Shown here: piece after piece, positions 1 to 64,000 of the stretch
How the letters are laid out: every line of letters starts with the position of its first letter
How positions within the stretch are numbered: position 1 is the first letter of the stretch
NCBI RefSeq assembly: GCF_000016165.1
Contig: NC_009253.1
Coordinates: 902,332-966,331, forward strand
DNA length: 64,000 bases
Direction of reading: 5' to 3'
DNA from: Desulforamulus reducens MI-1
GTDB taxonomy: Bacteria; Bacillota; Desulfotomaculia; Desulfotomaculales; Desulfotomaculaceae
The notes under the pieces: model-generated
What the model was told of the DNA's origin: nothing
Seen by the model: the letters and a program-made list of their open reading frames with translations, nothing else
The model's database searches: none
Position numbers and translations under genes: made by a program

Positions 1-1
1 T

Positions 2-283
2 GCGGAGAATAACAGAATCCGGATTTCTCTATATGACCCACAAGATCCATGGGAAACCTTTGATGCAAGAAGAGGAGATTTTCTATCCGGCCGTGTTGTA
101 AAGGTTGTTGACGATCCGATCAAACTTGTTTTTCTTGAGGTTAAGCCAGGAATTGTGGGGATTGCAAATTTACCGCAGCGTGGGCGTTTAAGAAAAGGTG
201 ACGTGGTACCGGTGGCCGTCACAATGTTTAGCAGAGAGAAGAAGAAGCTACATTTAAGAATTAAAGGGGCTCGGTTGGCCTAA
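2..283 (+). CDS. C-terminal part of an S1-domain-like RNA-binding protein (5' end outside window)
   Basis: An open frame runs in from the left edge and ends with TAA at 281-283, giving 93 residues. The stretch GDFLSGRVVKVVDD, followed by VGIANLPQRGRLRKGD and VPVAVTMFSREKKKLHLRIK, follows the beta-barrel pattern of S1 RNA-binding domains (G-x-V-x3-D, then a GRLRKGD loop and a closing KLHLRIK strand). S1 domains bind single-stranded RNA; the substrate here is unknown. The next gene starts 15 bp downstream on the same strand, so they may be cotranscribed. Its N-terminus and any extra domains cannot be seen. Confidence 0.55.
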   Translation, partial: AENNRIRISLYDPQDPWETFDARRGDFLSGRVVKVVDDPIKLVFLEVKPGIVGIANLPQRGRLRKGDVVPVAVTMFSREKKKLHLRIKGARLA

Positions 284-297
284 AGAGGTGGTGCCAG

Positions 298-798
298 ATG
301 ACTGTACTGGTTGATCAAGTGAAAAAGCCTGGACTGTTAACCAGTACCCGGGCAGAAAAGGTTTTAAGATTTTTAGAGTCTAGTGCTGGTGCATCGGAAG
401 ATGCACTGGCCCTTCTTTTTCCCTTTTACAGACAGGCTTTGCGAATCTTGCGAGGTTCCGGGTATGTGTTGCGGTGTTGGAAACCCGGACAGGAAGTGTA
501 TTGGTGCCCATTAACGAAGCCCCTTCCCACTGATGATACCTATGAAGCCAGATGTGCTTTGGGGTGGTTGGCAGCAAGACTGGTCGAATGTGGTGCCGAA
601 TTGCAGGGGAGAGAAGCAGTACTAAAAAATGGCCAGCGTTTACGGGTTTATGTTGTACCGCCAGTACCAATTGAAAAAGAACCGGGACTGGCAATATTAA
701 TTAAAAAGGGTGTTGTTTTGCCTAAAGGGTGGTTTTACGTTAATGTACAAAATCTCAGAAAAGCAAAGTTGATGGATTGTGTTATAAGGATTGATTGA
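298..798 (+). CDS. Hypothetical protein, 166 aa
   Basis: The ATG at 298 follows a good ribosome site (AGAGGTGG, 281-290 region) and the gene lies 15 bp after the S1-domain gene. The protein is soluble-looking and mixed alpha/beta with no signal peptide or membrane segment. I recognise no domain. The N-terminal part (LVDQVKKPGLLTSTRAEKV, then LRFLESS) and the tail (KGWFYVNVQNLRKAKLMDCV) show no catalytic motif I can name. It looks like a real gene because of its length, start context and ordinary codon use. Function unknown. Confidence 0.6.
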   Translation: MTVLVDQVKKPGLLTSTRAEKVLRFLESSAGASEDALALLFPFYRQALRILRGSGYVLRCWKPGQEVYWCPLTKPLPTDDTYEARCALGWLAARLVECGAELQGREAVLKNGQRLRVYVVPPVPIEKEPGLAILIKKGVVLPKGWFYVNVQNLRKAKLMDCVIRID

Positions 799-920
799 AT
801 TGAGTAAATATTTTGTTATTTAGTTGATAAATATGTAACATATGGTAAAATAATGAAGGGTATTGTTAACTAAAATGAAAGCCTCAACGCCTGGTAGAAA
901 GGGGGTGGGGCTCACAAGAT

Positions 921-995
921 GTAGTACAGATTATCATAGCTCTACTCCTATTTTTATCTCTTGTTGTGGCAATAGTCGGCCTAGTGGTTAAGTAA
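921..995 (+). other. Possible short hydrophobic peptide (type I toxin-like) without a clear start
   Basis: This frame encodes about 24 residues that are almost all hydrophobic (VVQIIIALLLFLSLVVAIVG), ending VVK-stop, like the single-helix toxins of Firmicute type I toxin-antitoxin loci. A purine-rich GAAAGGGGGTGGGG lies just upstream at 897-910 and a strong terminator follows at 1001-1031. However, the frame has no ATG, GTG or TTG in the right place; the only nearby ATG (919) is out of frame and followed directly by a stop. It is either a decayed toxin gene or chance. Confidence 0.2.
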
Positions 996-1000
996 ATATA

Positions 1001-1031
1001 AATCCGTAAGCTTGGCAGAAGCTTACGGATT
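1001..1031 (+). terminator. Perfect 13-bp inverted repeat, terminator-like
   Basis: AATCCGTAAGCTT (1001-1013) and its reverse complement (1019-1031) enclose a 5-nt loop. It is not followed by a long T-run (AAGACCCC), so it may act in either direction or be an RNA stabiliser. It closes the 799-1000 intergenic stretch. Confidence 0.45.
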
Positions 1032-1178
1032 AAGACCCCAAGTTGGTGAGGCCCACAAGAGCATTTTCAGTTAGCTTTCCCTCTTTTATAATATCCTTCT
1101 TAAATTTTTAACATATTATCACGAAACATACTACAAATGATCTACACCGTGTATTAAAGTCTATTAATAATCATCAAA

Positions 1179-1277
1179 AAACCACCTAAGTGGTTTGGCA
1201 AAGATTAAATCGCTCCACGGAACGGGTCTTCTTTGCCTAGGGGAGATTCGTACTCCACGGAATAAGAATCTCTATCC
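1179..1277 (+). ncRNA. Structured leader with two hairpins that show the same loop, upstream of the DUF3800 gene
   Basis: Three consecutive stem-loops can be drawn. The first is AAACCAC/GTGGTTT (1179-1196). The second is GGCAAAGA (1197-1204) paired with TCTTTGCC (1230-1237). The third is GAGATTC (1243-1249) paired with GAATCTC (1266-1272). The stems of the last two differ, but both loops hold the identical decamer CTCCACGGAA (1213-1222 and 1253-1262). Different stems with a conserved loop argue for an RNA that presents the loop to a partner. The loop contains ACGGA, a core also used by CsrA/RsmA-type proteins. The leader ends 69 bp before the DUF3800 start. Confidence 0.45.
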
Positions 1278-1345
1278 TTGCATTTTATTCTAATGATTTA
1301 TATAGATCATGTCAAGAAATGAAAAAGGAAGGATAGTTGATATAA

Positions 1346-2155
1346 ATGTCAGAAAATTGTATTAGGTTATTTTTTGATGAAAGTGGAAAGAACAGTGATA
1401 AACCCACTTTGATGGGGGGATTATTAATACCTGATACTGTTTATCGACTAAAAGAGTTTGAAAATTTATCTGCTTTATTAAAAAGTGCTCAATTAAAACT
1501 CCATTGGAATGAATATTCTGGTGGTGATAACGATCGGAAAAATATATCTAATGTTATTTATTCACTAATGCAATATGCAACAATGTTTAAGTTCAATGTA
1601 ATTATGTATCATAAGCCTAATGGTCAGGATTATAATTCTGGGCTATTTAAAAAAATGGTCTATAACAAATTACCCGAACGGATTCTTTATGGGTTACTTA
1701 GACATGGAGTTGCTGTAAAAACAGAAGTAGAAATAATGATCGAAAAATCAACTGAGTATGAGAATACTCAGTTAAATAAAAAAATCGTTGATCAACTAAA
1801 TATTCATTCCATGTATAGGGGCGAGCCTTTTCATATAAGAAATTGTTGTTTAATTCCTAAAGGAAAAGAAATAGGATTGGAACTTACAGATCTAATTCTC
1901 GGAATTATAAGGACTATCATCAAAAATAAAACCAATGATTCAAAAGGGAATACGGCAAGAAATATACTTATTACTGAGTTGCTTAAAAACAAAAATTTTT
2001 ATAATTTCCTAATAAATATTAAGTTTTTTGAATGGACTGCGGAAAAAGTTCTAAGAGATGTTGATTTTAATGATTATTTGCAGTTGTTTTTATCTAAACA
2101 GGTTTCGTGGTTAAGTTACTTACATAGCTTACCAAATTACAAAGGTGAGCAATAA
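1346..2155 (+). CDS. DUF3800 domain protein
   Basis: A 269-residue soluble protein with the DUF3800 hallmark FFDESGKNSD near the N-terminus (residues 9-18), followed by LMGGLLIPD and a later ELTDLILGIIRTI segment. The family has a predicted RNase H-like fold with acidic D-E residues at the start; many members sit on mobile elements and in defence islands, but the activity is not established. The start ATG follows AAAAAGGAAGG with normal spacing. The gene is strongly AT-rich compared with its neighbours, a sign of separate acquisition. A tandem-hairpin RNA leader lies upstream and a 19-bp inverted repeat overlaps the stop codon. Confidence 0.7.
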   Translation: MSENCIRLFFDESGKNSDKPTLMGGLLIPDTVYRLKEFENLSALLKSAQLKLHWNEYSGGDNDRKNISNVIYSLMQYATMFKFNVIMYHKPNGQDYNSGLFKKMVYNKLPERILYGLLRHGVAVKTEVEIMIEKSTEYENTQLNKKIVDQLNIHSMYRGEPFHIRNCCLIPKGKEIGLELTDLILGIIRTIIKNKTNDSKGNTARNILITELLKNKNFYNFLINIKFFEWTAEKVLRDVDFNDYLQLFLSKQVSWLSYLHSLPNYKGEQ

Positions 2156-2208
2156 ATAATATTTACAAAATATTAATATTGACATATTGATATTTTGTAA
2201 ATATTATT
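2155..2208. terminator. 19-bp perfect AT-rich inverted repeat after the DUF3800 gene
   Basis: AATAATATTTACAAAATAT at 2155-2173 is repeated as its exact reverse complement at 2190-2208 with a 16-nt loop. It begins on the last base of the DUF3800 stop codon, so it may terminate that transcript. It also separates the gene from the structured RNA starting at 2214. Confidence 0.5.
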
Positions 2209-2213
2209 TATTT

Positions 2214-2455
2214 GACAGGGTTTTCCTGTCTACCGTTTCTCACCTTTATGGTGACTTGGCCTCCTTTTGGAGGTATACCGTTCGCCACTTAAGTGGCTTT
2301 GGCGGCAGGATGCCGAGTGTAAGTAGTTTACACCCTCTTGTGACAGGAGGACTGAGTATGTCACTATACCAGAAGTTGCTGGTATAACAGGCCCGACGAG
2401 GGTATATTAATTATTGTAAGTGATGATATTTAAGACCGAAATAAGGTCTTTTTTT
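2214..2455 (+). ncRNA. Candidate structured non-coding RNA with about nine hairpins and its own terminator
   Basis: A dense run of short perfect stems follows one after another: 2214-2219/2225-2230, 2240-2244/2250-2254, 2260-2264/2269-2273, 2284-2297 (GCCACTTAAGTGGC), 2303-2306/2312-2315, 2317-2321/2329-2333, 2340-2345/2359-2364 and 2365-2372/2379-2386 (TATACCAG/CTGGTATA). A long-range pair is also possible: CCCTC 2333-2337 with GAGGG 2398-2402. It ends in an intrinsic terminator (AAGACC 2432-2437/GGTCTT 2445-2450 plus T7). A 66-codon frame through the region has no ribosome site and matches nothing. The density of hairpins suggests a functional RNA, perhaps of the omega-RNA/HEARO kind left by a lost IS605-like element, or a new class. 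Confidence 0.5.
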
Positions 2456-2503
2456 GGTTTCAATGTGAGAATACCCGGTTTTTACCGGTTAATATATAAT
2501 GGT

Positions 2504-2577
2504 TAACGGCCACGCAAGAGGAATCTCATGAGCTCCATGAGAGTTTCGGCAACTTTTGCGGTGGCCGTTATTTTTTT
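2504..2577 (+). ncRNA. Long compound hairpin ending in a T-run (small RNA or terminator)
   Basis: TAACGGCCAC (2504-2513) pairs with GTGGCCGTTA (2561-2570). Inside it GCAA/TTGC (2514-2517/2556-2559) and TCTCATG/CATGAGA (2524-2530/2536-2542) extend the fold, and T9 follows at 2569-2577. It has the shape of a large intrinsic terminator or a small RNA ending in one. It sits 50 bp upstream of the next gene, so it may be a leader attenuator. Confidence 0.5.
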
Positions 2578-2626
2578 ATAGACCGGGGCAGTGACCCCCA
2601 ATACCACTTCAAATTTAGGAGGTGAT

Positions 2627-2932
2627 TTGGGGGAGCTGGCCGAAAGCAACCCCCTGTCTATGGAAAGAGTGTTAACTATGGTTCGAGAGGAAAACGGGAC
2701 GTATGTATATAAAAATCACAAAACCCTGCATTATAGGTTAAATCAATTTAAGGCTGGGTTCAAATTGAAAGTTTCAACCAGAATTTTAGTCAATCTTGAG
2801 AGAGTTAGAAGAACATTAGCCATCACAGGTCTGGTATTTGCTATTGTGACAGTTGTCCTAAGTAAGGTAATATTTTTCTTCACAAAAGCAATTCGCCAGA
2901 GATTGATTTCCAAACTTTTGGCCTGGCTATAG
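2627..2932 (+). CDS. Small protein with one C-terminal membrane segment
   Basis: About 101 residues if started at TTG 2627, which follows the strong ribosome site AGGAGG (2617-2622); a GTG at 2591 is an in-frame alternative. The first two thirds are hydrophilic and basic (VREENGTYVYKNHKTLHYR). Residues near the end form one membrane helix (LAITGLVFAIVTVVLSKVI), then a short basic tail. I know no family. The stop codon lies inside an inverted repeat (2911-2944), and the next gene starts 42 bp later, so the two probably form one unit. Confidence 0.5.
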   Translation: MGELAESNPLSMERVLTMVREENGTYVYKNHKTLHYRLNQFKAGFKLKVSTRILVNLERVRRTLAITGLVFAIVTVVLSKVIFFFTKAIRQRLISKLLAWL

Positions 2933-2944
2933 GCCAAAAGTTTG
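2911..2944. terminator. Inverted repeat at the gene end
   Basis: CAAACTTTTGGCC (2911-2923) and its reverse complement GGCCAAAAGTTTG (2932-2944) flank an 8-nt loop that contains the stop codon of the preceding gene. There is no T-run. It may attenuate or stabilise the mRNA between this gene and the next one. Confidence 0.4.
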
Positions 2945-2974
2945 GGAGATGTAAAATACAAGGAGGTAGGAGAT

Positions 2975-3619
2975 ATGTTTAATAAATTAGCTGAGAAAGT
3001 TATGGGTAAAGGGATTGAGGAGTGTGTACTTAGAGTTCATGCTACTCGTAATAAGCTTTATGAGTTGATAGATAAGGTTAAAGTAAGAGAAGCCCAAATT
3101 AACAATACGGCCAATAAGGACAAGGACCAGGTTTTTCAAAAGATCCAGAAAGAGATTAATGATGTTCGTGTCCAGTATGCGGTTGCTAAAGCAAGCCTTG
3201 AGAAAGCTAAAGCTGATCAAGCAGGATTAATCAGCTTGGTTGGTCTGTTAACTGTATCGATGCAGGCAGGAAGAGACACCAAAGAACTAGAGTCAGTTAT
3301 TTCTATGGCTATTTGTGGGAATCCCAATGAGTTAGTTTGCCAGGAAGAAAGGAAAGAGAAATCTGAGGCTGCTGGTAGCCAGGGTAAGGAAAATGGGATG
3401 GAGTCCGGAGTCTTTAATATTCTTGAAATTAGAGATAGTTCCCCCGGTACTATCCGAGCATGGTGTGACGGTGAAGACGGAAGTAAGAGTGCCATTTTTG
3501 TTAAAAATGGTATGAGACAGAAGGTTATCCAAGCACAAGAGCTTGGTAAAAAGATATTTGTAAAGTACCGCCAAGGAGATAAGGGTTTAATTGCCTATGG
3601 TGTAGATATAGTTGGTTAA
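2975..3619 (+). CDS. Coiled-coil hypothetical protein, 214 aa
   Basis: The ATG at 2975 follows AAGGAGGTAGGAG; an in-frame upstream GTG has a worse context. Residues 1-100 are a long amphipathic, lysine/glutamate-rich helix with heptad character (ELIDKVKVREAQINN, later VAKASLEKAKADQAG). This is followed by a charged linker and a beta-rich C-terminal part (IRAWCDGEDGSKSAIFVKNG, then KIFVKYRQGDKGL). The layout resembles PspA-like or phage scaffold-type helical proteins, but I see no diagnostic motif. It probably works with the small membrane protein encoded just upstream. Function unknown. Confidence 0.55.
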   Translation: MFNKLAEKVMGKGIEECVLRVHATRNKLYELIDKVKVREAQINNTANKDKDQVFQKIQKEINDVRVQYAVAKASLEKAKADQAGLISLVGLLTVSMQAGRDTKELESVISMAICGNPNELVCQEERKEKSEAAGSQGKENGMESGVFNILEIRDSSPGTIRAWCDGEDGSKSAIFVKNGMRQKVIQAQELGKKIFVKYRQGDKGLIAYGVDIVG

Positions 3620-3813
3620 CTAATTAACTATAGAATCATTGGGGAATTCCCTCCCTTAAATTGTATTGTTATTTATTTTTTTAAATAAAAAGGAGCATTC
3701 CTGTAAGGAAATAAAATGGTCTTTGTAAAAGAAAAGCACCTCCTGTAATATACTGGGTGTCGAGCTATCTAGGCGACCGACCCCTAATTTAATCACACAG
3801 GAGGTACTTCAAA

Positions 3814-5097
3814 ATGAATTATAAACAAAAACAAAGAATTGAGCAACTCACTGAATCAACTTTAATTATTGGAGCCGATATTGCCAAATCTAAACACGTG
3901 GCACGTGCCCAGGATTTTAGGGGTATCGAGTTGGGGAAACGCTTGGTCTTTGACAACACTAGGGCGGGCTTAACCAAGCTGATGCATTGGATTAGAACCT
4001 TGATGGTAGAGCACGGTAAGGATCATGCTCTGGTAGGTATCGAACCCACAGGACACTACTGGTTACCAATGGCTGAGTTTTTGCGCAAAGAAGGTGTACC
4101 AGTTGTAGTTGTAAATCCGTTGCATGTTAAGAGAAGCAAGGAATTAGATGATAACTCGCCCACAAAGAACGACATCAAAGATGCAAGGGTAATTGCCCAA
4201 TTAGTAAAAGATGGCCGTTACTCAGAACCCAACTTACCCACAGGTGTCTATGCGGAACTGCGGGTGGGAATGGTTCAAAGGGACCGTCTTAATCAAGACC
4301 TTAACCGAGTAAAAGGTAGAATCCACAACTGGCTTGACCGGTACTTCCCCGAGTACACAAGTGTTTTCAAAGATTGGGAAGGCAAAGCATCCTTGATGAT
4401 ATTAAATACTTGTCCACTCCCCCGGGAAGTCATCAAAACAGGCACAGAGGCAATTGTAACCCTGTGGAAAACTGAGATTAAACGGGCAGTTGGTATAAAA
4501 AGAGCTAACAAACTAATGCAGGTTGCTAGAGAATCCATCGGACTATCCACAGGGATAGAGTTTGCCCGTCATGAAATAAGGATGCTACTTGAACAATATG
4601 ACATCCTGTGCAAACAGATGGAAATCCTGATGGAAGCAGTTCAAGAGTTACTGCAACAAATACCTGGAAGCACAGAAATGATGACCATTCCAGGAGTCGG
4701 TTTGGTTACAGTAGCCGGATTTCTTGCAGAAGTAGGCGACTTAAAAGGATATGAACATGGGCAACAAATCATAAAGTTGGCGGGCCTAAACCTAAAAGAG
4801 AACAGTTCTGGTAAACACAAGGGACAATCACGAATCAGTAAACGGGGGCGCCCCCGGCTGCGGGCCTTGTTATTTAAGACTGTGTTAGTCATGGTTGCAA
4901 AAAACCGAGAGTTTAAGGCCATCCACCAATATTTAATAACAAGGCATGGAAATCCCTTAAAGAAAAAGCAATCCATAGTTGCCCTCTGTGGAAAATTGAT
5001 TCGTATTTTGTTCACCATAGGCAGTAAACAAACTCCATATGACGCGGAGCAAGTATTAGGCGTTGTACGCCAAGAGCAATTACAGGAAGCTGCTTAA
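3814..5097 (+). CDS. IS110-family transposase (DEDD recombinase), copy 1
   Basis: 427 residues. The N-terminal RuvC-like DEDD domain shows GADIAKSKH (first Asp), GIEPTGHYW (Glu) and KNDIKDARVIAQL (the paired Asp residues). The C-terminal transposase_20 domain shows IPGVGLVTVAGFLAEVGDL, then KLAGLNLKENSSGKHKG and ISKRGRPRLRALLF, where the catalytic serine is expected. The protein works with an RNA from the element's non-coding end (bridge or seek RNA) to pair donor and target. A strong ribosome site (CACAGGAGGTAC) precedes the ATG. The translation is identical to that of copy 2. Confidence 0.93.
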   Translation: MNYKQKQRIEQLTESTLIIGADIAKSKHVARAQDFRGIELGKRLVFDNTRAGLTKLMHWIRTLMVEHGKDHALVGIEPTGHYWLPMAEFLRKEGVPVVVVNPLHVKRSKELDDNSPTKNDIKDARVIAQLVKDGRYSEPNLPTGVYAELRVGMVQRDRLNQDLNRVKGRIHNWLDRYFPEYTSVFKDWEGKASLMILNTCPLPREVIKTGTEAIVTLWKTEIKRAVGIKRANKLMQVARESIGLSTGIEFARHEIRMLLEQYDILCKQMEILMEAVQELLQQIPGSTEMMTIPGVGLVTVAGFLAEVGDLKGYEHGQQIIKLAGLNLKENSSGKHKGQSRISKRGRPRLRALLFKTVLVMVAKNREFKAIHQYLITRHGNPLKKKQSIVALCGKLIRILFTIGSKQTPYDAEQVLGVVRQEQLQEAA

Positions 5098-5400
5098 AAG
5101 GCTATTAAATATTAACACTTATTCACAATGAATTGGATAGACAAACGAAGCACGGAGAAGCCGGGAACTAATATTTCCATACGGGCATGACCCAGCAAAG
5201 GAGCATACCTGGCCTCCACCCCTTGAGAGGTAGAACGAAGGAATGTAAGGGCCATATATTGGACCCCGTGAGACGTGGGAGGGTAAACCACAAGGGTACA
5301 TGTGGAGATCCATTGTGCAACCATAATCTGTAAAATTAGGCGTAGCCTTTGATTGGCTACACCCCCACCAACCATATAATGTAATTTATTTAAAATTATT
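5098..5400 (+). ncRNA. Putative bridge/seek RNA region of IS110 copy 1
   Basis: The long non-coding tail after the transposase is unusual for an IS unless it encodes RNA. It contains several short stems, such as GGGAGGGTAAACC near GGTACATGTGG and GTAGCC/GGCTAC at 5342-5363. IS1111-type members of the family carry their guide RNA in this 3' position. The exact RNA ends and loops were not resolved. The same sequence recurs at 11954-12256. Confidence 0.35.
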
Positions 5401-5489
5401 CCTTTGAACCTTGTTTGTATGTGCTTGAAATTGTAAGAATGAGTGAGTAAATGAAAGAAAAATTTATTTTATTGAGGGAGGGGATAGCT

Positions 5490-5714
5490 ATGTTATCCAT
5501 GTTATTAAGCCTATTCACAAAGAAATGGGCAGGGGAAGTAAATGTGACCGAATACCCTAAGGTTGAAAAACGCACCGAAGTAGCCGATTACCATGCGGTA
5601 AGAGTATGTGATGATTGCTGTACTTATTACCCATGTAGTAAACCAGGAGATATGGGTTGTCCACTATGGGGGAGAATGCTTTGGGACCGACCGAATTACT
5701 CTAATTTAGGGTAA
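5490..5714 (+). CDS. Small cysteine-rich protein, 74 aa
   Basis: The ATG at 5490 uses the ribosome site that is rebuilt by the right end of IS110 copy 1. The C-terminal half has five cysteines in CDDCCTYYPC and KPGDMGC spacing, which could form a small metal-binding or disulfide knot. The N-terminus is mildly hydrophobic (MLSMLLSLFTKKWAG). No family is recognised. A longer upstream start at 5451 lies within the IS and is not needed. A terminator follows at 5743-5783. Confidence 0.55.
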   Translation: MLSMLLSLFTKKWAGEVNVTEYPKVEKRTEVADYHAVRVCDDCCTYYPCSKPGDMGCPLWGRMLWDRPNYSNLG

Positions 5715-5742
5715 GAAATAATCCGTCCCCCCTGCGAGAGAT

Positions 5743-5783
5743 AGAGAACGTTTTGCAACTGCAAACGTTCTCTATTATTTTTG
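5743..5783 (+). terminator. Intrinsic terminator
   Basis: AGAGAACGTTT (5743-5753) pairs with AAACGTTCTCT (5763-5773) and is followed by ATTATTTTT. It ends the transcript of the cysteine-rich gene and separates it from the operator array of the next gene. Confidence 0.7.
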
Positions 5784-5813
5784 GGGAGAAATAAGAAATC
5801 CATGCCATGAATG

Positions 5814-5921
5814 GGTATACCAAAGGAATACTAGAATACATTAGTATACACAACAATAAATGGGTATAAAAAGTATACCTTAAAGGGTATACAAAAAGTA
5901 GTCTGGTATATAACGGTATAC
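5814..5921 (+). promoter_or_regulatory. Array of GGTATAC-type repeats (likely operator or partition site)
   Basis: Nine copies of the heptamer GGTATAC or close variants (GGAATAC, AGAATAC, AGTATAC, GGTATAA, GGTATAT) start at 5814, 5825, 5833, 5843, 5863, 5872, 5886, 5905 and 5915. Most steps are 8-11 bp or about 20 bp, so the sites lie on roughly one face of the helix. Such arrays are typical of ribbon-helix-helix DNA-binding proteins, and the next gene encodes a protein with an N-terminus of that kind. Autoregulation or centromere function is inferred. Confidence 0.55.
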
Positions 5922-5948
5922 CCCACGGATTGGGAGAGGAGAATTTAA

Positions 5949-6866
5949 ATGAGTGAAGTCGTGAACTTTTCATCTAAAATGGATGCCGATGTAAGAGAAA
6001 AACTGAATAACCTTGCTGAACAGAGTGGATTAACGTTGAAGGATTTCATGGGACGGTTAGTGGTCAGTTATGAAACTGCCCAGGAACGTGAAAGCATGGG
6101 TCAGGTTAAGGAACTGGAAAATCTGCGCCATCACTTGGCCCGGGTGGAAGAGGTTTATATTTCTATGGTAAAAGCTGCCCGGGATCGCCAGGAGGTCGAT
6201 GCTGCTCGAATAAGTAATGCCGAAGCAGATGCCCAGGCTGCCAAAGCCGAAGCGCATGAACGGGAAAAGATGGCTGCGGAAGCTATTGATTCTGCTAACG
6301 AAAGGGTTCAGCAAGCGGAAGCCCAGGCAGCTCTTATTAGAGAACAAACTGACAAAGAATTAAATGAAATGAGAGAGGCTTTATCAAGGGAAAAAGAAGC
6401 CCGGGAACAATCAGCAAGATTGGCAGGTCTCGCTGAACAGGCGGCATCTGCAGCCCAAGAGAAGGCAGAGGCCCTAGAGGAACAGGCTAAGAAAGCTGAA
6501 CAATATAGACAAGAACGGGATGAGTTGGTACAGGATAAAAAAGCATGGAAGGACAAGGTGGAGCAGCTTCAGGCTCAACTGGAACAAACTCGGGTGGAAG
6601 CGCAGAAAGAACTTAATGCTCAGGCTGATCGAGTAAAGGAAAAGATTGAACGTTTGAATGAGCAGCATAATGAAGCCATGACACGCGCTTTGGAAAAAGC
6701 CGAGGTTGAGAAAGAAAAGGCTGTATTACTAGCACAAAGGGAGTTCATGAAGGAGATAGCAGGGCTAAGAGAATCATTGGCTCAATGCCGGGAAGAAAAA
6801 GCACAATTTGAAGCACAAGTAACCGTCATGCAGAGTAAAAGGGAGCAAGACAATAATTTAATTTAA
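5949..6866 (+). CDS. Ribbon-helix-helix plus long coiled-coil protein (KfrA-like architecture)
   Basis: 305 residues. The N-terminus reads VVNFSSKMDADVREKLNNLA, a beta strand followed by two helices like a ribbon-helix-helix DNA-binding domain (strand VVNFSSKMD, helix DVREKLNNLAEQSG, then LTLKDFMGRLV). From about residue 50 to the end the protein is a continuous alanine/glutamate/lysine-rich coiled coil. Plasmid proteins such as KfrA have the same plan, a DNA-binding head and a long coil, and help plasmid maintenance. The start follows GGGAGAGGAG. The upstream GGTATAC array is the likely binding site. Family assignment is by architecture only. Confidence 0.6.
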   Translation: MSEVVNFSSKMDADVREKLNNLAEQSGLTLKDFMGRLVVSYETAQERESMGQVKELENLRHHLARVEEVYISMVKAARDRQEVDAARISNAEADAQAAKAEAHEREKMAAEAIDSANERVQQAEAQAALIREQTDKELNEMREALSREKEAREQSARLAGLAEQAASAAQEKAEALEEQAKKAEQYRQERDELVQDKKAWKDKVEQLQAQLEQTRVEAQKELNAQADRVKEKIERLNEQHNEAMTRALEKAEVEKEKAVLLAQREFMKEIAGLRESLAQCREEKAQFEAQVTVMQSKREQDNNLI

Positions 6867-6950
6867 TAATATATGGGGCTGGGCTGATACCGTCAATCTA
6901 AACTTTGAAAGGAGGTTAGGGGGGGCGGTTACGCCCTCGAGGTTATGAAG

Positions 6951-7118
6951 ATGATACCTTACTGTAAGAGCGAATATACCTTAGAGTATTGTAAAGAAAA
7001 GGCTAAAGAGCTGCGTGCTACCTGTAAATATAAAGCTGTACACGTTCGCAAAACAGTACATGAAGCTGGCCAGTGGTATGCAAGGATTTATGTTAATCAT
7101 CATCAATATCCTGCTTAA
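6951..7118 (+). CDS. Small hypothetical protein, 55 aa
   Basis: ATG 6951 has GAGG 8 nt upstream; ATG 6945 is a second option. The product is basic and aromatic, with cysteines (IPYCKSEYTLEYCKEKAKEL, then RATCKYKAVHVRK) and a tail ending YVNHHQYPA. It overlaps, in another frame, the 5' extension of the next open frame; its better start context makes this small gene the more likely coding use of the segment. No known family. Confidence 0.45.
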   Translation: MIPYCKSEYTLEYCKEKAKELRATCKYKAVHVRKTVHEAGQWYARIYVNHHQYPA

Positions 7119-7155
7119 GCGATTTAATCTAAGTAAAAAAAGAATATGTAAGGAG

Positions 7156-8010
7156 ATGCCTACCGGGTGTATTTTGCCCGGTAGGGCGCACCCGGACATA
7201 TTTATAGACGAAAAAATCAAGGAAAATATTGATAAAATATTGGAAATGTTCGAGACAGGAAATATGCCTGCGGCCATTGCCCGGACAGTTATTCGAGCAC
7301 AAGAAGGTTTTGAGTTACCCTCGGACAAGTGGAGCCTGGGAAATCAAATAATCATGATGGCCCATAATACTGAGGATGCCCGGGGATTTAAGCAATGGCA
7401 AGAAGTAGGCAGATTCGTAAAAAAGGGGGCTAAAGCCTTCTATATACTTGGGCCTATGTGCAAAAGAATTAAAAACAAGGAAGACGATAGGGAGAAGATC
7501 ATCATAACGTGTTTTAAAAGTATTCCTGTTTTTCGGTATGAAGACACCGAAGGGGCAGAAGTTGAGTATCCGGATTATTTACCAAAAGAGCCCCCACCAT
7601 TATGGGATGTTGCTGAGAAAATGGGTATTCAAGTAAACTACCGTCCTTTTACCGGTGAGGCATTTGGCAGTATTACAACCGACGGCCGTAAGATGACCTT
7701 AAGAACCCACGATGTAAAAACTTATTTTCATGAGTTGGGTCATGGAGCCCACGGAACATTTAAGAAACTGAAGGGCGGCCAGCACGAGGACCAGGAGATT
7801 GTTGCTGAAACGGTTGCCTGTGTGTTGTGTGAGTTATATGGTTACCATGGTTATATTTATCATGGCTTTCGTTATATCAAGCACTATGCAGGAGCAAAGG
7901 ACGGAAAAGAATCTGCCAGAGCAATTATGGCTGTCTTATCCGATGTAAAGCAATGTCTGGACATTATCCTTTCATTGGCAGAGCCCCTAGAAGAGTTGAC
8001 AGCAGCATAA
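7156..8010 (+). CDS. ArdC-like protein with zinc metallopeptidase domain
   Basis: The conserved N-terminal block (WSLGNQIIMMAHNTEDARGF, then KQWQEVGRFVKKGAKAFYIL) is the ArdC/DUF1738 ssDNA-binding pattern. The C-terminal half has the zincin motif HELGHGAHGT and a downstream ETVACVLCELYG with a third-ligand glutamate. ArdC-type antirestriction proteins of plasmids and conjugative elements protect incoming DNA. The frame is open back to 7015, but that part overlaps the small gene at 6951-7118; ATG 7156 is the first later start, with a hairpin (CTACCGGG/CCCGGTAG) just inside it. The start is uncertain. A terminator follows at 8067. Confidence 0.7.
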   Translation: MPTGCILPGRAHPDIFIDEKIKENIDKILEMFETGNMPAAIARTVIRAQEGFELPSDKWSLGNQIIMMAHNTEDARGFKQWQEVGRFVKKGAKAFYILGPMCKRIKNKEDDREKIIITCFKSIPVFRYEDTEGAEVEYPDYLPKEPPPLWDVAEKMGIQVNYRPFTGEAFGSITTDGRKMTLRTHDVKTYFHELGHGAHGTFKKLKGGQHEDQEIVAETVACVLCELYGYHGYIYHGFRYIKHYAGAKDGKESARAIMAVLSDVKQCLDIILSLAEPLEELTAA

Positions 8011-8066
8011 AAAATACCGAGGTCGTTTGAACGGTTTAATATTATGTTTCCAGATGAAAGTTAGAA

Positions 8067-8091
8067 AGGCCAGGGATTTACGCCCTGGCCT
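8067..8091 (+). terminator. Terminator hairpin after the ArdC-like gene
   Basis: AGGCCAGGG (8067-8075) pairs perfectly with CCCTGGCCT (8083-8091). Downstream is ATTTAGTACCTTTTT, a weak T-run. Confidence 0.6.
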
Positions 8092-8176
8092 ATTTAGTAC
8101 CTTTTTGAAAGGGGGTGGTTTGAAATATATCATCATGTAAGGGAGGTGAGGCAATTACCCTAAGGAAAACAAAAAA

Positions 8177-8299
8177 CGGGTTCAGCATTAACTGACCCGA
8201 AAACAAAATCCGTAAGTAAATGTTACCATTAGAAAAAGAAAAAATCAACTCTTTTTATCCTGCTGCACCAGGGAAACTAATAATTCCCCTGGGGTGCAG
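8177..8299 (+). promoter_or_regulatory. Structured leader with two hairpins before the amidoligase gene
   Basis: The 8092-8323 spacer has no convincing gene. It holds two stems: CGGGTTCAG/CTGACCCG (8177-8199), and a longer one, CTGCACCAGGGAA (8263-8275) with TTCCCCTGGGGTGCAG (8284-8299). The second ends 24 nt before the start ATG at 8324 and could control access to the ribosome site GAGGG. There is no match to a riboswitch I know. Confidence 0.35.
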
Positions 8300-8323
8300 A
8301 CCAGGGGTAAAAGAGGGATAGAA

Positions 8324-9055
8324 ATGTTAAAAATTAAGGGAATGAATATTCCTAGAATAAAGTGCGTTGGTTGTGGAGCAGAAATTCCAGAAGGTATGGC
8401 TTGCGGCTATTGCCTCGGTCTATTGGATGAACCTAAGGATTATAACTATCACAGTTTCGAGGTTGTGGGGAATAGGAGGAAAAATGCTCGGTCCAATATT
8501 TGGGGGTTTGGGGTAGAGATCGAAACCCTTTCTACATCACCAAAACAATTAGTTTTATTGAAGAAGGGGTTTACGCCCTGTTATGACTCCTCCGTGACCC
8601 TTGAATGGAAATCTCCTATTTTTCAAAGTCTTGTGGGTTTTAAGGGTATTTGTAAAATGATTGAGAAAATGGATGTCGAGCATGGTGGTAGCCATGTTCA
8701 TATATCCGTCAAAAGAAAAGACTTGTTCGAGGATTATTATAAGGAGATATTCTATCCCTTGGCGGAGTATTTGGATGGTTCTGCTTACTATCGGATATGG
8801 GGACGCCAGGATAATGATTACTGTGAGCTACCAGGTTACCCTGATTCAAGATATAGCTGGGTAAATGTGCAGACAAAGTATAACACTGTTGAATGGAGAT
8901 TACCTAAATTTTTAAATGCCAAGCAGTATTATGAATTAGTTAAGTGGTTAATCAATATTACCTGGGCAGTTGATAATAAGCTGATGAAAAATCAACGACC
9001 CGGAGATGTTGGCCAATGGATTTTGAGGACATATCAGGAACAGATGGCTGCTTAA
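8324..9055 (+). CDS. Putative amidoligase (glutamine-synthetase-like COOH-NH2 ligase fold)
   Basis: About 243 residues from ATG 8324, chosen because GAGGGAT precedes it. A short zinc-knuckle-like start (CVGCGAEIP, CGYC) is followed by GFGVEIETLS, the G-x-E-x-E metal-binding strand of the amidoligase family, then GGSHVHIS and YNTVEWRLP, which carry the other expected catalytic residues. The family uses ATP to join a carboxylate to an amine. The next gene, a class II glutamine amidotransferase, could release ammonia from glutamine for it. This pairing is known in bacterial and phage gene clusters; the substrate is not known. Confidence 0.7.
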   Translation: MLKIKGMNIPRIKCVGCGAEIPEGMACGYCLGLLDEPKDYNYHSFEVVGNRRKNARSNIWGFGVEIETLSTSPKQLVLLKKGFTPCYDSSVTLEWKSPIFQSLVGFKGICKMIEKMDVEHGGSHVHISVKRKDLFEDYYKEIFYPLAEYLDGSAYYRIWGRQDNDYCELPGYPDSRYSWVNVQTKYNTVEWRLPKFLNAKQYYELVKWLINITWAVDNKLMKNQRPGDVGQWILRTYQEQMAA

Positions 9056-9065
9056 TTTAAAAAAT

Positions 9066-9112
9066 GGAGGTGAAAGGAGCGAGTTAACATCAACTCGCTC
9101 CTCTTATATATG
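9066..9112 (+). promoter_or_regulatory. Ribosome site separated from the ATG by a perfect hairpin
   Basis: The only Shine-Dalgarno sequence for the next gene, GGAGGTGA (9066-9073), lies about 37 nt before the ATG at 9110. Between them is an 11-bp perfect stem, 9075-9085 with 9092-9102, around a 6-nt loop. If the stem forms, the site is brought to about 9-11 nt from the ATG, a normal spacing. A similar arrangement is known for phage T4 gene 38. Confidence 0.5.
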
Positions 9113-9856
9113 TGCAGACTATTTCTCAGTAATAAAGCTGGACTGGATCGGCTGGGTCCCCAAGGAGTAAAAGATCTATTTGAAATTCTGGAAGTAAGCA
9201 TGGGGGGACATGGTAACGGAGTCGCTTATATTAAGAACGGAAAGTTATATTTAAGAAAAGGGACAAGACTTACAGTTAAAAAAGTCGCCGAACTAGCCTT
9301 TGAACAGGGTATAGAGTGGTTTATCTTTCATACTCGGTGGGCCAGTGTAGGAAGTGTCTCTAATAGGAATTGTCATCCTTTTCGTCACGGGAGAATTGTT
9401 GCAGCCATGAATGGAACTGAGACAGGTCTGAAGTCTCTTTCTAGGGCTATGGGAGGTATTACGGATACGGAAGCTTCCGTTATATCCATAGCATCCATAA
9501 GCACCGGTTTGCCACCAGAAGAAGTTGCTAAAAGATTTAATGAGTTAAATTCTGTATTTGTTGGCTTTGTCAAAGAAAAAAACGGCTATGTTCCCTTTGC
9601 CAGTGTCGGTTCTCTTTTGGGAGATTTGCAGGTTTATGTGGATGATGATGCGATTATCATGGCATCGGAATTACCCTTGAAAGATCAGTCAAAAATCATG
9701 GATGCTTTGGAAGGTTTTTATTGGGCAGGTGGTCCAATGCCAGAAGAATTTTTAATTCATACAGATATGGTAAGCAGACGCAAAAAACGTTCTGGTATTT
9801 ATTACGAATACCCTGAAGACTATGATTATTACTATGGATTAACAAAAAGAAAGTAG
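9110..9856 (+). CDS. Class II glutamine amidotransferase-like (Ntn hydrolase) protein
   Basis: 248 residues. The protein starts MCRLFLSN, so after removal of Met the Cys becomes the N-terminal nucleophile, which fixes the start codon. Further signatures are GGHGNGVAYI, FHTRWASVGSVSNRNCHPF and AAMNGTET, matching glutamine-binding parts of GATase II domains (Arg-Trp-Ala and the Asn-Gly oxyanion pair). It probably feeds ammonia to the amidoligase encoded upstream. The tail is rich in tyrosine (YYEYPEDYDYYYG). It is short for the family and has no synthase domain of its own. Confidence 0.75.
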   Translation: MCRLFLSNKAGLDRLGPQGVKDLFEILEVSMGGHGNGVAYIKNGKLYLRKGTRLTVKKVAELAFEQGIEWFIFHTRWASVGSVSNRNCHPFRHGRIVAAMNGTETGLKSLSRAMGGITDTEASVISIASISTGLPPEEVAKRFNELNSVFVGFVKEKNGYVPFASVGSLLGDLQVYVDDDAIIMASELPLKDQSKIMDALEGFYWAGGPMPEEFLIHTDMVSRRKKRSGIYYEYPEDYDYYYGLTKRK

Positions 9857-9869
9857 GGGTGCAACTCAT

Positions 9870-10385
9870 ATGCGAAAAACAACCTTAAGAATAGAAAGTA
9901 ATAACTTAATTCTTGGAAAGACAGTTTTAGAGAGTGTTCCCGACCGGATAAACACATTGAAGGATTATGCAGAGGTATGGGGTGTTCTGCCTGGCACTAA
10001 ACTACTGGTAGCACTAGTGAGGGCTGGTATTATAACTGAGGCTAATAGGAATGGGCAGGCCCATGTCATTGTAAATAGCGATGCTTACATGTACTCAAGT
10101 TCTTTCGAATTAAATCTAGGGTTTGCCATACCACCAAAAATCTTTTTATACGGTCGAGAGTGTGTCTATAATGCTGCAGAAAGCAATGAGAGTAATATTT
10201 TCCTTAGCTCTTGGGTTAAAGGGATAGAAAAACGAATAAAAAATGGTAGAATACTTTTCTATAAACCTGCAAATACTCCAGAAGGTTATTTGGCGATTGG
10301 GTTACCTATTGAGTTTAGGAAACAGAATCCTTTTTATCACCAAAAGGATGTTGAAGATTTCTTATCGAAACTTTTAAAGATCTAG
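9870..10385 (+). CDS. Hypothetical protein, 171 aa, downstream of the amidotransferase
   Basis: The ATG at 9870 follows AGGGGTG and lies 13 bp after the amidotransferase stop, so it is probably the third gene of one operon. The protein is soluble, alpha/beta, with no motif I can name. It might be the acceptor or a partner of the amidoligase system, but only its position suggests so. A weak hairpin (CCTGGT/ACCAGG, 10393-10412) follows the stop. Confidence 0.5.
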   Translation: MRKTTLRIESNNLILGKTVLESVPDRINTLKDYAEVWGVLPGTKLLVALVRAGIITEANRNGQAHVIVNSDAYMYSSSFELNLGFAIPPKIFLYGRECVYNAAESNESNIFLSSWVKGIEKRIKNGRILFYKPANTPEGYLAIGLPIEFRKQNPFYHQKDVEDFLSKLLKI

Positions 10386-10669
10386 AATACTACCTGGTCT
10401 GATTTTACCAGGCAGGCTATACTCTAACAACTCTTGGAGCCCAATGACTAGATAATATTTGAGATAATCGGGGAGAAAAATATTCTGAATAGCTAGCTAG
10501 TTAACCAAAATATGGTACACTCTAGTTAGGGGACAAGTACATTAAAAGGAGCATTCCTGTAAGGAAATAAAATGGTCTTTGTAAAAGAAAAGCACCTCCT
10601 GTAATATACTGGGTGTCGAGCTATCTAGGCGACCGACCCCTAATTTAATCACACAGGAGGTACTTCAAA

Positions 10670-11953
10670 ATGAATTATAAACAAAAACAAAGAATTGAGC
10701 AACTCACTGAATCAACTTTAATTATTGGAGCCGATATTGCCAAATCTAAACACGTGGCACGTGCCCAGGATTTTAGGGGTATCGAGTTGGGGAAACGCTT
10801 GGTCTTTGACAACACTAGGGCGGGCTTAACCAAGCTGATGCATTGGATTAGAACCTTGATGGTAGAGCACGGTAAGGATCATGCTCTGGTAGGTATCGAA
10901 CCCACAGGACACTACTGGTTACCAATGGCTGAGTTTTTGCGCAAAGAAGGTGTACCAGTTGTAGTTGTAAATCCGTTGCATGTTAAGAGAAGCAAGGAAT
11001 TAGATGATAACTCGCCCACAAAGAACGACATCAAAGATGCAAGGGTAATTGCCCAATTAGTAAAAGATGGCCGTTACTCAGAACCCAACTTACCCACAGG
11101 TGTCTATGCGGAACTGCGGGTGGGAATGGTTCAAAGGGACCGTCTTAATCAAGACCTTAACCGAGTAAAAGGTAGAATCCACAACTGGCTTGACCGGTAC
11201 TTCCCCGAGTACACAAGTGTTTTCAAAGATTGGGAAGGCAAAGCATCCTTGATGATATTAAATACTTGTCCACTCCCCCGGGAAGTCATCAAAACAGGCA
11301 CAGAGGCAATTGTAACCCTGTGGAAAACTGAGATTAAACGGGCAGTTGGTATAAAAAGAGCTAACAAACTAATGCAGGTTGCTAGAGAATCCATCGGACT
11401 ATCCACAGGGATAGAGTTTGCCCGTCATGAAATAAGGATGCTACTTGAACAATATGACATCCTGTGCAAACAGATGGAAATCCTGATGGAAGCAGTTCAA
11501 GAGTTACTGCAACAAATACCTGGAAGCACAGAAATGATGACCATTCCAGGAGTCGGTTTGGTTACAGTAGCCGGATTTCTTGCAGAAGTAGGCGACTTAA
11601 AAGGATATGAACATGGGCAACAAATCATAAAGTTGGCGGGCCTAAACCTAAAAGAGAACAGTTCTGGTAAACACAAGGGACAATCACGAATCAGTAAACG
11701 GGGGCGCCCCCGGCTGCGGGCCTTGTTATTTAAGACTGTGTTAGTCATGGTTGCAAAAAACCGAGAGTTTAAGGCCATCCACCAATATTTAATAACAAGG
11801 CATGGAAATCCCTTAAAGAAAAAGCAATCCATAGTTGCCCTCTGTGGAAAATTGATTCGTATTTTGTTCACCATAGGCAGTAAACAAACTCCATATGACG
11901 CGGAGCAAGTATTAGGCGTTGTACGCCAAGAGCAATTACAGGAAGCTGCTTAA
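10670..11953 (+). CDS. IS110-family transposase (DEDD recombinase), copy 2
   Basis: 427 residues, identical in translation to the copy at 3814-5097. It has the same DEDD residues and C-terminal domain, and the same ribosome site. Identity over the whole element points to recent transposition or gene conversion. A 3' non-coding tail with the putative guide RNA follows (11954-12256). Confidence 0.93.
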   Translation: MNYKQKQRIEQLTESTLIIGADIAKSKHVARAQDFRGIELGKRLVFDNTRAGLTKLMHWIRTLMVEHGKDHALVGIEPTGHYWLPMAEFLRKEGVPVVVVNPLHVKRSKELDDNSPTKNDIKDARVIAQLVKDGRYSEPNLPTGVYAELRVGMVQRDRLNQDLNRVKGRIHNWLDRYFPEYTSVFKDWEGKASLMILNTCPLPREVIKTGTEAIVTLWKTEIKRAVGIKRANKLMQVARESIGLSTGIEFARHEIRMLLEQYDILCKQMEILMEAVQELLQQIPGSTEMMTIPGVGLVTVAGFLAEVGDLKGYEHGQQIIKLAGLNLKENSSGKHKGQSRISKRGRPRLRALLFKTVLVMVAKNREFKAIHQYLITRHGNPLKKKQSIVALCGKLIRILFTIGSKQTPYDAEQVLGVVRQEQLQEAA

Positions 11954-12256
11954 AAGGCTATTAAATATTAACACTTATTCACAATGAATTGGATAGACAA
12001 ACGAAGCACGGAGAAGCCGGGAACTAATATTTCCATACGGGCATGACCCAGCAAAGGAGCATACCTGGCCTCCACCCCTTGAGAGGTAGAACGAAGGAAT
12101 GTAAGGGCCATATATTGGACCCCGTGAGACGTGGGAGGGTAAACCACAAGGGTACATGTGGAGATCCATTGTGCAACCATAATCTGTAAAATTAGGCGTA
12201 GCCTTTGATTGGCTACACCCCCACCAACCATATAATGTAATTTATTTAAAATTATT
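11954..12256 (+). ncRNA. Putative bridge/seek RNA region of IS110 copy 2
   Basis: Same sequence as 5098-5400, the non-coding 3' part of the element. That both copies chose a GGAG ribosome-site target in the same orientation fits one RNA with one target-pairing loop. RNA ends were not determined. Confidence 0.35.
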
Positions 12257-12345
12257 CCTTTGAACCTTGTTTGTATGTGCTTGAAATTGTAAGAATGAGT
12301 GAGTAAATGAAAGAAAAATTTATTTTATTGAGGGAGGTAATCTTT

Positions 12346-12492
12346 ATGGCAAAAGTAGAAGATAAAAAAATTATTGACACTTACGTTAAAAAGATTGAAC
12401 CTGCCCCTAATCATACCCGTCCCAGCTTGATTTTAAGAAGTTCAAAAAATAAGAACGACAAGAGTAAGGCATTATCGTACGGAATGAGATAA
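12346..12492 (+). CDS. Small hypothetical protein, 48 aa, paralogue of 13205-13312
   Basis: The start ATG follows GAGGGAGGTAATCTTT; before the IS110 insertion it would have been AAAAGGAGGTAATCTTT. The product is highly charged. Its core, IIDTYVKKIEPAPNHTRPS, recurs as ILDTYVKTLESAPDNTRPS in the small gene at 13205. The conserved core suggests a real peptide family, though I know no name for it. The next gene starts 4 bp after the stop, so the two are likely translated together. Confidence 0.5.
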   Translation: MAKVEDKKIIDTYVKKIEPAPNHTRPSLILRSSKNKNDKSKALSYGMR

Positions 12493-12495
12493 TAT

Positions 12496-13161
12496 ATGCA
12501 AACATTAAAACCGGATACAATTTATCTCATCCTATTGCTGGTTCTCCCGGGCCTACTTAGCCAAAGTGTCTTTAACTCCATGGTTTCCACCAAACACAAG
12601 CAGGAGAAGAATATATATAATGCAATTCTTCACAGCATGCTAATCTATGTTTTGGTTTATCCTTTTGTCGTACTGATTTTAGGGGTAAATATTGTAAACA
12701 TAGAGTCTATAAGTAAATTGGTTACCATGAACCGTTGGGCTCCGCTTATAACAGTGTCGGTTATGGTTGTTGCAAGCTGTGGCTGGGGAGTATTGTATGA
12801 AAAAATATATACCAGCAATAAGTTAAAAAACTTCTTCCGAAAATTCGGTGAGGCAGCCGAACCGCCTAATATTTTTGCCGCCCTTCTTGTTGAGGAATAC
12901 TGGCAAAAGGATGCATATTTTTGGATTGTGGCAAAGACAAAAGTTGAAGGTCAGGATGGGCTAATCGATGGATTTATTGAGGGTAGTGTAGAAAAGGTTG
13001 CTGTTGAACAAGATCCCCGGGAGATTTACCTAACCAAGGTATCGTACCTGGATCACAAAAGGAACGTTGTTCTATCGCTTCCGGAGAATGCTGGGGTAGT
13101 GCTTAAGGTGGATCAGTACGAAGTCGTTGAAATAACAACTATTCCAAAGGATCAGGAATAA
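12496..13161 (+). CDS. Membrane protein, DUF6338-like
   Basis: 221 residues. Three hydrophobic helices lie in the first half (about 6-25, 47-68 and 84-105; for example IYLILLLVLPGLLSQSVF, then MLIYVLVYPFVVLILG). The cytoplasmic-looking tail has a small beta domain (DAYFWIVAKTKVEG, then GLIDGFIEGSVEKV and EIYLTKVSYLD). This order fits DUF6338, a family of small membrane proteins found on mobile elements and of unknown function. The start at 12496 has no good ribosome site of its own and is probably coupled to the small gene ending at 12492. A paralogue of that small gene follows it. Confidence 0.55.
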   Translation: MQTLKPDTIYLILLLVLPGLLSQSVFNSMVSTKHKQEKNIYNAILHSMLIYVLVYPFVVLILGVNIVNIESISKLVTMNRWAPLITVSVMVVASCGWGVLYEKIYTSNKLKNFFRKFGEAAEPPNIFAALLVEEYWQKDAYFWIVAKTKVEGQDGLIDGFIEGSVEKVAVEQDPREIYLTKVSYLDHKRNVVLSLPENAGVVLKVDQYEVVEITTIPKDQE

Positions 13162-13204
13162 TTTTTTCTCACCAAGGAGACACTTCCTTTAAGGTGGTGT
13201 TCTA

Positions 13205-13312
13205 GTGAGCGATAAAGACAAAAACAGGGAAAAAAAGATTCTTGATACCTATGTAAAAACTCTGGAATCTGCGCCGGATAACACACGGCCAAGCAGTCAA
13301 AAGAAAGATTAA
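13205..13312 (+). CDS. Small hypothetical protein, 35 aa, paralogue of 12346-12492
   Basis: GTG 13205 follows AAGGTGGTG. The product has the same core as the 48-aa protein at 12346 (DTYVK..E.AP..TRPS). The two small genes flank the membrane protein gene, so the three may form a unit. A hairpin (TGGCAC/GTGCCA, 13336-13363) and the 16-bp palindrome at 13386 follow. Confidence 0.45.
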   Translation: MSDKDKNREKKILDTYVKTLESAPDNTRPSSQKKD

Positions 13313-13335
13313 AATATACGGTTGATATTATATTA

Positions 13336-13370
13336 TGGCACTGGCATTTATCTGCTGGTGCCATATTAAT
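13336..13370 (+). terminator. Hairpin, probable terminator
   Basis: TGGCACTGGC (13336-13345) pairs imperfectly with GCTGGTGCCA (13354-13363), followed by TATTAATTTTAG. It ends the 12346-13312 gene group. Confidence 0.45.
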
Positions 13371-13385
13371 TTTAGTTAAAGTCAT

Positions 13386-13401
13386 GTTCACTTAAGTGAA
13401 C
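13386..13401. repeat. 16-bp palindrome, copy P1
   Basis: GTTCACTTAAGTGAAC, perfect. It is the leftmost of seven copies (others at 20639, 25495, 27323, 28391, 38862 and 43124). Bases 13402-13944 beyond it contain no gene I can support: only a 66-codon frame at 13687-13887 with no ribosome site, and AT-rich sequence. Confidence 0.8.
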
Positions 13402-13944
13402 AACCGGGCTGACCCCTTAATTTTAGAGTCGAATATTCTTATTCACCGTTTTTCTTAGAATTTCATTTTATATATGGTTCAGATTATTTTCATTCCCCTG
13501 TAAAATCGTCCGCCGTCCTTTGCCATTTTCCAACAGATATTATTCAAAGAGTTTAAGGTGATTCAATCTAACCACATCCTTCTTGTGTTCGGTAAAGCTA
13601 ATCGACTGTAATGTATATGCAAACTTTGCACGACAAGATTATACAATCGGAAGTCAGCGGATGCGTCTTTAAACAATGAATTTAGAGTGCATAGAAAAGT
13701 AAGACTATGTAAATTGCAGGTCTTTCTAAAGATTATAGAAACCAAATATATTCCTATTGCTATAGACATTTTGGGACAAAATGTAACAAATGTAACCCAT
13801 TGCTTCAATTATCTATTAATGGTAATGTTCTGCCATAAGTCAATATTGCAAAATTTGTTAATTTGTGGGGATAGAGGATTCGAATAACAACCTAGGTATT
13901 CTTTTGCTAGTTACCATAAACGAGATAAGAAAGGATGAGATCAT

Positions 13945-14352
13945 TTGAACTCTGACCCGTTTCGTTTAGCCCAGCAAGGCAGTTCCCAAGAGAACAACGT
14001 TATGAAAACCACTAATTTGTACAAAGGTGCAGTAGCCTTTCCTCTGTTCTTAGCGTCTATGGATTCTCAGGATGACCTTCAGGTTAGTGTTGTAGCCTCC
14101 TACCAGAGCAATGTAAAAAATATGGTGGAAAGCAGCCTGACAAGCGTAAAAAGCTTTGCCGGAAACAGCATTACCTACACTTATGAGAAGGAAGAAACCC
14201 AAATCGGCGACTGCTCCTATACCCGGGCCATACGTCTTATTAAAGTAGTCAGCACTTTCGGAGAGACAGCAGAAATCGTATATAAGGATAAGGAAGCTTT
14301 TGAGTGTATCTGGCCCCATTACTCCAAAAGCAGCAAGAACGATTTTGGGTAA
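13945..14352 (+). CDS. Hypothetical protein, 135 aa
   Basis: TTG 13945 follows AAAGGATGAGATCAT; ATG 14002 is an alternative start. The central part (VSVVASYQSNVKNMVESSLT) and a beta-rich end (SITYTYEKEETQIGDCSYTR, then EIVYKDKEAFECIWPHY) suggest a small globular protein. No known family. The gene converges on the truncated minus-strand fragments at 14356-14693, and the junction at about 14352 looks like a recombination point, so its 3' end may not be the original one. Confidence 0.45.
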   Translation: MNSDPFRLAQQGSSQENNVMKTTNLYKGAVAFPLFLASMDSQDDLQVSVVASYQSNVKNMVESSLTSVKSFAGNSITYTYEKEETQIGDCSYTRAIRLIKVVSTFGETAEIVYKDKEAFECIWPHYSKSSKNDFG

Positions 14353-14355
14353 GAC

Positions 14356-14455
14356 CTATCCAGTCAATTAAATTAGATGAAGCATTAATTACTGATCCAC
14401 ATATATGACCAGTGTTGACAACTCCATTGCCATTAATAATGTAGTTATTTTTCAT
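14356..14455 (-). pseudogene. 5' fragment of a GVVNTG-motif gene (truncated paralogue of 40565-40876)
   Basis: Read on the minus strand it starts MKNNYI and continues NGNGVVNTGHICGSVINAS to WIGLTQN, then the similarity to the protein at 40565-40876 stops and the frame runs antisense into the neighbouring gene. The remainder of the gene has been lost by recombination. Confidence 0.65.
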
Positions 14456-14693
14456 TGGATATCTCTCCGCCAATATAGCCAGTGTTTACAACACCACTTT
14501 CATTTTTTATAACATGATTACTAAAGTCAATGTAATAATGATCTCCTTGTCCCTCTAAGCCATAATGGTTAATTGTCTCAGCAATGAATGTACTGGCACG
14601 GTTTAGAAAATCTGCATCCTTAGATGTTAAAATATAGCGATTACCTGAATTCATTTCAATATGTAAGGCATGACGATTTTTTTTATTAAAATT
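14445..14693 (-). pseudogene. 3' fragment of a GVVNTG-motif membrane-protein gene (truncated paralogue of 40866-42953)
   Basis: The minus-strand frame reads FNKKNRHALHIEMNSGNRYI and ends with GVVNTGYIGGEISNEK-stop, closely matching the end of the protein at 40866. Its 5' part, including the membrane helices, is missing because IS4 copy 1 abuts it at 14694. It overlaps the start of the next fragment just as the intact pair does at 40866-40876. Confidence 0.65.
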
Positions 14694-16247
14694 CACTAGC
14701 GTTGCATAAAAACTAATGTATAAATCAAAAGTAAATAAATGGAAAATTGCATTGTATTATTTTGTAATAATTTGGTTGTATACACCAATTACCTTATTTC
14801 TCTTTGTGCTAAAGGAACAACCACTTAAGAGGTAGTCCTTTATCCACATTTTTCAGATCATGTAATTCCTAAGCTATTATCGGGTCGTAAGTTAGATCAT
14901 CCAGGTGTTCTGCCTCACCTTGTAGTACCTGTACTAACGTAATGTTGTAGACTTTTTCATGGTCTATACACCGTCGTCCTCTTGAACTTTGGCCTGACTT
15001 GTGGTGGAGCTTTCGTACAAACTTGGTGAAGTCTACATAAAGGCATGTATGAAGCAACATTTGAATTTTTAGTAATGGGCCTTCGTAACCTGTTTTCTTT
15101 TTAAGCAACATCATTAAACAGTAGGTAATCAGTGCTATCATCAATTGGTTTTCCACAGCCTGCTGGCTTAAACCATAGAAATGTTTTACACAGAAATGTT
15201 GTTTGATCCACTTAAAGAATAATTCTATCTGCCAGCGGTAGCGGTATATGTCGCTTATTTCCTCGGCACTTAACTCAAAGTCGTTGGTAATGATAATTAC
15301 AGGCTTACCCTCGGTATCTTCTGTTTCTATTAGTCTCAAGGGGTTCTGCATTTTGGTTGTACCGTCTTTGCCTAGGATTACTTTATGGTCTTTCTTGATT
15401 AAGCTATCTTGGTTTGTTGGAAATTCTTCTAGTGTTTCAACTATTGCGTTACTCTTTAAACGGCTAACGAATCTGGTACCATTATTAGAATAATTGTCAA
15501 ACCTCTTGTAATCCAAGTAGCCACGATCAAAGACGTTTAGGGCATCTTTTTCTACAACCAAGGCATCCATTTGTGTTTTGTCAGCAGACTTAGCTGGTTT
15601 AATTATGGCTTTGTCTGGTAGAACCCCTTGCTCAAGCAGCTGGATACGGAGGTGTAATTTAACTCCACTTTTGGTTTTTCTGAACTCTGCCCAGCGGTAT
15701 CGGGATAGACAAAGGCTTATTGTTGAAGAGTCTATCAGATAAATGCGACCTAATTCTTGTCTTATTGATTTAAAACCTATTTCAGTACCAAACTGATGGA
15801 CTATATCAGAAAATAGAGACTGAGTTAATTCAGGAGATAAATCTCTCAATTTACGGGATAACTGTGAAGCACTAATTGAATCTAAACCTACTGCCGAGCT
15901 GAAATTATCATCATTTAAGCTGTTACTAATATGGCGGAGACCTTTAAGTTGCTCTAACTGTGCATAAGAAATCATTTGAATTAGTTTGATAACGGTTAAC
16001 TTTTTAGCGTAAGCATCGACTTCTGATTCTTTGACATTGCTTAAAAATTTTTCGTTATAAATTGTTTGAAATAGTTGATTATATGTGGATTTATTGGTAT
16101 TCTTGTCCATGCGTGGTCTCCTTATTTTTGGGATTATGGACAGGACTACCTGTTATATCTCAATTATAAGGAGATTTTTCATTTATTCGTAGACAAAATA
16201 TCCCAAAATACTTGACAAAACAAAAATTTATTTATGCAACACTAGTG
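14694..16247 (-). mobile_element. IS4-family insertion sequence, copy 1
   Basis: 1554 bp bounded by CACTAGCGTTGCAT (14694) and its near inverse ending CACTAGTG (16240-16247). The flanks (ATTAAAATT left, AAAAGCAAT right) do not match, unlike copies 2 and 3, so this copy has taken part in a rearrangement that brought unrelated DNA to its two sides. Confidence 0.85.
14869..16110 (-). CDS. IS4-family DDE transposase, copy 1
   Basis: 413 residues. DDE residues are in IYLIDSSTISLCLSRYRW (first Asp), NVFDRGYLDYKRF (second Asp), and the signature YRYRWQIELFFKWIKQH, the Y-R-E-K motif of IS4-family enzymes. It differs at scattered positions from copies 2 and 3, which are identical to each other, so it is an older or separate arrival. 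The start ATG follows GGAGACCACGC on the minus strand. The frame is intact. Confidence 0.92.
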   Translation of the reverse strand: MDKNTNKSTYNQLFQTIYNEKFLSNVKESEVDAYAKKLTVIKLIQMISYAQLEQLKGLRHISNSLNDDNFSSAVGLDSISASQLSRKLRDLSPELTQSLFSDIVHQFGTEIGFKSIRQELGRIYLIDSSTISLCLSRYRWAEFRKTKSGVKLHLRIQLLEQGVLPDKAIIKPAKSADKTQMDALVVEKDALNVFDRGYLDYKRFDNYSNNGTRFVSRLKSNAIVETLEEFPTNQDSLIKKDHKVILGKDGTTKMQNPLRLIETEDTEGKPVIIITNDFELSAEEISDIYRYRWQIELFFKWIKQHFCVKHFYGLSQQAVENQLMIALITYCLMMLLKKKTGYEGPLLKIQMLLHTCLYVDFTKFVRKLHHKSGQSSRGRRCIDHEKVYNITLVQVLQGEAEHLDDLTYDPIIA

Positions 16248-17033
16248 AAAAGCAATAGGTAAAGACGAGGATAAATTATGAGAGATGCTTATATAGCATG
16301 GCTTAAAAATGAGGGCAAGAGCGAGAAGACTGTAAATGAATACCCTGCAAAGCTACAAAAACTGATAAATTGGTTTGAAGATACAGAAGGTGACAGATTT
16401 GAGCCAAGTAAGATAACTACACTTCATATACATGAATTTATTGCTTTTTTGGACAAGGTAAAGAAGTATGAGCCTGCATATATAAATAAAATACTTGCTT
16501 CGCTAAAGACTTTTTACAAATATGCAACTGAAACTGGGTTAGTAATTTATAACCCCACTATAAAAGTGAAAATGAAAAGAACGATGAAACAGTATGCAGC
16601 TCCCAAATGGCTTACTAAACAAGAATCTGCTAAATTTTTTCACGCTATAGAGCAAGAAAAAAACACAAAAAGAAAAAATAGAGATATGGCAATATGCAGG
16701 CTGATGGCCGGAGCCGGTTTAAGGGTCCAGGAGGTATCCGACCTTAACATTGCTGATATTTGCATTGAAAAACGCAGAGAGAATGTTACTGTTCGTGGTG
16801 GCAAGGGCAGTAAATTTAGGATAGCGCCTTTGAATAGCGACACTGTTGAAAGCCTTGAAGATTGGTTTAAATATCGGGAAGATCCTAGTAAAAATGGCTA
16901 TCCGGATTAGTGTGTTGATAAGTCCTGTCTTAAGTAGATGTAAAAACTATTTAAAACAGGATTTTTGTGTTGATTTGCAAAATATTTACTGGTAAAATTT
17001 ATTTAAATACCTTTTTGTATTTGAGGGATAGTC

Positions 17034-17933
17034 ATGAAAATTTTAAAATCTATTGAGCTAGAAAAAGCATTGAAAATTAAGGAATCTACTATTATTCATG
17101 GGAATGCATTAGAAGTATTAAAGTTAATTCCTGACAATACCATCCAATGCGTGGTTACTTCACCTCCTTATTGGGGTCTCAGGGATTATGGCATTCCAAA
17201 CCAAATTGGCGCGGAGAACAATTTAGATGATTATATAAATAATCTTGCATCTATTTTCAGAGAAGTAAGAAGAGTTCTTAAAAAAGACGGGACGTTATGG
17301 CTAAATATTGGCGATTCCTACACCAGTGGTAATAGGAAATACCGTGCCCCTGATAAAAAGACCGATACTAAAACAAATGTTAGGGCAATGAACTATCGGC
17401 CTGATACTCCAGAGGGTTTAAAACCAAAAGACCTTATTGGTGTTCCTTGGAGGGTTGCTTTTGCACTTCAAGTCGATGGATGGTTTTTAAGGTCAGATAT
17501 TATTTGGAATAAACCCAATTGTATGCCCGAGAGCGTTAAGGACAGACCAACAAAATCCCATGAATATATATTCCTTTTGAGTAAATCAAAGCATTATTAT
17601 TACGATTATCAATCAATAAAAGAACCTAGCGAAACTGGTGAGTTAAGAAATAAAAGAACGGTTTGGAATGTTAATACACAAGGCTTTAAGGATGCCCACT
17701 TTGCGACATTCCCTCCAGAATTGATAGTGCCTTGTATTAAAGCTGGAAGTAAGGTCAATGATTTTGTCTTAGACCCCTTCTTTGGTTCGGGAACAGTAGG
17801 GGTAGTGTGTAACGAATTAAGTCGTAGATATATAGGTATTGAAATTAGCCAGGAATATATAGAGATGGCTACTCAACGGATTATTAACACTGAATATGCT
17901 GAGGAAGAAGGAAGAAAATGCAATGAACTTTAG
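17034..17933 (+). CDS. Type II DNA methyltransferase (N4-cytosine class, XcyI/Cfr9I-like)
   Basis: 299 residues. The catalytic motif is VVTSPPYWGLRDYG (S-P-P-Y-W, typical of N4-cytosine enzymes), and the cofactor motif FVLDPFFGSGTVGVVCNEL comes after it, so it is a beta-class enzyme. IWNKPNCMPESVKDRPTKSH is the middle conserved block of this subgroup. It protects the sites cut by the endonuclease encoded next; the two genes overlap by 11 bp. The start ATG follows GAGGGATAGTC. Target CCCGGG is inferred from the partner's family. Confidence 0.85.
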   Translation: MKILKSIELEKALKIKESTIIHGNALEVLKLIPDNTIQCVVTSPPYWGLRDYGIPNQIGAENNLDDYINNLASIFREVRRVLKKDGTLWLNIGDSYTSGNRKYRAPDKKTDTKTNVRAMNYRPDTPEGLKPKDLIGVPWRVAFALQVDGWFLRSDIIWNKPNCMPESVKDRPTKSHEYIFLLSKSKHYYYDYQSIKEPSETGELRNKRTVWNVNTQGFKDAHFATFPPELIVPCIKAGSKVNDFVLDPFFGSGTVGVVCNELSRRYIGIEISQEYIEMATQRIINTEYAEEEGRKCNEL

Positions 17934-18894
17934 AACACCCCTTCCAGACACCCAAATTAGTTTCTATCAACGAATGGAAGAATTAAAAAAGACTACTCTT
18001 CAGGAGGCTCTGTACAAAACCGTTGAAAAAGCAGATATAGGCAGGCTGGATGAGGAACTAAGGAAATATGTTAAAAATAGTGACTTACAACTACTAGCAA
18101 GATACGGGACAAGAGGAGAAGTTATGTTCGTTGTTCCATACGTACTGGAACTTAATCCCAAATTAATTGGTTATTATAGATTGTTGTTAGGTTTCCCCCA
18201 AAAGTCTTTTTATACAGGAGATAGGGGCTTAGGATTCGGGGTTTTTAAAAGTATGGAATCTACAGGAAAAATATCTAAAGCTCAACAACCTTTAATTGAA
18301 GATCTAGTAATAGCGTTTAATAAAAGTGCTTCACTGTTATTAAACTCGATTGAAAAGGTATCAATATCATCTAGTTTATTTAGAGACCTAACATTATTAA
18401 CATTAGGTCCTCAACTTAGAGGTGGTAGAAATAATGACCTTGGCATTGCAGCAACTAAGATGGTTTTTGAAATCATTAGAGAAATAGTTAGTCCGGCAAT
18501 CAAAGAATCAACAGATACAAAGATTGTGCTAAGCAATGCCGCAGGAAGAGAAACAACCATTGAGTTTTCTTCTGACCCGGACATTATTATTAGAGAGAAA
18601 TTAAAATCGGGAAAGTTTAAAAACTGGATTGCTATTGAAATTAAAGGTGGAACAGATTTAGCAAATGCCCACAATCGTTTAGGTGAAGCAGAGAAAAGTC
18701 ACCAAAAGGCTAGGCTAGCATACTATACTGAGTGCTGGACTTTAATTGGTTTTAATATTGATTTAGAATTAGCAGCCAAAGAATCACCGACTACCGATAA
18801 ATTCTATCATATATCCTATCTTGTAGATAAGAACAATGCGGAATATGAAGATTTTAAAGAAAACATTATTGCTCTTGCGGGCATATCTGATTAG
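17923..18894 (+). CDS. XcyI-like type II restriction endonuclease
   Basis: About 323 residues from ATG 17923, which has AAGGAAG upstream and overlaps the methylase stop; ATG 17896 is an alternative. The sequence RYGTRGEVMFVVPYVLELNP and the C-terminal EKLKSGKFKNWIAIEIKGGT match the RE_XcyI family; the D-x(n)-E-x-K nuclease core is visible as DPDII followed by AIEIKGG. Members such as XcyI and Cfr9I cut CCCGGG. Together with the methylase it forms a mobile selfish R-M pair inside an insertion sequence. Confidence 0.75.
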   Translation: MNFRTPLPDTQISFYQRMEELKKTTLQEALYKTVEKADIGRLDEELRKYVKNSDLQLLARYGTRGEVMFVVPYVLELNPKLIGYYRLLLGFPQKSFYTGDRGLGFGVFKSMESTGKISKAQQPLIEDLVIAFNKSASLLLNSIEKVSISSSLFRDLTLLTLGPQLRGGRNNDLGIAATKMVFEIIREIVSPAIKESTDTKIVLSNAAGRETTIEFSSDPDIIIREKLKSGKFKNWIAIEIKGGTDLANAHNRLGEAEKSHQKARLAYYTECWTLIGFNIDLELAAKESPTTDKFYHISYLVDKNNAEYEDFKENIIALAGISD

Positions 18895-18928
18895 CATTTC
18901 CACTATTAACAAGAAAGATTGATATACG

Positions 18929-20233
18929 ATGGATATACTCAATTTACCTCACTTCAAAGTATTACATGTAGAACAAACAGAACACGATTACAGCATTAGG
19001 GCAGAAATGGCCTCACCGCCCATTATCTGCCCTAATTGTTATAATAGGGACTTTGTCGGATACGGTAAGAAAGAACAACTATTCATGGACTTGCCGATCC
19101 ACGGCAAGCGTGTGGGTATCCTAGTTAACCGTAGGCGGTACCGGTGTAAAGAGTGCAATAAGACGTTCCTAGAGATATTACCAGACATGGACGAAAAACG
19201 TCTGGCCACCACCAGGTTAATTGAATATGTCCAGAAGCAGTCCTTAAAGCGTACATTCGCCAGCATATCCGAGGACGTGGGCCTGGATGAAAAGACAGTT
19301 CGTAACATCTTCCGTGATTACGTTACTCACCTGGAGAAAACCGTAAGGTTTGCCACCCCGGAGTACCTGGGGATAGATGAAATCCACATCATCCACCCTC
19401 GCTGCGTGGTCTGTAACGTCAAGGACAGAACAATAATCAATATTCTGCAAAACCGGAACAAAGAGACAGTGATTAAGTACCTCATGGAGCTACCGGACAG
19501 GGATAGGGTTAAGTATGTCAGCATGGATATGTGGCAGCCGTACCGGGATGCAGTTAAGTTGGTCTTGCCCCAGGCTAAAATAATCGTGGACAAATTTCAC
19601 GTCCTCCGCATGGCTAACCAGGGCGTGGAAACAGTTAGGAAAGACATAAGGGCAAACATGACACCCAAGCAACGCCGTACCCTAATGCACGATAGGTTTG
19701 TCTTGCTGAAACGCAGGCACGAGCTGAAAGAGGCCGAATTTCTCAAACTCGAATCATGGACTAAGAACCTCCCGGATCTTGGCAAAGCCTACGAGTTGAA
19801 AGAAGAGTTTTTCCAAGTGTATGAAAGTAAGAACCAGGCTGAAGCTATTGAACGTTACAACGCCTGGCTTTCTAAGGTTACTGATGAGATTTGCTTTGCC
19901 TTTGAACCATTAATAAAAGCCCTAACTAACTGGCACCATGAGGTCTTTAACTACTTCAACCACCCCATTACCAACGCCTACACTGAGGCCCTGAATGGGC
20001 TAATCCGGGTTATGAACCGCCTGGGTAGAGGGTATTCCTTTGAAGCTTTACGGGCTAAGATCCTGTTCACCGAAGGGCTATCCAAGTCTAAGAGGCCCTT
20101 GTACCGGAGACAGAACCGGGAACCTATTATGAGCAGGATGGTTATTGCAGAAACAACCATAGATTACCAGAACTGGGATACCGGAGTACCCATAACAACA
20201 TTGGTTGATTTTATTGAAAAAGGAAAAATCTAG
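18929..20233 (+). CDS. ISL3-family transposase
   Basis: 434 residues. An N-terminal zinc-finger pair (ICPNCYNRD and YRCKECNKTF) is followed by a helix-turn-helix (SISEDVGLDEKTVRNIF) and the DDE core: YLGIDEIHI (Asp), KIIVDKFHVLRMA (Asp), NAYTEALNGLIRVMNRLGRG (Glu). This is the standard ISL3 layout and length. The gene is the last in the element; its stop lies 7 bp before the right inverted repeat. It is richer in G+C than the R-M genes beside it, which suggests those were captured from elsewhere. Confidence 0.93.
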   Translation: MDILNLPHFKVLHVEQTEHDYSIRAEMASPPIICPNCYNRDFVGYGKKEQLFMDLPIHGKRVGILVNRRRYRCKECNKTFLEILPDMDEKRLATTRLIEYVQKQSLKRTFASISEDVGLDEKTVRNIFRDYVTHLEKTVRFATPEYLGIDEIHIIHPRCVVCNVKDRTIINILQNRNKETVIKYLMELPDRDRVKYVSMDMWQPYRDAVKLVLPQAKIIVDKFHVLRMANQGVETVRKDIRANMTPKQRRTLMHDRFVLLKRRHELKEAEFLKLESWTKNLPDLGKAYELKEEFFQVYESKNQAEAIERYNAWLSKVTDEICFAFEPLIKALTNWHHEVFNYFNHPITNAYTEALNGLIRVMNRLGRGYSFEALRAKILFTEGLSKSKRPLYRRQNREPIMSRMVIAETTIDYQNWDTGVPITTLVDFIEKGKI

Positions 20234-20638
20234 GTGCCATCAACACACTAATCCGGATAGCCGTAAAAATGAACCCCTATTTTTAAGTGAAAGAAATACC
20301 CGGATGTCTGACAGGACGATAAGGCATATGGTTACTAAATATGCAAAAGGTGCAGGACTTGAGGATGTTTCCCCCCATACGCTAAGGCATACATTTTGTA
20401 AGAGTCTCGCAGATCAAGGAGTCAGGCTTGAACATATTGCCTATCTCGCCGGTCATGAGAGCCTTGAAACTACTCGGAGGTATACCCAGCCGGGAGAAAA
20501 TGACTTAAGGAAAGCCGTTCAAACAATATCAGAAAAAAGATAATCTATGTAAAAAATATGCTTACGGATATTATTGAATTAATTGAGTAATCCTTTACCA
20601 ATAATAACATTTCCCCTGAATCTGTTTCCAGGGGGAAT

Positions 20639-20654
20639 GTTCACTTAAGTGAAC
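20639..20654. repeat. 16-bp palindrome, copy P2
   Basis: GTTCACTTAAGTGAAC, perfect, 95 bp after the end of the tyrosine recombinase gene and on the downstream side of the type III R-M operon. A separate stem (TTTCCCCTG/CAGGGGGAA, around 20610-20637) touches its left side. Confidence 0.8.
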
Positions 20655-20820
20655 GGGAGTTATAAACGATAAATACTTATAGTCCAAGGAACCTTTTATT
20701 TAGTTGACGGTGAACTACCACCATCCGGTTTTCTGTTTTCTTCACAAACTACGTCATTGTACCATCTGCGGGAATTGCTACGTCCCAAATGGGTACTCCC
20801 CATTTTACAATAATTAAGTG

Positions 20821-20890
20821 AATAACCCGGAGTAAATTTAGCCACTGTTTCAGAATGAGAGAGCAATGGCTCATTTTACTCCGGGTTATT
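20821..20890. repeat. 70-bp near-perfect hairpin in a gene-free stretch
   Basis: AATAACCCGGAGTAAA (20821-20836) is repeated inverted as TTTACTCCGGGTTATT (20875-20890), and pairing continues inward (GCCA/TGGC). The surrounding 20544-21215 has no gene I can support; a T-rich run is lacking, so it is not a plain terminator of the minus-strand res gene. It may be the folded end of a lost element or a cruciform recombination site. Confidence 0.5.
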
Positions 20891-21215
20891 AAAGCCACCA
20901 TTCCGATTAGAAAGTCACCCGGTTTGACCGTTATATAATGCCGATGGAAGCTAAGAAAACAGTGTGATTTTGAAATAATTAATAATGCATTAAATTCATA
21001 GATTGTGGTGGTACCCTCAATACCCTAACTGCCCTTGACATGGAGAATGCCCGTGTTTCTTAGGACCAAGGATAGTTCAGGTTCGATTACTACACCTTGC
21101 TTGCTATGAAAGGCTAAGATGGGTATCCTTCATCTTGTATGAAAAGCCCAGGTTCATTCTTCCTCCGAGCACTAACGTTTAACTTTTGAGTAAAATTGAA
21201 GTAAGGTAAATACTA

Positions 21216-23810
21216 TTAATTTACTTCAATTATTTTATTAATCTGGGTATATAAATCCTTACCATCAGTATCATTTTTTGTTGCCATTAAAAAAAGGCAA
21301 TTTCCACCACTTTGTTTTGCCCAGAGTTGGCCTATCATGTCCTTTTCCTGGGTATCTTTATTAGTTGCAAGCTGCTCGCCCTTATATTCAACAACTAGAA
21401 TGCGGCCGTCGAACAGTTGTGCAACAAAATCCGGATAAAATTTATCTGTTGATGTAGGCAACCAAAAGGAAGATTGAGGTTGGCGTTCGAGATTTCGTAC
21501 CCAGGTCTTAACCTTTTTGTTCATTTCCAGAGCCTTCGCGCACTCTATTTCTTCATTATTCATTGTACTAATCACAGGGAAAAAATGTTTTAGAAATCTA
21601 AAGCTACCCCTATAAAAAGAATTAACAGGATATTGACCTTCTTGGAATACCACTGAAACATCAGAAGAAACATAGGCTACTTCAGGGGTATCAAATAAAA
21701 CGTTTTGTACCCCTTGCTCGTAAGACTTTTCACGACAGTTGGAAATTTTTTGTTTTAGGAGTTTTTCCAGTACAAATCTTAGCCGAACCAAATCAGGGAG
21801 GTTCACTTTTTTAAATTCCTGGAGATACCGAACATGACGCCGGATGAACTCGACTAGAGATGTGTAAGGAATATCAGGCTGACGAAGTTTTCTATCTAAC
21901 CATCCTACAAGCTGAGCCTCTGTCCAGTGAGTAGCTATTCCCAAACTTAGCGCCTCTTGTCCTTCTAACACTCTCTCATAAATCTTTGTGCCCTTGATAT
22001 CTATTTCAAAAGCGTGCCCATCCTCTACAGGTTGAAAGTTATCCAAGTTGGTAGGAAAGTCCAGTATGTTCCAACCATCTGGTAAGAAGGATTCACGTTC
22101 AGCTACCCCAAATTCTCCATCTCCGAAATTAAGACAGAGTTGTGGGACTATTAACTTTTCCCCTTTCTCTGCAGGGGAGGGTGGACGTGTATAACCCTGT
22201 TTGGTTGTTACCTCTTTAACCAGTTGCTGTTGATCCACAGAAGAAGTGAACATGATGGAAGCTTTACTTTCAAGCTCTCGCAAGTCATTCTGGCTGGTGC
22301 AAAGAAATGTTACCTTATAGCCATTGTCAGTCTTTTCGATATCTGTATCAGCTTGTAATGCGAAATTCAATGAGGTAATTTCAGGCGCAAAAGAAGAATA
22401 GACTACAACTTCCTCACAAAAAACCGCAGGTTTTTCTTCTGGTTCAAGTAATTTGATTTGCTCATATTGAATGTTATTCTCAGCTTCTACATCTTCAAAG
22501 CCCATGCTAATCATATTATCTCTAATCTGACTAACTGCCTCAGACCAGGTAGTAACAGAAACGTGAGCATAGGCTCGGTTTAGGTCATCTTGCTTCCTGC
22601 GTTTAGCATAAGGCATTCGGAGGACTCGGCCTAAAAGCTGTTCAGCGTCTTTTGCAGACTGTACCCTAGCTGTTGAGCAGAAAACGTAGGCAAAAGAACA
22701 GTCCCAACCCTCTTTTAATGCTTGTATGGTTATAACGTATTTTACAGTACAATCCGGATCAAATAAGTCAATTCCGTCTAATTCTCGCTGTTCACCAGTA
22801 GCAACTGCAATAGCCTCGCGGGGAATATTTTCATCTTCAGTTAGGTATTTTAAGATAACGTCGACGGTCACGTCTTTATCCTTATTCTCTGCCTGAAATA
22901 AGACTATGGGCCTAATATACTGCTCTTCGTTTTTAGCTAACTCATCCAATCTTTCTCGGGTTTGAATAGCATTAGTGACAGCATCTTCCCAGGATTTATG
23001 CTCAATTAGCCGCACAGGCAGCTTAATCATATCCTCAGCTTTTAGTTCTGATGCACTAACCTTAAAAAGGACGTTGGAATTATTAGCCGGTGTAGCGGTG
23101 AGTTCAACTATGGCAGCCGGTCGAATACGTTGTAGAACCTCTATACTTAATTTGCTAGTATGATTGTGAGCCTCATCCACGATAACCAAAGGGTTATGGT
23201 AGGCAAGAAGGTTAGCAAAAGAGTATTTTATCTCTCCCTGGTCATTTAATTCAAGGTGAGGGCTGCGTGACGGTATACACTTAAAGTGAGGTTCTAACTC
23301 CTCGTGGTGAGCATATACTTTACGACCACCGGTAGAGTTTACCCTAAATGCAGCGAAAGTCGCAACAAATATACAAACAGCTCCCCCAATATCTTGTTGC
23401 CGAAGTTGGGGGAATTCTGATATGTCAAATATCCTAACCAGCCCGCCGAATTGACTGTCCAATGCTTCTCGGTTCGGATGCTGAGGATTTTTAAGCGTCT
23501 CCAGAGTCTGTCTACGAATAATGTCAGTTGGTGTAAGCCAAAGTACGATTGGAAAGTCTATCTCCATGTAGGCATTAGCGACAACACCAATAATATATGA
23601 AGATAAAAGAGTTTTCCCACCCCCTGTAGGAAGTCTCAAACAAACATATGGAATATTTTCTAACTCCGGTAAACTGTGATATTTTGGAAAAAATCCGGGT
23701 GCATCCTGTACTTCTTCAAATACTTGTTGTGGAGAAAATATCCAAGATTTTTCAAGAAATTCAGTGAGTTTAGTTAAAGTACGACTTTGATAGTTTTTTA
23801 ACTTAAGCAT
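21216..23810 (-). CDS. res: Type III restriction enzyme, Res subunit (helicase/nuclease)
   Basis: 864 residues. A superfamily 2 helicase: Walker A in CLRLPTGGGKTLLSSYIIG near residue 60, Walker B as LVIVDEAHNHTSK (DEAH), then ATPAN and a helicase C domain with SAKDAEQLLGRVLRMPYAKR. The C-terminal nuclease has FYPDFVAQLFDGRILVVEYK (PD...E-x-K). It translocates on DNA and cuts away from the unmethylated site when complexed with Mod. It follows mod by 12 bp on the same strand, an operon mod-res. Length is normal for the family and no break was seen. Confidence 0.9.
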   Translation of the reverse strand: MLKLKNYQSRTLTKLTEFLEKSWIFSPQQVFEEVQDAPGFFPKYHSLPELENIPYVCLRLPTGGGKTLLSSYIIGVVANAYMEIDFPIVLWLTPTDIIRRQTLETLKNPQHPNREALDSQFGGLVRIFDISEFPQLRQQDIGGAVCIFVATFAAFRVNSTGGRKVYAHHEELEPHFKCIPSRSPHLELNDQGEIKYSFANLLAYHNPLVIVDEAHNHTSKLSIEVLQRIRPAAIVELTATPANNSNVLFKVSASELKAEDMIKLPVRLIEHKSWEDAVTNAIQTRERLDELAKNEEQYIRPIVLFQAENKDKDVTVDVILKYLTEDENIPREAIAVATGEQRELDGIDLFDPDCTVKYVITIQALKEGWDCSFAYVFCSTARVQSAKDAEQLLGRVLRMPYAKRRKQDDLNRAYAHVSVTTWSEAVSQIRDNMISMGFEDVEAENNIQYEQIKLLEPEEKPAVFCEEVVVYSSFAPEITSLNFALQADTDIEKTDNGYKVTFLCTSQNDLRELESKASIMFTSSVDQQQLVKEVTTKQGYTRPPSPAEKGEKLIVPQLCLNFGDGEFGVAERESFLPDGWNILDFPTNLDNFQPVEDGHAFEIDIKGTKIYERVLEGQEALSLGIATHWTEAQLVGWLDRKLRQPDIPYTSLVEFIRRHVRYLQEFKKVNLPDLVRLRFVLEKLLKQKISNCREKSYEQGVQNVLFDTPEVAYVSSDVSVVFQEGQYPVNSFYRGSFRFLKHFFPVISTMNNEEIECAKALEMNKKVKTWVRNLERQPQSSFWLPTSTDKFYPDFVAQLFDGRILVVEYKGEQLATNKDTQEKDMIGQLWAKQSGGNCLFLMATKNDTDGKDLYTQINKIIEVN

Positions 23811-23822
23811 TTATATCTACTC

Positions 23823-25340
23823 CTAACGCATCTTTAAATCGTAGGGTGTTTGCTTAAATGTAATCCCTAATTCACGTAGGCGAGCTTCACCTAAACGTGT
23901 AGCTTCACCAAATATAACTTTCTCACCATCATAGGGAGGTAGAATAGCTAAAAGTTTGTTAGTTAGTACGTTACCACCATTGGGACGTTTATCTCCAAGT
24001 ATGCCGTTGTATAGAAGATAATAAGCTACATTATTATGAATTCCTAGAAGTGGTAAATCAGCCTGCCCTTGATAAGGTATTTTAGTTTCAGTGAACCATA
24101 TATGGGCGGCAAGGGCCTGGAACTTAACAGAAGAGTTCAAATGGCCATCACTGTCAAAGACTGGCTCACCGAGGCGGTAAAAACGGAAACCGCCACCACC
24201 TTGCCAATCTACAGGATTAGAAATACCCCCTTGTTCTCCCTCTACTACTTTTTGGAGTCGAGGTACTACGTGCGTGACTGCTTGTTCTCCCATTTCCACG
24301 CCAATATATCGCCGCCCCATTTTGTGAGCAACAGCTGCAGTAGTTCCAGATCCTAAAAATGAATCCATTATAAGATCCCCAGGGTTTGTTGCGATGTGAA
24401 TTATTCTTTGAATAAGTCGTTCAGGCTTTGGTGTGTCAAAGGCCTTGATCTTACCAAAAAGTGCATGAATCTCTTTTTTTGCCTCATCTGTATGACCAAC
24501 TTCTTCCGAAGGCCACCATGTCCAGGGGGCTACACCAGGCACTTGCCAGATGTATCTTATGATGTTAGGCTGGCTATTTCCAGTTTTCCCAAAATAAATG
24601 CGGCCTTTTGCAAGCAAGTCTTCATAGGTAGCTTTTGAAATTCCCCAGCATCGTCCTTTTGGTGGCTTATGTACTTTTCCTGTTGGTGTAATTACCTCAT
24701 AGTATTGTTCTGGAGTTGCATGGCCTTCCTGTGCAGTCATTGGAACTGGTCTCCAACGCCCTAATGGATCATTATTTGGATTCCTGTACACCTTTGCTTG
24801 CTTTTCAGTAATCGGAACCATGTTCCTTGTTTTTTTGAATAAATCTGGATTCTTTGCATAAGTAAAAATATATTCATGAACATCGCCAATAGCCTCTCGA
24901 TTTTCACGGGAATAACGTTTTTGCCAAACATTACACGCAATAAATCTCTTTCGACCAAAAATTTCATCCATAATAACCTTTAAATATGCGGCTTCGCTAT
25001 CGTCAATAGACACCCAGATACTGCCGTCTTGACTTAAAAATTCTCTTAGCAATTCCAACCGGGGGTATATCAGTTGTAACCATTGTGAGTGTTCGAGGTT
25101 GTCGTCATAATGTTCAAAGGCTGCTCCTATGTTATACGGCGGGTCAATGTATATACACTTAACTTGACCTGCAAAATAGGGTAACAAGGCCTTGAGAGCC
25201 TCTAAGTTGTCCCCTTGAATTATCATATTTGGTGTATTATCTCCGTAGCTGTATTGCTGATCCTCCTCCAACAGTCTAAAGGGTATTTTATTAGCAATCG
25301 TTAATGTTTTGTCACGATCAAGCCAATGTAATATTGGCAT
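23823..25340 (-). CDS. mod: Type III R-M adenine methyltransferase, Mod subunit
   Basis: About 505 residues. ATG 25340 is chosen because GGAGG lies just before it; the frame opens further to 25379. Beta-class N6-adenine methylase order: the catalytic motif CIYIDPPYNIGAAFEHY first, then PGDLIMDSFLGSGTTAAVAH for S-adenosylmethionine. The variable middle region (about 150-290) probably recognises the target site. It acts with the Res subunit encoded downstream. Target sequence cannot be told from the gene. Confidence 0.9.
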   Translation of the reverse strand: MPILHWLDRDKTLTIANKIPFRLLEEDQQYSYGDNTPNMIIQGDNLEALKALLPYFAGQVKCIYIDPPYNIGAAFEHYDDNLEHSQWLQLIYPRLELLREFLSQDGSIWVSIDDSEAAYLKVIMDEIFGRKRFIACNVWQKRYSRENREAIGDVHEYIFTYAKNPDLFKKTRNMVPITEKQAKVYRNPNNDPLGRWRPVPMTAQEGHATPEQYYEVITPTGKVHKPPKGRCWGISKATYEDLLAKGRIYFGKTGNSQPNIIRYIWQVPGVAPWTWWPSEEVGHTDEAKKEIHALFGKIKAFDTPKPERLIQRIIHIATNPGDLIMDSFLGSGTTAAVAHKMGRRYIGVEMGEQAVTHVVPRLQKVVEGEQGGISNPVDWQGGGGFRFYRLGEPVFDSDGHLNSSVKFQALAAHIWFTETKIPYQGQADLPLLGIHNNVAYYLLYNGILGDKRPNGGNVLTNKLLAILPPYDGEKVIFGEATRLGEARLRELGITFKQTPYDLKMR

Positions 25341-25436
25341 TAAAATTCCTCCAATCACCTTACAGTAGAGTATGGTCATAGTTATTTAGATGAGAAATAA
25401 GTTCTAACGTAATTTGTATTTAACAGTGAATTTCTA

Positions 25437-25475
25437 CGTAAAACTAGTCAGGTAGGTTAATCCTATCCTGGCTAG
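25437..25475 (-). terminator. Probable terminator of the OLD gene
   Basis: CTAGTCAGG (25444-25452) pairs with CCTGGCTAG (25467-25475), with more pairing inside (TAGG/CCTA). Read on the minus strand it is followed by TTTTAC. It lies between the OLD gene and mod. Confidence 0.55.
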
Positions 25476-25494
25476 TTGATTCTGGAGGGGACTT

Positions 25495-25510
25495 GTTTAT
25501 TTAAGTGAAT
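25495..25510. repeat. 16-bp palindrome, degenerate copy P3
   Basis: GTTTATTTAAGTGAAT differs from the consensus at three positions. It lies between the OLD gene stop and the mod start, the same relative place as the perfect copies: just upstream of a minus-strand cargo gene. Confidence 0.5.
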
Positions 25511-25521
25511 AGGGTTGCCAA

Positions 25522-27297
25522 TTAACTAACCTCAAGAGCATTAATTTCAAATATGCTTCTGATAATAGCGGCCCAAACAGGGGGTACGTCATCCCACGAA
25601 GCCCATTTAGAAGTTTCTACAAATGCCCTGTAGGGTTTGTCCGATGTTGGTACTTTGTAATTCAAACAATCCTCTAAACAGTCCTGGAGTGGGAATACCC
25701 TGGATGTATCTCCAACAGCTGCTTCAATATGTTTATTCATTTTTGCCGCACCTTCTGTTTGGCTATCTAAATCATGCATTACAATTGGGTTAATTGAGAG
25801 AGCCTGAAGGTATTTAACTAGAGAAATAATGGCGGCTTTACCCCTTGCCTTTGTAATTTGAAAGGTAGATTTAATTTCCTTCTGGACATCTTCTGGCAAG
25901 AGATTAAGAGTATTCTTAATTGCTATTTGTTCAGAGTCACCCTCTACAATTAGGCATTTCTCCGCAAAGAATACCCTGGAAAGTTCATCGTCAAATGTTT
26001 TTATCATTTTTACATGTTGCTTTTCATCTTCTTCTAGATTCTTGAGGGCTTCCGAAACGCCATAATTAATGGTTGACATGAAGCCATTTTTGTTTAAATA
26101 AACCTTTGTAAGGCTTTGCCATTCCTTTGAAAGATCAATCATCCATGGAGAATGGGTTGTACTAATTATTTGGTTTGACAGACCAAGGCTATAAATTGTG
26201 TCTCGCAACATGTTAGCAGCTGATGGGTGAAGGTAAATTTCTGGCTCTTCAAAGGCAATAATTAAGGGCTTTGTCCTAGTCTCTTTTTTTGCTTTCAATT
26301 TTGCATGATATTTAAGCATTGAGAAGATTGCCGTTCTTATGAGACCAGTACCTTGTCTAGTGGCATCAGTGTTAACATTTGAATACATTTCTACAGAGTA
26401 TTTTGGTTTAAGTATCTCCGTTAGGCCCTGTAAAGAAGGATTTATATGAATGCCACAGTTAGGGAAAACGTCTCCAATTATATTATTAACTTCAGAGCAA
26501 AGAACTTTAATAAGTGATTCATCTGTATCTGGAGACATTTGCTTCTGAAGTTCATTAAGGTTTTCTTGAATATCTTTAGCGAGCTGGTTATCTGCGAGTA
26601 TATCCTCAAAAATATAACCAAGGCACTCACCTAGAAGAGTTTTGTTGCTATCGGCTTTTCCTACGTCATCAGAATTGGCGTAAGAAGGAATATACAATAA
26701 TCTCGGTAGTTTTGAATTCACGTTTGAGGGTGCCCCGCCAGGATTTTTGAACAGTTGTGGTTCTGCTTCCATATCCCATTCAATTGCTCCTTCAATTTTA
26801 AATTCCCATTCATTGGGTAATTTTTTGTTTTCTACTTTTTTTACTCCTAGTGATTCTTGGATTTGTTCCTCGGTTAAGCCAACCCCTAGGAGATCTGTGT
26901 AGGTTTTAACTTTGTCAAATGGTTCTACTATTTGATAAGGATATAAAAAGGTTTCTATGACTGGTTTTGTTGTATTTGAAAGGGTATACGTCTTTTTATA
27001 AAAAAATTGGCCGTTAATTACTCTACCTTTAAATCCTCGGCTATTGGCAGTTTCTGGGTCAATATCACTAAACCAGCCGCATATTTCTATTGTTTGGCAC
27101 CTGTTGCCATCAGGGAGGAGTCTAAAATCATCCGGCTTAATAACATCTTCCTTTAATGAGAGTAATGCATCGATAGCGCGTAAAATTGAGCTTTTCCCGT
27201 AATTATTTGGCCCAATGATAAATGATGCAGGGCTAAGGTTTATTTCAGCATGTTCTACCCTTCTGAAATTTTTAATCTCTACTTTTGATAGTTTCAT
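25522..27297 (-). CDS. OLD-family ATPase with TOPRIM nuclease domain
   Basis: 591 residues. N-terminal ABC-type ATPase: Walker A IGPNNYGKSSILRAI (residues 29-43), signature region TDATRQGTGLIRTA, Walker B LIIAFEEPEIYLHPSA. C-terminal TOPRIM: CLIVEGDSEQIAI (Glu) and NPIVMHDLDSQ (D-x-D). OLD proteins are antiphage nucleases acting alone or with a UvrD-like helicase; no helicase gene is next to it, so this is not a Gabija pair. It starts 26 bp after palindrome P4 and has ACGGAGG before the ATG. It is an isolated defence cassette between palindromes P3 and P4. Confidence 0.85.
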   Translation of the reverse strand: MKLSKVEIKNFRRVEHAEINLSPASFIIGPNNYGKSSILRAIDALLSLKEDVIKPDDFRLLPDGNRCQTIEICGWFSDIDPETANSRGFKGRVINGQFFYKKTYTLSNTTKPVIETFLYPYQIVEPFDKVKTYTDLLGVGLTEEQIQESLGVKKVENKKLPNEWEFKIEGAIEWDMEAEPQLFKNPGGAPSNVNSKLPRLLYIPSYANSDDVGKADSNKTLLGECLGYIFEDILADNQLAKDIQENLNELQKQMSPDTDESLIKVLCSEVNNIIGDVFPNCGIHINPSLQGLTEILKPKYSVEMYSNVNTDATRQGTGLIRTAIFSMLKYHAKLKAKKETRTKPLIIAFEEPEIYLHPSAANMLRDTIYSLGLSNQIISTTHSPWMIDLSKEWQSLTKVYLNKNGFMSTINYGVSEALKNLEEDEKQHVKMIKTFDDELSRVFFAEKCLIVEGDSEQIAIKNTLNLLPEDVQKEIKSTFQITKARGKAAIISLVKYLQALSINPIVMHDLDSQTEGAAKMNKHIEAAVGDTSRVFPLQDCLEDCLNYKVPTSDKPYRAFVETSKWASWDDVPPVWAAIIRSIFEINALEVS

Positions 27298-27322
27298 TAT
27301 TTAACCTCCGTAAACTGTTAAC

Positions 27323-27338
27323 GTTCACTTAAGTGAAA
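27323..27338. repeat. 16-bp palindrome, copy P4
   Basis: GTTCACTTAAGTGAAA, one mismatch. On the minus strand it forms the end of an immA remnant (codons S-L-K-stop lie in it) and it is 26 bp upstream of the OLD gene. Confidence 0.75.
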
Positions 27339-27475
27339 ACAGCTTCTTAAAGCAACTGCCATTTGAGTTCTTGAACTCCTCTGTAACTAAGAAATAATTA
27401 GCCAGCTCTTTGTTTGTTAACTGATAATTATTTATCAATTCTTTAAATTCTTTATCTGGTACCAGGAAATTAACT
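27326..27475 (-). pseudogene. C-terminal remnant of an ImmA/IrrE-like gene
   Basis: Minus-strand translation reads VNFLVPDKEFKELINNYQ, then LTNKELANYFLVTEEFK, very similar to the ends of the other three ImmA-like genes (for example FLIPDEEFKKL, LTNSELASYFKVTEEFI at 38886). The N-terminal part and the metal site are missing; the NERD gene occupies the place. The frame stops inside palindrome P4. Confidence 0.7.
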
Positions 27476-27504
27476 GAAAAAATAACATGGTGTAACCAAA
27501 TCAT

Positions 27505-28326
27505 TTACTCAATTAGATATTTTATAAAATACCCTAGTTCTTTCTTAATGGTTTTTTCAAAATCAAATGGCTCCTGATACTTTAGGATAGTGTTTTCAAT
27601 AGAATCTAAATTTAAGAAGGTATCTACTTTAGATGATGACGATATTTCATAAATTGTCTTTCCTACTTCATCAAGGGTAATTAGCTTAGTTTTATGTGGT
27701 ACTTTTAGGTTTTCTAAACGATACTCTCCTCTTGGATCCGTAAGTACCACTAAGGACCAAACATCTGTAGAAAAACCATTATTATATAATAAACTTTTAA
27801 TGAATTTGCAATGATATTCATTCTGGGCGATTGGACTCCTTGTGTTTACCCATTTCTTAAATTTAAGTGAGTACCATTTTCCATCTTTATCAACATAATA
27901 AGAAGCCCGGTTTTTAATTTCAACACAGATAACTACCTTTGGGAGAATGATTAATGCATCAATTTGTGATTTTTCACCATCTGGTGTGATTAAATCAAGA
28001 TCCGTAAGTCTTTTATGTTTTATATTTAATGAATCTAGTTTATAGAATAACTGTTCTCCTTCCCACCCTTTCTTTTGAGTAGAAATGTATTTTTTAAGGT
28101 GTTTTGCTATATGAAAATGAAACCAACCAAGAGGTAATCCTATAAATGCTAAGGAACTAGTTACAATTAATTCTAGTAAGGAATGGTTACTAGAGAATAA
28201 GAATGAAAGAATAGAAATTGCTCCATAAAAAAGTAATACCACACCTGAGGCCGTAAGGGCTAACCATAGAATTGTTAAAAAAGAAAACTTTTTCAAGTAT
28301 GAATTGCTTATATACTTTTTAAACAT
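27505..28326 (-). CDS. NERD-domain membrane protein
   Basis: 273 residues. Two membrane helices at the N-terminus (about residues 14-45 and 52-75) are followed by a NERD nuclease-related domain: KGWEGEQLFYKL (G-x-x-G-E), LDLITPDGEKSQIDALIILP (Asp) and VVICVEIKNRAS (E-x-K). These are the conserved residues of PD-(D/E)xK-type nucleases. NERD proteins occur in defence islands; the function here is not known. The ATG follows AATGGAGGAATTAA and lies 65 bp from palindrome P5, with an immA remnant on its other side. Confidence 0.75.
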   Translation of the reverse strand: MFKKYISNSYLKKFSFLTILWLALTASGVVLLFYGAISILSFLFSSNHSLLELIVTSSLAFIGLPLGWFHFHIAKHLKKYISTQKKGWEGEQLFYKLDSLNIKHKRLTDLDLITPDGEKSQIDALIILPKVVICVEIKNRASYYVDKDGKWYSLKFKKWVNTRSPIAQNEYHCKFIKSLLYNNGFSTDVWSLVVLTDPRGEYRLENLKVPHKTKLITLDEVGKTIYEISSSSKVDTFLNLDSIENTILKYQEPFDFEKTIKKELGYFIKYLIE

Positions 28327-28390
28327 TTAATTCCTCCATTATTATTTAATATTAAAGATAAAAAATTAACTCCTATTGATGGTTGAAGGC

Positions 28391-28406
28391 GTTCACTTAA
28401 GTGAAC
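28391..28406. repeat. 16-bp palindrome, copy P5
   Basis: GTTCACTTAAGTGAAC, perfect. It overlaps the last codons of the split immA gene (S-L-K-stop) and precedes the NERD gene on the minus strand. Confidence 0.8.
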
Positions 28407-28584
28407 AACAGAGATGTTTCAGTTTTATGAATTCTTTAGTTACTTGAAAATATTTTGCAAGTTGTTTATCTATAAAACCTGCTCCGCACAATTTTTTAAA
28501 TTCCCTGTCTGAAATTAGAAATTTTACCGCCCAAAGCTTGGCTCTCAGTTCATCAATACTCAAATTTATTAAATCAGACAGAGT

Positions 28585-30138
28585 CACTAGCGTTGCATAA
28601 AAACTAATGTATAAATCAAAAGTCAATAAATGGAAAATTGCATTGTATTATTTTGTAATAATTTGGTTGTATACACCAATTACCTTATTTCTCTTTGTGC
28701 TAAAGGAACAACCACTTAAGAGGTAGTCCTTTATCCACATTTTTCAGATCATGTAATTCCTAAGCTATTATCGGGTCGTAAGTTAGATCATCCAGGTGTT
28801 CTGCCTCACCTTGTAGTACCTGTACTAACGTAATGTTGTAGACTTTTTCATGGTCTATACACCGTCGTCCTCTTGAACTTTGGCCTGACTTGAGCTGGAG
28901 TTTTCGTACAAACTCAGAGAATTCTATGTAAAGGCATGTGCTAAGCAACATCTTAATTTTTAGTAACGGACCCTCGTAACCGGTTTTCATTTTAAGCAAT
29001 ATCATTAAACAGTAGGTAATCAGCGCTATCAGTAATTGGTTTTCCACAGCCTGCTGGCTTAGACCATAGAAGTGTTTTACACAGAGATGTTGTTTGATCC
29101 ACTTAAAGAATAATTCGATTTGCCAGCGGTAGCGATATATATAGCTTATTTCCTCGGCACTTAACTCATAGTCATTGGTAATGATAATTACAGGCTTACC
29201 TTCGGTATCCTCTGTTTCTATTAGCCGCAAGGGGTATTGCATCTTGGTTATGCCGTCTTTGCCTAAGATTACCTTTTGGTCTTTTTTGATTAAGCTATCT
29301 GGGTTTGTTGGAAATTCCTCTAATGTTTCAACTATTGCATTACTCTTTAGACGACTAACAAATCTGGTACCGTTATTACAATATTTGTCGAATTTCTTGT
29401 AATCCAGGTAGCCACGGTCAAAAACGTTTAGGGCATCTTCTTCTACAACCAAGGCATCCATTTGTGTTTTGTCAGCAGGTTTGGCCGGTTTAATTATTGC
29501 TTTGTCTGGTAGAACCCCTTGTTCAAACAGTTGGATACGGAGGTGTAATTTAACTCCGCTTTTGGTTTTTCTGAACTCTGCCCATCTATATCGGGAAAGA
29601 CAAAGGCTTATGGTTGAAGAGTCTATCAGATAAATACGACCTAATTCATGCCTTATGGATTTAAAACCGATTTGGGTTCCAAACTGATGGACTATATCAG
29701 AAAACAGAGACTGAATTAATTCAGGAGATAACTCTCTTAATTTACGGGATAACTGTGAAGCACTAATTGAATCTAAACCTACTGCTGATCTAAAATTATC
29801 ATTGTTCAAGCTGTTACTGATATGGCGTAGACCTTTAAGTTGCTCTAACTGTGCATAGGAAATCATTTGAATTAGTTTGACAACGGTTAACTTCTTCGTG
29901 TAAGCATCAACTTCTGATTCTTTGACATTGCTTAAAAATTTTTCATTATAAATTGCTTGAAATAGTTGATTATATGTGGATTTACTGGTATCCTTGTCCA
30001 TGCGTGTTCTCCTTATTTTTGAGATTATGGACAGGACTACCTATTATATCTCAATTATAAGGAGATTTTTTATTTATTCGTAGACAAAATATTCCATTAT
30101 ACTTGACAAAACAAAAATTTTTTTATGCAACACTAGTG
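28585..30138 (-). mobile_element. IS4-family insertion sequence, copy 2
   Basis: 1554 bp with ends CACTAGCGTTGCAT and (inverted) CACTAGTGTTGCAT. A 9-bp target duplication AGACAGAGT flanks it (28576-28584 and 30139-30147). It interrupts the immA-Z gene. Confidence 0.92.
28760..30001 (-). CDS. IS4-family DDE transposase, copy 2
   Basis: 413 residues with YLIDSSTISLC, NVFDRGYLDYKKF and the YRYRWQIELFFKWIKQH signature. Identical in translation to copy 3 at 41413-42654 and slightly different from copy 1. Intact, so it is probably active. The element's left end adds an artificial start (MTFDLYISFYATL) to the interrupted gene beside it; that frame is not a real gene start. Confidence 0.92.
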   Translation of the reverse strand: MDKDTSKSTYNQLFQAIYNEKFLSNVKESEVDAYTKKLTVVKLIQMISYAQLEQLKGLRHISNSLNNDNFRSAVGLDSISASQLSRKLRELSPELIQSLFSDIVHQFGTQIGFKSIRHELGRIYLIDSSTISLCLSRYRWAEFRKTKSGVKLHLRIQLFEQGVLPDKAIIKPAKPADKTQMDALVVEEDALNVFDRGYLDYKKFDKYCNNGTRFVSRLKSNAIVETLEEFPTNPDSLIKKDQKVILGKDGITKMQYPLRLIETEDTEGKPVIIITNDYELSAEEISYIYRYRWQIELFFKWIKQHLCVKHFYGLSQQAVENQLLIALITYCLMILLKMKTGYEGPLLKIKMLLSTCLYIEFSEFVRKLQLKSGQSSRGRRCIDHEKVYNITLVQVLQGEAEHLDDLTYDPIIA

Positions 30139-30308
30139 AGACAGAGTGCTTTCAGGTCTGTTTTTAAACAAAATATTAGATTTAGCACTAGTAAAATGGT
30201 GGCCGATTTCTTCTGCTAAGGTACAGAGAAGTTTAACAGGGTCTGATTTAAGCTCAATGTTTAAAATAATAAAGCTCTCATCCCCTTTTTTTTATAAAGA
30301 CCATTTAT

Positions 30309-32150
30309 CTTAGATACGGAAAGTAAAGTTTAAAAACCCAATAACATCAAGGTCTAATAACCATTTTTTGTTGTAAAAAATTTGACAGAAAAAGAGGGTA
30401 CACCGCCCCTTCTACGGAATTGTTTAGCGTCCAAACAAAACATTCCAAAAGGATGGTGACCCTCTGAAATGATGGTATCACAATTTATTACCACAAATCA
30501 ACTTGAAACTTTGACCCGTCAACAACGACGTGATTTGGAACGTAAATATCAGAAGAAATTACATTCTCTTCAACGCCTGACTAGCAAAAGTGATCTTCCG
30601 ATTAGCTTTGACAATACTTCTGTAACTGCTTATGGAAATTTTGGCATACTAGAGGCGTTTAAGCAAGCCATTGATTTCAAGGGTATGCTTAAAGGGGTTT
30701 CCCTTAAGCGACATCATAACTGTAAATACTCTGATACAGGGTTGTTAGATACAATCATTGATGCCCTTTCCTTGGGATTATTACGGTTTTCTCATATGAA
30801 TGCTCTGCAAACTGACCCTGGATACCAGAAAATTAAAGAAGTAACACAAGTGCCTGACGAAAGCACTTTGCGGAACTTTCTATCTCTTATCTGTGAGCAG
30901 GAGGCATTAAACCAATTGCCTCTGGTGAATCAGGAAATGCTGTCCTTAAAGGCCAAATCCGATCAACCCCGTGAAGTCTGGCTAGATATTGATGACAGTG
31001 TCCTCACTGTTTTTGGGAAACAGGAAGGATCAAAAGTCGGTTACAATCCTCGGTACCACGGGAGGCCTTCCTACAAGGTAAAGGTAGCATTTATCTCTGG
31101 AACTTGCGAACTAGTCAATGCCGGGTTATATAGTGGGAACGTCGCCAGCAATGGCCAATTTATGGAATTCCTTAAAGAGACATTAGAGATCTTAGCTGCC
31201 CAGAATATCCTCGTAAAAGGTATCCGCATAGATAAAGGTTTCTTTGATGAGGATAACTTTGCCTACCTGGAAGAACAGGGCATCGAGTATATTTGTAAGG
31301 CTAAACTCACCAGTAATATGAGAAAGGTCATTAAATACCTTGATGACCAGAACCAGTGGCAGTCTTTGAGCAACCATTATGCTGCAGCAGAAATCACCAT
31401 TCCATTACCTAAATGGTCCAAAGCCCGCAGGTTTGTATTTATCCGTGAAACTCAAGAACCTAAGGCATGCGGCGATCAACTTAACTTTGACCTGAAGACA
31501 TTCGACTACCAGGTGATAATTACTTCTAGTGACGAGCACAACCCAGAGGAGGTATGGCACGAATACAATAAGCGTTGCAATATCGAAAACAAAATTGATG
31601 AACTCAAGGTTGGCTTAGGCTTTGAAAAAATGAGCCAAGCAGAGATGGATCGAAACAAAGCCTTTATGTGGCTCAAAGTATTATCGTATAACCTTCTCAA
31701 CTGGTTTCGCTTGGCCTTATTGGATGGCAAAGACAGCCGTGCTGAAGTGCCCACTATCCGCCGTAAAATACTGAATGTACCTGGGAACATTGTAGGCAAC
31801 AACCGTTACCGCCATATAAAGTTAGCCCCTAATCCCTGGTTGCAAAAGGCATTGAAGAATGCTAAGGAAAAATTACAAGAATTCCTTTGCATACAGGCAT
31901 GGGTTGCCGTAAGTTCAGGTTAAACAAACTCGAGACTAATCGAATTAATCAAATATGATATCACTGATCCAAAAAAGATGGGTCTTATTAACTGCACCCT
32001 AAAATCTAGCTTTTTATTGGAGTATACAGCAGTGATAACGCTTTCCGAGTGATTAGGCATTCAGGCAACATAGCAGCTCAAGCGGTATAACCAAAAATTG
32101 GTTATTTTGGAGCTTTAACTTGGCTCGGAAAGTTACTTTCCGATTTGAAG
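30309..32150 (+). mobile_element. IS1380-family insertion sequence
   Basis: Ends are imperfect inverted repeats, CTTAGATACGGAAAGTAA at 30309 and the inverse CTTCAAATCGGAAAGTAA at 32150, flanked by the 5-bp duplication TTTAT (30304-30308 and 32151-32155). It interrupts immA-Z between the codons for KDKNI and NGLYKK. Length is 1842 bp, with about 230 bp of non-coding DNA after the transposase. Confidence 0.8.
30469..31923 (+). CDS. IS1380-family transposase
   Basis: 484 residues. The first half has SFDNTSVTAYGNFGILEAF and TLRNFLSLICEQEALN; the DDE core is visible as EVWLDIDDSVLTVFGKQEGS (D-D), GIRIDKGFFDEDNFAYLEEQ (Asp), and YNKRCNIENKIDELKVGLG (Glu), the Y-x(n)-E-N-x-I-x-E-L-K pattern of IS1380/IS1380-like enzymes. 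The frame is complete. There is no strong ribosome site before the ATG, which is common for transposases. Confidence 0.88.
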   Translation: MMVSQFITTNQLETLTRQQRRDLERKYQKKLHSLQRLTSKSDLPISFDNTSVTAYGNFGILEAFKQAIDFKGMLKGVSLKRHHNCKYSDTGLLDTIIDALSLGLLRFSHMNALQTDPGYQKIKEVTQVPDESTLRNFLSLICEQEALNQLPLVNQEMLSLKAKSDQPREVWLDIDDSVLTVFGKQEGSKVGYNPRYHGRPSYKVKVAFISGTCELVNAGLYSGNVASNGQFMEFLKETLEILAAQNILVKGIRIDKGFFDEDNFAYLEEQGIEYICKAKLTSNMRKVIKYLDDQNQWQSLSNHYAAAEITIPLPKWSKARRFVFIRETQEPKACGDQLNFDLKTFDYQVIITSSDEHNPEEVWHEYNKRCNIENKIDELKVGLGFEKMSQAEMDRNKAFMWLKVLSYNLLNWFRLALLDGKDSRAEVPTIRRKILNVPGNIVGNNRYRHIKLAPNPWLQKALKNAKEKLQEFLCIQAWVAVSSG

Positions 32151-32372
32151 TTTATGTTTTTATCCTTAAATGGATAGTAGTAAATGTAAATATCTTCATT
32201 TTTTACTAGAGCCAATAAAGCGATTAATCTGCTGTCCAATGTAAAGTCTCTTTTATACACAAAAATACAGTGCTGTAAGAAAATTGAAAAAGGATAAAAA
32301 CTAAGAAAACCACCTGACTGGTGGTTAATGCTCGAATTTTATCTAACAATGTCGTATTGTCTGATAATTGAA

Positions 32373-32408
32373 GAAACTACTAACCTTATATGTAAGGTTA
32401 GTAGTTTC
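32373..32408 (-). terminator. Terminator of the long XRE gene (module 1)
   Basis: GAAACTACTAACCTTA (32373-32388) pairs perfectly with TAAGGTTAGTAGTTTC (32393-32408). The stem start GAAACTACTA is shared with the terminators at 39473 and 43305, so it is part of the repeated module. Confidence 0.7.
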
Positions 32409-32643
32409 TTTATTCTGACTGGTTATTATTGCTTTGGTCTTTTCTCTTTTGCTCCATCGCTGCTTTTATAGCCCTTTGAATGTCTTCAGCCTCTTCTGGA
32501 GTGGGTAGATGAAATAACTGGTCACCTTCGTAGCTGGCTACAAGAACTTCGTCATCTTCGTTAGTTGGTGTTTCTTCTTGGGAAAGGATATCTCTTAAAG
32601 CCTCTAGGATCTGAATTCTTTCTTCTAATGATATAGGCTTACC
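32393..32643. repeat. 251-bp direct repeat of 45755-46005 (shared 3' end of two long XRE genes)
   Basis: The sequence coding for the last 80 or so residues of the long XRE protein and its terminator arm recurs at 45755-46005 with no difference I saw. Similarity ends abruptly after the codons for GKPISLEERIQ; upstream the two genes differ strongly. The sharp edge points to recombination that swaps the regulator core. Confidence 0.8.
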
Positions 32644-33030
32644 AGCAATGGTAATTGCTTCTTTTGAATTAAATAAGTCCAAGACCTCATTGCTTAAAGT
32701 ATTAGATATAGATTGATTGACTAATCTAAATTCAGAAATAATTTTTTTTATAGCTAATAATTGAGAAGAACGAAGATCTCTTAAATCATATATTAATGAT
32801 TTTAAATCATCTGATACTACTCTTAATTGTTTGCATTCTTCTGCAAAAAAATCTGCAAGCTCGATTCCCAAAGAAGTGCAAATTCTCTCCAAAGTATCTA
32901 AGGATGGCTTAGTATTATTTGCTTCAATCTTTGTTATTAATGAGGGATCTACACCTATCATTTTTGCTAATTTTCTTTTACTAATTCCTAATTTTTCACG
33001 AAAAAATGTAACCCGTTTCCCATAATTCAT
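32410..33030 (-). CDS. Long XRE-family regulator, module 1
   Basis: 206 residues. The N-terminal helix-turn-helix is VTFFREKLGISKRKLAKMIG, then VDPSLITKIEANNTKPSLDT. The C-terminal part has a conserved acidic region (EDDEVLVASYEGDQLFHLPT, then PEEAEDIQRAIKAAMEQKRK) shared by all long XRE proteins in the array. It is the probable repressor of the divergent small XRE gene at 33163; the 130-bp spacer holds their promoters and operators. An ImmA-like peptidase gene (now split) follows downstream, as in ImmR-ImmA switches of conjugative elements. Confidence 0.85.
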   Translation of the reverse strand: MNYGKRVTFFREKLGISKRKLAKMIGVDPSLITKIEANNTKPSLDTLERICTSLGIELADFFAEECKQLRVVSDDLKSLIYDLRDLRSSQLLAIKKIISEFRLVNQSISNTLSNEVLDLFNSKEAITIAGKPISLEERIQILEALRDILSQEETPTNEDDEVLVASYEGDQLFHLPTPEEAEDIQRAIKAAMEQKRKDQSNNNQSE

Positions 33031-33118
33031 TATAGAACCTCTTTTGAATTTGATTCAAGGTAAATTATACCTTAAATAAGAAATTTTAAAAATTATTGAA
33101 TTAAAATAAATATTTTTA

Positions 33119-33147
33119 TTGAAATATTGAATTATATGCAATAAAAT
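33119..33147 (+). promoter_or_regulatory. Promoter of small XRE gene, module 1
   Basis: TTGAAA (33119-33124), 17-bp spacer, TAAAAT (33142-33147), followed by GAGGTGG and the start. The spacer and nearby DNA contain AT-rich repeats (ATATTGAAT, TATTGAAA); a palindrome TTGAATTTGATTCAA lies near the long XRE start (about 33043-33057). Confidence 0.6.
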
Positions 33148-33162
33148 AATATTGAGGTGGTG

Positions 33163-33390
33163 ACTTTGATTCAATTAGGTCATAAAATTAAAAATCTAAG
33201 AGAGAAAAAAGGTCTCTCGCAAGTCCAACTGGCACATATGGTTGGGGTAACCAATTCTCTTATTTGTAAGATCGAAACGGGTCAGACCAGTGGGTCTATC
33301 CATACCCTTAAAAAAATTGCAAATAAGCTTGATGTTAGTGTAAATATTTTTTTTGAGGATGACTCATCCGTTAAAGTGGCAGGAGAATAG
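33163..33390 (+). CDS. Small XRE-family regulator, module 1
   Basis: About 75 residues, a single helix-turn-helix (NLREKKGLSQVQLAHMVG, then VTNSLICKIETGQTSGS) with a short acidic tail. TTG 33163 is 7 nt after GAGGTGG; GTG 33157 is possible. Divergent from the long XRE gene, like a Cro/CI arrangement. Downstream on the same strand lies the 1-kb conserved tract with a small membrane protein and a hammerhead ribozyme. Confidence 0.75.
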   Translation, partial: TLIQLGHKIKNLREKKGLSQVQLAHMVGVTNSLICKIETGQTSGSIHTLKKIANKLDVSVNIFFEDDSSVKVAGE

Positions 33391-33538
33391 CATAATAAAC
33401 CAGACCCTTTGCTATTGTTCAGAAAAGGGTAGGTGTACCTACAAATTTTACCATATATTAATTAAATATTCTGTAAAAGCGTGTCGTTCGCTAGGTAGGG
33501 GTTAGTCTAAGGGGGTGCTCTAAATGGAAACACCGAGT

Positions 33539-33720
33539 CCGGACACCTTGGGTATATGTTAATTATGCTTTGAGCCTACCTGGGCAGGTTCCTCATATCA
33601 GATGTACACTCTCTTCATCAGGAGTGATTAATGCGGCAATCACCGGCCTTTAGGCAAGAAACCCCTCAGGAATCTAGCCCTTTCAAAAATGAATAGAGAA
33701 AAGGCTACATGCAGCATATT
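33539..33720 (+). pseudogene. Decayed copy of the gene at 49480
   Basis: CCGGACACCTTGGGTATATG and later ACCGGCCTTTAGGCAAGAAA, then AATGAATAGAGAAAAGGCTAC, match in order the first third of the gene at 49480-49869, but with deletions and no open frame. Copies of the same remnant occur at 45570-45750 and 46917-47090. Confidence 0.6.
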
Positions 33721-33850
33721 TATAGTTGAAAAAGATTGTTTTAGTAGTCTGCTCACTAAGGGTATTAAAAATGTACTAATAGCAATAGATGTTTTTAAAT
33801 CAATTTCTAGCAAGATATTATAACCCCTTTCGGTAAAGAAGGTGGATATT

Positions 33851-33985
33851 ATGGAGATGGAAAGTATATTTGAAAATGTTAATTCGATTATTGTGGATTA
33901 TCCTATAATTGTAGTTTTTCTATGTCTCTTCTTAATAGCAATAATTTATGTTTTGATACAGGCAAGCAAAGATCCACCAAGCTAA
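33851..33985 (+). CDS. Small single-helix membrane protein, 44 aa
   Basis: ATG 33851 follows AAAGAAGGTGG. The product starts MEMESIFENVNSIIV, then one membrane helix (YPIIVVFLCLFLIAIIYVLI) and a polar tail QASKDPPS. The same gene is repeated at 47229-47363. It lies in the operon of the small XRE gene and upstream of the hammerhead. It could be a small toxin or an accessory membrane factor; nothing identifies it further. Confidence 0.6.
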   Translation: MEMESIFENVNSIIVDYPIIVVFLCLFLIAIIYVLIQASKDPPS

Positions 33986-34108
33986 GTTGGCTTTAGGTTA
34001 ATTTCGTTGGTGAAACGTTGGTGAAAAATGAAATTGTACTGTGGTCGGATTAAACAAAATATAAAAATAATGAAATCTGTCTTGATTGCCAGTCAGCCTC
34101 TATAAAGA

Positions 34109-34173
34109 ACCCTCCCACTGATGAGTCCAGGAAGGACGAAACGGTGGCACTGTAACCGGCTACCGTTTGGGGT
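34109..34173 (+). ncRNA. Hammerhead ribozyme, copy 1
   Basis: All core elements are present: CTGATGA (34118-34124), stem II GTCC/GGAC (34125-34128/34134-34137), GAAA (34138-34141), stem III CGGT/ACCG (34142-34145/34162-34165) closed by A-U, and the cleavage dinucleotide with T at 34167. Stem I is the open helix, CCCA (34114-34117) with TGGG (34068 onward, at 34168-34171). Predicted cleavage is after 34167, 42 nt before the TTG start of the next gene. Confidence 0.85.
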
Positions 34174-34209
34174 AATTATGAACCTGTCCAGTAAATTCAA
34201 AGGGTGTGC

Positions 34210-34440
34210 TTGAAATTGGAACGAAGCACTTTTGATATAATTATTCATTTGTTTTTGTATATATTAAGATTGTTGTTTTTATTCATATTAACATTAACAA
34301 TATTTTCGGTAATCTTACTTAACACTCCATGGTTTATCACAAAATTATTGGATTACTATTCCCTACTAGAAAATATCTCTATAAAAGTGCTTATCGGCTT
34401 GTGGTCAATAATCATATATGCAGAAATAATAATTTTATAA
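34210..34440 (+). pseudogene. Membrane-protein gene truncated by the IS605-family element
   Basis: TTG 34210 follows AAAGGGTG; GTG 34204 is an alternative. The frame encodes two to three hydrophobic helices (FLYILRLLFLFILTLTIF and IKVLIGLWSIIIYAEIII) and stops two codons into the inserted element. The full-length copy is at 47588-47926. Confidence 0.75.
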
Positions 34441-34487
34441 TGTCGCGCGTAAAACCTCGCCCCTTGCGGGCGAGAATGTAAGCGCGG

Positions 34488-34520
34488 TATTTGTGAGGGG
34501 TTCGATACCCCTCACAAATA
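34488..34520. repeat. Left-end hairpin of the IS605-family element
   Basis: TATTTGTGAGGGG (34488-34500) pairs with CCCCTCACAAATA (34508-34520) around TTCGATA. It directly follows the tnpA stop (34524, minus strand) and may be both a transposase-binding hairpin and a terminator. Confidence 0.55.
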
Positions 34521-34523
34521 CAA

Positions 34524-34925
34524 TTACACCAACTTCTGATTCTCGATATACTTTTGAATAGTTTCCGCAGACACCGGGCCAGCAGTTCCCACATAGTAGC
34601 CTTTGCTCCATAGTCCAGACCCCCAGAATTTGCGCTTTTTAAGGTTTGGGAACTTCTTGAATATCCAAACCGCAGTAATGCTCTTGATGGTCTTAACCAC
34701 CTCTGTTGGGCTGACATAGGGTTTAACCGATACAAACAGGTGAATGTAATCCGGCATTACTTCCATAGTCAGGACTTCGTACTTGTAATGGTCGCAGATA
34801 TTGTAAATCAGCTTTTTCAGATAGGTTTCTATCTGGTCTGTAAGGACTTGGTGGCGGTATTTAGGACACCAAACAAGATGATAATTAATGTTATATCTGC
34901 TATGGCTGGTGGCATTTGTTTTCAA
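34524..34925 (-). CDS. tnpA: IS200/IS605-family TnpA (Y1 transposase) with an altered HUH motif
   Basis: 133 residues, normal length. NYHLVWCPKYRHQVL and VLTMEVMPDYIHLFVSV mark the family; the catalytic tyrosine is in SAETIQKYIENQ. The metal-binding H-U-H motif, normally H-x-H, reads Y-I-H here (codon TAC instead of CAC). This single change may inactivate single-strand cleavage, or it may be tolerated. The start ATG is close to the tnpB promoter region; both genes are transcribed away from the 34926-35003 spacer. Confidence 0.85.
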   Translation of the reverse strand: MKTNATSHSRYNINYHLVWCPKYRHQVLTDQIETYLKKLIYNICDHYKYEVLTMEVMPDYIHLFVSVKPYVSPTEVVKTIKSITAVWIFKKFPNLKKRKFWGSGLWSKGYYVGTAGPVSAETIQKYIENQKLV

Positions 34926-35003
34926 TGGATAATTTCTCCTTTCAAAAGATTGCCTATAAGATTATACTAAAGCATATAGAGCAATCTTAATAGGAGAAAT
35001 ACT

Positions 35004-36122
35004 ATGCCAGCTGTCACCAAAACCATTTCCGTGAAACTCCATGACCTAACAAAAACCAAACTGGAAGCATTACAGGACTTGCTTAACATTAGTGCAGACT
35101 TATCGCGTTACTACGTTACTAAACTAGAAACCTTAAACACTCAATCAAAGAAAGCTCTGCACAATGAAACATATACCGAAGTTAAAAGTATGTTCCCAGG
35201 CCTTCCTACAGGATTAATTCAAACCATCAGGGACAAATCACTGGAAGCATATAAGTCCTACAAAGCCAGAGTAAACAAGGGTAAAAAAGCTAGTCTGCCG
35301 GTATTCAAACATTCGGTAGTCAGGTTTGACAGCAGGACATTTACTCTGCACAAAACAGAAACCTGTTTCCCTTACTTTGTATCAGTCAGTACCCGGCAAA
35401 AGCGAGTTATGCTGCCTGTAAAGTACGGAAGATTTCAGGGTGAAATATTAGCCGGACTTGCCTCTGGTGTATATAAATTTTGCACAGCTGAACTATCTTT
35501 TAGCTATCGTTTGAACTGCTATATCCTGAATATCAGCTACAAATATGACGTGCCGGAACAGGCTACAACAGCCGTTATGGGTATTGACCTTGGTATTACT
35601 AATCTCGCTGTCCTTGCCGTGCCTGGACAGATAATCAAATTTTTCAACGGCAAACGCCATAATCAAAAACGTGACCACTATGCAGAATTGCGGCGTAAAC
35701 TTGGCAAGAAAAAACTGATTAAGAAGATTAAAGCTATCGGCAATAAAGAACAACGGTACATGAAGGACGTAAACCACAAAATCAGCAGGCAGATCGTTAA
35801 TATTGCTAAACAATGTAATGCAGTTATTCAGTTGGAGGATTTGTCCAACATAAGAGAACGTGCTAAGTTTTCACATAAAATGAACCGCAAACTGCATAAC
35901 TGGAATTTTCACCAATTACGTTCTTTCATAGAATACAAAGCCATTGCCGAAGGGTTAAAAGTGGTACAAGTAAGCCCGAAATATACATCGCAAGGTTGCC
36001 ATATATGTGGTCATACTGAAAAAGGTAATCGACCAAATCAGGCCACTTTCCTGTGTAAAGCCTGTGGCTACCAAGCAAATGCAGATTTCAATGCAAGTAT
36101 GAATATTGCTGTCGCTGGCTAA
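35004..36122 (+). CDS. tnpB: TnpB, RNA-guided nuclease of the IS605 family
   Basis: 372 residues. RuvC-like residues are all present: MGIDLGITNLAVLAV (Asp), VIQLEDLSNIRERA (Glu) and ADFNASMNIA (Asp). A four-cysteine zinc finger (CHICGHTEKG, then FLCKACGYQ) lies between the last two. The N-terminal REC-like part is helical. TnpB uses an RNA made from the element's right end to cut DNA next to a short motif, which here would be TTTAT, the pentamer at the left junction. The start ATG follows AGGAGAAAT. Confidence 0.92.
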   Translation: MPAVTKTISVKLHDLTKTKLEALQDLLNISADLSRYYVTKLETLNTQSKKALHNETYTEVKSMFPGLPTGLIQTIRDKSLEAYKSYKARVNKGKKASLPVFKHSVVRFDSRTFTLHKTETCFPYFVSVSTRQKRVMLPVKYGRFQGEILAGLASGVYKFCTAELSFSYRLNCYILNISYKYDVPEQATTAVMGIDLGITNLAVLAVPGQIIKFFNGKRHNQKRDHYAELRRKLGKKKLIKKIKAIGNKEQRYMKDVNHKISRQIVNIAKQCNAVIQLEDLSNIRERAKFSHKMNRKLHNWNFHQLRSFIEYKAIAEGLKVVQVSPKYTSQGCHICGHTEKGNRPNQATFLCKACGYQANADFNASMNIAVAG

Positions 36123-36300
36123 TATGTCAGCTGCAGTGGGCTACAGTGAATCTAGCCCAGCCGTAAATGGCTGTCGTCAGGCGTAAACTCGCAGACGGCT
36201 AACCGGGGAATAATGAGAAGCCACTGTTTCACGCAGAAGGCTTGGAGTTACCACCGGAAGCCGCGCGGCCTTGTGCCCGCGGTAGTTCACATTATATTAT
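36080..36300 (+). ncRNA. Putative omega-RNA (right-end RNA) of TnpB
   Basis: The end of tnpB and the 170 bp after it form several stems, for example GGCTACAGTGAATCTAGCC (36139-36157) and AGACGGCTAACCG near GCCGTAAATGGC, as in known TnpB guide RNAs that overlap the gene's 3' end. The scaffold would end at 36290 (TTCAC), and the guide would be the flanking DNA ATTATATTATGCCG. Ends are inferred from the element border. Confidence 0.5.
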
Positions 36301-37187
36301 GCCGTAGTTATTGGCTGTAGGTTCTCATGGCAAAAAGCTATTGGTGGTAATGCTAAATTTGATATAAGTAGCTCTCTTTCCCGTCTGGGGCTAGTCAATG
36401 AATAATCAAAATATACAGGGATCAAGCTAATCTCATTAGAATACATCTTGCGTATCTCTGCATGATCGTCATAACTTACTAGCCAATTGCAGTTACTTGA
36501 AAGTAGGAATTTTGCTAGTGCTTTATGTTCTTTGTGCTCATACCAATAGCGATATAAGCTTTTACCTTTAAGATAGTAAGGGGGATCTGCGTATAAAAAG
36601 AAATTGCCTTTTAAAAAGTTTTTTTTGTTTTGCTTGAGAAATTCCATTGCGTCACCAAAGAATACTTCAACTCTATTTTTAAACTTTGAAAGCCTCTCGA
36701 TTTGTGAAATAATATTGTGTTTATTGAATCTGCAATCAATCTTATACTGAGAAGATTGATTATGCCCGCCAAGTGGCCCTGCTTTTAGAATGCCAGAAAA
36801 ATTAGTTCTATTATAGAATAGTCCAGCCAGTCCTAAATCTACTACTGTATGAGATGAAATGTTATCACATTTTCGGTATATCTGAAAGGCATTCCAAGTA
36901 TCAATAGTTATTGGCAGATTATAAATCTTTTCTATTAATAAATAAGTATGGTTAAAGACTGATTGCCAAAATGAGTAAACTAACGGATCACGCTCTACGA
37001 GAATTGCTTTTTCAGCTACAAGCGATTCTAGCAACGCTAAAGACACAACAGCACTCCCTGCATAGGGCTCTACGATTGTACAATCAGTCAAGTAATTTTC
37101 TTCAAGCACGCTGCTGATATAGTTCGTTAGTATAGCTTTACTTCCTGGGTAACGTAATGGGCTGAGTTTAGCATTTTGAACTGGCAT
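36297..37187 (-). CDS. Dam-type (D12 class) N6-adenine DNA methyltransferase
   Basis: About 296 residues. KLSPLRYPGSKAILTNYISS is the N-terminal cofactor-binding motif of the D12 class and FFLYADPPYYLKGKSLY the catalytic D-P-P-Y. ATG 37187 has AAGGAAGG upstream; GTG 37193 is possible. No matching endonuclease gene is adjacent. It may be an orphan methylase, or it may act with the ParB-like protein encoded 70 bp upstream on the same strand. The IS605-family element ends 7 bp from its stop. Confidence 0.85.
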   Translation of the reverse strand: MPVQNAKLSPLRYPGSKAILTNYISSVLEENYLTDCTIVEPYAGSAVVSLALLESLVAEKAILVERDPLVYSFWQSVFNHTYLLIEKIYNLPITIDTWNAFQIYRKCDNISSHTVVDLGLAGLFYNRTNFSGILKAGPLGGHNQSSQYKIDCRFNKHNIISQIERLSKFKNRVEVFFGDAMEFLKQNKKNFLKGNFFLYADPPYYLKGKSLYRYWYEHKEHKALAKFLLSSNCNWLVSYDDHAEIRKMYSNEISLIPVYFDYSLTSPRRERELLISNLALPPIAFCHENLQPITTA

Positions 37188-37262
37188 TGCCACATTCCTT
37201 CCTTAAGAAGTCAAGGTCTAAAGCCATTATATACAAAAGGTTCTTTTTTGGCCAGTAATTTT

Positions 37263-38810
37263 TTATGTGCTATAATGTTTGTTCAAAATGTAGTTAATTA
37301 CTGTAAACAATCCAGTAGTTGCTATGGTTTCCAGCATATCAGCAGTTGGGCGGCTAGCTCCCGTTTGATGTACAACTAAATCTAAATGAGTCTTTAAACC
37401 ATCATTTTTAAATACAGCGTCAAATGCTCTGAGCACTGTGCTGTCAGGAAATAAGGACTTTTTGTTATTTTGGATATATGTTAGTAACTCCTTCAGTGCA
37501 GGGTCATCGGGTCTTGTTTTTACGTTACCCCAGTGTCCTTCCTTCTTAAGAAAATACTTAAATGTTTGTTCAAGTAAAGACCGAAGTAGGATAGTAGTTG
37601 AAATGGGAAAATATTGATAATATTTTTGAGTTGATGTTTTATTTTCGGACATACGACGTATTTCTTCGGCAAGTAGCATAACAGCTAATTCATCTGGCTT
37701 TTTTTCATCCAAGACCAAGTCTAGGTTTTCAAAAAACTTAGGTACCTGAACCTTTGCAGGTTTCTTTTGTGGTTCTATTTTAGGGTCTGGTTGTTTTGGT
37801 GGAAGTGGTTGTTCTTTATCTTTTGTTTTGTGTGGAGTAGGTGTTTTTTTCTCCGGTTTTTCTGTAGCTAAATTTGGGTTAACTTGGTTATCGGATGAAG
37901 TATTTTTATCATTAGCGGTTTCTTTCGGGGGGAGTAGAGTTGGTTTAACAACAGATTCACCCTCACCCTTATTCTTGAGTAGATTTACGATCCCGGGTAC
38001 TTTTTCATATGACATTGTCCGAGTATCGATGGTCTTGTCCAGGAAAGCAGCACGCATAATTAATTCAATAGCTTTTTTAAATAGTGTAGGATGTAAGGAG
38101 GATTGTGGTTCCATAGTTTGTTTATTAAAGTTCATTTGCAAAGCTTTTTTTGTGCCACTGGTACGAAATAGTCGCAGATACTTATCAATTTCTAATTGAT
38201 GTAAGTCCAGTCTAACTTTTTCGTCAGGAGACCATACCGACAAATCAAGTCCATGCATAAGTAGCTTGTACTCTTGAATGTGGGTTTTAACCGTACTAAG
38301 ATCAAGATCTGTTAGTTCAGCAATCTGTTCCACAGTTTTTCCATTTTGATAATGATTATGAGAAAACATCATTCTAGCTAATGGAGGCCATTTTTTTACA
38401 CCTTCTATATGGCGTGTAGCTAATACTTTTTGTGCCTCTTGTCTTGATGAAATCAAATCTACTTCAATATTTTCTATATTTAATTTTGTTTCTTCAGAGG
38501 CTAAAGAAAAACCTGTCTTTTTGAATGGATCAGGAATTAACTCTGGGGATAAAAGGCATTGGCAAGCACAAATTCGGCGATTTCCTTCTAGAATAATGTA
38601 TCCACTATTTTCTTTACAAACAATAACTCTTTCACCGGGCATAAGACCTTCGTAGGAAGCAATACTTTTGGCAAGAGATACAATTTCCTCAAAGCGAAAT
38701 AGGTATAATCTAATCTCTTCTTGGGTCGGTGAGGGAGGTACAATAAATCGAGGATTGGCGTAATCCAATATGAGGTCCAATGTTTTAACGGAAACTGTTT
38801 TTGTTGTCAT
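37263..38810 (-). CDS. ParB/Srx-domain protein with long linker, 515 aa
   Basis: The N-terminal ParB-like domain is seen in DYANPRFIVPPSPTQEEIR, SIASYEGLMPGERVIVCKE and YIILEGNRRICACQCLL (the E-G-N-R-R pattern of ParB-type nucleotide-binding loops), then a helix-turn-helix (KTVEQIAELTDLDLSTVKTH). Residues about 285-350 are a low-complexity lysine/proline linker. The C-terminal 150 residues are a separate helical domain (YQYFPISTTILLRSLLEQTF). It begins 52 bp after palindrome P6 and precedes dam, so the two form one cargo. Similar proteins occur in defence islands; the function is not established. Confidence 0.7.
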   Translation of the reverse strand: MTTKTVSVKTLDLILDYANPRFIVPPSPTQEEIRLYLFRFEEIVSLAKSIASYEGLMPGERVIVCKENSGYIILEGNRRICACQCLLSPELIPDPFKKTGFSLASEETKLNIENIEVDLISSRQEAQKVLATRHIEGVKKWPPLARMMFSHNHYQNGKTVEQIAELTDLDLSTVKTHIQEYKLLMHGLDLSVWSPDEKVRLDLHQLEIDKYLRLFRTSGTKKALQMNFNKQTMEPQSSLHPTLFKKAIELIMRAAFLDKTIDTRTMSYEKVPGIVNLLKNKGEGESVVKPTLLPPKETANDKNTSSDNQVNPNLATEKPEKKTPTPHKTKDKEQPLPPKQPDPKIEPQKKPAKVQVPKFFENLDLVLDEKKPDELAVMLLAEEIRRMSENKTSTQKYYQYFPISTTILLRSLLEQTFKYFLKKEGHWGNVKTRPDDPALKELLTYIQNNKKSLFPDSTVLRAFDAVFKNDGLKTHLDLVVHQTGASRPTADMLETIATTGLFTVINYILNKHYST

Positions 38811-38861
38811 AAAACATTTCTCCTTTTGGTATGATATAGTTATTCCACCCAGAAATTATTT

Positions 38862-38877
38862 GTTCACTTAAGTGAAC
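38862..38877. repeat. 16-bp palindrome, copy P6
   Basis: GTTCACTTAAGTGAAC, perfect, 9 bp after the stop of immA-X and 52 bp before the ParB-like gene, all on the minus strand. Confidence 0.8.
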
Positions 38878-38885
38878 GCCCAGCA

Positions 38886-39321
38886 TTAAAGCAATTGCCA
38901 CTTTATTTCAATGAATTCTTCTGTAACTTTAAAATAACTGGCTAGTTCGCTATTAGTAAGCTTGTATTTTGTTAATTTTTTAAACTCTTCATCTGGTATC
39001 AGAAAATTAACTGCCCAAATACGGGCTTTAAGTTCGTCTATGGCCATGTTTAATGATTTCGCAAGGGTAATTGTAATTAAGGAGTAGTCTTTAGCTAATA
39101 TGTTTGACTTTGCCTTGGTAATATGGTGGCCAATTTCCTCTGCCATGGTGCATAGATACAGAACTGGGTCCGTGCGGAGTTTTGCGTTCAGTAAGATAAA
39201 AGCCTCCCCATTATCGTTTTTTATATAACCCATTTTGGTTAGGACTTATAAAGGGGTAGTAGCATACGAAGATATCGTCTTCTTTTACGATGGCAAATAA
39301 AAATGCTAACCTTTTGTCCAT
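38886..39321 (-). CDS. ImmA/IrrE-like metallopeptidase, needs a frameshift (immA-X)
   Basis: Frame one starts at ATG 39321 (MDKRLAFLFAIVKEDDIFVC) and stops just after GLYKKR. The second frame continues from the same codons as NDNGEAFILLNAKLRTDP, TMAEEIGHHITKAKSNIL and FLIPDEEFKKL to the stop at 38886. Together they give a complete ImmA-like protein of about 145 residues. The shift must happen at A6 (39217-39222). ImmA peptidases cleave XRE repressors to derepress the element; the metal site reads E-E-I-G-H-H. It may be a programmed shift or a mutation. Confidence 0.65.
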
Positions 39322-39472
39322 ATATATGCAGAGCCTCAAGATGCAGGTTGTGTAATAACAGTTAAATACACAAATGTAAGAATGTAGAAGAAGGGTTAAA
39401 ACTAGAAAAACCACCCACTGGTGGTAATTGCTCGAATAATATCAAAAATTGTCGTTTTGTCTAATGACGGAA

Positions 39473-39506
39473 GAAACTACTATCCCGGTTTGGGTATAGT
39501 AGTTTC
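39473..39506 (-). terminator. Terminator of the truncated long XRE gene
   Basis: GAAACTACTATCCC (39473-39486) pairs with GGGTATAGTAGTTTC (39492-39506). Same stem family as at 32373 and 43305. A second small stem (ACCACCCACTGGTGGT, about 39408-39424) lies between it and immA-X. Confidence 0.65.
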
Positions 39507-39508
39507 TT

Positions 39509-39925
39509 TTATTCGCCACGTTCTTTTTTCTTTTGTTCCATGGCAAACTCTATGGCTTTTTCGATGTCTTCAGCTTCTTCCGGTGTAGGTATATGAAACA
39601 GGTGGTCGCCCTGGTAGCTGGCCACGAGAACATCATCTTCCTCATGGTCCTGGTCTTCGCCAGGAGCAAGAATCTCTTTTAAAGCCTCTAATATTTTTAC
39701 TCTTTCCACCAATGATACAGGCTTACCTGCGATAGTAATAGGGCTCTTTGTATTAAATAAGTCCAAGAGTTCATTACTTGAGTTTTTTGTAGGGGGTGTA
39801 TTACTAACTTGCTGGTTAATTATTGAAAATTCGGACACAATGTTTTTTATTAAAGAGACTTGTGTAAAACTTAGATTTTGCATTTCTGAAATTATTGCTT
39901 TTTCACACGAGTGACGAAGTAATTT
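39509..39925 (-). pseudogene. Long XRE regulator lacking its DNA-binding domain
   Basis: Minus-strand sequence from about 39920 reads QNLSFTQVSLIKNIVSEFSI, then ITIAGKPVSLVERVKILEAL and the usual acidic end (DDVLVASYQGDHLFHIPTPE). The helix-turn-helix is gone: upstream it runs directly into the end of immA-Y. A deletion between two neighbouring modules explains this. Confidence 0.75.
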
Positions 39926-40363
39926 ACTTGATCTGGCGGCGAAGAAGGATAAAATCAATAGTCACCTGAAAATACCGTGCCAGCTCTTCATCTGATGGGT
40001 TGTCCAGGATTATAAGAGCCTCATTGAATTCCTCCAGTGGCACCAGGAACTTGACTGCCCATATTTGGCCCTTTATCTCATCGATTGTCATTTGGGCCTG
40101 GCCCCTGGCAGAACGGTGGCTATTTAATAAGTTAGAATACATTCCCACTATGTGATGGCCAATCTCTTCTGCAAGGGCGCATCGATACCGTATTGGATCT
40201 GATAGGAGGCGACTATCCAAAATAATGTATGTATCTTTCCCTTTTTTTTACAAGCGGCATTTCTGTTGGGGTTTATAAAATGGTGATAGGAAATAAAAAA
40301 ATTACGCTTTTTTGCGATGGCCTCTAAGGCTATTAACTTTGAGTCATTAAGCAAGAGTAACAA
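39924..40363 (-). CDS. ImmA/IrrE-like metallopeptidase, needs a -1 frameshift (immA-Y)
   Basis: Frame one reads LIALEAIAKKRNFFISYHHF to NAACKKKGK. The -1 frame then reads KDTYIILDSRLLSDPIRY, ALAEEIGHHIVGMYSN and WAVKFLVPLEEFNE to the stop at 39924. The switch lies at A8 followed by G (40242-40249), which in frame one is read as AAA AAA AAG, that is, the slippery heptamer A AAA AAG. Frame one alone would stop at 40148. The gene ends at a deletion joint with an XRE remnant. The start of frame one is not certain. Confidence 0.65.
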
Positions 40364-40564
40364 TGATAAATGCTATTCCTAAATATACATTTTCTCTAAA
40401 AACTGTAATTTATTAAAAAGGCTATAAAACCAGAAAACTGTTCTATAACCAGCAAAAAATGTACCCAGCGGTCGCAGTAAGAACAATGTTTTTTCTGTCA
40501 AATACTTTCTCCGCCGGGGGGGAATATTAATTGATATTGTACGATAGGAATAGCCAACCTATAT

Positions 40565-40876
40565 TTATTGAGTTAATGCATACACTATAAATCCAGATAA
40601 AATATTTAAACCCAGTTGTTTTACTAAATTTAATCCTTTTTCTCCAAATCTTTTTGCGGATTGTTTAGTTTGATCCACTTTTTTAGCCCGAACATCTTTT
40701 AACATTTCAGATGCAATCTTACGAAGTTCTTTGTCGTCACAGTCAATTAAAAACCTATCAAGATTTTGGGTTAGACCTTCCCAATCGACGAAGTTGGATG
40801 AAATATTAATTACTGACCCACCTATATGACCAGTATTAACAACCCCATTGTCATTGACAATGTAGTTATTTTTCAT
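40565..40876 (-). CDS. GVVNTG-motif protein with a C-terminal membrane helix
   Basis: 103 residues from the ATG at 40876, which overlaps the stop of the upstream gene. The N-terminus reads NGVVNTGHIGGSVINISS, a short repeat-like beta motif also found at the very end of the partner protein. Then follows a helical region (DKELRKIASEMLKDVRAKKV) and a hydrophobic end (LGLNILSGFIVYALTQ). The shared motif in both partners suggests they interact through it. A truncated copy of the pair lies at 14356-14693. Function unknown. Confidence 0.6.
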   Translation of the reverse strand: MKNNYIVNDNGVVNTGHIGGSVINISSNFVDWEGLTQNLDRFLIDCDDKELRKIASEMLKDVRAKKVDQTKQSAKRFGEKGLNLVKQLGLNILSGFIVYALTQ

Positions 40877-41237
40877 TAGATACCCCTCCACCAACATAAC
40901 CAGTATTCACAACACCATTTTCGTTTTTAATAGTATTGTTACTGAAATCAATATAATAATTATTTGCTTGTCCTTCTAAGCCATATTCATTAATTGTCTG
41001 AGCAATAAACGAAGCTGCGCGATTAAGAAAATCAATATTTTCCGATTTTAAAATATAACGTCCGCCCGAATTCATTTCAATATGTAAAGCATAACGATTT
41101 TTTTTGTTATACTCATACACTTTATAAATAGAATATCCACCAACAGCAATACTACATAAGCCAACCACCAGCATAAACGACATTTGTGAAGATGAAAAAA
41201 ATGTAAGTCCAACGAGTATAAGTATAATAGACCAAAT

Positions 41238-42791
41238 CACTAGCGTTGCATAAAAACTAATGTATAAATCAAAAGTCAATAAATGGAAAATTGCATTGTA
41301 TTATTTTGTAATAATTTGGTTGTATACACCAATTACCTTATTTCTCTTTGTGCTAAAGGAACAACCACTTAAGAGGTAGTCCTTTATCCACATTTTTCAG
41401 ATCATGTAATTCCTAAGCTATTATCGGGTCGTAAGTTAGATCATCCAGGTGTTCTGCCTCACCTTGTAGTACCTGTACTAACGTAATGTTGTAGACTTTT
41501 TCATGGTCTATACACCGTCGTCCTCTTGAACTTTGGCCTGACTTGAGCTGGAGTTTTCGTACAAACTCAGAGAATTCTATGTAAAGGCATGTGCTAAGCA
41601 ACATCTTAATTTTTAGTAACGGACCCTCGTAACCGGTTTTCATTTTAAGCAATATCATTAAACAGTAGGTAATCAGCGCTATCAGTAATTGGTTTTCCAC
41701 AGCCTGCTGGCTTAGACCATAGAAGTGTTTTACACAGAGATGTTGTTTGATCCACTTAAAGAATAATTCGATTTGCCAGCGGTAGCGATATATATAGCTT
41801 ATTTCCTCGGCACTTAACTCATAGTCATTGGTAATGATAATTACAGGCTTACCTTCGGTATCCTCTGTTTCTATTAGCCGCAAGGGGTATTGCATCTTGG
41901 TTATGCCGTCTTTGCCTAAGATTACCTTTTGGTCTTTTTTGATTAAGCTATCTGGGTTTGTTGGAAATTCCTCTAATGTTTCAACTATTGCATTACTCTT
42001 TAGACGACTAACAAATCTGGTACCGTTATTACAATATTTGTCGAATTTCTTGTAATCCAGGTAGCCACGGTCAAAAACGTTTAGGGCATCTTCTTCTACA
42101 ACCAAGGCATCCATTTGTGTTTTGTCAGCAGGTTTGGCCGGTTTAATTATTGCTTTGTCTGGTAGAACCCCTTGTTCAAACAGTTGGATACGGAGGTGTA
42201 ATTTAACTCCGCTTTTGGTTTTTCTGAACTCTGCCCATCTATATCGGGAAAGACAAAGGCTTATGGTTGAAGAGTCTATCAGATAAATACGACCTAATTC
42301 ATGCCTTATGGATTTAAAACCGATTTGGGTTCCAAACTGATGGACTATATCAGAAAACAGAGACTGAATTAATTCAGGAGATAACTCTCTTAATTTACGG
42401 GATAACTGTGAAGCACTAATTGAATCTAAACCTACTGCTGATCTAAAATTATCATTGTTCAAGCTGTTACTGATATGGCGTAGACCTTTAAGTTGCTCTA
42501 ACTGTGCATAGGAAATCATTTGAATTAGTTTGACAACGGTTAACTTCTTCGTGTAAGCATCAACTTCTGATTCTTTGACATTGCTTAAAAATTTTTCATT
42601 ATAAATTGCTTGAAATAGTTGATTATATGTGGATTTACTGGTATCCTTGTCCATGCGTGTTCTCCTTATTTTTGAGATTATGGACAGGACTACCTATTAT
42701 ATCTCAATTATAAGGAGATTTTTTATTTATTCGTAGACAAAATATTCCATTATACTTGACAAAACAAAAATTTTTTTATGCAACACTAGTG
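41238..42791 (-). mobile_element. IS4-family insertion sequence, copy 3
   Basis: 1554 bp with the same ends as copies 1 and 2. A 9-bp duplication AGACCAAAT lies on each side (41229-41237 and 42792-42800). It interrupts the GVVNTG-motif membrane-protein gene. Confidence 0.92.
41413..42654 (-). CDS. IS4-family DDE transposase, copy 3
   Basis: 413 residues, the same translation as copy 2 (28760-30001), with the complete DDE and YRYRWQIELFFKW signature. The identity of copies 2 and 3, each with a perfect target duplication, shows that both are recent. Confidence 0.92.
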   Translation of the reverse strand: MDKDTSKSTYNQLFQAIYNEKFLSNVKESEVDAYTKKLTVVKLIQMISYAQLEQLKGLRHISNSLNNDNFRSAVGLDSISASQLSRKLRELSPELIQSLFSDIVHQFGTQIGFKSIRHELGRIYLIDSSTISLCLSRYRWAEFRKTKSGVKLHLRIQLFEQGVLPDKAIIKPAKPADKTQMDALVVEEDALNVFDRGYLDYKKFDKYCNNGTRFVSRLKSNAIVETLEEFPTNPDSLIKKDQKVILGKDGITKMQYPLRLIETEDTEGKPVIIITNDYELSAEEISYIYRYRWQIELFFKWIKQHLCVKHFYGLSQQAVENQLLIALITYCLMILLKMKTGYEGPLLKIKMLLSTCLYIEFSEFVRKLQLKSGQSSRGRRCIDHEKVYNITLVQVLQGEAEHLDDLTYDPIIA

Positions 42792-43123
42792 AGACCAAAT
42801 AGAATAGGGTTTACCGATCATTTGACCAACCCATATTTGTGATATGTTGGAAATTTGGATAAGAGATTGTTCAGTCTTAAATACATTACGTTGTATATCT
42901 AAAACGACATTTTCTAAAACCTTATTTTGTTCAGAGAACTTATCAGTAATCATAAATACACCTACCTATCTTTTTGATCTCCATTAACGTCTTCTTACCC
43001 TTTTGACCTTTAGCTCAGTATGTTTTGGATATTTTTTAATATGGCAACGCTAATTTGTTCCCCCTTCCCTGCAAATCTCCGTAATCTGGTTTTAAGGGTT
43101 TTATTTTGATACAATAGTTAAGC

Positions 43124-43139
43124 GTTCACTCGGGTGAAC
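43124..43139. repeat. 16-bp palindrome, variant copy P7
   Basis: GTTCACTCGGGTGAAC, still a near-perfect hairpin but with CGGG in the middle. It lies 170 bp upstream of the GVVNTG-motif gene (minus strand). The surrounding 42954-43304 has no gene: the immA expected here has been lost. Confidence 0.6.
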
Positions 43140-43304
43140 GAATTAGTTTTTCTAGAAGTTGATGGCGTTTAATTATACCCATTTAATTTCCTATCATTAT
43201 TAATTCTGTAATATATTTGAAAAGGGTTATAAACCAGAAAACTACCACGATTAGTGGTAGAGATCGAAAAATATCTATTTATGTCGAAAGTCCTAAAAAC
43301 CACA

Positions 43305-43341
43305 GAAACTACTATCCCCGCACACTGGGTATAGTAGTTTC
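43305..43341 (-). terminator. Terminator of long XRE gene, module 2a
   Basis: GAAACTACTATCCC (43305-43318) pairs with GGGTATAGTAGTTTC (43327-43341). Confidence 0.65.
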
Positions 43342-43895
43342 TTTATTTCTTGTGTTTCCTATTTTTTTGTTGTTCAGCAAGCTTAAATGCAAGCTCAATA
43401 TCCTCCACTTCTTCTTGGGTGGGGATGTGAGCGAACCGGTTGCCCTGGTAGCTGGCTGCTATAACCTCATTATTTTCGTAATCTAGGTCCTCATCAGCCG
43501 GTAGCTTTTCTTTAATTAATTCTAATATCTCAATCCTATCCTCCAACGAAAGGGGGACACCGGCTGCGGATAGGACGGTGTCTTTTCTGCCAAATACGTC
43601 TAAGAGGTCGATATGTAAAACTCCAGAAGCAGATTCTCTATTGGCAATAGTTGATAACGATTTTTTGGCTGCCAATTCAAGTTCTTCATTAGTTAATGAG
43701 AATTCAGTAGCAATATTTTTAATCAGTGAAACCTGAGACGGCTTTAGGTTTTGAACTTCATTAACAAGACTGTTTATGTCGCTAGAATAGGGACTTGGCA
43801 TAAAACCTTCGTTAAAAAATTCTGCTACCGACAACCCAAGTCCACTGCAAATACGTTCAATTACATCGAAAGTGGGTTGACGTTGGCCACTTTCT
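43324..43895. repeat. 572-bp tandem repeat of 44324-44895
   Basis: The two tracts, exactly 1000 bp apart, carry the C-terminal two thirds of two long XRE genes and differ at only a few bases. Past 43895/44895 (at the codons for SGQRQPT) similarity falls sharply until both resume at the fourth codon or so of the small XRE genes (44157/45155). Confidence 0.85.
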
Positions 43896-43999
43896 ACATA
43901 GCTTAAATGTGATTGAGCAACTCCGGAACGTCTGGATAACTCATTCATACTTAAGCCCTGATATGTTCTCAATTTTTTTATTCTACTACCTATATCCAT
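43343..43999 (-). CDS. Long XRE-family regulator, module 2a
   Basis: 218 residues from ATG 43999, chosen for TTAGGAG upstream. Helix-turn-helix: IKKLRTYQGLSMNELSRRSG, VAQSHLSYVESGQRQPT. The rest (ICSGLGLSVAEFFNEGFMP, then DLLDVFGRKDTVLSAAG and the acidic end) is nearly identical to module 2b. Only the DNA-binding head and operator differ, so the two repressors should have different targets. Divergent from a small XRE gene that has lost its end. Confidence 0.85.
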   Translation of the reverse strand: MDIGSRIKKLRTYQGLSMNELSRRSGVAQSHLSYVESGQRQPTFDVIERICSGLGLSVAEFFNEGFMPSPYSSDINSLVNEVQNLKPSQVSLIKNIATEFSLTNEELELAAKKSLSTIANRESASGVLHIDLLDVFGRKDTVLSAAGVPLSLEDRIEILELIKEKLPADEDLDYENNEVIAASYQGNRFAHIPTQEEVEDIELAFKLAEQQKNRKHKK

Positions 44000-44076
44000 G
44001 AATTTACTCCTAACAGAGGTCAATCTGTATAAAGATTATAACATAAAAAAATTACCATTAATTATATGCATGCAGA

Positions 44077-44105
44077 TTGACAAGCGTTCTATATACGTAT
44101 AAGAT
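44077..44105 (+). promoter_or_regulatory. Promoter of small XRE gene, module 2a
   Basis: TTGACA (44077-44082), 17-bp spacer, TAAGAT (44100-44105). The spacer holds CTATATACGTATAAG, a palindromic core (ATACGTAT) that is likely the module's own operator; a second near copy (TTATATGCATGCA) lies at 44062-44074. Confidence 0.6.
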
Positions 44106-44144
44106 AATATCAATTGAGATAACTAGGGAGGGGTGAAAGTTTTT

Positions 44145-44323
44145 GTGTTGGCAACAAACCTTAAACAACTAAGAGAACAAAAAGGTCTTTCTCAAAATCA
44201 GTTAGCAAAGCTAGCCAATGTTCCTCAATCGGCTATTCATTATATTGAAAATGGGGAACGGAACCCTGGATTACAAACAGTAGAGAAATTAGCCGATGGT
44301 CTTGGTGTAACGCTATCAAAATT
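44145..44323 (+). pseudogene. Small XRE regulator truncated at its end, module 2a
   Basis: GTG 44145 follows GGGAGGGGTG. It encodes NLKQLREQKGLSQNQLAKLA, VPQSAIHYIENGERNPGLQ and so on up to LGVTLSKL, identical to the small XRE of module 2b. Then it jumps into the terminator of module 2b, and the frame continues antisense to the next gene. The joint marks the unequal recombination that made the tandem repeat. The helix-turn-helix is whole, so a product could still work. Confidence 0.7.
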
Positions 44324-44342
44324 ACTGGGTATAGTAGTTTCT

Positions 44343-44999
44343 TTATTTCTTGTGTTTCCTATTTTTTTGTTGTTCAGCAAGCTTAAATGCAAGCTCAATA
44401 TCCTCCGCTTCTTCTTGGGTGGGGATGTGAGCGAACCGGTTGCCCTGGTAGCTGGCTGCTATAACCTCATTATTTTCGTAATCTAGGTCCTCATCAGCCG
44501 GTAGCTTTTCTTTAATTAATTCTAATATCTCAATCCTATCCTCCAACGAAAGGGGGACACCGGCTGCGGATAGGACGGTGTCTTTTCTGCCAAATACGTC
44601 TAAGAGGTCGATATGTAAAACTCCAGAAGCAGATTCTCTATTGGCAATAGTTGATAACGATTTTTTGGCTGCCAATTCAAGTTCTTCATTAGTTACTGAG
44701 AATTCAGTAGCAATATTTTTAATCAGTGAAACCTGAGACGGCTTTAGGTTTTGAACTTCATTAACAAGACTATTTATGTCGCTAGAATAGGGACATGGCA
44801 TAAAACCTTCGTTAAAAAATTCTGCTACCGACAACCCAAGTCCACTGCAAATACGTTCAATTACATCGAAAGTGGGTTGACGTTGGCCACTTTCTATATA
44901 ACTAAGAGAAGACTGCCCTACGCCTGAACGTCGGGAAAGCTCGTTCATACTTAATCCTTGTTGTGTTCTAAGTATTCTTATCCGGGCGCCAATATCCAT
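44343..44999 (-). CDS. Long XRE-family regulator, module 2b
   Basis: 218 residues from ATG 44999 (GAGGGAG upstream). Helix-turn-helix: IRILRTQQGLSMNELSRRSG, VGQSSLSYIESGQRQPT. The remainder is almost the same as module 2a. The third helix (QSSLSYIE against QSHLSYVE) and the operator differ. It probably represses the small XRE gene at 45143 and itself. No immA gene directly follows; module 2a lies downstream. Confidence 0.85.
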   Translation of the reverse strand: MDIGARIRILRTQQGLSMNELSRRSGVGQSSLSYIESGQRQPTFDVIERICSGLGLSVAEFFNEGFMPCPYSSDINSLVNEVQNLKPSQVSLIKNIATEFSVTNEELELAAKKSLSTIANRESASGVLHIDLLDVFGRKDTVLSAAGVPLSLEDRIEILELIKEKLPADEDLDYENNEVIAASYQGNRFAHIPTQEEAEDIELAFKLAEQQKNRKHKK

Positions 45000-45075
45000 A
45001 ATATACTCCCTCAAGGTATTATCCTTATTCGGATTATAACATAAAAGATAGGGAAACGATTATCCTAAAACGGGG

Positions 45076-45104
45076 TTGACTACCTATCCTATATAGGATA
45101 AAAT
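45076..45104 (+). promoter_or_regulatory. Promoter and operator of small XRE gene, module 2b
   Basis: TTGACT (45076-45081), 17-bp spacer, TAAAAT (45099-45104). The perfect palindrome TATCCTATATAGGATA (45085-45100) fills the spacer. Half-sites recur at 45060-45067 (TTATCCTA) and 45117-45122 (AGGATA). A repressor bound here would block RNA polymerase. Confidence 0.75.
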
Positions 45105-45142
45105 TTTATCAATAGAAGGATAGGTCTGGAGGTGACTTATTT

Positions 45143-45346
45143 TTGCTGGCAGTAAACCTTAAACAACTAAGAGAACAAAAAGGTCTTTCTCAAAATCAGT
45201 TAGCAAAGCTAGCCAATGTTCCTCAATCGGCTATTCACTATATTGAAAATGGGGAACGGAACCCTGGATTACAAACAGTAGAGAAATTAGCCGATGGTCT
45301 TGGTGTAACGCTATCAAAATTAGTCGAAAGCAAAGAAAGTCAATAA
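45143..45346 (+). CDS. Small XRE-family regulator, module 2b
   Basis: 67 residues, TTG start after GGAGGTGAC. A single helix-turn-helix, LREQKGLSQNQLAKLANVPQ, then SAIHYIENGERNPGLQTVEK and a short tail LSKLVESKESQ. Except for the first residues it is identical to module 2a, although the promoters differ. Divergent partner of the long XRE at 44343. Confidence 0.8.
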   Translation: MLAVNLKQLREQKGLSQNQLAKLANVPQSAIHYIENGERNPGLQTVEKLADGLGVTLSKLVESKESQ

Positions 45347-45534
45347 ACTCTGATAGAGTGAACAGTATTGGAATGCAGCCTTCTAGATGACGATAAATTG
45401 TTAAGAGGATGATCAATCAGCTATAGCCGCAGGAGAATAAGACAATAACAAACCAAGCCTCTCCAGCATCAAAGTATAGAAAGGCTAGGATATAAGTTTC
45501 CTACAAATTTTACCATAAAAACAGTGAAATTTCT

Positions 45535-45745
45535 GTCAAAAGCCGTCGCAGAGTCCAGAAAGGATGAAAATGAATAGAGAAAAGGCTACATCGCCAGGCG
45601 ATGCCTAGGTGTAAAAAGGGCATCTGGTTAACCACCACATTTATGAGAATGACTACATTAATTATTAGGTTTGCCTTGTTGCCAGTCTGCGTCCGGACAC
45701 CTTGGGTATATGTCAATTATGCTTTGAGCCTACCTGGGCAGGTAA
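45535..45745 (+). pseudogene. Decayed remnant of the conserved tract with a broken hammerhead
   Basis: GCAGAGTCCAGAAAGGATGAAAA (split here: GCAGAGTCCAG, AAAGGATGAAAA, 45548-45570) resembles the hammerhead core with the CTGATGA damaged and stem II mispaired. It is fused to pieces of the 49480-type gene (AATGAATAGAGAAAAGGCTA, then GCGTCCGGACACCTTGG at 45689). Nothing here is open; the 45347-45771 stretch is decayed module DNA. Confidence 0.5.
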
Positions 45746-45754
45746 CCTTACATA

Positions 45755-46005
45755 TAAGGTTAGTAGTTTCTTTATTCTGACTGGTTATTATTGCTTTGGT
45801 CTTTTCTCTTTTGCTCCATCGCTGCTTTTATAGCCCTTTGAATGTCTTCAGCCTCTTCTGGAGTGGGTAGATGAAATAACTGGTCACCTTCGTAGCTGGC
45901 TACAAGAACTTCGTCATCTTCGTTAGTTGGTGTTTCTTCTTGGGAAAGGATATCTCTTAAAGCCTCTAGGATCTGAATTCTTTCTTCTAATGATATAGGC
46001 TTACC
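45755..46005. repeat. 251-bp direct repeat of 32393-32643
   Basis: Second copy of the shared 3' end of the long XRE genes of modules 1 and 3, ending sharply after TTACC at 46005. Confidence 0.8.
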
Positions 46006-46404
46006 GGCCAGTGTTAGAGATTTGTTTTTTGAAGTAAATAGATCTAATAATTCACTGCTTAAATCCTTTGATGTAGCTTTATTAAGTTGCTGATTAGTTA
46101 ATGAAAATTCGGCAATAATATTTCTTATTAAAGTAACTTGGGTAGAGCGCAAATTTTTCAAGTCTGTGACCAAGTCTTTGATATTATCAGGTACAGTAAA
46201 ATTTTTATTATCTTCGGAAAAGAAATCTGCAAGTGTGAGACCCAAGGCAGTAATAATACGTTCAAGTACGTCAAAAGTTGGCATCTGCTGCCCTGATTCA
46301 ATACGACTTAATGTACTCTGCGCAATATCGGCACGCTTAGCTACCATGTTCATGCTGATATTCTGTTGTTCCCGCATTGACTTTAGTCTCTGACCAAGTT
46401 TCAT
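45772..46404 (-). CDS. Long XRE-family regulator, module 3
   Basis: 210 residues. Helix-turn-helix: LKSMREQQNISMNMVAKRAD, IAQSTLSRIESGQQMPT. The middle (TVPDNIKDLVTDLKNLRSTQ) differs from module 1, while the last part from LEERIQILEALRDIL onward is identical to module 1. It faces the small XRE gene at 46540 over a 130-bp operator region. The ATG follows GGATGATGAAAA on the minus strand. Confidence 0.85.
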   Translation of the reverse strand: MKLGQRLKSMREQQNISMNMVAKRADIAQSTLSRIESGQQMPTFDVLERIITALGLTLADFFSEDNKNFTVPDNIKDLVTDLKNLRSTQVTLIRNIIAEFSLTNQQLNKATSKDLSSELLDLFTSKNKSLTLAGKPISLEERIQILEALRDILSQEETPTNEDDEVLVASYEGDQLFHLPTPEEAEDIQRAIKAAMEQKRKDQSNNNQSE

Positions 46405-46478
46405 TTTTCATCATCCTAAAAAATATGCTTATTTGCATTATAACTTATATTTTTTTAACATAATTATGTTAATACGCA

Positions 46479-46507
46479 TTGACCTCTAATGCGTATTAGC
46501 ATAAAAT
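46479..46507 (+). promoter_or_regulatory. Promoter and operator of small XRE gene, module 3
   Basis: TTGACC (46479-46484), 17-bp spacer, TAAAAT (46502-46507). The spacer holds TAATGCGTATTAGCAT; related sequences AATACGCATT (46471-46480) and TATTTGCAT lie on either side. These are likely operator sites private to this pair. Confidence 0.7.
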
Positions 46508-46539
46508 GAATATAGGTATTTGCATAGGGGGTGTTGCTT

Positions 46540-46764
46540 ATGGGGATTGGAGAGAATGTTATAAAACTGCGTGAGGCTAAAAATTGGTCACAACAAGATT
46601 TAGAGGAAGCATCCAAAGTTCCGCAGTCTTCAATATCTCGTATCGAAAAAGGGTTGTTACGCAATCCAGGCGTCGAGACTGTTCGCAAACTCGCCACAGC
46701 TCTGAACGTTAGTGTAGCCGAACTGCTGGAAGAAGAAACCTCAGCCAAGGCAGTCGGAGAATAA
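46540..46764 (+). CDS. Small XRE-family regulator, module 3
   Basis: 74 residues from ATG 46540, which has GGGGGTG upstream. Helix-turn-helix: VIKLREAKNWSQQDLEEASK, VPQSSISRIEKGLLRNPG, with an acidic end LLEEETSAKAVGE. It differs from the small XRE proteins of the other modules. The downstream DNA is the 1-kb repeat with the hammerhead. Confidence 0.8.
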   Translation: MGIGENVIKLREAKNWSQQDLEEASKVPQSSISRIEKGLLRNPGVETVRKLATALNVSVAELLEEETSAKAVGE

Positions 46765-47228
46765 GACAACAATAAACCAGACCCTTTGGCTATTGTTCAG
46801 AAAAGGGTAGGTGTATCTACAAATTTTACCATATATTAATTAAATATTCTGTAAAAGCGTGTCGTTCGCTAGGTAGGGGTTAGTCTAAGGGGGTGCTCTA
46901 AATGGAAACACCGAGTCCGGACACCTTGGGTATATGTCAATTATACTTTGAGCCTACCTGGGCAGGTTCCTCATATCAGATGTACACTCTCTTCATCAGG
47001 AGTGATTAATGCGGCAATCACCGGCCTTTAGGCAAGAAACCCCTCAGGAATCTAGCCCTTTCAAAAATGAATAGAGAAAAGGCTACATGCAGCATATTTA
47101 TAGTTGAAAAAGATTGTTTTAGTAGTCTGCTCACTAAGGGTATTAAAAATGTACTAATAGCAATAGATGTTTTTAAATCAATTTCTAGCAAGATATTATA
47201 ACCCCTTTCGGTAAAGAAGGTGGATATT

Positions 47229-47363
47229 ATGGAGATGGAAAGTATATTTGAAAATGTTAATTCGATTATTGTGGATTATCCTATAATTGTAGTTTTTCTA
47301 TGTCTCTTCTTAATAGCAATAATTTATGTTTTGATACAGGCAAGCAAAGATCCACCAAGCTAA
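47229..47363 (+). CDS. Small single-helix membrane protein, 44 aa (second copy)
   Basis: Same protein as at 33851-33985: MEMESIFENVNSIIV, one membrane helix and the polar end QASKDPPS. A ribosome site (AAGAAGGTGG) precedes it. Preservation of the frame in both copies supports a real gene. Confidence 0.6.
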   Translation: MEMESIFENVNSIIVDYPIIVVFLCLFLIAIIYVLIQASKDPPS

Positions 47364-47486
47364 GTTGGCTTTAGGTTAATTTCGTTGGTGAAACGTTGGT
47401 GAAAAATGAAATTGTACTGTGGTCGGATTAAACAAAATATAAAAATAATGAAATCTGTCTTGATTGCCAGTCAGCCTCTATAAAGA

Positions 47487-47551
47487 ACCCTCCCACTGAT
47501 GAGTCCAGGAAGGACGAAACGGTGGCACTGTAACCGGCTACCGTTTGGGGT
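47487..47551 (+). ncRNA. Hammerhead ribozyme, copy 2
   Basis: Identical in core and stems to 34109-34173: CTGATGA at 47496-47502, GTCC/GGAC stem II, GAAA and stem III CGGT/ACCG. Predicted cleavage is after 47545. It lies between two small membrane-protein genes, 42 nt before the TTG start at 47588. Confidence 0.85.
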
Positions 47552-47587
47552 AATTATGAACCTGTCCAGTAAATTCAAAGGGTGTGC

Positions 47588-47926
47588 TTGAAATTGGAAC
47601 GAAGCACTTTTGATATAATTATTCATTTGTTTTTGTATATATTAAGATTGTTGTTTTTATTCATATTAACATTAACAATATTTTCGGTAATCTTACTTAA
47701 CACTCCATGGTTTATCACAAAATTATTGGATTACTATTCCCTACTAGAAAATATCTCTATAAAAGTGCTTATCGGCTTGTGGTCAATAATCATATATGCA
47801 GAAATAATAATTTTATTTTATATTCTAAGGAAATACGAAAATATTTACTTTGGTAGGGGGGCCGAAAATTTCAAAAATAACTGTATGTTATTGATTGGGA
47901 AATTAAGAATTAAGAATAAAAGGTAA
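47588..47926 (+). CDS. Membrane protein downstream of the hammerhead, 112 aa
   Basis: TTG 47588 follows AAAGGGTG; GTG 47582 is an alternative. Two to three membrane helices (IIHLFLYILRLLFLFILTLT, ITKLLDYYS loop, VLIGLWSIIIYAEIIILFYI) and a basic end (LIGKLRIKNKR). The full version of the gene truncated at 34210-34440. Its mRNA leader would be cut by the hammerhead. It converges with the gene ending at 47910. Confidence 0.55.
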   Translation: MKLERSTFDIIIHLFLYILRLLFLFILTLTIFSVILLNTPWFITKLLDYYSLLENISIKVLIGLWSIIIYAEIIILFYILRKYENIYFGRGAENFKNNCMLLIGKLRIKNKR

Positions 47927-48422
47927 AGATTTTCCCACTAAAGATAAAATAAGCAATAAAAAAGAAAAGAACCTGTCCAAATATACAATATGGGTTTATA
48001 AAACTATCGCAAAACTTATAAAGCTTGAACGAAAAACGGTTATTGCCGGCTATTGGTCGTAGTATCAAAGCCAGCGAATGTGCAAAGGAAACAAATAATA
48101 CGATAAATAGGACTAACAATGCAACAAAGTTGTATGAAGAATGAAAGAAATAGTTACCAATTGCTAATGGTTTGACACCATTACTGTTATCAACCTGACG
48201 GACGCTGTTAAGAAAGTTAAGATAATTTGGGTCACTTACTGATTTAACAAATAACCAGAATTCGTATGTGGCAATTGATAAACATAAAAGGCACCACAGG
48301 CTTAGCCACGAAAAATTTCTATATTTAAACCAGACCACTAGTACAAAGGATAGGATTGAAGCGTCAAAGAAGGCAATTAATGACAAACCTTGTTTGAAAT
48401 ATTTGTTGGAGGTAATTAGCAA
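47910..48422 (-). CDS. Membrane protein, probably the 3' part of a frameshifted gene
   Basis: 170 residues with four hydrophobic helices (ASILSFVLVVWF, LSLWCLLCLSIATYEFWLF, NFVALLVLFIVLFVSF and GQVLFFFIAYFIFSG). Its start overlaps the end of the upstream open frame (48364-48675), and the two frames meet at a run of seven A/T bases (48421-48427). A one-base change there would join both into one protein of about 250 residues. No family recognised. Confidence 0.5.
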   Translation of the reverse strand: MLITSNKYFKQGLSLIAFFDASILSFVLVVWFKYRNFSWLSLWCLLCLSIATYEFWLFVKSVSDPNYLNFLNSVRQVDNSNGVKPLAIGNYFFHSSYNFVALLVLFIVLFVSFAHSLALILRPIAGNNRFSFKLYKFCDSFINPYCIFGQVLFFFIAYFIFSGKIFTFYS

Positions 48423-48675
48423 AAAAATAATTTACGGCAGCCACTATACCAAGCCCAATAATAATAGCTACAAAAGCATCGTCATTAGAGTTAGTTGGGT
48501 GAGGTGAATAATGCTTCGTAGAACGAGAAGGGGAGGGGGAGTCCCTCATCTTTAAATTGATTGAAACATCAATTATATGCGAAGAGGCGGTTGTTCTTGA
48601 TGCAAATAGGGCTCCAGTAATTATCCCCGCAATTATACTTATGGAAAAACTCCACAATATTTCTGCAAATGACAT
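48364..48675 (-). CDS. Membrane protein, probably the 5' part of the same gene
   Basis: 103 residues, MSFAEILWSFSISIIAGIIT as a first membrane helix, a polar serine/proline/asparagine-rich middle, and DAFVAIIIGLGIVAAVNYFF as a second helix that leads to the A/T run. The start ATG follows GAAAGGTTGATTT. See the overlapping entry at 47910 for the likely join. Confidence 0.5.
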   Translation of the reverse strand: MSFAEILWSFSISIIAGIITGALFASRTTASSHIIDVSINLKMRDSPSPSRSTKHYSPHPTNSNDDAFVAIIIGLGIVAAVNYFFANYLQQIFQTRFVINCLL

Positions 48676-48742
48676 AATAAATCAACCTTTCAAGTTCCTA
48701 GAAAAATTCAGTATTGATGGCCACCAAATGAGTAGCCGCATA

Positions 48743-49054
48743 TTACTCATTATCCTTTGCCATTTCCCTCATAACCGAAGAAATTAATTCTCTCTGAATA
48801 GGAGTTAATTTTGATGCATGATTAACCAACTGAGCTATATCGGGAGAAAGAGGTTTATTCTCTTCAGAAAAAAATTCTGCAAGAGTTAGACCCAAAGACG
48901 AACAAATACGATCCAAGGAATCAATGGTTGGCTGTTTTTGTCCGGCCTCCAGTTGACTAATGTAAGCTTGAGACAATCCAGATTCTTTGGCTAGTTTGTT
49001 TTTACTCCAGCCAACAGATTTTCTTAACTTTGTAATTTTAAATGAAATATTCAT
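48743..49054 (-). CDS. Long-type XRE regulator, module 4 (shortened)
   Basis: 103 residues from ATG 49054 (GGATGAGGTCT upstream); the open frame extends antisense over the neighbour but is not real there. Helix-turn-helix: ITKLRKSVGWSKNKLAKESG, LSQAYISQLEAGQKQPT, then ICSSLGLTLAEFFSEENKPL. It lacks the long acidic C-terminal region of modules 1-3, ending LTPIQRELISSVMREMAKDNE. Divergent from the small XRE at 49179. Confidence 0.8.
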   Translation of the reverse strand: MNISFKITKLRKSVGWSKNKLAKESGLSQAYISQLEAGQKQPTIDSLDRICSSLGLTLAEFFSEENKPLSPDIAQLVNHASKLTPIQRELISSVMREMAKDNE

Positions 49055-49126
49055 AGACCTCATCCTTGTATTAATAACTATAGTTATCATAACATAAAAA
49101 AATCCCAGTGAATTATAACTATAGTA

Positions 49127-49155
49127 TTGATAAATATTGAAACCATAGTTATAAT
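49127..49155 (+). promoter_or_regulatory. Promoter and operators of small XRE gene, module 4
   Basis: TTGATA (49127-49132), 17-bp spacer, TATAAT (49150-49155). ATTATAACTATAGT (49112-49125) and its inverse ACCATAGTTATAAT (49142-49155) flank the promoter; a third copy, AACTATAGTTATCATAAC, lies at 49076-49093. These are clear operators, different from those of the other modules. Confidence 0.75.
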
Positions 49156-49178
49156 TAATAATAGTTGGGGGTGAACTA

Positions 49179-49397
49179 ATGGAAAGACTAAAAAGACTGA
49201 GAGAAAAGTTTGGTATGTCGCAAGCAGAACTGGCAGATAAAGCAGGCATTTCGCAGCCATTTATAGGTGCCATAGAATCGGGACGGAAAAGCCCCACGTT
49301 AAGAACCCTAGAAAAATTAGCAAATGCAATGGATATTAGTGTACTAGAGTTATTGGGAGCGGTAGGAGAACCCTCAGCCAAGGTAGCCAGTGAATAA
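49179..49397 (+). CDS. Small XRE-family regulator, module 4
   Basis: 72 residues, ATG after TGGGGGTGAAC. Helix-turn-helix: LKRLREKFGMSQAELADKAG, ISQPFIGAIESGRKSPT, then LRTLEKLANAMDISVLELLG and a short acidic end. It heads a plus-strand series leading to the gene at 49480 and parA-parB, so it may be the repressor of the element's maintenance genes. Confidence 0.8.
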   Translation: MERLKRLREKFGMSQAELADKAGISQPFIGAIESGRKSPTLRTLEKLANAMDISVLELLGAVGEPSAKVASE

Positions 49398-49479
49398 GGC
49401 AATAACATACTATACCCTTTGACAATGCATCTATAAATCTATCATAAATGTATTAAGAATTCCGTAAAATGGTGTCGAC

Positions 49480-49869
49480 ATGATCAGAACGAGAGGTGAT
49501 TTTGATGGCCGGACACCTTGGGTATATGTCTATTATGCTATAAACCTGTCTGGGCAGCTGTTCATTAAAGATGGCCAAGCTGTTCACCATGAATGTTTTC
49601 TACGACAAACACCGGCCTTTAGGCAAAAAAAACCACAGGAGCCCAGTCCTTTTATAAACGAATGGAGAAGAGGTCACGTCGCCTGGCGGTGTAGCAGATG
49701 TAACAAGAGCATCTGGCTAACACGGAGGAAAAATCTAAGACTATTTTTTGAAAATCAGGGTTTATTTGCACAGAGAGGTAGAAGGCGGCTAATAATAATG
49801 TTGCTAAAATTGAGTCAATTCTATATGTGCCTAGTACTTGATCTAAAAACCGTGTGCCCGCAGGGTTAG
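49480..49869 (+). CDS. Hypothetical protein with possible zinc ribbon
   Basis: 129 residues. The first 85 look coded: TPWVYVYYAINLSGQLFIKD, AVHHECFLRQTPAF and HVAWRCSRCNKSIW, in which H/C-x-C and C-x-x-C could bind zinc. The end is basic and less protein-like. The ATG has no strong ribosome site; a second ATG at 49505 with GAGGTGA is in another frame and stops soon. Broken copies exist at 33539, 45570 and 46917, always downstream of a small XRE gene, so this gene belongs to the repeated module. Confidence 0.4.
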   Translation: MIRTRGDFDGRTPWVYVYYAINLSGQLFIKDGQAVHHECFLRQTPAFRQKKPQEPSPFINEWRRGHVAWRCSRCNKSIWLTRRKNLRLFFENQGLFAQRGRRRLIIMLLKLSQFYMCLVLDLKTVCPQG

Positions 49870-49942
49870 ACATATTAATTTCTCCTTAACAATAAAAATT
49901 CCCAACATGTTGTAATCCTGCAAAATAAGAGGGGGTGTATTT

Positions 49943-50716
49943 ATGGCAAAGATTATCGCCATCTCAAACCAGAAAGGGGGAACTGGTAAAACTACCACGA
50001 CAATTAACCTGGGGGCCTGCTTAGCAGAGAGGGGTAAAAAGGTGCTCTTGGTGGATCTTGATCCCCAGGCTAACCTAAGTAGGGGTTTAAATGTTGTGTT
50101 AGGTGAAGGAGAGCCTGGCGCCTATGAGTTCATTATGGAAAGCTGCCAGCCATGGGAGGTTATCAGGGGAACGGATATTCAAAACCTATACCTCGTTCCT
50201 TCGCATATTGACCTGGCTGCTGCAGAGACAGCACTGATTGGCGAGATTGGACGTGAGCAGCAACTTCGGGCGGTGCTTGGAGATATCCAAGACAAGTTTG
50301 ACTACATATTAATTGACACGCCACCATCTCTTGGCCTCCTCATGATAAATGCTCTAAGTTCGGCTAACCAGGTGATAATACCAGTACAATCCCAGACCTT
50401 TGCTGTTAGTGGCTTAAAGCAGCTACTGGAAACCATCGGTACTGTAAAGGCAAAGATCAATCCTTACCTGACCGGCTGGTTTATTCTCCCGACCATGGTT
50501 GACTACCGGCGCAATGAGGACAAACGGATTTTAAGGGATATTCGGGATCAATACGGAGAGAGGGTTTTATCTACTGTAATCCGGATTAATGCACGGTTGC
50601 TGGAAGCAGTAGGAAATGGACAGGCCATTACTCAGTACGACAAAAATTCAGTTGGAGCCAAGGAGTACAGCAGCTGTGCTGAGGAATTATTGAGCCTGTA
50701 CGAAGGAGTGGCTTAA
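49943..50716 (+). CDS. parA: ParA-family partition ATPase
   Basis: 257 residues. Deviant Walker A ISNQKGGTGKTTTTINLGAC at the N-terminus, VLLVDLDPQANLS (switch I) and YILIDTPPSLGLLMINAL (Walker B). There is no N-terminal DNA-binding domain, so it is a type Ib/chromosomal-like ParA. It moves DNA cargo by ATP-dependent binding to the nucleoid. ATG after GAGGGGGTG; parB follows with a 1-bp gap. A palindrome ACAACATGTTGT (near 49903-49914, read on both strands) upstream could be an operator. Confidence 0.93.
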   Translation: MAKIIAISNQKGGTGKTTTTINLGACLAERGKKVLLVDLDPQANLSRGLNVVLGEGEPGAYEFIMESCQPWEVIRGTDIQNLYLVPSHIDLAAAETALIGEIGREQQLRAVLGDIQDKFDYILIDTPPSLGLLMINALSSANQVIIPVQSQTFAVSGLKQLLETIGTVKAKINPYLTGWFILPTMVDYRRNEDKRILRDIRDQYGERVLSTVIRINARLLEAVGNGQAITQYDKNSVGAKEYSSCAEELLSLYEGVA

Positions 50717-50717
50717 G

Positions 50718-51557
50718 ATGAATGTCCGGGGTACGGAACGTGTAGTAGATATGTTTCTGTCCGGCATCGGTAAAGCCGGGGTGGAAATGGGCAGGCGGTC
50801 CCGCACTTTGGAACTGCCCCTAGATACAATAACTCCAAACCCCGGACAACCGAGAAAAGAATTTGACCCTAAGAAAATATCAGAACTGGCAGTTTCTATC
50901 AAAGAATATGGGGTGCTGCAGCCCATTGGTGTACGTGTCATACCAACTGGTTATGAAATTGTTTTTGGAGAGCGTCGGTGGCGGGCAGCCAATGAGGCGG
51001 ATCTAAAGACAATACCATGTGTGATTGTACCGGATAATGCAGATCGAAAAACAATCGCTCTGATAGAGAACATCCACCGGCAGGATCTATCAGCCATGGA
51101 GAAGGCCATGGCCATTAAAGACATGATGGTAGATGAAAACCTAAGTCTGGAGGCGGTTGGTAAAAAGTTAGGACTTGGGAAAACCAGGGTCCACCAACTG
51201 CTGAACATATTAAATCTACCTGAAGAAATGCTAGCAAACTTTTGCAGGGCGGACTTAAATGAAACACACGCCAGGGCGTTACTACTATTAAAAAGCTATC
51301 CAGAAGCACAGAAGGAGCTTTTTCAAGACATATTATTGCAGGGTCTTACAGGGAACCAGGCACTGAACAGGGCAGAAGAATATATTAGTAAAATACCTGT
51401 CAAAAACCCAGTATCGGATATGGTAAGTCGATCTATTAGCAAGTTATCTAAGGTAGAAAAAAACTGGCGTGCCATGTCTCATAATGAAAGAGAAGATTGT
51501 GCCAAAGAGTTAATGAGATTAAGGGAAAAAATTGATTACTTATTGGGGAATTCCTAA
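50718..51557 (+). CDS. parB: ParB-family partition protein
   Basis: 279 residues. The N-terminal CTP-binding domain has LPLDTITPNPGQPRKEFDP, LQPIGVRVI and YEIVFGERRWRAANEAD (G-E-R-R). The helix-turn-helix is LSLEAVGKKLGLGKTRVHQL. The C-terminal part is helical. With ParA it partitions the element, as in plasmids and large ICEs. Partition sites (parS) were not located; the classic TGTTTCACGTGAAACA is not nearby. Confidence 0.92.
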   Translation: MNVRGTERVVDMFLSGIGKAGVEMGRRSRTLELPLDTITPNPGQPRKEFDPKKISELAVSIKEYGVLQPIGVRVIPTGYEIVFGERRWRAANEADLKTIPCVIVPDNADRKTIALIENIHRQDLSAMEKAMAIKDMMVDENLSLEAVGKKLGLGKTRVHQLLNILNLPEEMLANFCRADLNETHARALLLLKSYPEAQKELFQDILLQGLTGNQALNRAEEYISKIPVKNPVSDMVSRSISKLSKVEKNWRAMSHNEREDCAKELMRLREKIDYLLGNS

Positions 51558-51561
51558 ATAA

Positions 51562-52386
51562 CTAGTAAAAATCTAGATCCAAAGAATTAATAAGTTCTTT
51601 TTCATGATGTTTACGCCACAGTCCAACACGATATAAAGTTTCAACTTTATTTTTATTGTTAGGAATATCATCAAAGGAAAGACGAACAAGCCAGATTTTG
51701 GTAAGAGGGTGATCATTACTTATACTAACATAAGTGCTAAATAATTGGGGATTTCCGCAAATAAGTCTTTTTACAAAATTATTATCCGAACTTGCTACGA
51801 TTTGGGAGTAATCTAATCCATCAAAAATATTGTGACATACATCTAAAGATCCTTTTCGATATTTGAAGTTTAGTTTTTCCATTATGGACCCACCCATTGT
51901 ATGATCGGGTTTTCCCGCCCATAAAAATAGGTATTGTCCCGTATAAAAATGCCTTTTGGTTTTTATTTTTGTTGCTGAAAAAAGCCCTGGGGAACCAACA
52001 GTGGGAAGTAAGGAATAAATATCCCGATCTAGTTTTGTAATATTAGCTTGTATAGTTTTAATACCAAATCTCTTTGCTATACACACACGGTGCTTTCCCT
52101 CACCAACCCAGTACTTGCCATTGTATTCAGATAACGTAATAGGGTCATGGTGATTACCTGGTGTATGTCCTGGTTTGAATGCATCTAAAAGCTTACCACA
52201 ATAACCGGATTTACATATAGACAACTTTTCGGGATCGGTTGCGCTTGACTGTATCGTATACATAATTTTCTCAACAGTATTGGTATAAAAACAAATACCT
52301 AATTGATCGAGCAAATGGCAACCTGGAGAGCCAAAGGTTGTAGGGTATTCGACTATTTTATTTACATCAACATCAATAAAACTCAT
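51562..52386 (-). CDS. ParB-like nuclease-domain hypothetical protein
   Basis: 274 residues, convergent with parB (4-bp gap). The only recognisable part is YNGKYWVGEGKHRVCIAKRF, then GIKTIQANI, the G-x-x-H/R pattern of ParB/sulfiredoxin-like domains. The remaining parts (CHLLDQLGICFYTNT and FKYRKGSLDVCHNIFDGLDY) are unfamiliar. The ATG follows GGAGGAATTATT. Codon use is AT-rich compared with parAB, so it may have a separate origin. Confidence 0.5.
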   Translation of the reverse strand: MSFIDVDVNKIVEYPTTFGSPGCHLLDQLGICFYTNTVEKIMYTIQSSATDPEKLSICKSGYCGKLLDAFKPGHTPGNHHDPITLSEYNGKYWVGEGKHRVCIAKRFGIKTIQANITKLDRDIYSLLPTVGSPGLFSATKIKTKRHFYTGQYLFLWAGKPDHTMGGSIMEKLNFKYRKGSLDVCHNIFDGLDYSQIVASSDNNFVKRLICGNPQLFSTYVSISNDHPLTKIWLVRLSFDDIPNNKNKVETLYRVGLWRKHHEKELINSLDLDFY

Positions 52387-52426
52387 AATAATTCCTCCAT
52401 TAAAGTAATAAGGGGGTTATAGTCCA

Positions 52427-52651
52427 GTGAAGCAGAGTATACAAGGTAATATCATGGATACAGATGTTTATGCTATTATAGCAGTTCAAAGCCCGGATGG
52501 GGATGTAAGAATCGAAAGTATTGGGAATGAACTAATAGTAGATGCTGTAAGTCGAATGGTTAATAATCAACCTGATTGTAAAATAAGACTTTTTTTAAAA
52601 CAAGTACACCCAAAATTTTTTTCACATTGTAATGTAGAAGTTGTTTACTAA
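52427..52651 (+). CDS. Small hypothetical protein, 74 aa
   Basis: GTG 52427 has AAGGGGG upstream; ATG 52454 with AAGGTAA is possible. The product reads YAIIAVQSPDGDVRIESIGN and ends LKQVHPKFFSHCNVEVVY, a small alpha/beta protein. It is divergent from the gene at 51562 and lies upstream of the third hammerhead, so it and the gene at 52761 are probably on one transcript that the ribozyme cuts. Confidence 0.45.
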   Translation: MKQSIQGNIMDTDVYAIIAVQSPDGDVRIESIGNELIVDAVSRMVNNQPDCKIRLFLKQVHPKFFSHCNVEVVY

Positions 52652-52663
52652 TTTCATAAACAA

Positions 52664-52726
52664 CCTGCCTGATGAGTCCAGGGTGGTGCCCGGACGAAAC
52701 CGGCTCGAAATTTAGCCGGTCGCAGG
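52664..52726 (+). ncRNA. Hammerhead ribozyme, copy 3 (diverged)
   Basis: A complete type I hammerhead: stem I CCTGC/GCAGG (52664-52668/52722-52726), CTGATGA (52669-52675), stem II GTCC/GGAC with an extra GGG/CCC (52676-52679/52692-52695), GAAA (52696-52699), stem III CCGGCT/AGCCGG (52700-52705/52714-52719), and T-C before the cut after 52721. Stems differ from copies 1 and 2 but pair perfectly, a strong sign of selection on the structure. Confidence 0.92.
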
Positions 52727-52760
52727 AAACTAATAATTTTCTAGAAATGGGGTGCTTTCT

Positions 52761-53720
52761 TTGAAAGCAGAACAGCAGTCCATATGTCCCCCGTATGTCC
52801 CAAAATCAGATAGTAGTAACAACTACGAAGGCAAAAATGTAAATAAAAGGAAAAAGGGTGAGACAGTGTTAGCGGTGGCTAAATTACTAATTAGGGATTT
52901 TACAATAGAGCGTTCTGAAATGGCAAGCATTTGTGGAATAAGTTCGCAGGAAATATCCTCTGCAGTGAAAAAGATTGAAAAGAGTTTACGACAGGGACAT
53001 TTACTAATCGGCTTAAGCGAACAGGAAAATGAAACACTAAAAGATTGCCTAGAACTCAGAGACAGAAACAAAAGATATTCAGAGGATCTGTTAATTAGGA
53101 GTGTAGCAAGAATCCTTTTAAAGGATCATTTGTTAACTGGAAATCAAATCGCTAATGAATTAAATGAAAAAACTATGAATATATCCCGGGCCATAAAAAA
53201 GATAAAGGAACGGGTAGGGTATGACCTAGATCCATTAGAAGATATTGATGAGCCCATTGGTATATCTGGGCTTTCACAAAGGGAGAATGAGGAACTTCTA
53301 TATAAAATAACCACCCGAGAAAAAGAAATAGAAGCAGAGAAAAGACGAAGACAACAGGAAAGAGAACTTGAAATTGCTAACCGTGAAAGCATGCGCGACA
53401 TAAATATTAGATCAAGAAATAAAAAGGTATGTAAAAAACCTGCCACCATCAGTGATGAAGGACTGGCTGACTGGAACAGGATGCATTACGATCCACAGAC
53501 GGGACAGGTCAGGGGTATGCAATATGATATTAAAACTAAGAAGGTGCTCGATCATTCTTACCTAGGAAGATTGCCAGCAGATATGCCCAGGAGATACCCC
53601 AAAAAACAGATTGCGGCACAGTTATCTACACCGGATTCCTATTTAATACCCGGGGTACCGCCAAAGGGGTCAGGCACAGCTGCTGGTAGAAGGCGCATAG
53701 GTGTCATGCAATTGAGTTAA
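52761..53720 (+). CDS. Hypothetical protein with two helix-turn-helix-like repeats
   Basis: About 319 residues. TTG 52761 follows GGGGTG with good spacing; GTG 52752 is possible. Two similar helical segments (AVAKLLIRDFTIERSEMASI and RSVARILLKDHLLTGNQIAN), each ending in S-x-A-[VI]-K-K-I-[EK], look like paired DNA-binding units. A charged coiled coil (KEIEAEKRRRQQERELEIAN) and a basic C-terminal domain follow. It could be a replication or transfer regulator of the element. The hammerhead would remove the leader 35 nt upstream. A terminator follows. Confidence 0.5.
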   Translation: MKAEQQSICPPYVPKSDSSNNYEGKNVNKRKKGETVLAVAKLLIRDFTIERSEMASICGISSQEISSAVKKIEKSLRQGHLLIGLSEQENETLKDCLELRDRNKRYSEDLLIRSVARILLKDHLLTGNQIANELNEKTMNISRAIKKIKERVGYDLDPLEDIDEPIGISGLSQRENEELLYKITTREKEIEAEKRRRQQERELEIANRESMRDINIRSRNKKVCKKPATISDEGLADWNRMHYDPQTGQVRGMQYDIKTKKVLDHSYLGRLPADMPRRYPKKQIAAQLSTPDSYLIPGVPPKGSGTAAGRRRIGVMQLS

Positions 53721-53729
53721 CAAAGTCGG

Positions 53730-53767
53730 GCTCCAGGAGGAGCGACGGTAAAGCGTGGAGCTTTTTT
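53730..53767 (+). terminator. Intrinsic terminator
   Basis: GCTCCA (53730-53735) pairs with TGGAGC (53756-53761), followed by T6 (53762-53767). Confidence 0.65.
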
Positions 53768-53788
53768 CTTGAATAATTGAGACGCAAT

Positions 53789-53817
53789 TTGACATTTTCA
53801 ATCTCTAGACAGATAAT
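53789..53817 (+). promoter_or_regulatory. Sigma-A-type promoter of the HEPN/MNT pair
   Basis: TTGACA (53789-53794), a spacer of exactly 17 bp, GATAAT (53812-53817). The ribosome site GGAGGTGA lies 7 bp before the TTG start at 53875. Confidence 0.7.
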
Positions 53818-53874
53818 TGGTTATACTTCTATAATAAAATATAAACATTTAACCTCGCTTGGAGGTGACAAAGG

Positions 53875-54264
53875 TTGAAGGAACAAACACATTATTGGGT
53901 CTCCGAATCAGAAGAGGATATTGTAACTGCTAAGATTTTAGTAAAATCTGGCAGACTTCTTGAAAGTGTTTTTTTCTGTCATCTTGCACTGGAGAAAATG
54001 TTAAAGGCATTTATAGCAGAGAGAAATAATGAAATGCCTCCAAAGAGTCATAACCTATTATTTTTAGCTAAAAAATCTAACTTAGTCAAAGAGTTGGATG
54101 AAGAAACCGTAGACTTAATTGCTGAGGTACAACCTTTTAATATAGAAGGTAGGTACCCAGAAATGCGAGATAAATTATATAAAAGTACAACTCCAGATAG
54201 ATTTAAGGCTATGGTTCATAGAACGGAGGAAAAAGTAAAATGGTTGAAGGAAAAGTTATCGTAA
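53875..54264 (+). CDS. HEPN-domain protein (toxin candidate)
   Basis: 129 residues, all helical. HYWVSESEEDIVTAKILVKS, then FFCHLALEKMLKAFIAERNN and KSHNLLFLAKKSN are the classic HEPN pattern. The usual RNase motif R-x4-6-H is not quite kept: the nearest candidates are Arg50 and His59. HEPN proteins pair with minimal nucleotidyltransferases, which inactivate them by adding nucleotides. Its end overlaps the MNT gene by 25 bp. TTG start with GGAGGTGACAAAGG upstream. Confidence 0.85.
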   Translation: MKEQTHYWVSESEEDIVTAKILVKSGRLLESVFFCHLALEKMLKAFIAERNNEMPPKSHNLLFLAKKSNLVKELDEETVDLIAEVQPFNIEGRYPEMRDKLYKSTTPDRFKAMVHRTEEKVKWLKEKLS

Positions 54265-54611
54265 AACAAAGTATAGCTGAACTAATCTCCGTATTAGAGA
54301 AAAATATTAAGATAAATTACGTTGTTTTGTATGGTTCACATGCAAAAGGTAGCGCAGATAAAAATAGTGATATTGACATAGCTGTCATATCACCGGAGTT
54401 TGGTAAAGATCCCCTCAATGATAGTAAAATTGTTTATAAATTAATCATGTTATCTGATATTGAACCAAATTTTGATGTTAAAACATATTCACCAGAAGAA
54501 TTTGAAAAAGGAGACCATTTTTTTGTCAAAGAAATTCGTAGAACTGGCAAGAAGATTTATCCACGAGATATAAAACAGAATACCAAGGAAGAAGGGTATC
54601 AGTTGCATTAG
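54240..54611 (+). CDS. Minimal nucleotidyltransferase (MNT, antitoxin candidate)
   Basis: 123 residues. The Pol-beta-type motif G-S-x10-D-x-D is complete: LYGSHAKG (Gly32-Ser33) and NSDIDIAVIS (Asp44, Asp46), with a likely third acidic residue in FDVKTYS. It would adenylylate its HEPN partner or another target. The start overlaps the HEPN gene, so translation is coupled. The last residues (NTKEEGYQLH) are polar. A terminator follows at 54638. Confidence 0.87.
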   Translation: MVEGKVIVKQSIAELISVLEKNIKINYVVLYGSHAKGSADKNSDIDIAVISPEFGKDPLNDSKIVYKLIMLSDIEPNFDVKTYSPEEFEKGDHFFVKEIRRTGKKIYPRDIKQNTKEEGYQLH

Positions 54612-54637
54612 AAAGATAATCTATAAATATACTATTA

Positions 54638-54668
54638 AATCGTCGACTTAGGTCGGCGATTTTTTTTT
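54638..54668 (+). terminator. Intrinsic terminator of the HEPN/MNT operon
   Basis: AATCGTCGAC (54638-54647) pairs with GTCGGCGATT (54652-54661), followed by T8. Confidence 0.8.
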
Positions 54669-54713
54669 GGCATATCAGTATAAAACTTTCCGATATGCAT
54701 AAGGGCAAACCAA

Positions 54714-54755
54714 GGCTCCGTCGGCGACTAAAAGACTTGGCGGAGCCAAGTTTTT
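54714..54755 (+). terminator. Second terminator-like hairpin
   Basis: GGCTCCG (54714-54720) pairs with CGGAGCC (54741-54747), AAG and T5 follow. Between this and the first terminator there is no gene, so it may be the end of a short RNA or a leader attenuator for the gene at 54840. Confidence 0.5.
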
Positions 54756-54839
54756 CTAATAAATAAGGTGGACAACTTTTATTCTGGACAGACATCTCAT
54801 ATCTTTTATTACCAATTCTTCAGGAGGTGTTTTTTAAAA

Positions 54840-54983
54840 ATGATAGTTTCCAAACAACAGGCTTTGGATAATGCCTATGCTATTTTAATCAAAAGGGCTA
54901 AGTTAATTATTAAGGGAGAAAAGACTAAAACATCGGCCAATGAAATAAAACCAATTAATCCAAGGGTTACCATTAGAAGCTAA
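54840..54983 (+). CDS. Small hypothetical protein, 47 aa
   Basis: The ATG at 54840 has an excellent ribosome site (CAGGAGGTG); an earlier in-frame start at 54768 lies in non-coding sequence. The product is basic, MIVSKQQALDNAYAILIKRA, and ends INPRVTIRS. It lies 20 bp before the serine recombinase and is probably cotranscribed; it may be a recombination directionality factor candidate by position only. Confidence 0.5.
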   Translation: MIVSKQQALDNAYAILIKRAKLIIKGEKTKTSANEIKPINPRVTIRS

Positions 54984-55003
54984 AAACTTGGGAGGTCCAG
55001 GCG

Positions 55004-56764
55004 GTGTCAAAAAGTGATTACGATTTTTTAGCCCCTTCCCATGTTAAAGTTACTTCCCTACCGCAGTATCATTCACATGAAAGCACGACAGGCTTGAAAG
55101 GAATACCCGTGGGTGGCATTGTTCGTGTTTCGACAGCAAAAGAAAGTCAAAAAAGCAGTATAGAAAACCAGGATAAGATACTAAGGTTATGGGCCGAACA
55201 ACTGGGTTATATCTATGTAGATACCTATCTGGATGTAAAGTCCGGCAAGTTCATCAAGCTTCGAAGTGATATCCAGAGGCTAGAGAATGACGTAAAGGAA
55301 GGCAAAGTAAAAGGCGTTCTTACTAAGGACGTTAGCCGTACCAGTCGTGATGTAATAGATATGTTAACGCTAAAGAGAAAGTTTGATGATCTTGGTGTAT
55401 TTTTTATGAGTATGAAGGAAGGGTATGACTCCCGGCAAGATGGGGATGAATTTCTCCTAACCATTCATGCTGGACTGGCTCAAAGGGAAGGGCGTAACAT
55501 CGGGGCAAGAATTAGGGCTACTCAGTTGTTAAAGGCCAAGGAAGGAAAAACAAATGTAGGGCAGCCGGCCTTTGGGTATAAGCTTTCTAAGAGTAAGGAT
55601 AAGTTAGAGATTGATCCGATCAAGGGCCCCCTTTATCAAGAAGTTGTAGAACTATATTTTAAAGGATGGGGAAGAGAAAAAATTGCCCAATACCTTAATG
55701 AAAGGATATTGCCGGATGGTACAAAATTACGGACGAACTTTGGTAAACCTTTTTCTGGGTCAACTATTAATGTTATTTTGAGGAACCCTGTGTACATGGG
55801 TGTTACCATGTTTAATTGTACCACCCAGCGTAGAAACGCCAAGGGCGATAAAGTTGTTTTGGTAAGACCCAAGGAGGAATGGATAATTCGGTGGGGAACA
55901 CATGATGCTTTAATTACTAAAGAAAGATGGGAGGAATTACAAAGGCTTCTGGAAGAGCGAAGTAAAAGGCGAACATATTCCAATGCCAAGCATTTACTCA
56001 CTGGGTTGTTGTATTGCGGTAAGTGCGGTAAAAAAATGTATTTTGATCCAATAAATAAGAACAGAAGATCGGTTGCCAGTTATCGTATTGACTACTACAA
56101 CTGTCGCAAAGGGGCTGGCGAACCGTGCGATGCACCATACGTCCATGCTAAATGGCTGGAAGCTTATATAATTAAGGATGTTTTTGATAAGCTTTCAGAT
56201 CAAGAAGAAATAAGAGCCAGTATAGAGCGTCAGAAACACCTGTTAGTTAGCGACTATCATGAACTTAAAATTGAGCGAGAGAAAATAGAGCATACCTTAA
56301 CGGATTTAGAACGCAGGGAGAACCTGTTAATGGAGGATAGGGAAGAAGGGATCATCAGTAAAGAACAGTACAAAAATCGAATGCAGGAACTAAGTAGGAG
56401 AAAAGAGGAAAGTCTTAAAAGACTTCGTAAGATTGATACAAAATTAAAAAAGTGCACTGACTTTGAATCAGAAGTAGAAGGAGTTATCAAGCTTGTACAG
56501 AATCTTGCAGTAGAAGTGGCTGAAATATCCGGCAGATCACTTAGCGAAGTTGCAGTTGCCCTGGAAGGTGAATATGTACCAAGGAGCTATGAACAACAAG
56601 ATAACATATATAATAATGAAGTGAAAAGTTTGCAAAGGGAAATTTTGCTATGCTTGATCAAAAAAGTAGTCGTTTACCCTACTGGCAAGAAAGAAGTTCA
56701 AGGTGTTCAAAACCATAACCCAGAGGTTAAAATTTTTTACGTCTGGGATGAGGAAACAGATTAA
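55004..56764 (+). CDS. Large serine recombinase (integrase)
   Basis: 586 residues. Resolvase domain: GGIVRVSTAKESQKSSIENQ with the nucleophilic serine (Val-Ser-Thr), then VLTKDVSRTSRDVIDML and GLAQREGRNIGARIRATQL. The recombinase domain follows (GQPAFGYKLSK), then a zinc ribbon (LLYCGKCGKKMYF and YNCRKGAGEPC) and a coiled coil at about 400-480. It inserts and excises elements at att sites. GTG start after GGGAGGTCC. It ends 23 bp before a truncated gene, the expected place of an attachment site. Confidence 0.93.
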   Translation: MSKSDYDFLAPSHVKVTSLPQYHSHESTTGLKGIPVGGIVRVSTAKESQKSSIENQDKILRLWAEQLGYIYVDTYLDVKSGKFIKLRSDIQRLENDVKEGKVKGVLTKDVSRTSRDVIDMLTLKRKFDDLGVFFMSMKEGYDSRQDGDEFLLTIHAGLAQREGRNIGARIRATQLLKAKEGKTNVGQPAFGYKLSKSKDKLEIDPIKGPLYQEVVELYFKGWGREKIAQYLNERILPDGTKLRTNFGKPFSGSTINVILRNPVYMGVTMFNCTTQRRNAKGDKVVLVRPKEEWIIRWGTHDALITKERWEELQRLLEERSKRRTYSNAKHLLTGLLYCGKCGKKMYFDPINKNRRSVASYRIDYYNCRKGAGEPCDAPYVHAKWLEAYIIKDVFDKLSDQEEIRASIERQKHLLVSDYHELKIEREKIEHTLTDLERRENLLMEDREEGIISKEQYKNRMQELSRRKEESLKRLRKIDTKLKKCTDFESEVEGVIKLVQNLAVEVAEISGRSLSEVAVALEGEYVPRSYEQQDNIYNNEVKSLQREILLCLIKKVVVYPTGKKEVQGVQNHNPEVKIFYVWDEETD

Positions 56765-56786
56765 CTAACGGACGGAAAGACAAAAA

Positions 56787-57494
56787 GTGGGTAAATCGAC
56801 CATACTGGGCGAACTTTATAAAGGCTTAAAAAACAGGAATCACCAGCCCCTGGCTGTTGGGTCTGGTGTACAGGATGAAAAGCCGTATCTTCATAAAGGG
56901 ATAGACCCTAGTTACCTCACTATTGCTGTTCCCGACCCTGGAAGAGATATTGCATCAGACATTGATAGGGTTATTCGTAACGCCGTTAACCAAATCAAAG
57001 AAAAAAACAAACTTATTGAAAGTGCTCGTAAGGCCTTAGAAGAATTAAATAAGGTACGCTCTGTATTGGAGTTAGGGAACCTTTCACAAAAGGATATTCC
57101 CAAAACAACAACGTTGCCGGATGTTGTTTTAATCGAAGCCGTTGGAATAAACGACGGCTATAAAGCAGAGGAATGTCGAAAACTTGCAGATGTACTGGTA
57201 ACCATTATACCTGCGGGGCTTAAGGGGGAAATAATTATGGACGCAGGTAATTTTCTTTTAGACGAAGCCGATATACTGGTGGTAACAAAAATAGATGAGA
57301 CACCACGGGATGTTACCTCCACCACCTTAAAACTTTTGCAGAGGATTTACAGAACTAAACCAATTATACCAGTTGTAGCTACCAAAGGTGTACACATGAA
57401 CCTAGTGCTAGATGAGGTTATCAAAGGCATGGCTGAACCTATGATACTGTTTGATCCAATTATGCCTGAAGAAACAAGCAAAAGAATAAATTAA
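56787..57494 (+). pseudogene. P-loop GTPase gene lacking its 5' end (probable integration site)
   Basis: The frame has a stop at 56766-56768 and then begins at the second half of a Walker A motif (VGKSTILGELYKGL), so the part coding for the first strand is missing. The rest is like SIMIBI-class GTPases such as MeaB/ArgK or UreG: LPDVVLIEAVGINDGYKAEE, DVLVTIIPAGLKGEIIMDAG and EADILVVTKIDETP (N/T-K-x-D). The cut lies 23 bp after the recombinase gene. The element probably entered this gene; the missing 5' part should lie at the other end of the element, outside the window. Confidence 0.7.
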
Positions 57495-57506
57495 AAGTAA
57501 ATTGGG

Positions 57507-57531
57507 CATCTCTGACAAGAGGTGCTTTTTC
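57507..57531 (+). terminator. Intrinsic terminator
   Basis: GCATCTCT (57507-57514) pairs with AGAGGTGC (57519-57526), followed by T5. It ends the GTPase gene and separates element-side DNA from the core genes. Confidence 0.8.
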
Positions 57532-57608
57532 TTTCATAAAGCTTCATTTCTTGTCTGATTTAGCAGATAAATGTTATAATTGGTTAAATCAAATAAGGTT
57601 GTGTTACA

Positions 57609-58625
57609 TTGGTAAAGAAATGGCGTGCAAAAAAACGTTTTTATTTATTTGGTGTTGTGATACTAGTTAGTGTACTTTTTTATGCTACTGGCACTTTAGA
57701 TCCGGTTGACTCATCTGGGAAATCGTCCGACATACTGGTACAGATCTCTCCTAATACCTCCACAGGACAGATCTCTGATATGCTTAAACAACAAGGACTG
57801 ATTCAAAATGCCGGGGTTTTTAAACTTTATACCCGTTATCATAAACTAGATAACCAAATCAAAGCAGGTTATTACTTACTTAATCCTTCTATGTCCGTGG
57901 ACGAAATCTTACATTTACTGGTACGTGGTAAGACTGCTTCGAAAAGTTTTACCATTCCGGAAGGTTATACTTTGGCACGTATTACAGATAGTTTGGCCAA
58001 TAAAGGATATATCCAAGAGCAACTGTTTAAAGACTTATTAACTAGTGGTAAATTTAACTACCCATTTATGAAGGACTTACCCTCTGGGGAAAATAGATTG
58101 GAGGGTTATTTGTTTCCGGAAACCTATAACGTAAGTCTGGACAGTGCCGAGAAGGATATTATAAATGTCATGCTGGCTGGTATGGATCGGCAGATTAAAG
58201 AGCTTAAGTTAGAAGAAAAGGCTAGAAAGATGAACCTGACATTACATCAGGCTATCACCATTGCTTCTATGATTGAGCGAGAAGCAAAGGTTCAGAAGGA
58301 TCGTGCATTAATTTCCAGCGTTATTCATAACCGCCTAAAAATTGGCATGAGACTCCAAATTGATGCTACGGTGGAGTATGCCTTGGGGGGGCACCGAGAG
58401 AAAATATATTATAAGGATCTGGAAGTAAATTCACCCTATAATACCTATAAAAACCCCGGATTACCACCGGGCCCCATTGCCTCCCCGGGTAAGGAATCAC
58501 TATTGGCGGCGGTCACGCCGGCCAAAACAAAATATCTTTATTATGTTGCCAAACCAGATGGGTCCCATGCCTTTGCAGAAACCCTGGAGGAACACAATAT
58601 ATATAAGCAAAGATACTTAAAATAG
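57609..58625 (+). CDS. mltG: Endolytic murein transglycosylase MltG
   Basis: 338 residues. One N-terminal membrane helix (FYLFGVVILVSVLFYATG) anchors the protein outside the membrane. A LysM-like part (ISPNTSTGQISDMLKQQGLI) precedes the YceG catalytic domain, seen in LEGYLFPETYNVS, TIASMIEREAKVQKDRALIS (catalytic Glu) and SPYNTYKNPGLPPGPIASPG. It cleaves nascent glycan strands. The start is TTG 57609, 114 bp after the GTPase fragment. Length and motifs are normal; this gene begins the conserved chromosomal block. Confidence 0.93.
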   Translation: MVKKWRAKKRFYLFGVVILVSVLFYATGTLDPVDSSGKSSDILVQISPNTSTGQISDMLKQQGLIQNAGVFKLYTRYHKLDNQIKAGYYLLNPSMSVDEILHLLVRGKTASKSFTIPEGYTLARITDSLANKGYIQEQLFKDLLTSGKFNYPFMKDLPSGENRLEGYLFPETYNVSLDSAEKDIINVMLAGMDRQIKELKLEEKARKMNLTLHQAITIASMIEREAKVQKDRALISSVIHNRLKIGMRLQIDATVEYALGGHREKIYYKDLEVNSPYNTYKNPGLPPGPIASPGKESLLAAVTPAKTKYLYYVAKPDGSHAFAETLEEHNIYKQRYLK

Positions 58626-58667
58626 TTGAACTGTTGTTAAACACTTTCTTAAATGAGGTGACCCGTG

Positions 58668-59891
58668 TTGAAAAAATTAGAACTCCTCGCTCCGGCAGGG
58701 GATTTAGAAAAGTTAAAGATTGCCGTCCTTTACGGGGCAGATGCTGTCTACCTGGGGGGACGGCAATTTAGTCTTAGAGCAGGTGCCGCAAATTTTGATT
58801 ATGATGATATGCTGCAGGGAATAGAGTTTGCCCACAGTCAGCATGTTAAAGTCTATGTGGCCATTAATATTTTTGCCCACAATGTAGATCTCACAGGTCT
58901 ACCGGAGTATTTAGAATTTCTAGTCGGGGCTGGGGTTGATGGAGTTATCGCCAGTGATCCCGGCGTTATCGACACAATCATGAAGTTACAGCCAGAATTA
59001 CCGATCCATCTTAGTACTCAGGCCAACACAACAAACTGGGCCAGTACAGCGTTTTGGAAGCGAATGGGTGTACAAAGGGTGGTTCTTGCCAGGGAGCTGT
59101 CCCTGGAAGAGATTAAAGAAATTAGCAGTCGGGTTGAGATTGAGCTGGAAGCCTTTATTCATGGGGCCATGTGTATGTCCTATTCTGGTCGCTGTTTACT
59201 TAGTAATTATATGACCGGCAGAGATGCAAATCAGGGTGATTGTGCTCAATCTTGTCGCTGGAAATATCATTTGCTGGAAGAAAAGCGCCCAGGACAATAC
59301 TTTCCAGTGGAAGAAGATGCCAGGGGAACCTATTTTATGAGTAGCAAGGATTTATGCCTGATTGAATACATTCCCCAGATGGTGGAGGCAGGGGTATCCA
59401 GCTTTAAAATAGAAGGTCGCATGAAGAGTATTCATTACCTGGCCACTGTAGTTAAGGCCTATCGGCAGGCCCTTGATGCCTATATTAACAATCCTGCCGG
59501 TTATCATATAAACCAGCAGTGGTTGGATGAAATCCGCAAGGTGAGTCATCGTGAGTATACCACTGGTTTTATATTGGGTGACAAAGGGAGGACTGCAACA
59601 GTTAATCCGGGCCAGAACAGTTATACCCGTCTTGCTTCCTTTGTTGGCCTTGTACAGTCCTATAACAAAGATACGGGAAGAATCCTTGTTCAACAAAGAA
59701 ATAATTTTAAAGTGGGGGACAGACTGGAAATCCTATCACCCACTGGGGAAAACCAAATGATTGATGTCACAGACATGTATGATGGGAAAACAGGTGAGAC
59801 ACTAACGGTTGCTCCTCACCCTCAGCAAGTTGTTGAGTTGTCTGTTGAGCGAGTTGTGAAACCAATGTCTATGTTAAGGAGACTGGAATAA
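58668..59891 (+). CDS. Peptidase U32 family protein
   Basis: 407 residues from TTG 58668; GAGGTGA is 7 nt upstream, better than GTG 58665. LELLAPAGDLEKLKIAVLYG starts the TIM-barrel-like domain, and the family signature is EAFIHGAMCMSYSGRCLLSN with its cysteines. Further cysteines in NQGDCAQSCRWKY fit the iron-sulfur cluster site of this family, members of which hydroxylate RNA (TrhP, RlhA) or ubiquinone. The C-terminal domain (FVGLVQSYNKDTGRILVQQR) is beta-rich. Between mltG and a penicillin-binding protein gene. Confidence 0.9.
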   Translation: MKKLELLAPAGDLEKLKIAVLYGADAVYLGGRQFSLRAGAANFDYDDMLQGIEFAHSQHVKVYVAINIFAHNVDLTGLPEYLEFLVGAGVDGVIASDPGVIDTIMKLQPELPIHLSTQANTTNWASTAFWKRMGVQRVVLARELSLEEIKEISSRVEIELEAFIHGAMCMSYSGRCLLSNYMTGRDANQGDCAQSCRWKYHLLEEKRPGQYFPVEEDARGTYFMSSKDLCLIEYIPQMVEAGVSSFKIEGRMKSIHYLATVVKAYRQALDAYINNPAGYHINQQWLDEIRKVSHREYTTGFILGDKGRTATVNPGQNSYTRLASFVGLVQSYNKDTGRILVQQRNNFKVGDRLEILSPTGENQMIDVTDMYDGKTGETLTVAPHPQQVVELSVERVVKPMSMLRRLE

Positions 59892-59962
59892 GGCATAAAC
59901 ATTCCAAGATATGGTGAAGCTAATAGGTAAGATCCTTCACCCTATAAAAGGAATGTTTACCA

Positions 59963-61663
59963 ATGCGATATTTTCAGCAAAAACGTCTTGTAAAGACCTT
60001 TTATCTTATTATTTTGCTTTTTTTGCCCCTGGTTACACATCTTGGTTTTATCCAACTGATCCACGGGGACACATATAAACAGAAGGCTTTGGAGCAAAGA
60101 ACCCTGAAGGTTGCTCTAGAGGATATTCCTAGGGGGCGTATTTTAGACAGACAAGGAATGCAATCCTTAACTATGGGGAAAAAAGAACCGAGGATTGTTC
60201 TTTATCCGCAAATTATTAGAAATAAGGAAGAAGCCATTCATAAATTAAGTCGTATCATTGGCCGTTCATCGGAGGAAATTACGCCTTTCTTTAATGGAAA
60301 TAGTAGATTTTTACCTTTTTCACTGAATAATAGGGAAGTTAAGGAAATATCAGAATTAAACATTCCAGGAATGATGGTAGAAGATATTAATTTCCGTTAT
60401 GGGGAGATGCCCTTAGCTGCCCATGTAATTGGGCACTTAGGGCGTATTTCAGAAATGGGAACACTGGAACGCTTGAATGGCCTAGGCACGAAGAAGTATA
60501 CAATTTCAGATCTGGTTGGCAAAACCGGCTTGGAGTATTTTTATGAAACTCAACTAAAAGCCGGAGAACCTGCCAATTTTACTAGGGCTTATGTTGATGT
60601 GTATCGTAATTTAATTTCTGGTTTGGGTATTCAAAAAGAAAACAATAATGACACTGGACGGCAGGATGTTATTACAACCCTTGATTTTGATATTCAAAAG
60701 ACAGTGGAAAAAATTATGGATAAACGAGTGCAGCGGGGGGCTGTGGTGGTTATGGATGCCCGTACCGGAGACTTGCTGGCACTGGCCAGCAGGCCAAACT
60801 TTAATCCAGCCAATATTGTCTTATCACTGCCAGGAGAGCAGGATACCTTCCTAGATCACTGTACAACTTTGTACCAACCCGGGTCCATTTTTAAGGTTGT
60901 CGTGGCAGCTGCAGCCCTGGAAGAAGGAATCGTGAAACCAACGGATACCTTCGTTTGCTTAGGTGAGAAAGATCACTTAATCAGTTGTTGGCAAAAGTCT
61001 GGTCATGGACCCATTACCTTTGAAGAGGCCTTTGCAGAATCTTGCAATCCGGTATTTGCAGAATTGGGTATTAAACTTGGGGCGGCAAAACTTATTCGTT
61101 ATGCCAGAGCCTTTGGTTTTGAATCACAGGATATTATTGGTTACCCTGTTCCCAAAGACAGGAGACAGCAGCTTGATTTAATTGGCCAGCCTTATAATTT
61201 GGTTAACAGCAGTATTGGGCAAGGTCCTGTTTTGGCCACACCTGTACAACTAACAGCCATGCTAAATACCATTGTAAACAACGGAGTATATATTCAACCT
61301 AGGCTGGTGAAAGGAATAAAAAATGAAAAAGGTGTCTATAGCTATCATTTTTCATTGGGAGATAGCCGAAAAGTAATTTCCTTTGAAACTTGCAGAGAAT
61401 TAAAACGGTTATTAAAATTGGTTACACTCCAGGGAGTAGGAAAAGAGGCATGGATTGAGGGATTTGGCAGTGCAGGCAAGACGGGTTCTGCAGAGCTTGC
61501 CCAAGGAGCAGAAAAGGTAAATGCGTGGTTTACTGGGTATGCCCCCAATGACAACCCTCAATACATCGTTACGGTTCTTGTAAAAGAGGGTATCAGTGGT
61601 GGAACAACGGCTGCTCCAGTTTTCCGGGAAATAATGGAAAGTATTCTATCGTCGTCTCATTGA
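59963..61663 (+). CDS. Class B penicillin-binding protein (transpeptidase)
   Basis: 566 residues. A membrane anchor at residues 12-33 (FYLIILLFLPLVTHLGFIQL), a dimerisation domain with RGRILDRQG, and the transpeptidase domain with all three motifs: S-x-x-K in YQPGSIFKVVVA, S-x-N in ESCNPVF and K-T-G in AGKTGSAEL. It cross-links peptidoglycan in division, elongation or sporulation; the SpoVD/PBP2-like group fits best, but PASTA domains are absent. ATG after AAAAGGAATG. Confidence 0.9.
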   Translation: MRYFQQKRLVKTFYLIILLFLPLVTHLGFIQLIHGDTYKQKALEQRTLKVALEDIPRGRILDRQGMQSLTMGKKEPRIVLYPQIIRNKEEAIHKLSRIIGRSSEEITPFFNGNSRFLPFSLNNREVKEISELNIPGMMVEDINFRYGEMPLAAHVIGHLGRISEMGTLERLNGLGTKKYTISDLVGKTGLEYFYETQLKAGEPANFTRAYVDVYRNLISGLGIQKENNNDTGRQDVITTLDFDIQKTVEKIMDKRVQRGAVVVMDARTGDLLALASRPNFNPANIVLSLPGEQDTFLDHCTTLYQPGSIFKVVVAAAALEEGIVKPTDTFVCLGEKDHLISCWQKSGHGPITFEEAFAESCNPVFAELGIKLGAAKLIRYARAFGFESQDIIGYPVPKDRRQQLDLIGQPYNLVNSSIGQGPVLATPVQLTAMLNTIVNNGVYIQPRLVKGIKNEKGVYSYHFSLGDSRKVISFETCRELKRLLKLVTLQGVGKEAWIEGFGSAGKTGSAELAQGAEKVNAWFTGYAPNDNPQYIVTVLVKEGISGGTTAAPVFREIMESILSSSH

Positions 61664-61723
61664 CGGTACATCAAAATTATCGTAGAATGTTAGTATATTT
61701 TGTGTGCTATGGGGGATATTGGC

Positions 61724-62491
61724 ATGATCGTGCGGGGGGATCAAATTCGAGCCTTAAGGGAAGAAAGAGGCTATACATTACAAGACTTGGCACGCCGAGC
61801 AAAATTATCCTTGTCTTATTTAAGTGAGATTGAGAGAGGTTCTAAAAGACCGTCACTAAAGACTATAGATAAATTAGCTGCGGCTTTAAATGTATCTAAA
61901 ACCCAACTGGTTGAAGGAGAAATTACCGATTCTGGTCTCGGGCTAGGCGAGAAAATTAGAATTATTCGTAATGAAACCGGCCTTTCTTTACAGGAGTTGG
62001 CGGATAAAATAGGAATTTCTCTATCTTACCTTAGTGAAATTGAAAGAGGTACCGTTTATCCTGCACTAAATACCTTAAAGAGAGTAGCCGAAGGTTTGGG
62101 AGTACCAGCTACAGCTTTAATGGGTCATGAAGGCTCCCTAGGGTATAAGCTAAAGCATTTGAGAGAAGAATATGGTTTGACACAAGCACAGCTTGCTAAT
62201 CTGGCTGGCGTAACGGCTGGTTTGATTGGACAAATTGAACAGGGAAAGGTACAACCTTCCCTAAAAACATTAGAAAAGTTATCTGAGGTTATGGGTGTTT
62301 CTCCATGTTACTTCATAATGGAGCCTGGGGCTGTGGATCAGATGGTTAGTCTAATGAATCCAGAGTTAAGGGAGTTGTTAATTCACCCTAATGTTCAGGC
62401 TGTATTAGGGTTGGTTTGTAACTTAAACGAAAAAGAACTGCAGTTTATTTTAAACTTCATTCAATTGTTTAAGAAGTCTGAGCTTTCATAG
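61724..62491 (+). CDS. Regulator with three tandem XRE helix-turn-helix domains
   Basis: 255 residues from ATG 61724 (GGGGGAT upstream). Three complete domains follow one another: IRALREERGYTLQDLARRAK with LSYLSEIERGSKRPSLKT, IRIIRNETGLSLQELADKIG with LSYLSEIERGTVYPALNT, and LKHLREEYGLTQAQLANLAG with AGLIGQIEQGKVQPSLKT. A helical tail of about 60 residues ends the protein. Three domains in one chain are unusual; they could bind a triple operator or allow dimer-free cooperativity. It lies between the penicillin-binding protein and thioredoxin genes. Confidence 0.88.
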   Translation: MIVRGDQIRALREERGYTLQDLARRAKLSLSYLSEIERGSKRPSLKTIDKLAAALNVSKTQLVEGEITDSGLGLGEKIRIIRNETGLSLQELADKIGISLSYLSEIERGTVYPALNTLKRVAEGLGVPATALMGHEGSLGYKLKHLREEYGLTQAQLANLAGVTAGLIGQIEQGKVQPSLKTLEKLSEVMGVSPCYFIMEPGAVDQMVSLMNPELRELLIHPNVQAVLGLVCNLNEKELQFILNFIQLFKKSELS

Positions 62492-62617
62492 GATAAGAAA
62501 TTTACAAAGTATATTGCTAGCGAATTATGAATATAGTATCATAGGTATAGATATGCCTGTGAAAGTAATCCATTATTGTACTGCACTTACACTTATATGA
62601 TACAAGGAGGCGGTTTT

Positions 62618-62935
62618 ATGGCATTAGAATTAAATGCTGCAAACTTTGAGGCTGAGGTGCTCAAGTCTGATATCCCCGTACTGGTAGATTTCTGGGCAGC
62701 TTGGTGTGGCCCCTGTCGTGCTATTGCACCTGTTGTTGAGCAGTTATCCACAGAATACGCTGGTAAAGTTAAAGTTGGAAAAGTAAACGTGGATGAAAAC
62801 AGGGAACTGGCTCAACAGTTTGGCGTCATGAGCATTCCTACTCTTATTTTCTTAAAAAATGGAGAAAAGGTTGACCAAGTAATTGGTTTTACCGGTAAAG
62901 CAGACCTTGAAAAGAAATTAAACGCAATTCTGTAG
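62618..62935 (+). CDS. trxA: Thioredoxin
   Basis: 105 residues, the standard length. The redox site is DFWAAWCGPCRAIAP and the cis-proline loop GVMSIPTLIFLKNG. It reduces protein disulfides in the cytoplasm. ATG 62618 with AAGGAGGCGG upstream is clearly right; the frame opens earlier but has no ribosome site. A terminator follows at 62946. Confidence 0.96.
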   Translation: MALELNAANFEAEVLKSDIPVLVDFWAAWCGPCRAIAPVVEQLSTEYAGKVKVGKVNVDENRELAQQFGVMSIPTLIFLKNGEKVDQVIGFTGKADLEKKLNAIL

Positions 62936-62945
62936 TAATTAATAA

Positions 62946-62980
62946 AATCCTCCGCTCGTATAGAGTTGGAGGATTTTTGG
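62946..62980 (+). terminator. Intrinsic terminator of trxA
   Basis: AATCCTCC (62946-62953) pairs with GGAGGATT (62968-62975) and T-rich sequence follows. Confidence 0.85.
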
Positions 62981-63157
62981 TATATAAATATTATAAACTT
63001 TCTTTTAGAATGTACAGTTAGATTTTGGTTTACATAATCTTCCCCTTGGATAATCGCTACATAGTCTAAACTATAGTTTTTGTCTGCTTAAAGAGTGTGT
63101 GAAAGGCTTAGAGAGGTGGTCAAGCCTTTTAATATTCCTGTAAGGAGCTGACCTATT

Positions 63158-63961
63158 TTGCATCAAGTACTTTTGTATATTGGAGACTTTCCCCTTCGTT
63201 CATTTGGCGTAATGCTTTCACTGGGAATATTAGCTGGCCTAATGATTTCGTTATGGGTTGCCCAGCGACAGGGTTTTTACTATGAGGAAGTCATGGATTT
63301 AGCCTTTTATGCCATCATAGGGGGTCTCATAGGAGCACGTGTCTGGGAAGTTATGTTTAGTTGGGATTATTACTCACAACGTTTAATGGAAATCCCGGCA
63401 ATTTGGCATGGAGGAATTTCTGTTCAGGGAGCGATACTCGGGGGGTTGCTGGCAGTAGTATGGTATTGTCGAAAGTACCGTATTGCGGTTTGGGCCATGA
63501 TGGATACATTGGCGCCAGGGGTCCTAGTGGGACAAGCCATTGGCCGCATAGGGTGTTTTTTAAACGGTTGCTGCTACGGACTCCCCAATGAACATCTGGG
63601 TTTTACCTATCCCCCAGGGACCGATGCTTACTTGGCCTTTGGAGCGCAGCCCCTCTTTCCAGCGGTTCTTTTTGAAGCATCCTGGGATTTGATAGAGCTA
63701 GCGGTGTTAATGTTTCTTTATAAGCGAAAACCCTTCAATGGCTTTATAGCCTTAGGCTATTTCATCCTTTACTCTGCGGGTCGGTTTACCCTTGAGTTCT
63801 GGCGGGGTGACAGTCTTAGAACCTTTATGAATTTTAAAGCCGCCCAGGTGTCCTCAGTTATAACCATTTTGGCAGCACTAGCCCTTATGTTTTACCTATA
63901 CCGCCAAAAGAGGCCATTAATTGAAGATAAAAGGTCTAAGAGAGTAAATTTTAAAAGTTAG
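63158..63961 (+). CDS. lgt: Prolipoprotein diacylglyceryl transferase
   Basis: 267 residues, TTG start after TAAGGAGCTGACC. Seven membrane helices and the Lgt motifs: GGLIGARVWEVMFSWDYY, HGGISVQGAILGGLLAVVW and the signature GQAIGRIGCFLNGCCYG, then LFEASWDL and AGRFTLEFWRGD. The enzyme transfers diacylglycerol to the cysteine of lipoproteins at the membrane. The usual GRxGNFxN has Cys in place of Asn (GRIGCFLN), as in other Gram-positive members. Confidence 0.95.
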   Translation: MHQVLLYIGDFPLRSFGVMLSLGILAGLMISLWVAQRQGFYYEEVMDLAFYAIIGGLIGARVWEVMFSWDYYSQRLMEIPAIWHGGISVQGAILGGLLAVVWYCRKYRIAVWAMMDTLAPGVLVGQAIGRIGCFLNGCCYGLPNEHLGFTYPPGTDAYLAFGAQPLFPAVLFEASWDLIELAVLMFLYKRKPFNGFIALGYFILYSAGRFTLEFWRGDSLRTFMNFKAAQVSSVITILAALALMFYLYRQKRPLIEDKRSKRVNFKS

Positions 63962-64000
63962 CTTAAAGAAGCCGCTGCCAAACTTTAGCTAGGTAAACTT

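Follow-up and report, generated by a model that had tools for sequence, protein, structure and literature searches.

Frame breaks at lysine codons in a clade of ImmA-type (M78) protease genes suggest programmed recoding in XRE-repressor modules

In the window, the 64,000-nucleotide stretch of the Desulforamulus reducens MI-1 genome analysed here (3,608,104 bases in a single contig), three immA-type genes, immA-X, immA-Y and immA-Z, carry the N-terminal part of an M78 protease (helix 1, strands 1-2) and its catalytic part (strand 3 and the EEIGHH helix) in different reading frames, which join in an A-rich stretch of lysine codons. The break is conserved, is confined to one clade with conserved XRE neighbours, and separates two frames that are both under purifying selection; the joined protein is modelled with a confident fold. 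Judging from the sequences, these ImmA-type genes of XRE-repressor switch modules probably yield their full-length product through programmed recoding, with ribosomal frameshifting on AAA codons as the likeliest form.

Split immA genes and their surroundings in the window

Reading the minus strand at 38850-39460 (immA-X), 39900-40420 (immA-Y) and 30100-30420 (immA-Z) showed that the preliminary description had placed the homopolymers correctly: the T8 runs at 40242-40249 (immA-Y) and 30286-30293 (immA-Z) and the T6 run at 39217-39222 (immA-X) are A8, A8 and A6 on the coding minus strand. It was equally right that the first frame of immA-Y and immA-Z reads AAA AAA AAG and needs a -1 shift, that the -1 frame of immA-Y runs into the metal site, and that immA-X, with its A6, needs a +1 shift. 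The features of the window are as follows.

27325-27504, minus strand: fourth immA remnant, C-terminal part only
28393-28626, minus strand: immA-Z C-terminal piece, past the second IS
30146-30345, minus strand: immA-Z middle piece with the break and EEIGHH, flanked by two IS elements
30286-30293, minus strand: immA-Z shift site TAT AAA AAA AAG GGG, A_AAA_AAG, -1 needed
32102-32260, minus strand: immA-Z first-frame piece (TTG LDSRLIALLALVKNEDIYIYYYPFKDK), truncated by an IS
32410-33030, minus strand: XRE (HTH_3) repressor-like gene, upstream of immA-Z
33157-33390, plus strand: small Xre gene, divergent, in a Cro-like position
38886-39233, minus strand: immA-X second frame, strand 3 and EEIGHH metal-site helix to the C-terminus
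39211-39321, minus strand: immA-X first frame, helix 1 and strands 1-2, ATG start at 39321 (MDKRLAFLFAIVKEDDIFVCYYPFISPNQNGLYKKR*)
39217-39222, minus strand: immA-X shift site TAT AAA AAA CGA TAA, +1 needed, first-frame stop 6 nt past the last Lys codon
39509-39958, minus strand: XRE repressor remnant without HTH domain, between immA-Y and immA-X
39924-40248, minus strand: immA-Y second frame, KKGKDTYIILD...AEEIGHH...QIK*
40148-40363, minus strand: immA-Y first frame, TTG start (LNDSKLIALEAIAKKRNFFISYHHFINPNRNAACKKKG...)
40242-40249, minus strand: immA-Y shift site TGT AAA AAA AAG GGA, A_AAA_AAG in frame, -1 needed
43343-44023, minus strand: XRE repressor upstream of the immA-Y module (tandem copy at 44343-45014)

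At the junctions, the first and second frames read ...NGL TAT AAA AAA CGA TAA and ATA AAA AAC GAT AAT GGG GAG GCT TTT in immA-X, GCT TGT AAA AAA AAG GGA and TTG TAA AAA AAA GGG AAA GAT in immA-Y, and CTT TAT AAA AAA AAG GGG and TTA TAA AAA AAA GGG GAT in immA-Z. Both frames had been described as open in every copy. immA-X and immA-Y carry no lesion besides the break; immA-Z is otherwise dead, split into three pieces by IS transposase genes at 28760-30001 and 30469-31923.

Several further arrangements were seen around these genes. The pair of divergent small Xre and XRE repressor genes is tandemly duplicated at 43343-45346 (43343-44023 with 44133-44486, and 44343-45014 with 45143-45346). The ORF of the HTH-less repressor in the gap between immA-Y and immA-X begins inside the end of immA-Y (39900-39958), and this remnant suggests a deletion between adjacent modules. 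Positions 40866-41279 and 42786-42953 are two halves of one gene, with no function assigned, split by an IS (41413-42654) whose transposase is identical to that at 28760-30001; a 181-aa intact homologue lies in genome G045 (L223:3576-4121). The perfect 16-bp palindrome GTTCACTTAAGTGAAC occurs at window positions 13386, 20639, 28391 and 38862, with a 14-bp core also at 27324. Its 7 copies in the 3.6 Mb genome all fall inside about 44 kb around the window, several of them immediately 3' of immA copies, and the core is present in the loci of an uncultured Desulfotomaculum MAG (L219 5579 and 7482) and of G045 (L223 3233); it may be a cassette boundary mark, an operator or a recombination site. The cassette-like stretch 18929-28326 is reminiscent of defence islands: by inspection, it holds an integrase C-terminal fragment at 20205-20543, followed by genes that are helicase/restriction-like (21216-23810), ATPase-like (25999-27297) and nuclease-like (27505-28326).

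A protease clade kept out of frame

Joined across the break, immA-X scored 47.5 bits against Pfam PF06114 (Peptidase_M78, IrrE N-terminal-like; residues 16-141, E 1.9e-12, cut-off 22 bits), and the second frame of immA-Y alone reached 29.5 bits; no NCBIfam model matched joined immA-X. In an HMM built from 65 single-frame homologues and joined immA-X, the first frame of immA-X aligned to model positions 3-35 and the second to 31-139, and the members from other species gave similar placements (about 3-35 and about 31-138); the first-frame matches of immA-Y, immA-Z and copy a of the MAG (G008a) were marginal, the assignment there being made by similarity to other members. A continuous frame across the protease domain is usual for M78 proteins, and is no criterion of the Pfam family; it is absent here, 9/9 members switching frame at about model position 30-36.

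An AlphaFold2 model of joined immA-X, computed with the 65 single-frame homologues, had a mean pLDDT of 91.9 and comprised a helix (3-14), strands at 17-22, 31-36 and 39-45, and a catalytic helix (52-71) that contains the HExxH-like zinc motif EE[IVL]GHH found in 6/6 aligned members; this fold is supporting evidence only, since the family fold may come from the alignment itself. In the model, the break lies within the second strand and the strand 2-3 hairpin, so that neither product alone would be predicted to hold a complete sheet. The best Foldseek matches were CapP (7t5t), Deinococcus PprI (8sln) and M. tuberculosis M78-like regulators (6cyy), with E-values of only about 1e-3 or weaker; we take all of these to be members of the M78 protease family.

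Relatives were sought in six-frame translations: joined immA-X was the query against the genus, the family and the class (113 genomes), and a catalytic-half profile was run against the class and a sample of 398 genomes from the phylum. Seven further loci were found in five genomes, namely Desulforamulus ruminis (G007, presumably this species), D. aquiferis Bs105, the uncultured Desulfotomaculum MAG, Desulforadius tongensis DSM 29799 and G045. Six of the seven are split at the same place, needing +1 in D. ruminis, both tongensis copies (a and b) and G045, and -1 in MAG copy a and D. aquiferis; the seventh, MAG copy b, is decayed, with most of its first half lost and a stop at the site. There are thus nine split loci in six genomes, all broken at about the same model position. 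Six of these, in five genomes, carry no lesion besides the break (immA-X, immA-Y, MAG copy a, D. ruminis, tongensis copy a and G045), and further damage is present in 4/10 loci (immA-Z, D. aquiferis, MAG copy b and tongensis copy b).

The remaining matches in the class were single long frames, mostly of 150-216 residues, all outside the split clade. No single-frame relative inside the clade was found among the 113 class genomes or the 398-genome phylum sample, and no close one among viral contigs, plasmids and phages. The nine split loci formed one clade with support 100 in two trees, with 105 and 25 single-frame homologues as outgroups, with the close relatives G035, G038 and a Thermaerobacter MAG in the second set. 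All outgroups used were single-frame, and one change from intact to split suffices on the tree; shift direction needs at least two changes, and the in-frame state is never seen. Alignment of homologues, proposed as a check in the preliminary description, showed the frame break to be kept across diverged members, 9/9 being out of frame at one place. That description had weighed its proposal against independent mutations in three copies; the break is most simply explained by one origin in the clade.

The neighbours are shared as well. XRE genes adjoin immA in the window, D. ruminis, D. aquiferis and tongensis, and in the relatives a divergent small Xre is followed by an XRE repressor of about 205-225 residues and, in some cases after an uncharacterised gene pair, by the split immA; in G045 and the immA-Y module this pair sits between the XRE genes and immA. 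The D. aquiferis and tongensis loci also have serine-recombinase-like genes (names assigned by inspection) nearby.

Purifying selection acts on both frames, also between orthologues with the same break. immA-Y and MAG copy a both carry the TGT AAA AAA AAG GG site with an identical A8, and between them the first frame has pS 0.62, pN 0.19 and omega 0.17 (synonymous excess, binomial P = 0.0035) and the second pS 0.40, pN 0.12 and omega 0.24 (P = 2e-5). Between D. aquiferis and immA-Z, omega is 0.18 in the first frame and 0.09 in the second. When compared with neutral simulations run with the observed substitution numbers, amino-acid identity in the catalytic frame was far above neutral in all pairs tested, and that in the short first frame reached or exceeded the 99.9th percentile for three pairs, staying slightly below it for immA-X versus D. 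ruminis. Neutral decay of one frame, which would have counted against a functional break, is thus contradicted, and if the break was inherited by both immA-Y and MAG copy a, selection acted on both frames after it arose.

Shift sites and rival explanations

The room for the shift is bounded by the last stop of the second frame and the first stop of the first frame, an interval of 11 nt in D. ruminis, 17 nt in G045, 31 nt in immA-Z and MAG copy a, and 35 nt in immA-X; all these intervals overlap at Lys codons. A_AAA_AAG is in phase in 4/4 members needing -1 (immA-Y, immA-Z, MAG copy a and D. aquiferis), and an AAA codon followed by A (AAA_A) is in phase in 5/5 needing +1, where a Lys tRNA could pair again without mismatch one base further downstream; as a +1 context, AAA_A is weak. 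Over the matching 15 codons, in-phase AAA_A was found near the break in 9/9 split genes versus 14/114 single-frame homologues and A_AAA_AAG in 4/9 versus 0/114, an enrichment that does not represent nine independent events, because the members are few and related, and that is partly expected, given shared ancestry and since such motifs arise when a Lys run loses one base.

The run itself is A8 in immA-Y, immA-Z, MAG copy a and G045 and A4-A6 in D. ruminis, immA-X, D. aquiferis and tongensis, the D. ruminis site being GTG AAA AGA (only A4) and that of D. aquiferis AGA AAA AAG. A uniform A8 homopolymer signal was accordingly rejected: the conserved A-run anticipated earlier is not family-wide, and the common element is the frame break together with in-phase AAA codons. 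Nor is a uniform dnaX-like site supported, as both direction and motif vary between members. No downstream RNA structure was both stable and common to the members (z-scores -2.1 to +1.5), leaving dnaX-like stimulators unsupported, and no upstream Shine-Dalgarno-like stimulator was seen in immA-Y; such elements are common in programmed frameshifting and not obligatory. The first-frame stop follows closely in immA-X, D. ruminis and G045, ending 6-12 nt past the last Lys codon (TCC_TGA in D. ruminis), and stop-assisted +1 shifting is an alternative in these three. First-frame starts are often TTG. In tongensis copy a (L221 3318-3400), a 12-nt tandem duplication at the shift site (ATGTAAGAAAAA twice) leaves the frame unchanged and gives two copies of the A-rich motif. 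In E. coli, A_AAA_AAG ranks with the most efficient heptamers in the presence of stimulators, and frameshift-prone heptamers without stimulators shift about 2-10 fold over background (PMC4066793).

Could the breaks instead be independent pseudogenes, each with a recent indel at a mutation-prone A-rich site and a low omega left over from older selection? The lesions elsewhere in the four damaged loci, the A8 runs, and the abundance of IS copies and remnants in a region where decay is common around the split immA genes would all fit. Yet the break is the sole lesion in six loci of five genomes, lies at A4-A6 with no long homopolymer in D. ruminis, immA-X, D. aquiferis and tongensis, and belongs to a clade without a single-frame copy in any genome searched, while immA-Y and MAG copy a, sharing the break, are still under purifying selection; we consider this explanation unlikely. 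Sequencing error, an objection raised in the preliminary description, was rejected as sole cause since the breaks turn up again in independent genomes, and also where the run is A4-A6. The short runs bear equally on transcriptional slippage, in which a minority of in-frame mRNAs would be made at the A-run in place of ribosomal frameshifting. RNA polymerase can slip on runs of about A8 length, as in four of the loci, but A4-A6 is too short for efficient slippage, and we give this route very little credence.

Phase variation, with run length in the DNA toggling the protease on and off, would be in keeping with A8 in 4/9 loci and with poly-A variation as a recognised class (PMC3711429). It predicts some in-frame copies, however, whereas 9/9 are in the off state; runs of 4-6 are no usual contingency loci, and run length is the same in immA-Y and MAG copy a despite considerable synonymous divergence, which makes toggling improbable. 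We assign a similarly small chance to separate translation, in which the first peptide and the catalytic chain would each be made from a start of its own (e.g., by translational coupling) and then assemble. The direction of the break would then be irrelevant, as observed, and immA-X, alone among the members, has a second-frame ATG upstream of the break, 17 nt 5' of the site. In 7/9 members, though, a second-frame stop ends at most 5 nt from the end of the last first-frame Lys codon, so that no upstream start is usable, and the first downstream starts, located inside or past strand 3, have no clear Shine-Dalgarno sequence and sit at positions that differ between members. A suitable start is absent in 8/9, only that of immA-X keeping strand 3 whole without an intervening stop, and co-location of stop and start, the signature of coupling used in PMC3711429, is no shared feature.

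Long-standing programmed frameshifting fits the sequences better than pseudogenes, phase variation or two separate ORFs, and is the best remaining explanation. The original proposal of such frameshifting thus survives in part: the displacement of 9/9 clade members at one place, the selection on both frames and the slippery Lys codons speak for it, and the uniform site and the stimulators are not supported.

A proposed switch and its precedents

From these patterns, in which the first-frame start, the break and the selection are read from the sequences, we infer the slippage itself, its ribosomal nature, its rate and its regulatory use, in the following form. Translation would begin at a conserved MD[KRST]-type start and proceed through helix 1 and strands 1-2, up to the Lys codons at the hairpin between strands 2 and 3. 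Without slippage, a non-catalytic peptide of roughly 35-70 residues would be released as the default product, and a minority of ribosomes slipping -1 on A_AAA_AAG or +1 on AAA_A, the latter possibly aided by the nearby stop codon in immA-X, D. ruminis and G045, would complete the protease. The arrangement suggests that the enzyme is made only when ribosomes slip. The complete protease would cleave the neighbouring XRE repressor and so induce the element, and recoding might serve to keep the protease scarce or to couple it to translational stress; low frameshift efficiency would suit a switch that must stay off. The ratio of short peptide to complete protease might be set in this way, as suggested in the preliminary description.

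We lean, narrowly, towards the broader reading that a clade of mobile-element switch proteases has stayed out of frame over deep divergence, with shift direction changing and never a return to a single frame, so that repressor cleavage would require slipping ribosomes and might respond to the state of translation. If so, M78 repressor-cleaving proteases would join the few bacterial genes under recoding control, the induction of an integrated element would be tied directly to ribosome behaviour, and such genes annotated as pseudogenes may be functional. Flips of direction with the out-of-frame state kept would show that this state is itself selected.

The protease family and the recoding principle are each known, but not together. 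No report of recoding in ImmA, IrrE or M78 genes was found in the main texts of the openly readable literature, and neither the GeneTack paper (PMC3711429) nor a 2016 recoding review mentions ImmA or DUF955. GeneTack clusters frameshifted genes partly by shift direction (PMC3711429), so that a family of mixed direction could be missed.

With ImmA of ICEBs1 and other M78 (PF06114) repressor proteases, the clade shares the Pfam family, the metal-site motif, and the adjoining XRE repressor and divergent small Xre; the single-frame homologues examined are continuous ORFs, as are the larger proteins CapP (7t5t), PprI (8sln) and 6cyy, whereas the clade is two-frame in all nine members holding both halves. 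The in-frame A_AAA_AAG at the break in immA-Y, immA-Z, MAG copy a and D. aquiferis resembles dnaX and IS-type -1 frameshifting (PMC4066793), but, unlike in dnaX, a stimulatory stem-loop was not found and five members need +1. A first-frame stop near the last Lys codon in immA-X, D. ruminis and G045 likewise recalls prfB and antizyme-type +1 shifting at a stop, though the near stop is absent from the tongensis copies and there is no conserved CTT_TGA-like site. A direct precedent for the proposed logic is FseA (msi172/msi171) of ICEMlSymR7A, a transcriptional activator that triggers a mobile element and is produced only by ribosomal frameshifting, here a +1 shift that joins two ORFs (PMC5009743). 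The present genes would apply that logic to another protein and another chemistry: a metalloprotease, split inside its catalytic fold, with both +1 and -1 members.
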